Part shown: in pieces, positions 1-21,403 of the stretch
How positions within the stretch are numbered: position 1 is the stretch's first letter
How the letters are laid out: the number at the start of each line of letters is the position of its first letter
IMG/VR virus record: IMGVR_UViG_3300046369_000293
Coordinates: 1-21,403 of that record
Reading direction: 5' to 3' (one strand)
DNA from: a virus
DNA length: 21,403 nt
Notes under the pieces: model-generated
The model's database searches: none
What the model was told of the DNA's origin: nothing
What the model saw: only the letters and a program-made list of their open reading frames with translations
Position numbers and translations under genes: made by a program

Positions 1-46
1 CTAGAATGTTTTTAATGTCCTTTAGCATTTCTGTTGGGTTTTTCAT
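1..46 (-). CDS. 5' end of an unidentified gene, cut by the window edge
   Basis: Only the first 15 codons are visible (ATG at 44-46, beginning MKNPTEMLKDIKNIL), running off the left edge. The start is supported by a leader that matches those of the chaperone gene (ATG at 10899) and the protease gene (ATG at 2459): CGTTATAT exactly four bases before the ATG. A short amphipathic N-terminus of this kind could begin a scaffold or head-associated protein downstream of an XkdF-type protease, but that is a guess from position. The frame could also continue into the fragment at the right end of the window if the molecule were circular (see findings). Confidence 0.6.
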   Translation of the reverse strand, partial: MKNPTEMLKDIKNIL

Positions 47-50
47 ATTT

Positions 51-83
51 ATATAACGATTAATAATTAGTATTTTGCATTTT
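51..83 (-). promoter_or_regulatory. Bipartite late-promoter candidate (copy 3)
   Basis: On the minus strand this reads AAAATGCAAA (74-83), 15 bp, CGTTATAT (51-58), then four bases and the ATG at 46. The same two boxes with the same 15-bp and 4-bp spacing lie before the gene starting at 2459. It fills one of the few intergenic gaps (about 36 bases) in the late block. A role as promoter is inferred; a translation element is the alternative. Confidence 0.5.
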
Positions 84-232
84 CAGTCTGTTCCGTATAT
101 CTTACCTATGCCTTGAGACCATAAAGACCCATCACAACATTTTCTTGAATAAGTATTAGTATCCTTGCAAAGGCAACCTCTTGCGCTGCTCTTAGGACTT
201 GTTTTACTAGGAGTTTTCCACCATCTACGCAT
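83..232 (-). CDS. Small cysteine-rich phage protein (49 aa)
   Basis: Function unknown. The 49-residue product has a basic, Trp-containing N-terminus followed by a Cys-rich motif, GCLCKDTNTYSRKCCDG, and then SLWSQGIG. The paired Cys-x-Cys and Cys-Cys could bind a metal or form disulfides. From memory, short proteins with this CLC...CCDG...QGIG pattern recur in structural regions of Bacteroidetes phages, so I take it as real despite its size. A longer frame begins at 286 but would overlap the upstream gene by 62 bases. The ATG at 230-232 gives an 8-base overlap with the upstream TAG, like other junctions here, so I chose it. Confidence 0.7.
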   Translation of the reverse strand: MRRWWKTPSKTSPKSSARGCLCKDTNTYSRKCCDGSLWSQGIGKIYGTD

Positions 233-848
233 AGTTCTGTGTTTTTTGTATAAAGTAAATAATATCCCAAACCTTTGAAGTACCACCTACCGAAGTTATT
301 TTAAATTCAACACCATCTGCAACAAAGTCAGCGTCTGTATAATATTGCATCACCATACTTTCTTGATGCTCTATATCATTTCCTTTAGGAAAAGCTAATG
401 TACCTGATACTCTTGCTATTTGACCTGATCCTACAAGATTGTATTCTAAGAATGTTTGGTTTGCATTAGGTGCTTGTGCTTTAAAGGCTATTGTAAATAA
501 ATAAGTGTCGTTTACGTTTTCTCCTAGTATCTTCTGTGTGCTAGAATCATAATAGTCAAATCCTGTGTGACTTCTTACAACATTGCCTGCATTATTAGGA
601 ACAGTCGTTAGTGTGTCTGCTGCTAAAGATAACTTGTTAGTACTAGTGTAAACTGTGTCATCATATCTTGCCCATCCTAATCCACTATAAGCACCACCTT
701 GAGGATAAATTTTTCTCCACTCTCCGTTCCAAACAGTATAGACACCTGTAGAAGTAGTTACGTAAGCACCCTCTTCTATTTTGTAGGCTTCTCTTATTTC
801 ATCAGAGTCTACATCTACCTGTACTTTGTATGAAGTGTTTTTAATCAT
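225..848 (-). CDS. Putative virion surface (head fibre or decoration) protein, 207 aa
   Basis: No enzyme motif is visible. The 207-aa sequence is rich in Gly, Thr, Ser, Asn and aromatic residues and looks all-beta, with segments such as GLGWARYDDTVYTS and VPNNAGNVV. The C-terminal half (about residues 95-200) looks like a compact beta-sandwich. Proteins of this kind near an XkdF-like protease in Bacteroidetes phages are usually taken to be head fibres, decoration proteins or minor structural proteins. It lies between the coiled-coil gene at 865-1290 and the Cys-rich gene, and ends in a TAG overlapping the next ATG. The assignment rests on composition and position only. A receptor-binding tail protein is a reasonable alternative. 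Confidence 0.6.
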   Translation of the reverse strand: MIKNTSYKVQVDVDSDEIREAYKIEEGAYVTTSTGVYTVWNGEWRKIYPQGGAYSGLGWARYDDTVYTSTNKLSLAADTLTTVPNNAGNVVRSHTGFDYYDSSTQKILGENVNDTYLFTIAFKAQAPNANQTFLEYNLVGSGQIARVSGTLAFPKGNDIEHQESMVMQYYTDADFVADGVEFKITSVGGTSKVWDIIYFIQKTQNYA

Positions 849-864
849 TTAGATTGTTGTGTTT

Positions 865-1290
865 TTATTTCACAAAGAATTTAACATCGCTAATAAATTT
901 AACAGCTTCTCTTACTAAGTCAATGTTTTCTTTTTTAGCTTGTAGCAATTTATTATACACATCTATTTGCTTAGGATTCATATCAAGTTCCTTAGCTGCT
1001 CTTTCAATGTCATTAATTGCTGTTTCATAGTAAGCTACATTAAATATAGCCGAACCATCTCTTAACGTATTTGTTTCGTTCATAAACTTTTTAGCTTCTG
1101 AATTTACATCTACAAGTTTTTTAATTAGAGATATAGCTTCTTTTTTTAATTTCTTTGCTCTTTGGTTTCCTTTTTCAATGTCCTTTAAAACATTCTTAGC
1201 TTCAATAGCTAACTCTACCTTTTCTAACTCTTTCTTATTGAGTTTCACCTCTGATAGCTTTGTAAAAATCTTTTGTAATTCAGGTTTCAT
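865..1290 (-). CDS. Coiled-coil protein of unknown function (141 aa)
   Basis: A Lys/Glu-rich, almost entirely helical protein with no membrane segment and no cysteine. Heptad-like patterning of Leu, Ile and Val is clear over roughly residues 1-75 and again from about 85 to 135, with a short non-helical stretch (LRDGSAIFNV) between them, suggesting two helical hairpins. It sits 11 bases downstream of the XkdF-type protease, where many phages carry a scaffold or core protein. The size and charged coiled coil fit a scaffold, but no family signature is recognised. The leader contains AT-rich sequence only (AAATAAATAAATATG) and no Shine-Dalgarno motif. Confidence 0.6.
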   Translation of the reverse strand: MKPELQKIFTKLSEVKLNKKELEKVELAIEAKNVLKDIEKGNQRAKKLKKEAISLIKKLVDVNSEAKKFMNETNTLRDGSAIFNVAYYETAINDIERAAKELDMNPKQIDVYNKLLQAKKENIDLVREAVKFISDVKFFVK

Positions 1291-1301
1291 ATTTATTTAT
1301 T

Positions 1302-2459
1302 TTAATTTATAGGTATACAATTAGGCACTAACTTGCCATTTTTTCTTTTCATTCCGTATTGCTCATATCCTGCTTGACAAGGCTTTTTTAAATTGTGTTG
1401 CTCGCAAGGCATAAACCATATCTTATCTTCAAATTCGTGTTCGTGATAACCATCACATCCTAAATTCTTTGCAGCTTCTAGTGCTTGTTCTTTAGTAGAG
1501 TAGGCTAGTCTGTCATCTATGATAGCAGTATTCTCATCAATCACTTGTGATCCTACATACATATCTAGCTTTTTAAGTTTGTTGATTGCCCACTCAACTC
1601 CTGAAGTGCCACCCCAAGCATCCCACATTAGTCCTCCACATCCTTCCGAGTAAGGTACATCTTTGTGTTGTTGGTGTCTTTTAAAGGATGCCATTCTAGC
1701 AATAGTATCTCTAGTGATTGGCTCTTTGTTAGCTAATTGGTTTGCTCTTTTTTTTCCTGTAGCTTCTCCACAAGAACCCCAACCATTCTTTTCTGCCCAT
1801 TCTAAGGCTCTTTTAGCGTTATTTGATGCTGAGTCAGGATAATCTGTATAAGATTCTAGTTCTTCCTTAAAAAGGTCTATTATTTGGTCTATCGTTTGTT
1901 TCGCATCTTGCTCTTCTTTTGACATTCCTACAGCATCTTTGGGTCTTTCCATTTTATCTGCAAAGTAACCCTCAATAGAAAAGCCTTTTACCTTACCTGT
2001 TTTTACAAACTTCTCCCAAACATCATCATTATTTACTTTTACAGTACCCATCCAAGTTCCGATAGGCACATCCATACCGTACTTTCTGCTCTTATCGTGC
2101 ACCTCATCCTCTACGATCCAAGACTCTACTAAGCTAAGTCCTGATAGTTCATACTGATGTTCTAGTGTTGAGTTGTTTTGATTGCCTTTCATTAAATACA
2201 TTTGAGAGGCTTTTAAGACAGTATCTTTAGAAAAGTATATGTAGTACTCATCTTCTCCTGATCTTCTATATATAGGCTTGTTAGGTATCAATAAAGCACC
2301 CATAAGAATCTTTTTCTCACCTGATACTTCAGCTAGTTTTATTTCTTCTGCTTTTAGTGCTACAAAGTCCTCTTCTATTGCAGGATTCTCTACTACGCTT
2401 ATAGCTTCGATTCCTACTGCATCTTGGTCTTCGTCTAGTATAAGTTCTACGATTCTCAT
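1302..2459 (-). CDS. XkdF-type prohead protease with C-terminal extension (385 aa)
   Basis: The N-terminal part (about residues 1-170) resembles the XkdF family of PBSX-like phages, taken to be prohead proteases that cleave scaffold and capsid precursors during head maturation. Visible hallmarks are the NPAIEEDFVAL segment near the start, MGALLIPN, a His at 101 (TLEHQ) and GFSIEGYF with Ser161 and Glu163, matching the expected His/Ser positions of the gp21-like fold. Residues about 205-300 form a separate Trp/Gly/Cys-containing module with a basic patch (FKRHQQHKD), and the C-terminus (about 330-385) holds a short Cys-containing domain ending in NGKLVPNCIPIN. Family assignment is fairly firm; catalysis is inferred. 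Its position downstream of the tape measure gene is unusual. Confidence 0.8.
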   Translation of the reverse strand: MRIVELILDEDQDAVGIEAISVVENPAIEEDFVALKAEEIKLAEVSGEKKILMGALLIPNKPIYRRSGEDEYYIYFSKDTVLKASQMYLMKGNQNNSTLEHQYELSGLSLVESWIVEDEVHDKSRKYGMDVPIGTWMGTVKVNNDDVWEKFVKTGKVKGFSIEGYFADKMERPKDAVGMSKEEQDAKQTIDQIIDLFKEELESYTDYPDSASNNAKRALEWAEKNGWGSCGEATGKKRANQLANKEPITRDTIARMASFKRHQQHKDVPYSEGCGGLMWDAWGGTSGVEWAINKLKKLDMYVGSQVIDENTAIIDDRLAYSTKEQALEAAKNLGCDGYHEHEFEDKIWFMPCEQHNLKKPCQAGYEQYGMKRKNGKLVPNCIPIN

Positions 2460-2463
2460 AATA

Positions 2464-2496
2464 ATATAACGCTTATTTTAAATTAATTTGCATTTT
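2464..2496 (-). promoter_or_regulatory. Bipartite late-promoter candidate (copy 2)
   Basis: Minus strand: AAAATGCAAA (2487-2496), 15 bp, CGTTATAT (2464-2471), four bases, then ATG at 2459. Spacing is identical to the site before the gene at 46. The upstream box overlaps the TAA stop of the tape measure gene. The likely role is initiation of head-gene transcription by a phage-specific sigma factor; this is inferred. Confidence 0.5.
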
Positions 2497-4150
2497 AAAT
2501 ACTAGCAGATTCTACTATGTTTCTATCTAACCCTTGTGCAGTTGTTACATCGTTGCTTACTACGTAGGCTCTTTGTGGTTTAGCTTGTTGTCCTGATATA
2601 GCATCTGCAAGTTGATTAGTACCTCCTACACCTACTACATTAAAGTCAGGTGCTTGTGCCTCTACTGTTGGTGCTTGTATCTGTGGTGTGCTTATACTTG
2701 CGCCTCCTCCTGTTGCTGCTGAAGCTGCTTTAGTTGCATTTACTGCTGATTTAACGCTAGAAATAATTCCTGCTGCTTGACCTGCAAAAGCAATTAACAA
2801 AGGAATGTTAGCAGGAAATCCTACTTTAGCTGTTGATGCTGCTCCTTTAGCTATATCAACTCCTGCTGCTGATGCTCTTAAAGATATTTCTGATAGTGTA
2901 GCTTTAGCTTGTTCTATTTGCTCTCTTAGTCTTATTCCTTGTTTAGCTATGAATAATGCTTTCCCAACTTTAGTTTCTTCTCCTGCTGCATTAATTGTAG
3001 CATCTAAAGTGTCATTTATTAATTCTTTTCTTTTCTCTGCATCTTCTTCAGCCTTTTTTAAATCTTCTTCTGCTTGGAATATTTTAGCATCTCTTAAATC
3101 TTGATCTCTTTCTTGTAATTCTCTTTCTAAAGAAATAGCGTTGATTTTTTGCTCTGATCTAAATCCTTCAATCTGTGCTAGTACTGCTTCTCTTTCATTT
3201 TGTGCTTCTAATAAAGCTATGTAGTTTTCTTGATTTTGGTTTTTATCATATTCTGCTTGCGCTGCTGCTATAGTTATGTCAACATTTTCAAGCATTAATT
3301 TTTGTTGTTCTTCTAATACTTCGCTTAGCCTTTCATTAGCTGCTATCCTTTCTTCAATAGACAATGTCTCATCATCTCTTATTTGTCTTTGCTGCTCAGC
3401 TTGTCTATCATACTTTTCTATTAAGCCTTGATTTATAACAGCAGCTACTTCTGCCTGTTTGTTTAATTCTACTGTACCTTTTGCAGCATCATAAGTAGAC
3501 TTAGCATAATCTTTAATACTATTTACTACAGAAGGAACTACCTCTGACACTTTATCGAAAGTATTGTTTACTCCTGTTACAACATCAAATAATTCTTTTC
3601 CTGCTTCTTTAGCACTTTCTGCTGCACCTGCAAAATCTCCTGCAAATACTTTAACTACAGCTTCTCCTAAAAATCCTAAAGCATCTAAGGCACTAGAGAC
3701 TCTTTCTATTACATTGTCTACAATAGCTTGACCAAAGTTTTTAAGAGACTGTACAGGGTTTTCAAATAGCCCTTTAAAGTAATCTATAACAGTTCCTACG
3801 TTTTGATCTAGGAATTTAAATAGATCATTAAAAGCTATACTTAGTGCTTCGGTTGCAGTTGTAAAAGTGTCTACTACTTTTTGATTAGAGCTAAAAGTTT
3901 CTCTTAGTAAGTCAAAGGCTTTGATCACTACTGTTGCACCTAACGCACCCTTAAAAATGTTTTGGATTCCTTTTAATACTTTTGTAGATTTCTTAGCTTG
4001 TTTCTCTACACCATCTAAACCTTTCTCTATTGTGCTTGTTGCTGTTTCTGAGTTACTTTTTACATCTTTTAAAATATCTGATACATCGTTTAAAGTAGCT
4101 TCAGTTCCTTTAGCGTCTACCTCTAACTCTATTTTGTATTGTTGTGCCAT
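2495..4150 (-). CDS. Tail tape measure protein (551 aa)
   Basis: This protein sets tail length and is threaded through the tail tube. The sequence is typical: an N-terminal beta-like start (MAQQYKIELEVDAKGTEAT), long helical coiled-coil stretches rich in Ala, Lys, Glu and Gln (about residues 20-75 and 230-385), Gly/Ala-rich hydrophobic segments (near 85-100, 160-185 and 445-480) and a low-complexity Ala/Thr/Pro C-terminus. By the usual rule of about 1.5 angstrom per residue, 551 aa would give a tail of roughly 80 nm. The start overlaps the 50-aa gene at 4129-4281. It lies downstream of the large baseplate/fibre gene, whereas tape measure genes normally precede baseplate genes. Confidence 0.85.
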   Translation of the reverse strand: MAQQYKIELEVDAKGTEATLNDVSDILKDVKSNSETATSTIEKGLDGVEKQAKKSTKVLKGIQNIFKGALGATVVIKAFDLLRETFSSNQKVVDTFTTATEALSIAFNDLFKFLDQNVGTVIDYFKGLFENPVQSLKNFGQAIVDNVIERVSSALDALGFLGEAVVKVFAGDFAGAAESAKEAGKELFDVVTGVNNTFDKVSEVVPSVVNSIKDYAKSTYDAAKGTVELNKQAEVAAVINQGLIEKYDRQAEQQRQIRDDETLSIEERIAANERLSEVLEEQQKLMLENVDITIAAAQAEYDKNQNQENYIALLEAQNEREAVLAQIEGFRSEQKINAISLERELQERDQDLRDAKIFQAEEDLKKAEEDAEKRKELINDTLDATINAAGEETKVGKALFIAKQGIRLREQIEQAKATLSEISLRASAAGVDIAKGAASTAKVGFPANIPLLIAFAGQAAGIISSVKSAVNATKAASAATGGGASISTPQIQAPTVEAQAPDFNVVGVGGTNQLADAISGQQAKPQRAYVVSNDVTTAQGLDRNIVESASI

Positions 4151-4281
4151 TTTATTTCTTTTTTAATCTGTTTAAATGCTCCCTTAAAACTATCAGGCAA
4201 AGCATACTTACCTTGTGCTATTCTTATATTTTCTGTGTCTCCTTTTGCTACGCTAAGTACTTCTAGTATATTCTCTAACAT
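4129..4281 (-). CDS. Small protein between baseplate and tape measure genes (50 aa)
   Basis: A complete 50-codon frame with ATG at 4279-4281, starting one base after the stop of the 1332-aa gene and ending at the TAG at 4129-4131, a 22-base overlap with the tape measure start. It begins MLENILEVLSVAKGD, has a central IRIAQGKYALPDSF and a lysine-rich C-terminus (KQIKKEIKWHNNTK). The tight packing on both sides, the ATG and the otherwise empty 132-base gap support a real gene. The function is unknown. By position it could be a small tail-assembly factor. Confidence 0.65.
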   Translation of the reverse strand: MLENILEVLSVAKGDTENIRIAQGKYALPDSFKGAFKQIKKEIKWHNNTK

Positions 4282-4282
4282 A

Positions 4283-7200
4283 TTAATTATTAAAATCTAT
4301 TCTAACAGCACTCAACAATGTAGAACTTGCTCTTGGGAAAACTCTAAATTGACCACTCAAATCTCCACCACCTTGTAAGTTGTTTGCTATCGTTACATCG
4401 TGTACCTGTGTACCCCCTGCGTCATTTGTTGATGGTGTTACATTTGTAGTTAATGTTGAGTTTGTTAATGTTACGTAGTAAGCACCATTTGAAACTACTT
4501 CAATTTGTAATACTACATTTTCAGGCACAACTACAGCACCAGTCACATTGTTCCAAGATGTTTGTGGACTTATTCTATATCTAAACGATACAGTTGTAGC
4601 AGGATCAGCAACTGGACTGCCTGAGTAACTAAGTGAAGCTGTTTTGTCACTAGCTTGTATTGATCCTGTCACTTCTATAACATAAGTAGAACTAGTGTGA
4701 GAATCTTTTACTACTGATACACCTGTGCCACCTGGACTTACTGTTGGTGTTGTAATACTTCCTGCTGTAAATTCATATCCTGAATTGGCTGTGTATGTAA
4801 GCAAGTATCTATATGTGTCTCCACTCTCACCTCTTGGTTTAAGAACTGAATTGTTTCCTTCAAAGTCAGCTTTAGAGGCTTCATAAGATGGGTCTTTGTA
4901 AACACTCAGACTTGCATTCTGTACTGTTGTAGGAATAGAAATATCAGTTTGATAAACATCTACATTTGTCGCTGAAACGTGAATATTATAAGTGTGATTG
5001 CCATCGTTAGAAGCACTAGGGAAATTACCTCCAACTGTGATGTTCATAACATCTCCTACTAAGACTTTATCTAAAGTGTATTGGCTAGATACGTTAGTAC
5101 CACTTTCAAAAAGCTGTATACTTGTAACTTGACTTTCTGATAGCCACTCGCCTTCATTATTAGTAAATAAGAACTCAAGAGCAGGGCTTATAGCATTGCC
5201 ACATTGACCTGTACTGTAAGATATTTGACCAGTTCCTAAACTTGCATTTATGTTTGATATTACAGGGTTTTGGAAAGATAATGTACCACCACTACAAGTA
5301 GCTGCACTTTGTGTTGTAAATGTTTGAATAGCACCATAGCTAGTGTCTACTGTATTGGTTGCATAAGCCCTGTAGGAATAAAACTGATTTGAGTTTAAGC
5401 CACTAATAGGAGCGTTATAGGATCCTGCTGAAGTGCCTACTACTGTTACATTAGAAATAGTATTAGATAAAGATGGTGTTCCTGACCCTGTTATATACAC
5501 AAATCCTTTTACTGTATAATTAGGATTACCTACATCGGTTACATTGCCTTCAAAAGTAACACTAGAAGTACCAACACTACTAGCTAGATTGGTTGTTACA
5601 GATGGAGCATATGTTGTTGGCGATGTTGCTGCTGTGGAAAATGTAAGAACGCTACCATATGCAGTTCCTTGAGTATTTATTGCAAATGCTCTATAAGAAT
5701 ACGAAGTGCTAGATGGCAACCCAGTTAATGCACCTGAAAAAGAACCTGAACTAGTTCCTGATACTGGCAAAGTAAGATTGCTTGAGTCAGGTGTACCTGA
5801 TCCTTGCATATAATAAAAACCTTTAGAACTATAATTTGGAACTCCTACGTTTGTAACATTTCCTTGTAAAATTGTAGAACTACTTGTAGGTGTTGAATTA
5901 CCTGACGTAATTACAGTAGCTAAACTTTGTGTTGCTGCTGTAGTAAAGGTTATTACATTCCCTGTAACTACTGTAGAAGAAGGTGTAATAGCATAAGCAA
6001 CAAAAGAATAAGTAGATGAAGCTGATAGTGAAGTAATATTTGTAGAATACGCATTTGTATCTGTTCCTGAAACTATTACGTTATTATCAGAAGCTGTAGG
6101 TGTGACACTACCTACTGCCCAATAGAATCCTCTAGTTGTATAGGCAGGGCTTCCTGCTGATGTTACTTGTCCATTTAAGGTAGCTGATGTTTGTTGTATA
6201 GGATTTGCATTAGATGTAACTACTGTAGGTAACACATCTGCAACAGGTGCTACATAAGGATTAACAAGGTTTAAAAGTTCTAAGTTGCTTTCTCCTGTTT
6301 CTAGGTTACTTTCAATGCTGTTAATTTTATATATCCTATCTAATATCTGCACCTTGTCTGCTAAAGAATAGTTTAGCAAGAAGCTGATAGGCAAATAGGC
6401 TTTTACTTTTGTAAGTCTTAGCTTAGCATTGAATATTTCTTCTATGTATGTTTTGTAGTAGTCTTCAAATAAAGTTCCTTCAAAAGTAGTATCTAATGAG
6501 TATTCGTTTACCTCTAAGTTAAAGTTTATGTTTGAGTCATCAACTCCTGAATTAATAGTAACACTATTGGAAGGTATAAAGTATGTAGTTATATTAGTGA
6601 AACTACCGATCAAGTTATTTAAAAATCTTATTTGTGTAGGTGTGCTACTAACAGGATAAAATAATAAAGGCTTGCCAAAATAAGGATCATTGTTATCATC
6701 TACAAACCATCCTACTTGTGCAGATGTTAAAGCATTTGTTGCTCCGTTTATTAGTCTTTCGTATTTAAGGTGTTCAAATGGTGCTTTTACGCTGTATATA
6801 TCACCTCCTGCATCAAAGTTATCATCTCCCTTATATTCTACTGTACCCCACTCTACATTATTAGCTTGTTGATGTTGCAAGGCTAGCTTAGTTCCTAGTC
6901 CTTCATAACCAAAATCCACTTCTTTGAATGGTAAGGCTACATTCACATCCTTACTGGTTACTTCTACGTATTGTGTTATATCTCTTATTTCTGTAGAACT
7001 TGAATAAAAGCTATCAAGTGTTTTTACAGTTATTGTATCACCCTCGTAAAAAGCAGTCAAATTAAACATCTTAAATAACCCTGTGAGAAAGTCTATTACT
7101 TTCATCTTAGGTATTTGCTCTGTGATAATAAAGTTTTGTGCTGTTGAGACTAACAGCCCTGATGTTTGGTTATATGTTTTGCTTTCGCCTGTAAGATTAT

Positions 7201-8281
7201 TTGATACTGCTAATGAGAATCCTGAGAAGTTTGTGTTACCTGCTGCGTATATAAAAATCTGATACCCTGTACTAGAGTTTGTAAGAAACCCTGTAAAATT
7301 ATAAGCACCTGTAGTAGTTACGTTTTCTTGTCTGTATATTTGACCATCCTTTTTTATTATTATAGAATAGTCGTTAGATGTTGTTTGAGTAGCAGTAAAT
7401 GTGTAAGACATTTGCACAGGACTTGCCATTCCAAAAACTTGAAAATTTGAACCATTACAAAATAAACCAGTAACATCTAAAGGAGGAGTGTCAGCAGGAA
7501 ATCCTTCTATTAAAGTTGTAACTAGTGCATCCTCATCAAAAGCACTTCCCTTTTTCCTATGAAGCCACATATATAGCTTGTAGTAAGGATCATTTGTAGA
7601 ATCAAAGAAATCTGTAGAGAATGTTATACCATAGGTTTCTTCTATTGCTTTGATAATTATATGCACAGGTATAGCATACTTTAACTCTTCATAATATACA
7701 CCATTACCAGTAGCAGCATTTAAGTTGCCTATTGCTGTTGTGGCAGTATCATAAAACAATCTTGTAGTATGTGAAATAAGAGGAGCAACTAATGCGTCTG
7801 TGTAGGTTACACTATCAACTGTTTTATCGTGTCCATATCTTAAACCATCTAGGACTTCTGCTGCGCTATATTCGTGGCTGAAGTTGTCTAGCCATTCTAA
7901 AGAACTCAATGTGTCTTCTCCTAATAAGTCTTTTAGATCAATAGTATTTCCAAAGAATGTGATCTTGTAAGTATGTGGCTTGCCGTTTTTAAGATTGACA
8001 CTATTTAGCTTGATCTTACCTTTTCTAAATTCTTTGTTGTTTAATTCTAATCTTGCTGTTGTTTTCTTTCTAGCATCGTAGCCATTGTCTATGTCGTAAT
8101 TGTAATAGTGCTTGAATATTTTATTGTTAGTCTTAGATGCAGGCAAATTAAAAGTCTTGCTAAAATCTGTAAAGACCTTAGATATATCTTTTACGTTCTG
8201 TATGGTCTGAGTAACAGTTACTGATTCATCTTTAAATAAATCAACTCTTTGACCCTCTATATACAACTGTAATACTTGCAT
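4283..8281 (-). CDS. Baseplate/tail-tip protein with FN3-like repeats (1332 aa)
   Basis: This is the largest protein of the window, probably a tail-tip or baseplate protein that also carries adhesive domains. Residues 1 to about 680 form a mixed alpha/beta module beginning MQVLQLYIEGQRVDLFKDES, with FTDFSKTFNLPASKTNN near the start, of a type common in Bacteroidetes siphophages. Residues about 683-990 are three tandem FN3/Ig-like repeats of about 100-106 aa, each with a TSATLNG-like strand, a G-x-P-x-Y-x-x-x-GF-x-Y segment and a YSYRAYA-like strand. Residues 990-1332 are a Ser/Thr/Gly-rich beta domain, probably the distal tip. No hydrolase motif is seen. The role is inferred from size, repeats and neighbours. 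Confidence 0.75.
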   Translation of the reverse strand: MQVLQLYIEGQRVDLFKDESVTVTQTIQNVKDISKVFTDFSKTFNLPASKTNNKIFKHYYNYDIDNGYDARKKTTARLELNNKEFRKGKIKLNSVNLKNGKPHTYKITFFGNTIDLKDLLGEDTLSSLEWLDNFSHEYSAAEVLDGLRYGHDKTVDSVTYTDALVAPLISHTTRLFYDTATTAIGNLNAATGNGVYYEELKYAIPVHIIIKAIEETYGITFSTDFFDSTNDPYYKLYMWLHRKKGSAFDEDALVTTLIEGFPADTPPLDVTGLFCNGSNFQVFGMASPVQMSYTFTATQTTSNDYSIIIKKDGQIYRQENVTTTGAYNFTGFLTNSSTGYQIFIYAAGNTNFSGFSLAVSNNLTGESKTYNQTSGLLVSTAQNFIITEQIPKMKVIDFLTGLFKMFNLTAFYEGDTITVKTLDSFYSSSTEIRDITQYVEVTSKDVNVALPFKEVDFGYEGLGTKLALQHQQANNVEWGTVEYKGDDNFDAGGDIYSVKAPFEHLKYERLINGATNALTSAQVGWFVDDNNDPYFGKPLLFYPVSSTPTQIRFLNNLIGSFTNITTYFIPSNSVTINSGVDDSNINFNLEVNEYSLDTTFEGTLFEDYYKTYIEEIFNAKLRLTKVKAYLPISFLLNYSLADKVQILDRIYKINSIESNLETGESNLELLNLVNPYVAPVADVLPTVVTSNANPIQQTSATLNGQVTSAGSPAYTTRGFYWAVGSVTPTASDNNVIVSGTDTNAYSTNITSLSASSTYSFVAYAITPSSTVVTGNVITFTTAATQSLATVITSGNSTPTSSSTILQGNVTNVGVPNYSSKGFYYMQGSGTPDSSNLTLPVSGTSSGSFSGALTGLPSSTSYSYRAFAINTQGTAYGSVLTFSTAATSPTTYAPSVTTNLASSVGTSSVTFEGNVTDVGNPNYTVKGFVYITGSGTPSLSNTISNVTVVGTSAGSYNAPISGLNSNQFYSYRAYATNTVDTSYGAIQTFTTQSAATCSGGTLSFQNPVISNINASLGTGQISYSTGQCGNAISPALEFLFTNNEGEWLSESQVTSIQLFESGTNVSSQYTLDKVLVGDVMNITVGGNFPSASNDGNHTYNIHVSATNVDVYQTDISIPTTVQNASLSVYKDPSYEASKADFEGNNSVLKPRGESGDTYRYLLTYTANSGYEFTAGSITTPTVSPGGTGVSVVKDSHTSSTYVIEVTGSIQASDKTASLSYSGSPVADPATTVSFRYRISPQTSWNNVTGAVVVPENVVLQIEVVSNGAYYVTLTNSTLTTNVTPSTNDAGGTQVHDVTIANNLQGGGDLSGQFRVFPRASSTLLSAVRIDFNN
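5310..6232 (-). repeat. Three tandem FN3-like repeats inside the 1332-aa gene
   Basis: Three coding repeats of about 300-318 bases: roughly 5931-6232, 5613-5930 and 5310-5612. They encode homologous beta-sandwich units that share a GxVTxxGxPxYxxxGFxY core and end in a FTT or FST strand. The units have diverged (about 40% identical by eye), so they are old duplications and not a recent expansion. Confidence 0.75.
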
Positions 8282-9196
8282 CTATCTTAAATCATTAATC
8301 ACGTTAAAGGCATACTGTACATTTATTGTGTAGTTTACTAGCCTGTCGTTTACGCTTGTTTTATATGTTAGCTGTGTTGTAGTAATATCTACAGGGATAA
8401 CATCACTTCCTATTGTTGCCCATACTTGTTCTGACAATAGCATTTCCTCAAAAGAAGCATTTAAAGCCTCTGATACGAATCCTGTGTTCATAGTTAGGCT
8501 AGTTGTACCCTGAGTATTTAAAACCCTCTTAGAATGCGTATTGATGTCGTATGTGCCCGTACTAGATACTAGCGATCTCTTATAAGTTTCTTTTGTAGTG
8601 TTGACGCTCTCTACTGACTTCTTAAAAAAGTACATATCTTGTAATGCTCCAAACTTATTTACAAAGGTCATTTTAATTGGTGTGTACTTAGGTTCGCAAA
8701 CTCTTTTTATTGTTACTGTTTGACCACCTGCAAAAACACTTGTAGAGGCAGTTCCAAATAAATCATATACAATACCATTAGAACTTTCTTCTGCTACTTG
8801 CCCTGTTGTATTCTCAGGAACATATATTACAGTATTAGATTGCAATAAACTGTTAGAAGTTACTGTAGGACTTGCACCATCCATAAACTCACCATAACCA
8901 TCGAAGCCTGTATGTGTGAAGTTTACATCTGATCCTACTTGAGCATCGCTAGTGTCGTAAAACTTAATAGTACCTGTGATATTTATTACCTGTGATGTAT
9001 ATGTGCCGTCAAAAGTTATGTCTATATAGTCTCTTGCTAGTTCGCTTATCTCAAACAATGCTCCGTCAGAACTATCTACATCTTTTGTGATAGTATAATG
9101 TTGCGTGCCTTCAACACTTAAATCTAATGTAGCATAAGAACTACCTGCTTCGGTGTTGTAAATGTAGTAAGGACTTCTAAGTAATATATTTGCCAT
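8282..9196 (-). CDS. Tail structural protein (304 aa), possibly tube or distal tail
   Basis: A beta-rich protein starting MANILLRSPYYIYNTEAGSS. The N-terminal half (about 1-150) looks like a beta-sandwich with many Thr, Ser, Asp and Gly residues. The C-terminal half has a recognisable block, TFVNKFGALQDMYFFKKS (about residues 177-194), and LLSEQVWATIGSDVIPVDI near residue 255. Similar proteins occur in Bacteroidetes phages directly before the large baseplate protein. The start and the stop of the upstream gp10-like gene share one base (TAATG), and the 1332-aa gene follows immediately, so the three are probably translated as a coupled set. No other candidate for the major tail tube protein is present, so it may fill that role; a distal tail protein is the alternative. 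Confidence 0.65.
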   Translation of the reverse strand: MANILLRSPYYIYNTEAGSSYATLDLSVEGTQHYTITKDVDSSDGALFEISELARDYIDITFDGTYTSQVINITGTIKFYDTSDAQVGSDVNFTHTGFDGYGEFMDGASPTVTSNSLLQSNTVIYVPENTTGQVAEESSNGIVYDLFGTASTSVFAGGQTVTIKRVCEPKYTPIKMTFVNKFGALQDMYFFKKSVESVNTTKETYKRSLVSSTGTYDINTHSKRVLNTQGTTSLTMNTGFVSEALNASFEEMLLSEQVWATIGSDVIPVDITTTQLTYKTSVNDRLVNYTINVQYAFNVINDLR

Positions 9197-9699
9197 TATG
9201 TTGTAAAATCTAATAAATCGTCTATGTCTAAATTGAAGCTGTCTATAAGATCAGCAGGTAAATTATCAAAGGCTTTTTCGAAAGGTTTAGTAAAAAACAG
9301 GCTAGGCTTAATTCCTTTTTCTTTGATTGATCTTGCTAAAATAAATCCTATGCTTTTGTAGTTACCTTTCTTGTATCTTCCTTTCTCATCTCTTAGTCTA
9401 ATGTTTCTAGCTTTTGCCCACTTAGCTAATGCTTCAGAAGGTGGCTGCTTGTTAGAATAGCTAAAGATTGTATTGTACTTTTTTTTAGTTCCTGATACTC
9501 CCTGATCAACATACTGACCATAAGGCAACATATAAAACTCTAATCCAAAACTATTAGGACTTACTTTTAAATCATATCCTAGAGAACCATATAAATCACT
9601 AGATACATTTTTGCCTTGCTTAGTAAGATTAGTCCTAGCCTGTTGTATTACATACTTAGCAAACCTATTTAATTCCTCTTTTGTTTTGTCAAAACTCAT
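9196..9699 (-). CDS. HK97 gp10-like neck/tail protein (167 aa)
   Basis: It resembles the HK97 gp10 family of head-tail connection proteins. The pattern is an N-terminal helix (MSFDKTKEELNRFAKYVIQQAR), beta strands, then YGQYVDQGVSG (about residues 63-73), a hydrophilic loop with PPSEALAKWAKARNI, and a C-terminal FTKPFEKAFDNLPADLIDSF helix. This family mediates neck completion or head-tail joining. It is linked by TAATG overlaps to the genes on both sides, consistent with a neck/tail operon. I am fairly confident of the family and less so of the precise role, since similar short proteins can act in tail completion. Confidence 0.7.
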   Translation of the reverse strand: MSFDKTKEELNRFAKYVIQQARTNLTKQGKNVSSDLYGSLGYDLKVSPNSFGLEFYMLPYGQYVDQGVSGTKKKYNTIFSYSNKQPPSEALAKWAKARNIRLRDEKGRYKKGNYKSIGFILARSIKEKGIKPSLFFTKPFEKAFDNLPADLIDSFNLDIDDLLDFTT

Positions 9700-10166
9700 T
9701 AGCAGACTTCTTGATCGTTCTTAATCATTATATCAAATGTTGCTGCCCATCCTGCTAGCAAGTTTTCAAATCTATCTGTGAAAGGCTCAAAGGATACATC
9801 TCCTATGATCTGATAGCCCTCTCTGTACAAGCTACCTATTCTAATCTTTTGCAGTAAGTTGTTTAGTACTCTGAATTGTGCGTTAAGAATATCTTGCTCG
9901 TTCGTGTTGCCTCTAAATCTGTTTGTAGTAGGTTTCTTTTCTACATTAACAATATCCATTCCTAAAAGGCTAACATTGAAAGTAAGTGTTTGCTCTCCTG
10001 ATGTAACAGAGTTTACTATAAGGTGTGCTAGTGGAAATATAGTTTGCTTGTTTAAATCTACATCAGAGATATCTCCATAGGTAACTGCATTTACATTGAT
10101 GTCCTCTATAAGAAGATTCTCTATTAGGTCTGTTACTACATAAAAACCTCTTGCTGCTATATTCAT
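9699..10166 (-). CDS. Tail terminator/completion-like protein (155 aa)
   Basis: A 155-aa alpha/beta protein starting MNIAARGFYVVTDLIENLLIE, with a helix near 90-108 (NAQFRVLNNLLQKIRIG) and beta strands around it, ending FDIMIKNDQEVC. Size, fold pattern and location next to a gp10-like protein match tail terminator or tail completion proteins, which cap the tail tube and join it to the head. Its ATG overlaps the TGA that ends the chaperone frameshift product (ATGA at 10163-10166), so translation of the fused product leads straight into this gene. Moderate confidence in function. Confidence 0.6.
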   Translation of the reverse strand: MNIAARGFYVVTDLIENLLIEDINVNAVTYGDISDVDLNKQTIFPLAHLIVNSVTSGEQTLTFNVSLLGMDIVNVEKKPTTNRFRGNTNEQDILNAQFRVLNNLLQKIRIGSLYREGYQIIGDVSFEPFTDRFENLLAGWAATFDIMIKNDQEVC

Positions 10167-10899
10167 TTAAACTTACTTTTAATTTGTTTTGATTCTATGT
10201 CTGTTTTCTCTTTCATAAAGGATAATGCTAATAGTGCCTTATGTACATTTAGTTTAGTGATATCTTCAAATCTTGTAATATCTCCTTGAGCGAGTGCGTG
10301 AACTGACGAGTACCAACCCCACTTTGCTCCAAATTGAGAAACTGCTGTAAAGCTGTCTCCTCCTTGTGTTCCAAATAATTCATCATAGTCATTGACAAGT
10401 CGATCCCTAAATGATAAAAAAAAAGTACCGCACTTAGTGCTGCATCTAAAGGCATAGCTTTCATATAGCCTGTCTCTTTTGCTGTGTACTCTTCTATTGA
10501 GTATCTTTCTCCATATCGATTCTTGATCGGTCTATATAGAACTCCCATTGCTCTATCCATCAATTCCCAGTCTGTAAGATAGTTATCCAGGTCTATGTAT
10601 TCTCCAAAGGATATATCTTCTAGGTTAGGAATAAAACCATACTCTACACCATCCATAAAGAAAGTCTTTTTAAGTGCAGGCTTCTCATTAAACATATCTG
10701 ATAGAATAGCACATATACCATTTACATCTGCTAGCTTTAGCTTCATTACATCTGTAAGTTTCAACTCGCAGAATATCTCTATCATTTTGCTAGATAAGAA
10801 TCTCTCATCTGTGTTCTCGTTCTGTATTTTTAAGAACTTCTGATATTGCCCTAGTGTGATCTCCGATAACTTGTCAGGAACTGTAATATCTATCTTCAT
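10163..10899 (-). CDS. Tail assembly chaperone, -1 frameshift fusion (about 245 aa)
   Basis: A second frame, shifted by -1, is open downstream of a nine-T run at 10416-10424 and ends at the TGA at 10163-10165. It would add 84 residues after residue 161, beginning LSFRDRLVNDYDELFG, with GAKWGWYSSVHALAQGDIT in the middle and ending KQIKSKFK. The shifted segment looks protein-like (aromatic KWGWY core, amphipathic helices) and resembles downstream frames of tail chaperone loci in other Bacteroidetes phages, from memory. Lambda gpG/gpGT and many siphophages make a minor fusion in just this way. It also fills the otherwise unexplained gap 10167-10248 and couples by ATGA to the next gene. The frequency of slippage cannot be read from the sequence. 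Confidence 0.82.
10249..10899 (-). CDS. Tail assembly chaperone, short form (216 aa)
   Basis: The unshifted product of the chaperone locus, analogous to lambda gpG. It is largely helical, with MKIDITVPDKLSEITLGQYQ at the start, a conserved-looking FIPNLEDISFGEYIDLDNYL (about 100-120) and a hydrophobic LDAALSAVLFFYHLG (about 151-165). Codons 159-161 (CTT TTT TTT) lie on a nine-T run at which ribosomes can slip by -1. The short form continues through a Glu/Gln-rich tail to the TAA at 10249-10251. Such chaperones bind the tape measure protein and recruit tail tube subunits. It is the first gene after a strong terminator, and CGTTATAT lies four bases before its ATG. Confidence 0.8.
   Translation of the reverse strand: MKIDITVPDKLSEITLGQYQKFLKIQNENTDERFLSSKMIEIFCELKLTDVMKLKLADVNGICAILSDMFNEKPALKKTFFMDGVEYGFIPNLEDISFGEYIDLDNYLTDWELMDRAMGVLYRPIKNRYGERYSIEEYTAKETGYMKAMPLDAALSAVLFFYHLGIDLSMTMMNYLEHKEETALQQFLNLEQSGVGTRQFTHSLKEILQDLKISLN
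10416..10424 (-). other. -1 ribosomal slippery site (nine T)
   Basis: On the coding strand the sequence is GTA CTT TTT TTT TAT in the zero frame, a homopolymer that lets both tRNAs re-pair after a -1 slip (T TTT TTT type). The shifted frame continues TTA TCA TTT AGG. It lies where the two chaperone frames overlap. Confidence 0.8.
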
Positions 10900-10903
10900 A
10901 TAT

Positions 10904-10911
10904 ATATAACG
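10904..10911 (-). promoter_or_regulatory. CGTTATAT box before the first late gene (copy 1)
   Basis: CGTTATAT on the minus strand, four bases before the ATG at 10899, the same spacing as at 2464-2471 and 51-58. The upstream AAAATGCAAA partner is not conserved here (only 5 of 10 positions match at the equivalent place, which overlaps the terminator T-tract region). Because a strong terminator ends about 37 bases upstream, a promoter is expected here. Confidence 0.45.
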
Positions 10912-10936
10912 TATTTTTCTTAATATTTTTAAAAAT

Positions 10937-10963
10937 AAAAAAAGGGCAACTAAAAAGCTACCC
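10937..10963 (-). terminator. Strong Rho-independent terminator
   Basis: On the minus strand GGGTAGCT-TTTT-AGTTGCCC forms an 8-bp stem (two G-T pairs) with a four-base loop, followed by seven T and a further T-rich stretch. It closes the small-gene unit 11533-10993 and separates it from the late tail operon. Confidence 0.88.
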
Positions 10964-10992
10964 TAATTTAAACAAAAACATCTAACTAAAAA

Positions 10993-11100
10993 CTATGCGA
11001 CTCCCATAGCTAAGTCTGCAAATTTACATAGGATTAAAAAAGCTATGGTTCCTATGAGCGTTACCAAATGAAGAATGAAGTATTTTTTAAAGTGTATCAT
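10993..11100 (-). CDS. Tiny single-span membrane protein (35 aa)
   Basis: A complete 35-codon frame, ATG at 11098-11100 overlapping the TGA of the upstream gene as ATGA, TAG at 10993-10995. The product starts MIHFKKYFILHL and has one hydrophobic segment (about residues 8-25, FILHLVTLIGTIAFLILC) after a Lys pair, so it should insert with a single span. The strong terminator begins 30 bases after the stop. Its start region shares a perfect 16-bp repeat with that of the upstream gene. Function unknown; small membrane proteins of phages may act in lysis timing or host takeover. Confidence 0.65.
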   Translation of the reverse strand: MIHFKKYFILHLVTLIGTIAFLILCKFADLAMGVA

Positions 11101-11298
11101 AATTGTATCTGTTCTATTATTGCCTCCTCTATATTCGAGTTTATTAAGTTCTTTAATTCTCTGCCGTCTTCTGTAGTGACGCTTACTAAAGAATAGTTTC
11201 CTGCATATCCTACTGAGTAATCAGCAGCTTCTTTTTCATACTCTATGTAGTATGTTCTATCGTTGTGATCAAGTGTTGTGCTGTGTATCATAATTGTA
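11092..11298 (-). repeat. 16-bp direct repeat at two consecutive gene starts
   Basis: The plus-strand sequence gtgtatcataattgta occurs at 11092-11107 and 11283-11298, each time spanning the ATG (minus strand TACAATTATGATACAC) of a small gene. Both proteins therefore begin Met-Ile-His. It suggests duplication of a translation start region. The coordinates give the outer limits of the pair; the sequence between the copies is the gene at 11097-11291. Confidence 0.8.
11097..11291 (-). CDS. Small protein of unknown function (64 aa)
   Basis: A 64-aa acidic protein that looks mostly beta in its first 45 residues (TYYIEYEKEAADYSVGYAGN), followed by a C-terminal helix (LKNLINSNIEEAIIEQIQL). No family is recognised. 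It starts at an ATG in the repeated context TACAATTATGATACAC and overlaps the next gene as ATGA. A hairpin lies directly upstream (11304-11323). It belongs to the short unit between the large terminase gene and the late operon, where phages often keep accessory genes. Confidence 0.6.
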   Translation of the reverse strand: MIHSTTLDHNDRTYYIEYEKEAADYSVGYAGNYSLVSVTTEDGRELKNLINSNIEEAIIEQIQL

Positions 11299-11303
11299 AT
11301 TTT

Positions 11304-11323
11304 AAAAGGGGAGTTGCCTCCCC
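11304..11323 (-). terminator. GC-rich hairpin with GCAA loop before a gene start
   Basis: Minus strand GGGGAG-GCAA-CTCCCC, a 6-bp stem closed by a GNRA-type tetraloop, followed by TTTT only. It is a weak terminator or an attenuating/stabilising hairpin in the leader of the gene starting at 11291; the T-tract is too short to be sure. Confidence 0.5.
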
Positions 11324-11332
11324 CTGTATTAA

Positions 11333-11533
11333 TTAAAAATTAACTCTTAAATTAAGCATTTTTTTTGCTGCAATTCTTAAAGGATCATTTACTTCCTTGT
11401 GTTCTAACATTTCTTTTTTTGCATAAAACGCTTTCAAAAACATTTCCTCATCTTCTTTATATTCAAATATTGGAATGTTTAGTTGTTCTTTTAAAGATTC
11501 TATCGCCCATTCTAATTCTTCATATCGCTCCAT
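11333..11533 (-). CDS. Small helical protein (66 aa from ATG); 5' end unclear
   Basis: From the first ATG (11531-11533) the product is 66 aa, helical and Glu/Lys-rich: MERYEELEWAIESLKEQLN, then IFEYKEDEEMFLKAFYAKKEM and a basic C-terminus. No family is recognised. The frame stays open for 43 further codons upstream to a TAA at 11663-11665, and that stretch reads like real protein (LFTVEDCQNLEEQFRVLNF), yet contains no ATG, GTG, TTG or CTG. Either the gene really starts at the listed ATG or its original 5' end has been lost. A promoter at 11702-11732 reads towards it. Confidence 0.5.
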   Translation of the reverse strand: MERYEELEWAIESLKEQLNIPIFEYKEDEEMFLKAFYAKKEMLEHKEVNDPLRIAAKKMLNLRVNF

Positions 11534-11662
11534 AAATCTCTCTTGGAAGGCTTCATCAGCTATGCGTGCAATAAAGTTTAATACTCTAAATTGTTCTTCT
11601 AAATTTTGACAATCTTCTACTGTAAATAAGTTATCTAATATCTCGAAATTTTCGTGAGGCTC
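11534..11662 (-). other. Coding-like 5' extension without a start codon
   Basis: In frame with the 66-aa gene, 43 codons encode a plausible helical segment, ending in ARIADEAFQERF just before the ATG. The stretch begins after a TAA at 11663-11665. Another ATG at 11688-11690, well placed behind the promoter, reads only four codons (MANN) before TAA and is out of frame with the extension. This could be a decayed gene, a sequencing error or translation from an unusual start. Confidence 0.45.
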
Positions 11663-11701
11663 TTAACCCCTTTTATTAATTGTTTGCCATTATTGACACC
11701 A

Positions 11702-11732
11702 CAAATATATAATTATTTATTTAATTAACAAA
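11702..11732 (-). promoter_or_regulatory. Bacteroidetes-type promoter
   Basis: Minus strand TTTG (11729-11732), 19 bp, TATATTTG (11702-11709), matching the Bacteroidetes consensus TTTG/TAnnTTTG in both boxes. It lies directly downstream of the large terminase gene and would start transcription near 11695, serving the three small genes down to the terminator at 10937-10963. Confidence 0.75.
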
Positions 11733-11747
11733 TTTAAATAACTTTTT

Positions 11748-12896
11748 TTACCTAATGGCATATTTTCCGTAGTTAGGTCTTGATAGAACATTGTAAGTAG
11801 CGTACCTCAAAGAGTCAATAGTGTGGTCATTTGCAGCTACAGGCTTATTAAGCAGCTTTCCTGTACGATCTTCTTGCCACTTGTAGTTTCGCATCTCTCT
11901 TATTAGATTGTCGCTCTGTGGGTCTATAACTAGCTTGTATCGTTTTAGTAGATCGATTCCTGCTCTAATACTATCTTGCCCTTTAAGAGTTGGTCTAACC
12001 TTGTTGCCCATCCTTCTTAGTTCTTCTATTAGTCTAGGCTCTGCTGAATCTATATAAACATACTCTTGCAAGTTTTGTGTTTTAAGGAAGTTGTGTAAGT
12101 CAGCTGTTGTCATCATAGTTCTATAAAGCAGTTCCCTACAATATAGAGTGTAGTCTTTTTGATATACCTCAACTAAGGTACTAGGATCTACAGAGAATCC
12201 TAAGTCCATACCATATCCTACAAGCTGTGCATCATCAGGTCTTTTACCTTCTGTAAAACTAAATATAGTAGCCTTACTTATTCCTCTTAATCCTAGTCCG
12301 TAGATTTGCCAGTATTGTTCGTCTGTTTCTTTTAGCCTCTCAATCTCTTCTACTAGAGTACGATCTAAGAATGGATTGTCTTTATACGTTGTGATGTAGA
12401 AATCACAGTCCTCCCTAGTTAGTATCTTATCGTATATGAAGTGAAATTCATCAGAAGGGTTAAAGTCTAATACTATCTTATCTAGTGTCCTAAATACAAG
12501 TTGATTCCATTGTTCGTATGTTAACTCGTTTGCCTCATTACAGAACAGCATATCTCTTTTCCTACCTCTTACTTTTTGTGGCTGATCTAAAGAAATAAAT
12601 TCTACTAGGTTTCCAAATAGCTTATACTCTGAGTTTGTTTTATTATGATCTTGCTCTAAGTATATATCGTGCTTCTTTAGTATCTCAAAGAAATCTCTCA
12701 TTACTGTGGCTCTAAGAGCAGGAAAAGTATTTCTACATATTGTAACAGTCTTGCCTGTGTTTATATTGCAGTAGTCAAATATTATCCATAGAAGTATATT
12801 ATAAGTCTTACCTGACCTTGTTCCACCTTGATGTGCTACTATCTTCTTAGAAGTAGTTTGTAAGGAATGGAATACTTTGTTAGTCTTTATCTTCAA
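11748..12896 (-). CDS. terL: Terminase large subunit (382 aa)
   Basis: The DNA-packaging motor, an ATPase plus nuclease that cuts concatemers and pumps DNA into the prohead. The ATPase has Walker A at about residues 24-31 (GGTRSGKT), and Walker B with the catalytic Glu at about 115-121 (DMLFCNE). The C-terminal RNase H-like nuclease shows Asp231 (GYGMDLGF), Asp283 (VYIDSAEP) and Asp361 (NDHTIDSLRY). The length is slightly short for the family, but all key motifs are present, so it looks intact and resembles PBSX-type terminases (Terminase_3). The start overlaps the small-subunit gene by 17 bases. No portal gene follows, which is unusual. Confidence 0.95.
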   Translation of the reverse strand: MKIKTNKVFHSLQTTSKKIVAHQGGTRSGKTYNILLWIIFDYCNINTGKTVTICRNTFPALRATVMRDFFEILKKHDIYLEQDHNKTNSEYKLFGNLVEFISLDQPQKVRGRKRDMLFCNEANELTYEQWNQLVFRTLDKIVLDFNPSDEFHFIYDKILTREDCDFYITTYKDNPFLDRTLVEEIERLKETDEQYWQIYGLGLRGISKATIFSFTEGKRPDDAQLVGYGMDLGFSVDPSTLVEVYQKDYTLYCRELLYRTMMTTADLHNFLKTQNLQEYVYIDSAEPRLIEELRRMGNKVRPTLKGQDSIRAGIDLLKRYKLVIDPQSDNLIREMRNYKWQEDRTGKLLNKPVAANDHTIDSLRYATYNVLSRPNYGKYAIR

Positions 12897-13224
12897 ACTT
12901 GTTTACTATCTCGATTTCTATTTTAGGAGGCATACCATCTGCTCCTGTTATTTCTTGTCGCTCTACATAGCCTCTATACTTTCCTTTTGTTTTTAGGTAG
13001 AATAGAATCTCATTTGTTTTGCCACTCTTAATATTATCTAGTAGCTTGCTTTCTGCCATATCTATTAAGCCTTCTTGTATTTCTTCTACAGCTTGTGCAA
13101 ACTCTTCATCATTGTTTTTCCAGTTGTAATAGGTTTTTCTAGCAATCCCTGCTGCTTTACAAGAGTCTTGTACGTTGCCTAAGTTATTGGCAAACACTTC
13201 TAAAAACTTTTCTTTATCTCTCAT
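12880..13224 (-). CDS. terS: Terminase small subunit (114 aa)
   Basis: DNA-recognition subunit of the packaging terminase. An N-terminal helix-turn-helix (about residues 15-37: NVQDSCKAAGIARKTYYNW) is followed by a helical oligomerisation region (EFAQAVEEIQEGLIDMAESKL) and a short segment (LKTKGKYRGYVERQEITG) often seen in small terminases. The C-terminus (IEIEIVNKFEDKD) probably contacts the large subunit. It overlaps the large-subunit gene, so the two are coupled. Length and layout are normal for the family. Confidence 0.88.
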   Translation of the reverse strand: MRDKEKFLEVFANNLGNVQDSCKAAGIARKTYYNWKNNDEEFAQAVEEIQEGLIDMAESKLLDNIKSGKTNEILFYLKTKGKYRGYVERQEITGADGMPPKIEIEIVNKFEDKD

Positions 13225-13239
13225 ATTATTTAAATTATT

Positions 13240-13590
13240 TTAGGATATATAGTATGAATGTACAACAATAGGCATATCAAACTCAATTTCGTGCATAACA
13301 AAAAAATTGTATATAATAGGTTCTAATTCTTTTTTTACGTAATGATGTAATATTTTGCCCTGATATTTATTATCTACTCCTAATGCTATAAAATGTGGTA
13401 CAGTTTTACTTTTATGTTTATTTTGCAAACCATTAAATTCTATATACTCTTTGCTACAAGGATTTATAGATACTTTAGCACTTTTTAAAATAGACGCTGT
13501 ATTGTAATTTTGTTTATTCTCTAAAATTTGTATATGACAATCAATTAAACTATTAATTATTTTAATACTAAATTGTAATTTATCCTTCAT
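13240..13590 (-). CDS. Hypothetical protein (116 aa)
   Basis: I do not recognise this protein. It has an N-terminal helix (FSIKIINSLIDCHIQILENK), a middle with SINPCSKEYIEFNGLQNK, and a hydrophobic, His-containing C-terminal half (PHFIALGVDNKYQGKILHHYVKK split across two strands and a helix, ending VVHSYYIS). There is no membrane segment or clear active-site motif. Gene and flanks look more AT-rich than the terminase genes, and it has short gaps on both sides (15 and 20 bases) where neighbours usually overlap, which suggests a later insertion between the DnaA-like gene and the terminase pair. Confidence 0.55.
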   Translation of the reverse strand: MKDKLQFSIKIINSLIDCHIQILENKQNYNTASILKSAKVSINPCSKEYIEFNGLQNKHKSKTVPHFIALGVDNKYQGKILHHYVKKELEPIIYNFFVMHEIEFDMPIVVHSYYIS

Positions 13591-13610
13591 TTGTGTGTAT
13601 TTTGTGTATT

Positions 13611-14078
13611 CTAGTGTTCTCCTCCATAACTCATATCTAAGCTAGATTCCTGTAATCTCTTCTCTTCTTCCTCTATCCATTTAGCATCTTGTATTAGCTT
13701 TTCCTCATACATATCTCTAACTTGATTACTAAGTTCTATTACGTCTTCGTCTAGCAAGTAGTCTACCTTGATCTTAATAAACTCTTTACGCATTCCTATC
13801 TTACCTTTCTTTTCGTTCATTAGGATTTCGTAGAGCCATCCTTCTAACTCAGAGTTGTAATGTATATAGATGTCAAAGTTTTTTAGTGAGTGTAGTATAG
13901 TAGCGTGGTTTCTATTCATTATCTTGGCAATGTGATAGGGTTTCCTTTTATGGTACTTGCACAGCAAGTGTATGTATAACGCTCTTGATTCTACTGTCTC
14001 TCTTCTTCTGTTTCTATCGTAAGGATCATATCCTGTTACTTTTCTTACTTCTTCTCTTAATTTCTTTTCTATTGTCAT
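13611..14078 (-). CDS. DnaA domain IV-like DNA-binding protein (155 aa)
   Basis: Residues about 28-68 match the C-terminal DNA-binding domain of bacterial DnaA: SRALYIHLLCKYHKRK, then a helix-turn-helix YHIAKIMN-RNHATILHSLKN that parallels the DnaA signature RDHTTVLHA. The AAA+ ATPase of DnaA is absent. The rest (about 70-155) is a charged helical tail. Phages carry such stand-alone domains as DNA-binding regulators or replication accessories; here it could bind phage or host origin-type sites. It lies two bases from the methyltransferase gene. Family assignment is good, function open. Confidence 0.75.
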   Translation of the reverse strand: MTIEKKLREEVRKVTGYDPYDRNRRRETVESRALYIHLLCKYHKRKPYHIAKIMNRNHATILHSLKNFDIYIHYNSELEGWLYEILMNEKKGKIGMRKEFIKIKVDYLLDEDVIELSNQVRDMYEEKLIQDAKWIEEEEKRLQESSLDMSYGGEH

Positions 14079-14079
14079 A

Positions 14080-14724
14080 TTAAAATATTTCTAATTGATT
14101 CTCATTTTGATTATTAATAACACCTAAGGCAGTTTGCAATATTGTTTTGCCTGCTTCATAGTCCACAAGATTTCTTGCCATTTTTAGTCTTGATTGATCA
14201 CCATTATATTTATTAAAATCAAAATCGTGATAAATTGATAATTCTTTTATAAGCATATTACTTAAATTTTTACCTCGACCCCTATCACTTAATTTATTTG
14301 GTAAATTAAAATTAGACCAATATAAATGTCTATCTCTTTTTTTTGCCAATATTAAAGGCTCATAATATGGAACAACATTTTCAACTACATACTTTCCCTT
14401 AAAATAATGTTGTAAAAATATTATTTCTTCATACAATTTCATATCAGGATATCTCGGTTTCCAAACATCTCTTGTTTTTTGACTTATATTTATTCTACTA
14501 TGACTTGGACAAGGTGGTGATGACCATATAAAATCAAATTCTTTATAATGATCGAGTAAATATTGATGTGCATCTGTTACTACCACTTTATCATTTGGAA
14601 ATCTTTCTTGATATAATTTAGCAGCTTCAGGGTCATATTCTACAGCTGTAACATCAACATCTGTTATCTCATCCCATTTATATCTATTACCCCCTAAACA
14701 AGCATATAAATTAAGAATTTTCAT
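14080..14724 (-). CDS. C5 cytosine-specific DNA methyltransferase (214 aa)
   Basis: A Dcm-type enzyme that would transfer a methyl group from S-adenosylmethionine to cytosine C5. Motif I is near the start (ILNLYACLGGNRYKW), an acidic SAM-ribose position follows (VEYDPEA, about 29-35), the catalytic PPC with Cys72 is in WSSPPCPSHS, and ENV (115-117) is motif VI. At 214 aa it is short: the target-recognition domain and motifs IX-X are not evident. It may methylate phage DNA to evade host restriction; no matching endonuclease is seen in the window. It sits next to a ParB-like gene, a pairing known from other phages. The reading frame seems intact. Confidence 0.82.
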   Translation of the reverse strand: MKILNLYACLGGNRYKWDEITDVDVTAVEYDPEAAKLYQERFPNDKVVVTDAHQYLLDHYKEFDFIWSSPPCPSHSRINISQKTRDVWKPRYPDMKLYEEIIFLQHYFKGKYVVENVVPYYEPLILAKKRDRHLYWSNFNLPNKLSDRGRGKNLSNMLIKELSIYHDFDFNKYNGDQSRLKMARNLVDYEAGKTILQTALGVINNQNENQLEIF

Positions 14725-14771
14725 TATATCTTTTGTTTTTCAATCATATAATAATCATTTATGATTGTCAT
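14724..14771 (-). CDS. 15-codon leader ORF coupled to the methyltransferase
   Basis: ATG at 14769-14771, product MTIINDYYMIEKQKI, stop TAA at 14724-14726 sharing one base with the methyltransferase ATG (TAATG). It starts three bases after the ParB-like stop. The exact coupling suggests a leader that passes ribosomes to the methyltransferase, though so short a frame could arise by chance. Confidence 0.3.
   Translation of the reverse strand: MTIINDYYMIEKQKI
14741..14767. repeat. Inverted repeat upstream of the methyltransferase
   Basis: Perfect 8-bp arms CAATCATA (14741-14748) and TATGATTG (14760-14767) with an 11-bp spacer. It lies in the gap between the ParB-like and methyltransferase genes. 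It may be an operator (for example for the ParB-like or methyltransferase protein); no T-tract follows, so it is not a terminator. Confidence 0.5.
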
Positions 14772-14774
14772 ATC

Positions 14775-15536
14775 TTAAACTCTTTTGTATATAGTATCAA
14801 CTAAGAAATCAAAATCTTCTCTTGAATTACAATTTCTATCTTCATTATTTCGTAATGCTAATTTTAATCTTGATTCTAACTTTAAAAAATCTATGTCTTT
14901 ATTTTCTTTAAATTTTCTTCTAAAAGCCCAAACTCTTAAACCTTGCAAAGTAAAAGCCCCTTTTTTATAATTCATCTTTAACATATAGCAAATCTGTGTA
15001 ACATTATCGCTAAACTCTCTGTCTCTAAATTGCAATCTTCCCTCTCTAAAATCATTTTTAGCAGTTGCATATATATCTATTAAGAGACCACAAGGCAATC
15101 CATTATAGATTTCTTTATACATATTATACAAATAAGCATAGTTTGAAAAATACTTTAGATTACTTTTGCCAAATTTGTACCAAGATTCTAAATAATTCTC
15201 ATCGTTCCAACTCTTCTGTATATTATTAAGTTTAGCAACATCTTTTATCACTTGACTTTTATCACCATATTCTTTTCTAACACAGTTTATAAATGGCTGT
15301 TTTGTTTTTAAAAAAGCAGATAAAAGGTGCTGCCCATCTATAACAGCATTTTTTCTACGATCAGAATAATTTAATTTGCCAACTACTGGCAGCCTTAGAA
15401 TGCCACATAACTTAATACTTTCAAGCATAGATTTAACGTGACGTGGTTTTATTGATCTGTTAAATTCTAATAGATTGTCTGTTTTTAATAAAGTCTTTAC
15501 TTCTTCTCTTGATAATTGTTCAATATAATTTGTCAT
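14775..15536 (-). CDS. ParB/sulfiredoxin-fold protein (253 aa)
   Basis: Residues about 20-85 resemble the N-terminal ParB-like fold: NRSIKPRHVKSMLESIKLCG, LRLPVVGKL and VIDGQHLLSAF, where the DGQH at 67-70 corresponds to the DGxHR-type motif. ParB-like phage proteins bind nucleotides and DNA and are often encoded beside methyltransferases. The remaining 165 residues are helical and basic, with several aromatic clusters (YFSNYAYLYNMY), and are not recognised. The gene looks AT-rich and is separated from neighbours by about 48 bases on either side, which differs from the overlapping genes around it. The start follows ACAATTATTATG. Confidence 0.65.
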   Translation of the reverse strand: MTNYIEQLSREEVKTLLKTDNLLEFNRSIKPRHVKSMLESIKLCGILRLPVVGKLNYSDRRKNAVIDGQHLLSAFLKTKQPFINCVRKEYGDKSQVIKDVAKLNNIQKSWNDENYLESWYKFGKSNLKYFSNYAYLYNMYKEIYNGLPCGLLIDIYATAKNDFREGRLQFRDREFSDNVTQICYMLKMNYKKGAFTLQGLRVWAFRRKFKENKDIDFLKLESRLKLALRNNEDRNCNSREDFDFLVDTIYKRV

Positions 15537-15584
15537 AATAATTGTGTTTAATAATTCGCCTACTCTTTAGCTTTTCGGCTTCCG

Positions 15585-16355
15585 CTATAATATTCCTTCT
15601 AAATAATACTCATCTAAATCTACTCCCTGTAAAAAGAAAGTCTCATATATCTTAATGGCTTCTTCTACTTTTGCTTTACCACTTAAATAGAATTCTTCTG
15701 AGCAATGATAGATTCCTATATCTAAACTCTTCTTGTCAATGGCTATAAAAGTAAACGCATCGTAAGGCACGTCAAATAACTGACAATACAGATAGCATTG
15801 AACATTATAGGAAAATTTTTGAGATGTGTACCTAAAGCTGTTTTTTAGGTCTGTAGTCGTCTTAAGATCAACGATTCGATTCTTGCCTAGTACGTCTGCC
15901 TTGCCTCTAAATGGCATACCCATTACTTCTCCTATCGCAGGAACTTCAAACTCTGTGTTTTGTAAATACTTTAATGCTTTCTCATTTCTTAGAAAGGCAT
16001 CCGCTAATCTCTCTGCATCTCTCTTTTCTCTTTTAGTGAATACCTTTCCGTGTTCTTCCTTTGCTAACTTATAAGCCTTAGAGTTTTTTGATTCTACATC
16101 TACAAATACTTGCGAGTTAAATACATCAGGTTCTAGTATTGCTGTGTGAAACAACCATCCATCTCTTAAAGGCTGTGATTCAGGATTGCCATACTTTGTT
16201 ACATTGTAGTAAGTCTTAGGACTTGTAAGCAATAACTTTAGAGATGAACTACTTAGTGCAGCTTTTGACAAGTAACCATAGTAGAAGCTATCGTCTTGCA
16301 TCTTCTCTAGTATTTCTTTTTCTTCGTGCTGTGTTCCGTCTAGTAATGTGATCAT
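15585..16355 (-). CDS. PD-(D/E)XK exonuclease, RecE/lambda-exo-like (256 aa)
   Basis: A probable 5'-3' DNA exonuclease for phage recombination. The layout fits the RecE-type PDDEXK group: LSSSSLKLLLTSPKTYYN near residues 35-51, a Gly-x-x-x-His motif (DGWLFH, His70), then GKADVLG (Asp154) and IVDLKTTT (Asp163, Lys165), followed by a Tyr/Gln motif (YNVQCYLY, 183-190). All expected catalytic positions are present. It overlaps the upstream coiled-coil gene by ATGA. An annealing partner would be expected; the SSB-like or OB-fold proteins encoded at 19332-19986 may contribute, but no RecT/Erf is recognised. Confidence 0.85.
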   Translation of the reverse strand: MITLLDGTQHEEKEILEKMQDDSFYYGYLSKAALSSSSLKLLLTSPKTYYNVTKYGNPESQPLRDGWLFHTAILEPDVFNSQVFVDVESKNSKAYKLAKEEHGKVFTKREKRDAERLADAFLRNEKALKYLQNTEFEVPAIGEVMGMPFRGKADVLGKNRIVDLKTTTDLKNSFRYTSQKFSYNVQCYLYCQLFDVPYDAFTFIAIDKKSLDIGIYHCSEEFYLSGKAKVEEAIKIYETFFLQGVDLDEYYLEGIL

Positions 16356-16657
16356 ATCTTGTTTAGTTTTTCTTCTGCTTTTCTTGCTCTTTGTACTGCT
16401 CTTAATTTATCTGCTCTATATTCTGATACAATGTCAAGCATATTATCTCGCTCTTCTTTTAGCTTAATGTTATAAAATGCTATCTCACTCATAGCACTTA
16501 TTATCTTATCAAGTTCTTTATTGCTTTTTAACTTTGACCACTTTAATAAAACTTCTGATACTAAGTTAAAGTTGTTTATGTACTTAATATCTTGTAGTGT
16601 GTCAATCTTTAAATAGGTAGCTTCCTTTGAACTCCTATTGAGTATATTGTTTATCAT
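16352..16657 (-). CDS. Coiled-coil protein of unknown function (101 aa)
   Basis: A basic helical protein with an N-terminal INNILNRSSKEATYLKID stretch and a long C-terminal helix (about residues 50-101), rich in Lys, Arg, Glu and Ala (ERDNMLDIVSEYRADKLRAV), likely a coiled coil. No family recognised. It is the first gene after the promoter at 16674-16703 and overlaps the exonuclease start as ATGA, so it may serve with that enzyme. Confidence 0.65.
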   Translation of the reverse strand: MINNILNRSSKEATYLKIDTLQDIKYINNFNLVSEVLLKWSKLKSNKELDKIISAMSEIAFYNIKLKEERDNMLDIVSEYRADKLRAVQRARKAEEKLNKI

Positions 16658-16673
16658 ATCTAAAGGTTTTTAA

Positions 16674-16703
16674 CAAATATAAATAAAATATCTATACCTG
16701 CAA
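16674..16703 (-). promoter_or_regulatory. Bacteroidetes-type promoter
   Basis: Minus strand TTG (16701-16703), 19 bp, TATATTTG (16674-16681). Same -7 box and spacing as at 11702-11732. The -33 box lies two bases outside the stop codon of the upstream 46-aa gene. It would transcribe the exonuclease, ParB-like, methyltransferase, DnaA-like and terminase genes. Confidence 0.72.
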
Positions 16704-16704
16704 G

Positions 16705-16845
16705 TTATTTGTTTTTCTTTATGTACTTAATTTGCTCTTCATTTTTCGCTTTGATGGATTGTAAACGATTATCAGGTGCATATCTATATCCTAGAATAGG
16801 ATTGATTCCTAAGTTCCAAAAGTCATATCTATCTTCGTTATTCAT
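16705..16845 (-). CDS. Small protein of unknown function (46 aa)
   Basis: A complete 46-codon frame, ATG at 16843-16845 overlapping the upstream TAA by 8 bases (ATGAATAA), stop TAA at 16705-16707. It starts MNNEDRYDFWNLGINPILGY and ends in a Lys/Gln/Glu-rich helix (IKAKNEEQIKYIKKNK). It has no membrane segment and no known family. The ATG overlap and plausible composition argue for a real gene. It is the last gene before the internal promoter. Confidence 0.6.
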   Translation of the reverse strand: MNNEDRYDFWNLGINPILGYRYAPDNRLQSIKAKNEEQIKYIKKNK

Positions 16846-17251
16846 TGAGTTGCATTATTGTGGCTTGTGATTCTTCTAAAAGGTAAACAGCTTTGTTTGC
16901 TCGTTTCTTAGTCCATAGTGTAGTGTCAGGGCAATACATTTCTAATGGTTCAGGTAGTGTGATCTCATTTAGCCAAAACAAATAGTTGGCTTTAGGATCA
17001 TTTACAAAATATAGCTTCACCATATCGTGAGGCATATCCATTAGCTGATCGTATTTGTACTTCTCAAGCATCTTAGTCTCGTAGTACTTAGTTCTAAACT
17101 TCATCTCTACACAACACTCATTTCCTTTAGGTGTAGAACCTACTGCATCGTAATGCTCAAAGCCACCACCACACCATTCTAAGTCCCAACCATCAAAATT
17201 AAGCAAAGCTATTAGTGCTTTCTCCCATTTATGTACATCACTAATCTGCAT
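16838..17251 (-). CDS. PD-(D/E)XK-like nuclease or resolvase (137 aa)
   Basis: The pattern HYDAVGSTPKGNECCVEMKFR (split here as HYDAVG and CCVEMKFR) gives Asp, then Glu-x-Lys about 15 residues later, as in small restriction-like nucleases and Holliday junction resolvases. It is preceded by an N-terminal helix and FDGWDLEWCGGG. The C-terminal part carries a conserved-looking YFVNDPKANYLFWL and CPDTTLWTKK. A longer start exists at 17272, but the ATG at 17249-17251 gives an 11-base overlap with the upstream gene, like other junctions, so I prefer it. It may process replication or packaging intermediates. Fold assignment is tentative. Confidence 0.6.
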   Translation of the reverse strand: MQISDVHKWEKALIALLNFDGWDLEWCGGGFEHYDAVGSTPKGNECCVEMKFRTKYYETKMLEKYKYDQLMDMPHDMVKLYFVNDPKANYLFWLNEITLPEPLEMYCPDTTLWTKKRANKAVYLLEESQATIMQLNE

Positions 17252-17447
17252 AAGGGAGAGCGTAAATATCATTTAAATCTTGTATCCACCTCTTAACTTC
17301 TTTAGGGTTACAAGTGCAAGGCTTGTAGTAAGTGTGCTTAAAATACAAAGCGTGTAACTCGCTAATCATAACAAGTTCTTCGTGTGTAACAGTATTCTTT
17401 TTTACTGATCTAAATTTTCTCCAAAGTTTTTTATCTTCTTCGTCCAT
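17241..17447 (-). CDS. Small hypothetical phage protein (68 aa)
   Basis: An acidic-then-basic helical protein, MDEEDKKLWRKFRSVKKN at the start, then EELVMISELHALYFKHTYYKP, CTCNPKEVKRWIQDLNDIY at the end. The Cys-Thr-Cys could bind metal with nearby His residues. The type (ELHA...YF.H.Y...CTCN...RWI.DL) seems familiar among Bacteroidetes phage proteins of unknown role. A GTG start at 17501 would overlap the upstream gene by 71 bases; the ATG at 17445-17447 gives a 17-base overlap, so I chose it. Likely part of the early operon. Confidence 0.62.
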   Translation of the reverse strand: MDEEDKKLWRKFRSVKKNTVTHEELVMISELHALYFKHTYYKPCTCNPKEVKRWIQDLNDIYALPYAD

Positions 17448-17595
17448 CTTTTCTGTTGATTTTAATGTTGTTGAGTGCTTCTTTTCTATCTTCACATCCA
17501 CAGTCTTCTATTCCTATCAAGCCTGTAACTTTTTCTACAAGCCATTTTATTCCTGTGTATTTAAATATTGTTTCTAGTAAGTCTCCTAATCTCAT
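17431..17595 (-). CDS. Small Cys-containing protein (54 aa)
   Basis: A complete frame, ATG at 17593-17595 overlapping the sigma-factor stop (ATGA), TAA at 17431-17433. It starts MRLGDLLETIFKYTGIKWLV, continues VEKVTGLIGIEDCGCEDRK (Cys32-x-Cys34) and ends in a basic tail. Short phage proteins of the form helix, then CxC, then a helix are common, from memory, in Bacteroidetes phages next to replication genes. The ATGA coupling and well-formed sequence support it; the function is unknown. Confidence 0.68.
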   Translation of the reverse strand: MRLGDLLETIFKYTGIKWLVEKVTGLIGIEDCGCEDRKEALNNIKINRKDGRRR

Positions 17596-18086
17596 AATAA
17601 TCTTTCTTTTAAAATTTGTTTTACTTTCTTATAAGTGTTATATAAAGAGTAATAGCTTATTCCTGTGTTCCTAGATAACTCCGACACACTCATCTCACCA
17701 TCTAAGAGTTCAAACACCTTTCTATCATACCAGTATAAATCCTCTAAGGTTTCCATTACATCTTTATGTATTTCATTATGTGTTTTGTCACCAATCATAT
17801 CCTGATCTGCTTGCATCTCTAACAACATAAATTCTGCTTCGTCTATATAATTCACTCTTTTTTCTTTTCTCTTGAGGTCTAAAAATAATGTTCTAAGTAT
17901 TTTGTATATGTAATAATAGTTTACTGTTTCATCGTATTTAATATCTAATCCTGATTCTAATAGTCCGTGAAGTTTTAAGTACATCTCTTGCACTAAGTCC
18001 TCAGCTGTGTCGCTATTGCAGCCAAAGGACTCTACGATCTCACACCATTGTTTATGCTTTTTATATGCCTGTATTAAAACATCCAT
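17592..18086 (-). CDS. Sigma-70 family (ECF-like) RNA polymerase sigma factor (164 aa)
   Basis: It would direct host RNA polymerase to phage promoters. Region 2 spans about residues 25-80, with DTAEDLVQEMYLKLH and YKILRTLFLDLKRKEKR (the core-binding and -10 recognising helices). Region 4 spans about 113-162, with LEDLYWYDRKVFELL, then a helix-turn-helix, MSVSELSRNTGISYYSLYNTYKKV, for -35 recognition. The length, about 165 aa, is that of small ECF sigma factors; no sigma region 1.1 or 3 is seen. It lies in the early/middle operon, fitting a switch to late genes. The CGTTATAT motif before three late genes is a candidate target. Confidence 0.78.
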   Translation of the reverse strand: MDVLIQAYKKHKQWCEIVESFGCNSDTAEDLVQEMYLKLHGLLESGLDIKYDETVNYYYIYKILRTLFLDLKRKEKRVNYIDEAEFMLLEMQADQDMIGDKTHNEIHKDVMETLEDLYWYDRKVFELLDGEMSVSELSRNTGISYYSLYNTYKKVKQILKERLL

Positions 18087-18271
18087 TAAAGAATAGTTAT
18101 GTGTACTCCAAATAAGAAAAACATTAATGTGATCTGTCTGTAAAAATTCTCCTCATCGTATTCTGTGTCAGGTTCTAGGCTAGGATCATAATATAAAATA
18201 CCTGCGCTAATTCCATAAATAGGAATGAACTGAATATTTACTTGTGTGTCTCCAAAAAAGAAATCAATCAT
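18086..18271 (-). CDS. Small hydrophobic hypothetical protein (61 aa)
   Basis: A 61-aa protein, MIDFFFGDTQVNIQFIPIYG at the start, then GISAGILYYDPSLEPDTEYD and a C-terminal hydrophobic stretch (ITLMFFLFGVHITIL). The acidic middle separates two hydrophobic ends, so it might associate with the membrane, but neither end is a clear full-length transmembrane helix. Similar short proteins occur in Bacteroidetes phages with unknown role. Start and stop overlap the neighbouring genes by one to four bases, so it is translationally linked to the sigma factor. Confidence 0.65.
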   Translation of the reverse strand: MIDFFFGDTQVNIQFIPIYGISAGILYYDPSLEPDTEYDEENFYRQITLMFFLFGVHITIL

Positions 18272-18375
18272 TTAAATAAGTTTTGGTCTGTAAAATAATC
18301 TAATATTATAGCAACTATTACTACTGCTGATGCTCCACCAACTAACCATATGATAAATTCTATAAACTGCATCAT
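18268..18375 (-). CDS. Tiny single-span membrane protein (35 aa)
   Basis: A complete 35-codon frame beginning ATG ATG (18373-18375, next ATG at 18370), overlapping the TGA of the ATPase gene as ATGA, and ending in TGA (18268-18270) overlapping the next ATG as ATGA. It has one transmembrane segment, IEFIIWLVGGASAVVIVAII (about residues 5-24), followed by DYFTDQNLFK. Double ATGA coupling makes a real gene likely. Function unknown. Confidence 0.68.
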   Translation of the reverse strand: MMQFIEFIIWLVGGASAVVIVAIILDYFTDQNLFK

Positions 18376-19271
18376 ATCTCGCCTAGTGTTTTATGTAACA
18401 TATTTTCTCCGTTAATAGTAAAGCCTACGTTGTTAGGAACTGATCTCATCATAATTGGGCTATCTATTCCTGTAGGTCTTCCATTAGTATCCATATCCTT
18501 GATTTTTCTAATATGCACCATAGAATACATCCAGTCAGTTGGATGCTGCGTGTACCTGTGCATTACTAAAAATGAATCAGATCGGTTAATATGCTTACCC
18601 CCTCCTTCAGCATCAGAACCCCAGGGAGCAACAGGATGTCCTGAGTATTCGTGATTAGAAGGATGTAGCTTTCTTAAAGCCTCAGTAGCAGCGTGCATAC
18701 AAAGCAACAAGGTTACATTGTTAGTCTTGCAAAATACTCTAAAAGCAGAACTAGCTTCATAGTCGTAGTCGTGTTTGCTAATACCTCTAAGCTGTGATTT
18801 GTCAATCATAAGTGAGTTATAAGGGTCTATCATAAATCCTTGATAGTTCCACGCTTTCTTTATCTCTTGTCCTAAATCTAAGAGTTTGCTATATGTATAT
18901 AACGTATTTGGATCAATAATTTTAAAATATTCATTTACCCATCTTGTCTTTTCTAGGAAAACTTTTTCTTCTATTTTGTTAATTGGCAACCCTGTAAGAA
19001 ACTCTATTAGCTTTCTAATAATAGTGTATGCTTCATTCTCACTAGAATATATCAGCCATTTAATTTTATGTTTTACAGAGTACAATAACATAATGTAAAG
19101 TATCGTTGTGGTCTTTCCTGTGTTGCTATGCCCTAAGACAATATTGTATTGACCTAGAGAGAGTTTAAAATATTCATCAAAGTCAGGTATTCCTAGCGTG
19201 TATGCTTGTCTTACTTCACCTTTTCGAATCTTATTTAGCTTATCAATTTGTTCTTGGATGTTTAATATCAT
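18372..19271 (-). CDS. RecA/DnaB-fold ATPase, probable replicative helicase (299 aa)
   Basis: A P-loop ATPase of the RecA/DnaB group. Walker A is at residues 47-54 (GHSNTGKT), a catalytic Glu region at SSENE (76-80), Walker B at GFMIDPYN (145-152), and a His-containing sensor at LLLCMHA (188-194). An arginine-finger-like KIKDMDTNGRPTG follows (256-268). At 299 aa it is smaller than DnaB because the N-terminal primase-interaction domain is missing. No primase gene is seen in the window, so it may use host DnaG. It would unwind phage DNA at the fork. A terminator lies upstream, but no clear promoter is visible before it. Confidence 0.82.
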   Translation of the reverse strand: MILNIQEQIDKLNKIRKGEVRQAYTLGIPDFDEYFKLSLGQYNIVLGHSNTGKTTTILYIMLLYSVKHKIKWLIYSSENEAYTIIRKLIEFLTGLPINKIEEKVFLEKTRWVNEYFKIIDPNTLYTYSKLLDLGQEIKKAWNYQGFMIDPYNSLMIDKSQLRGISKHDYDYEASSAFRVFCKTNNVTLLLCMHAATEALRKLHPSNHEYSGHPVAPWGSDAEGGGKHINRSDSFLVMHRYTQHPTDWMYSMVHIRKIKDMDTNGRPTGIDSPIMMRSVPNNVGFTINGENMLHKTLGEI

Positions 19272-19302
19272 AATACTAATTTATATAAAAAATTTTTAAT
19301 GC

Positions 19303-19325
19303 AAAAAAAAGGGGCTAAATGCCCC
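19303..19325 (-). terminator. Rho-independent terminator
   Basis: Minus strand GGGGC-ATTTA-GCCCC (stem at 19311-19325) followed by eight T (19303-19310). It ends the SSB-like operon. The ATPase gene begins at 19271, 32 bases beyond the T-tract. Confidence 0.85.
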
Positions 19326-19331
19326 CTCTTC

Positions 19332-19607
19332 TTAAAATGGTAAATCTACTTCCCTGTCAGGAGAATGATCAGTAGAAGTCACTTCCTTTTCCTTCTTCCA
19401 CGTATTCACCTCTGCATATAGCTTACCACTCTTCGCTTTCTTAATGTCGATATTTAACCTACCTTCATTAGCTGCTGCTATTCCTTTGTGCTTAACTAAA
19501 GTCTTAGCAAACTGTTCTACACTAACTGATATTCTCATTGGTAACCAGTCCTTGTCTGTTTCGAATGCAAACATTCCGTCTGCAAATAATTTTTCTGTAC
19601 TATCCAT
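19332..19607 (-). CDS. SSB-like protein (91 aa)
   Basis: The last residues, REVDLPF, imitate the acidic C-terminal tip of bacterial SSB (usually DDIPF or DDLPF), which recruits replication and repair partners. The upstream body is a compact beta-rich domain: FAFETDKDWLPMRISVSVEQ, an amphipathic helix (FAKTLVKHKGIAAANEGR), then strands LNIDIKKAKSGKLYAEVNTW. It is shorter than cellular SSB (about 170 aa). A longer start exists at 19670, but the ATG at 19605-19607 gives an 8-base overlap with the upstream gene, so I prefer it. It probably binds single-stranded DNA with the OB-fold-like neighbour; not proven by sequence. Confidence 0.62.
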   Translation of the reverse strand: MDSTEKLFADGMFAFETDKDWLPMRISVSVEQFAKTLVKHKGIAAANEGRLNIDIKKAKSGKLYAEVNTWKKEKEVTSTDHSPDREVDLPF

Positions 19608-19986
19608 TATATACGTAATTTTCAAATATTTTAGCTGTTCCTTTAATTTTTTCTTCATCCCAGTTGTCATCTTTAGAATAAAGAATGACTGCTGCTTTTA
19701 ACATACTCTGTCTAATGATGTATTTTTGCACATCGTCTTTAGGAGCGTTAGTAGTTCTACTTGTTTGACTACTTGCTGCTGCAGGCTGCTCATAAACTAG
19801 CTTACCTGTTTGATATTCCTCATTTTTGTCATAGGTTACTACATCTCCAACATTCTTTTTGAAGTCACCGACTGCTAAGAATCCTAAAGAGTCACCATTT
19901 GCAAAAGATACTTGATACTTGTTAAAGGTTCTTTGACCATTGCTCCAAGTGCCTTTTGGCTCTACACTTGTAATTTTACTTTGCAT
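19600..19986 (-). CDS. OB-fold-like DNA-binding protein (128 aa)
   Basis: The first 65 residues look like an OB-fold: QSKITSVEPKGTWSNGQRTF, KYQVSFANGDSLGFLAVG, VGDVVTYDKNEEYQTGKLVY. A Ser/Ala/Thr-rich linker (about 68-83) leads to a helical C-terminus, VQKYIIRQSMLKAAVILYSKDD, with a final basic/acidic helix. It precedes the SSB-like gene, so the two may act on single-stranded DNA during replication or recombination. Start context ACAATTATTATG is shared with other genes. No database family is certain. Confidence 0.6.
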   Translation of the reverse strand: MQSKITSVEPKGTWSNGQRTFNKYQVSFANGDSLGFLAVGDFKKNVGDVVTYDKNEEYQTGKLVYEQPAAASSQTSRTTNAPKDDVQKYIIRQSMLKAAVILYSKDDNWDEEKIKGTAKIFENYVYNG

Positions 19987-20095
19987 AATAATTGTTTTGA
20001 TTAATTTCTAACTTTGCCTCTAGTTCGGCAACCTTGTTCTCTAGTGCTTCAACTCTGACTATATAAAGTCTTAGTAAATCTTCGCTATAAGTCAT
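19976..20095 (-). CDS. Tiny coiled-coil protein (39 aa)
   Basis: A complete 39-codon frame, ATG at 20093-20095, stop TAA at 19976-19978. It overlaps the upstream stop and the downstream start by 11 bases each. Product: MTYSEDLLRLYIVRVEALEN then KVAELEAKLEINQNNYYAK. Leu and Val at heptad positions make a leucine-zipper-like helix, so a dimer or a partner-binding peptide is likely. Function unknown. The 11-base overlaps match others in the window. Confidence 0.6.
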   Translation of the reverse strand: MTYSEDLLRLYIVRVEALENKVAELEAKLEINQNNYYAK

Positions 20096-20222
20096 AGCCA
20101 ACTATTTTAAAGTCAACTCTGCTTTGTAACTCTTCTTTACAAGCCTTCCTGTAAGCATCTAGTAATTCTGGATTTCTAACAGCATCCATAAGCTGTTCAT
20201 TGGAATAATACTTAATGTTCAT
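20085..20222 (-). CDS. Small protein of unknown function (45 aa)
   Basis: A complete 45-codon frame with ATG at 20220-20222 and TAG at 20085-20087. It starts MNIKYYSNEQLMDAVRNPEL and ends CKEELQSRVDFKIVGYDL, helical with a possible edge strand at the end. It is the first gene behind the promoter at 20252-20281, and its leader (AAGTATTATG) resembles that of the ATPase gene. No family is recognised. Confidence 0.62.
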   Translation of the reverse strand: MNIKYYSNEQLMDAVRNPELLDAYRKACKEELQSRVDFKIVGYDL

Positions 20223-20251
20223 AATACTTAAATTTTAATGTTACTTGTCAA

Positions 20252-20281
20252 CAAATATAAATAAAAAAATAAATAAACAAA
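20252..20281 (-). promoter_or_regulatory. Bacteroidetes-type promoter
   Basis: Minus strand TTTG (20278-20281), 18 bp, TATATTTG (20252-20259). The -33 box overlaps the T-tract of the upstream terminator, so one short segment both ends one unit and starts the next. It would drive the 45-aa, coiled-coil, OB-fold-like and SSB-like genes. Confidence 0.75.
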
Positions 20282-20311
20282 AAAAAAGGGCAGAAAACTT
20301 AATCTCTACCC
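20279..20311 (-). terminator. Rho-independent terminator
   Basis: Minus strand GGGTAGAGA, loop TTAAGT, TTTTCTGCCC region: a 9-bp stem (two G-T pairs) at 20288-20311, followed by nine T (20279-20287). It lies after the NinG-like gene and closes that unit. The interval 20223-20363 holds only this terminator and the promoter. Confidence 0.85.
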
Positions 20312-20363
20312 CTTCTTCTCCAAGTATTATGATAAACTTATAGCAAATATAAGCATTTGTATC

Positions 20364-20750
20364 CTACTTTAATACTCTTTTTAGTTCTTTTTCATAGTGC
20401 GAGATCATATCTTCTAACTCATCATTTGATATCTTGACAGTTGTTTTACTAAGCAGATACATTTTCTCTGCTGTTTCTTCTCCTAATCGCTTTCCATACT
20501 CATATTGCATCCCCTGTTTCATAATATTGCAGCTGTAGCACTGAGGTCGACAATTTTCTTCATCCCATCTAGTTGCATAGTTCTTGCGTGACATAAAATG
20601 TCCATTCTGTATCTTCTTAACTGGATACTCCCTGTCGCAAGTGAAGCATTTTACTATACCCTGCTTGTTAGCATATTTGTTTCTAACATACTGAGAGAAT
20701 ATAATATCTAGCTTCTTAACTAGTCTTGATCTGATAGGCTTTTTAGCCAT
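20364..20750 (-). CDS. NinG/Rap-like recombination protein (128 aa)
   Basis: It resembles lambda NinG (Rap), a recombination endonuclease that acts on branched DNA. Two zinc-type Cys pairs are visible, CFTC (35-38) and CYSC (71-74), around NGHFMSRKNYATRW with His51 and ENCRPQ, an HNH-like arrangement. A basic N-terminus (KKPIRSRLVKKLD) and helical C-terminus complete it. The length is shorter than lambda NinG (about 200 aa), but similar short versions are common in Bacteroidetes phages. It overlaps the upstream gene by 8 bases. Confidence 0.85.
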   Translation of the reverse strand: MAKKPIRSRLVKKLDIIFSQYVRNKYANKQGIVKCFTCDREYPVKKIQNGHFMSRKNYATRWDEENCRPQCYSCNIMKQGMQYEYGKRLGEETAEKMYLLSKTTVKISNDELEDMISHYEKELKRVLK

Positions 20751-20991
20751 TAGTTAAATCCTTTTCATTCATATGTGCCTCTAAGATATAACCATCTAAC
20801 GGATTAACAGAGGCTATTGCTCTATATATTTTTCTGCTTACAGCTTTCACTTCTGCTTTTTCTTTTTTAGTTGAGTCGATTCCTAGATTCGTATACATAT
20901 TTGCATCGATCTCTAAGAGAGCATCAACTTTTCTTTTAACACTCCAAGTCTTGTATCTAGTAATTTTGTTTATCCTTTCTAAAATTTCCAT
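20743..20991 (-). CDS. Small basic hypothetical protein (82 aa)
   Basis: An 82-aa helical, basic protein, MEILERINKITRYKTWSVKR at the start, KEKAEVKAVSRKIYRAIASV in the middle, ending in AHMNEKDLTNG. It is the first gene after the repeat cluster and is coupled to the NinG-like gene by an 8-base overlap. Lysine and arginine content would allow nucleic-acid binding, but no domain is recognised. Upstream are AT-rich bases without a clear Bacteroidetes promoter. Confidence 0.62.
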   Translation of the reverse strand: MEILERINKITRYKTWSVKRKVDALLEIDANMYTNLGIDSTKKEKAEVKAVSRKIYRAIASVNPLDGYILEAHMNEKDLTNG

Positions 20992-21040
20992 CTTTTTTCT
21001 TGCAAGTTATAAAAAATATTTGTTTTTTGTCTAACTACTT

Positions 21041-21153
21041 CTTAGTAACATACTCTTAGTAACATAGAGTAACAACTATATACTAGCTACTCTTAGAGTA
21101 ACTTCTTAGCTAAGAGTAGCAATTCTTAGAGTACATAGAGTATTCTTAGAGTA
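21041..21153. repeat. Cluster of TACTCT-type short repeats (candidate origin or operator)
   Basis: On the minus strand, six units start TACTCT (tops at 21153, 21142, 21133, 21118, 21100 and 21071) and two more start TACTAAG (21061 and 21047). They include a 20-bp tandem pair (21122-21161), a 14-bp tandem pair (21041-21068), a 12-bp palindrome TCTTAGCTAAGA (21104-21115) and a 13-base inverted repeat TACTCT-T-AGAGTA (21088-21100). It lies in a gene-free stretch (20992-21258) between a late membrane gene and the first early gene. Irregular 9-29-base spacing fits an iteron-type origin or operator array. Confidence 0.7.
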
Positions 21154-21173
21154 TCTAGTTAATATTTAAAATA

Positions 21174-21190
21174 AGGCTTTCTAAGAGCCT
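21174..21190. terminator. Weak hairpin after the holin-like gene
   Basis: AGGCT (21174-21178) and AGCCT (21186-21190) form a 5-bp stem, with TATTTT following on the minus strand. It might end the late transcript before the repeat cluster. The stem is short, so this is tentative. Confidence 0.35.
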
Positions 21191-21258
21191 AAAAAGTTGC
21201 AAGGTATATACTTACACCACAAACGACTAAAAGTTCCTCTATGATGCCTTAAAATGGC

Positions 21259-21402
21259 TTAGGTGTCCTTATTGTCCTTTATAGCAGATCCAAAATAATA
21301 GCCAAAGATACTAAGTGCTACCCCTTCTACTATTCCTAGCAAGTGTATAAATATCTCTTTGTTAGATGCAGGAACTTCTGTAGTCACTACTGTATAAACT
21401 AG
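21259..21402 (-). CDS. C-terminal end of a holin-like membrane protein (47 aa visible)
   Basis: The frame enters from the right edge and ends with TAA at 21259-21261. The visible part reads LVYTVVTTEVPASNKEIFIH, then a transmembrane helix LLGIVEGVALSIFGYYFGSA and the tail IKDNKDT. The pattern of a hydrophobic segment, P-x-x-NKE, then a span ending YYFGS, is like small phage holin-type proteins of Bacteroidetes phages, which make membrane holes for lysis. The N-terminus is outside the window, unless the ends join (see findings). Confidence 0.65.
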   Translation of the reverse strand, partial: LVYTVVTTEVPASNKEIFIHLLGIVEGVALSIFGYYFGSAIKDNKDT

Positions 21403-21403
21403 A

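Follow-up and report, generated by a model that had tools for sequence, protein, structure and literature searches.

A probable late promoter abutting the start codon in an aquatic Bacteroidota phage, and its proposed reading by a phage-encoded ECF-like sigma factor

In the stretch of viral DNA considered here (the window, 21,403 nucleotides of IMG/VR record IMGVR_UViG_3300046369_000293), three minus-strand genes with ATG codons at 46, 2459 and 10899 are each preceded, at exactly 4 nt, by the sequence CGTTATAT, which raises the question of what such a sequence does so close to a start codon and what reads it. The first-pass annotation proposed a phage-specific late promoter, and the three boxes lie where it placed them (51-58, 2464-2471 and 10904-10911, minus strand), as do two exact copies of its distal element AAAATGCAAA, 15 nt further upstream of the boxes at gene 46 (74-83) and gene 2459 (2487-2496). 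Numbered as for sigmaH, which puts +1 at the A of the ATG, the box reads C-12 G-11 T-10 T-9 A-8 T-7 A-6 T-5, and the predicted +1 positions are 46, 2459 and 10899. The -35 regions of the first two promoters (72-83 and 2485-2496, minus strand) include the cores CAAAAT at 72-77 and CAAATT at 2485-2490. AAAATGCAAA is absent at 10899, which is explained by a degenerate core, AAAAAT (10925-10930, minus strand), at the same distance as in the other two; all three promoters of the window thus have a CAAAAT-type core at -31 to -26, weakest at 10899. The arrangement of a -35 core and, 15 nt from the distal box, a CGTT-type -10 at a fixed distance from the ATG is ECF-like, as had been suggested.

This placement is not expected by chance. 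The window contains four exact copies of CGTTATAT where 0.52 are expected, and three instances of CGTTATAT-N4-ATG against 0.007 expected and a maximum of one in 300 dinucleotide shuffles; the two-box pattern AATGCAA-N14..16-CGTTATA is found twice, and not at all in 100 shuffles. The fourth copy of CGTTATAT, at 18897-18904 (minus strand), is within the open reading frame 18372-19271 and is probably a chance occurrence.

At 46 is the start of an acidic scaffold-like gene (1-46, minus strand), truncated at the edge of the window; its product has 203 residues in G001, a near-identical record, where a gene for a 315-residue protein taken to be the major capsid protein comes next, and we infer the scaffold and capsid roles of the two. 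The gene at 1302-2459 (minus strand) encodes an XkdF-type (Peptidase_S78_2) head protease (Pfam PF14550, E=1.1e-15), and that at 10249-10899 (minus strand), the first of the late tail block, has a weak PHROG match to a tail protein. An intrinsic terminator (10943-10964, minus strand) separates the early block from this first late promoter, and a comparable hairpin and T run precedes the 10899-type gene in 35 of 45 relatives and the other two genes in none. The early block differs in having sigmaA-like TATATTTG boxes, at 20252-20259 (minus strand), 16674-16681 and 11702-11709, in agreement with the first-pass annotation, and the TAnnTTTG -7 box of Bacteroidota sigmaA is absent upstream of the three late genes.

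The first-pass annotation had named lack of the motif in relatives as a refutation, and the search gave the opposite result: across 45 related virus records these genes have a promoter at an unchanged distance from the ATG, with a fourth, outside the window, before a gene for a 139-residue protein that is followed by the portal gene. A scan with the exact motif pattern alone matched 21 of the 45 records, with no control matches; it missed the other 24 because their box differs, and a gene-by-gene comparison of upstream regions recovered their promoters. In the 23 genomes of the CG class, 98 of 171 boxes are followed by an open reading frame at a distance of 2-17 nt, 75 of them at exactly N4, compared with 2 of 114 in the reversed genomes, and the remaining box classes behave in the same way. 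About four genes per genome are marked, and the proposal of a late-gene-specific as well as phage-specific promoter is supported. When viral contigs were scanned with the motif alone, 83 of 137 matches shared one spacer length, mostly with an ATG at the expected distance. Among genome contigs a scan turned up two relatives that are convincing, each on a MAG contig (one in a Bacteroidia bin, the other in a Campylobacterales bin), the rest being weak matches, mostly to Streptomyces sigmas. The -35 core CAAAAT was derived from 78 promoters and its run of A is near-invariant, with A-29 in 78 and A-28 in 77 of them. Some relatives have the 10899-type promoter 16 nt from the ATG instead of 4 nt.

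The box is variable between phages (CGTTATAT, TATTGTAT, TTATATAT, TATTATAT, CTATATAT and CGATATAT) and consistent within a genome. In 78% of 58 genomes two different genes have the same triplet at -12 to -10, whereas permuting the genomes gives 28% (maximum 47%). Agreement within a genome together with difference between phages points to a reader encoded by the phage itself.

A candidate reader is present in the window. The gene at 17592-18086 (minus strand) encodes a 164-residue protein with a PHROG match to 'RNA polymerase sigma factor' (E=1.6e-6), and a sigma-like protein of this kind is encoded in all 45 relatives; L104 and L134 have two paralogues each. Its sequence is divergent: the Sigma70_r2 match (E=1e-4, 22.4 bits) is below the 24-bit cut-off, region 4 is not recognised in a Pfam search, and the best PDB sequence match has E=0.9. 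The AlphaFold2 model (pLDDT 85) has two helical domains joined by a low-confidence linker, and its best Foldseek matches are ECF sigma factors, the full-length ones being sigmaH, sigmaL, sigmaE and SigW (probability 1.00, with a TM-score that is low from the domain arrangement). The modelled protein has the layout of ECF (group 4) factors, with only sigma2 and sigma4 and a size within about 160-200 residues, and the prediction of an ECF-like sigma in the window is borne out at the level of the modelled fold.

The proposed link between the boxes and this sigma is supported by co-variation. When about 1,500 alignment columns from six phage proteins are ranked by their association with the box, sigma residue 70 comes first for base -11 and sigma residue 66 for base -10. 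In the window protein these are D70 (codon 17877-17879, minus strand) and T66 (17889-17891, minus strand), which align with N92 and N88 of Mycobacterium tuberculosis sigmaH; in the solved sigmaH open complex N92 contacts base -11 and N88 base -10 (PMC6411747). As judged from the alignments, no other sigma columns predict -10 and -11 better than T66 and D70, which would be equivalent in reading to N88 and N92. The association is not confined to these residues: common descent also links the box to adjacent sigma columns and to some columns of the scaffold, the gene 46 column maximum is 0.69 compared with 0.75 for sigma residue 70, and in a 57-genome subset one column of the 10899 protein exceeds residue 66 for -10 (0.55 versus 0.48). 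The sigma tree has few base changes, five for -11 and three for -10, and a tree-based test of independent pairs is uninformative because of this, with significance out of reach and no pair that disagrees. Asparagine at residue 70 is found with T-11 and also with G-11, and L099 and L100, both with D70, have no clear CGT box upstream of the late gene. Two sets of apparent exceptions were set aside: L111 and L126 (D70 with TTATATAT) have sigmas that resemble the second paralogue of L104 and L134, their primary sigma probably being off the contig, and G027 and L600 were caused by the motif register.

We consider it very probable that the phage-encoded ECF-like sigma, acting on host RNA polymerase, drives leaderless late transcripts from the CGTTATAT promoters. 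The best surviving alternative is that a host ECF sigma factor reads them, the phage having adapted to a host regulon. This is very unlikely, since the box varies among phages while agreeing inside each genome, it tracks the phage sigma at the two positions predicted to contact the bases concerned, that sigma is present in every relative fetched, and many classes (TATTGTAT, TTATATAT and TATTATAT) are without any CGT box. Slightly less probable still is that the box is the site of another phage transcription activator with host sigmaA holoenzyme initiating. Phage DNA-binding proteins commonly drive middle and late activation, and the window encodes other small putative DNA-binding proteins such as the DnaA-C-like HTH protein at 13611-14078, but the two boxes are spaced as in a promoter (TGCAAA-N15-CGTT) and keep a constant position with respect to the ATG, the TAnnTTTG box is absent at the late promoters, and within the six phage proteins compared co-variation points to the residues with which a sigma region 2 reads the -10. 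A translation or mRNA-processing signal in place of a promoter would suit a box that adjoins the ATG, with well-conserved A-4 and T-1, in a phylum where Shine-Dalgarno sequences are unused, but it is the least credible reading given that only about four genes per genome are marked, a distal partner box lies 15 nt upstream, the box at 10899 directly follows a terminator, and the box diverges in step with the sigma factor.

The position of the transcript start depends on the ATG being the true start codon. Codons 2-10 vary chiefly at third positions, and no other ATG is present within the first 15 codons in 295 of 296 orthologues of the 10899 gene; this codon-level conservation shows the ATG to be the true start. 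With the -10 box only 4 nt away, too close for an ordinary 5' UTR as had been noted, transcription should begin at the A of the ATG, and the late mRNAs are predicted to be leaderless.

Under the sigma-driven model, the early block, including the sigma gene, would be transcribed from host sigmaA (TAnnTTTG) promoters, with early transcription ending at the 10943-10964 terminator. Newly made phage sigma on host RNA polymerase would then open about four late promoters: one for the tail block at 10899, one for the head protease at 2459, one for the scaffold and major-capsid genes at 46, and one beyond the window for the 139-residue protein and portal genes. Region 4 would bind the CAAAAT core and region 2 would read -12, -11 and -10 through R73, D70 and T66, with the transcript starting at the A of the ATG. 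Co-variation and structural alignment together suggest direct recognition of the box, the assignment of R73 to -12 being the most tentative part.

If correct, this describes the late-gene switch of a widespread aquatic (marine) Bacteroidota phage group and offers a residue-level hypothesis for -10 base choice by an ECF-like sigma. We think it rather probable that sigma and promoter form self-contained pairs that diverge across this large group, two or three sigma residues setting the late-promoter sequence, and that late mRNAs, including that for the capsid, are leaderless. Strong late expression would then bypass the usual way in which the host starts translation from a 5' UTR, in a phylum that makes no use of Shine-Dalgarno sequences. 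There is a sharp prediction for this phylum, in which few mRNAs are leaderless: the plentiful structural transcripts should begin at AUG. Because the natural sigma/promoter pairs are many, they are a ready set for promoter-specificity tests and a source of orthogonal parts for gene expression in Bacteroidota, for which few tools exist.

We found no earlier description of this late promoter in the literature searched, and the closest known arrangement is that of phiEco32 and Salmonella phage 7-11, whose phage-encoded sigma uses TAATGTATA-type promoters according to the passages of the published account that bear on it (PMC4331800). In that system a lytic phage has a divergent sigma and phage-specific promoters before structural genes, with host promoters for early genes, and the layout proposed for the window matches it. 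However, the two are unrelated in promoter sequence, in host phylum and in genome type; the phiEco32 motif in that account is a single 9-bp element whereas the present promoter has two boxes; the TAATGTATA / TGATGT promoter core is not used, the boxes being CGTTATAT and lineage variants; and leaderless placement and residue-by-base co-variation do not appear in those phiEco32 passages. With M. tuberculosis sigmaH and sigmaL and E. coli sigmaE, the window sigma shares the two-domain fold and the G-11 T-10 T-9 core of the -10, although sequence similarity is very weak, T and D replace the two asparagines of sigmaH, the -35 is CAAAAT in place of their GGAAC, which is not present in the core of the 78 promoters, and no anti-sigma gene came to notice. 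Flavobacterium psychrophilum SM6, in the same bacterial phylum, also has CGT in the -10 region of a host ECF regulon, but those promoters serve host stress and T9SS genes, and leaderless mRNAs are only 5.5% (PMC9723704). Among named phages, searches for near DNA and with the sigma protein gave no matches, and a search with the protease led to a cultured relative, the Nonlabens (Persicivirga) phages P12024S and P12024L of the genus Inhavirus. P12024S differs in that its -10 boxes are CGTTAATA and CGTTACTA, a homologue of gene 46 is fused to the XkdF-type protease (P12024S_01), its promoters are more numerous, with none before the 10899 orthologue, and its sigma is only about 23% identical to that of the window. 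It nevertheless shares a sigma-70 region 2 protein (P12024S_33) in which the D residue is kept, and six CGTTANTA-N4-ATG promoters, with ATGs at 179, 3031, 5412, 23961, 25201 and 26802, and since this isolate has the same layout the idea can be tested.

The recognisable genes of the window (G000, 21,403 bases) lie on the minus strand, and the ATGs at 46, 2459 and 10899, which begin a scaffold-like gene (gene46), an XkdF-type protease gene and the first gene of the tail block, are each preceded by CGTTATAT at exactly 4 nt; AAAATGCAAA is located 15 nt upstream of this box at 46 and 2459. Both arrangements are exactly as claimed in the first-pass annotation. The CGTTATAT-N4-ATG configuration occurs three times against 0.007 expected from dinucleotide shuffles (maximum 1 in 300), and a fourth exact copy of the box (18897-18904) falls within a gene. 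The 78 distinct promoters of the CG class (phages with C-12 G-11 in the box, as in the window) have a -35 core of C-31 A-30 A-29 A-28 A-27 T-26, with A-29 present in 78/78 and A-28 in 77/78, and T-33 is common. The 10899 promoter contains AAAAAT at the core position, and is thus a promoter with a degenerate -35 rather than one without a -35.

The search for this motif in related phages that the first-pass annotation called for has been run, and the promoter recurs in relatives. Scanning 2.9 million viral contigs with the motif alone (AATGCAA-N14..16-CGTTATA) gave at least 137 sites; 83 of the matches listed have a spacer of 16, with the ATG mostly 5-9 nt past the pattern, and the matches listed mainly precede two gene families, the window's protease (starting M-R/K-I-V/I-E-L-I-L) and the gene at 46 (MK..EML). 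In the near-identical record G001, which prolongs the window leftwards, the gene46 product is acidic and 203 aa long, and the 315-aa product of the next gene is taken to be the major capsid protein. A fourth promoter in this record (ATGCAAAA with CGTTATAT-N4-ATG after it) lies ahead of a 139-aa gene, behind which comes a 593-aa portal-like gene; the scaffold, capsid and portal names are putative, and come from gene order and sequence character. The sigma, protease, gene46 and 10899 genes are all present in 45/45 fetched relatives, and 75 of the 98 gene-proximal boxes in 23 CG-class genomes are at exactly N4, with two ORF-proximal boxes in total in a reversed-genome control.

Many relatives have a different box at the same distance from the ATG, common to that phage's own genes, the variants being TATTGTAT with TAACAAA, TTATATAT, TATTATAT, CTATATAT, and CGATATAT. 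When the triplets at -12 to -10 ahead of two different genes are compared within each genome, with no motif model, they agree in 78% of 58 genomes, compared with an average of 28% and a maximum of 47% in permuted genomes, and an 8-nt spacer control shows nearly no concerted effect (3.45 vs 3.08 identities). Such concerted change is expected from a phage-specific trans-acting reader, which is most likely the sigma factor encoded at 17592-18086 (minus strand). We also note that in L601, L598, L604, L555, and L588, within the group with Q at sigma residue 70, CATTATAT replaces or mixes with TATTATAT, so that base -12 varies more freely than bases -11 and -10.

The 164-aa product of 17592-18086 matches the PHROG sigma family, with Pfam Sigma70_r2 just below cut-off. 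The best structural matches of its AlphaFold2 model (pLDDT 85) are ECF sigma factors in solved RNAP complexes, M. tuberculosis sigmaH (5zx2) and sigmaL (6dv9) among others, and their low TM-scores probably reflect the two-domain arrangement. Some phages (L104:6906-7461 and L134:7774-8329, also L111 and L126) encode a second, divergent paralogue beside the usual one. Judged by its region 2.4 (S/D), this paralogue would be expected to go with a CGT-type box, and the phage's own late box is different. Sigma relatives on a Bacteroidia MAG contig (L611) and a Campylobacterales MAG contig (L610) are probably co-binned phage DNA, and matches elsewhere in the genome-contig collection are weak only.

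When about 1,500 columns of the sigma, 10899 protein, protease, gene46, TerL, and tape measure proteins are ranked, the best column for base -11 is sigma residue 70 (normalised mutual information 0.75; top control 0.69, in gene46), and for base -10 it is sigma residue 66 (0.56; top control 0.47). Residue 70 (D in the window, codon 17877-17879) is D in 37 of 41 G-11 phages and N in the remaining four, and Q, R or S in 52/52 A-11 phages; the 27 T-11 phages carry N, A or, in one case, Q. Residue 66 (T in the window, codon 17889-17891) is G in 29/30 A-10 phages and T, S, N, H or A in 89/90 T-10 phages; the two misfits (G027 and L600) are register artefacts. Residue 73 tends to R in C-12 phages, with exceptions. 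Two further genomes (L099 and L100) have a sigma with H66/D70, yet show no clear CGT box ahead of the 10899-type gene, the start of which is uncertain.

In the sigmaH open complex the -11 pair is reported to be read by N92 (with I91) and T-10 by N88, whose position has been suggested to help set -10 specificity (PMC6411747). SigmaH W81, I85, N88, and N92 align with Y59, I63, T66, and D70 of the window sigma, an inferred register that was placed manually on the basis of conserved spacing. The strongest argument is that the unguided column ranking agrees with these previously known contacts. How far common ancestry contributes is shown by a 57-genome subset, in which one 10899-protein column ranks above residue 66 for base -10 (0.55 vs 0.48). 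Base -11 changes just five times and base -10 just three times on a sigma tree from which the recognition helix was left out, too few changes for any paired test to be significant; none of the pairs is discordant. The case of G019 is telling, as this genome falls inside the CG clade (moderate support, 81) and retains D70 along with CG, whereas its residue 66 is G and its box is CGATATAT.

With sigmaH numbering (G-11 T-10 T-9) the box spans C-12 to T-5, which puts the predicted +1 on the A of the ATG, so that leaderless transcripts are predicted. Sequence comparison shows that this ATG is the genuine start, because differences among close relatives in codons 2-10 favour third positions (2141/3341 in the protease and 716/1027 in the 10899 gene) and there are almost no further in-frame ATGs near the 10899-type start. 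If the box is the promoter, an ordinary 5' UTR is impossible on transcripts begun there; read-through transcripts could carry leaders. Some phages have the gene46 box at N7-8 and a few lineages have the 10899-gene box at N16, giving predicted leaders of roughly 3-4 nt and 12 nt. The N16 spacing is seen in G023, G028, G036, G037, L106, L159, L186, L466, L486, L487, L489, and L490, where the other late promoters, as far as the sequence covers them, are at 4 nt, the roughly 12-nt leader thus being predicted at one gene only. On the host side, surveys report that 5.5% of mRNAs are leaderless in F. psychrophilum (PMC9723704) and that 3.7% of 5' UTRs are shorter than 10 nt in B. thetaiotaomicron (PMC7366714).

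The early block, to which the sigma gene belongs, contains sigmaA-like TATATTTG boxes at 20259, 16681, and 11709, and a terminator (10943-10964) is positioned directly ahead of the first late promoter. A similar hairpin and T run precedes the 10899-type gene in 35/45 relatives and the other two genes in none. This layout suggests an order in which host sigmaA would read the early genes first and the phage sigma the late genes next. The window also encodes a small protein (13611-14078, minus strand) whose helix-turn-helix resembles that of DnaA domain IV (NRNHATILHSLK; the Pfam Bac_DnaA_C match is below cut-off), and a product (14080-14724, minus strand) that by eye looks like a C5 DNA methyltransferase, with an SSPPCPSHSR motif.

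The cultured Nonlabens phage P12024S (L452), a distant relative, is an isolate suited to testing this promoter system. Its P12024S_33 is annotated with sigma-70 region 2, and six genes, among them a protease-scaffold fusion and the gene ahead of portal, have CGTTAATA or CGTTACTA at a distance of exactly 4 nt upstream of their ATG, with an AAACAAA-type -35 visible in most of the six promoters. The P12024S sigma has D and N at the residue-70 and residue-66 positions respectively, in agreement with the rule for CGT. The fusion (179-1228) joins the XkdF-type protease and a gene46-like acidic scaffold domain in one protein, whereas in the window's group each of the two has its own gene and its own promoter. 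For phiEco32 and 7-11, sigmas encoded by the phage and serving dedicated late promoters have been described (PMC4331800), and the general kind of system is therefore not new. As far as our literature search shows, what is new is the family, the promoter, its near-zero distance to the ATG, and the co-divergence of sigma and promoter.
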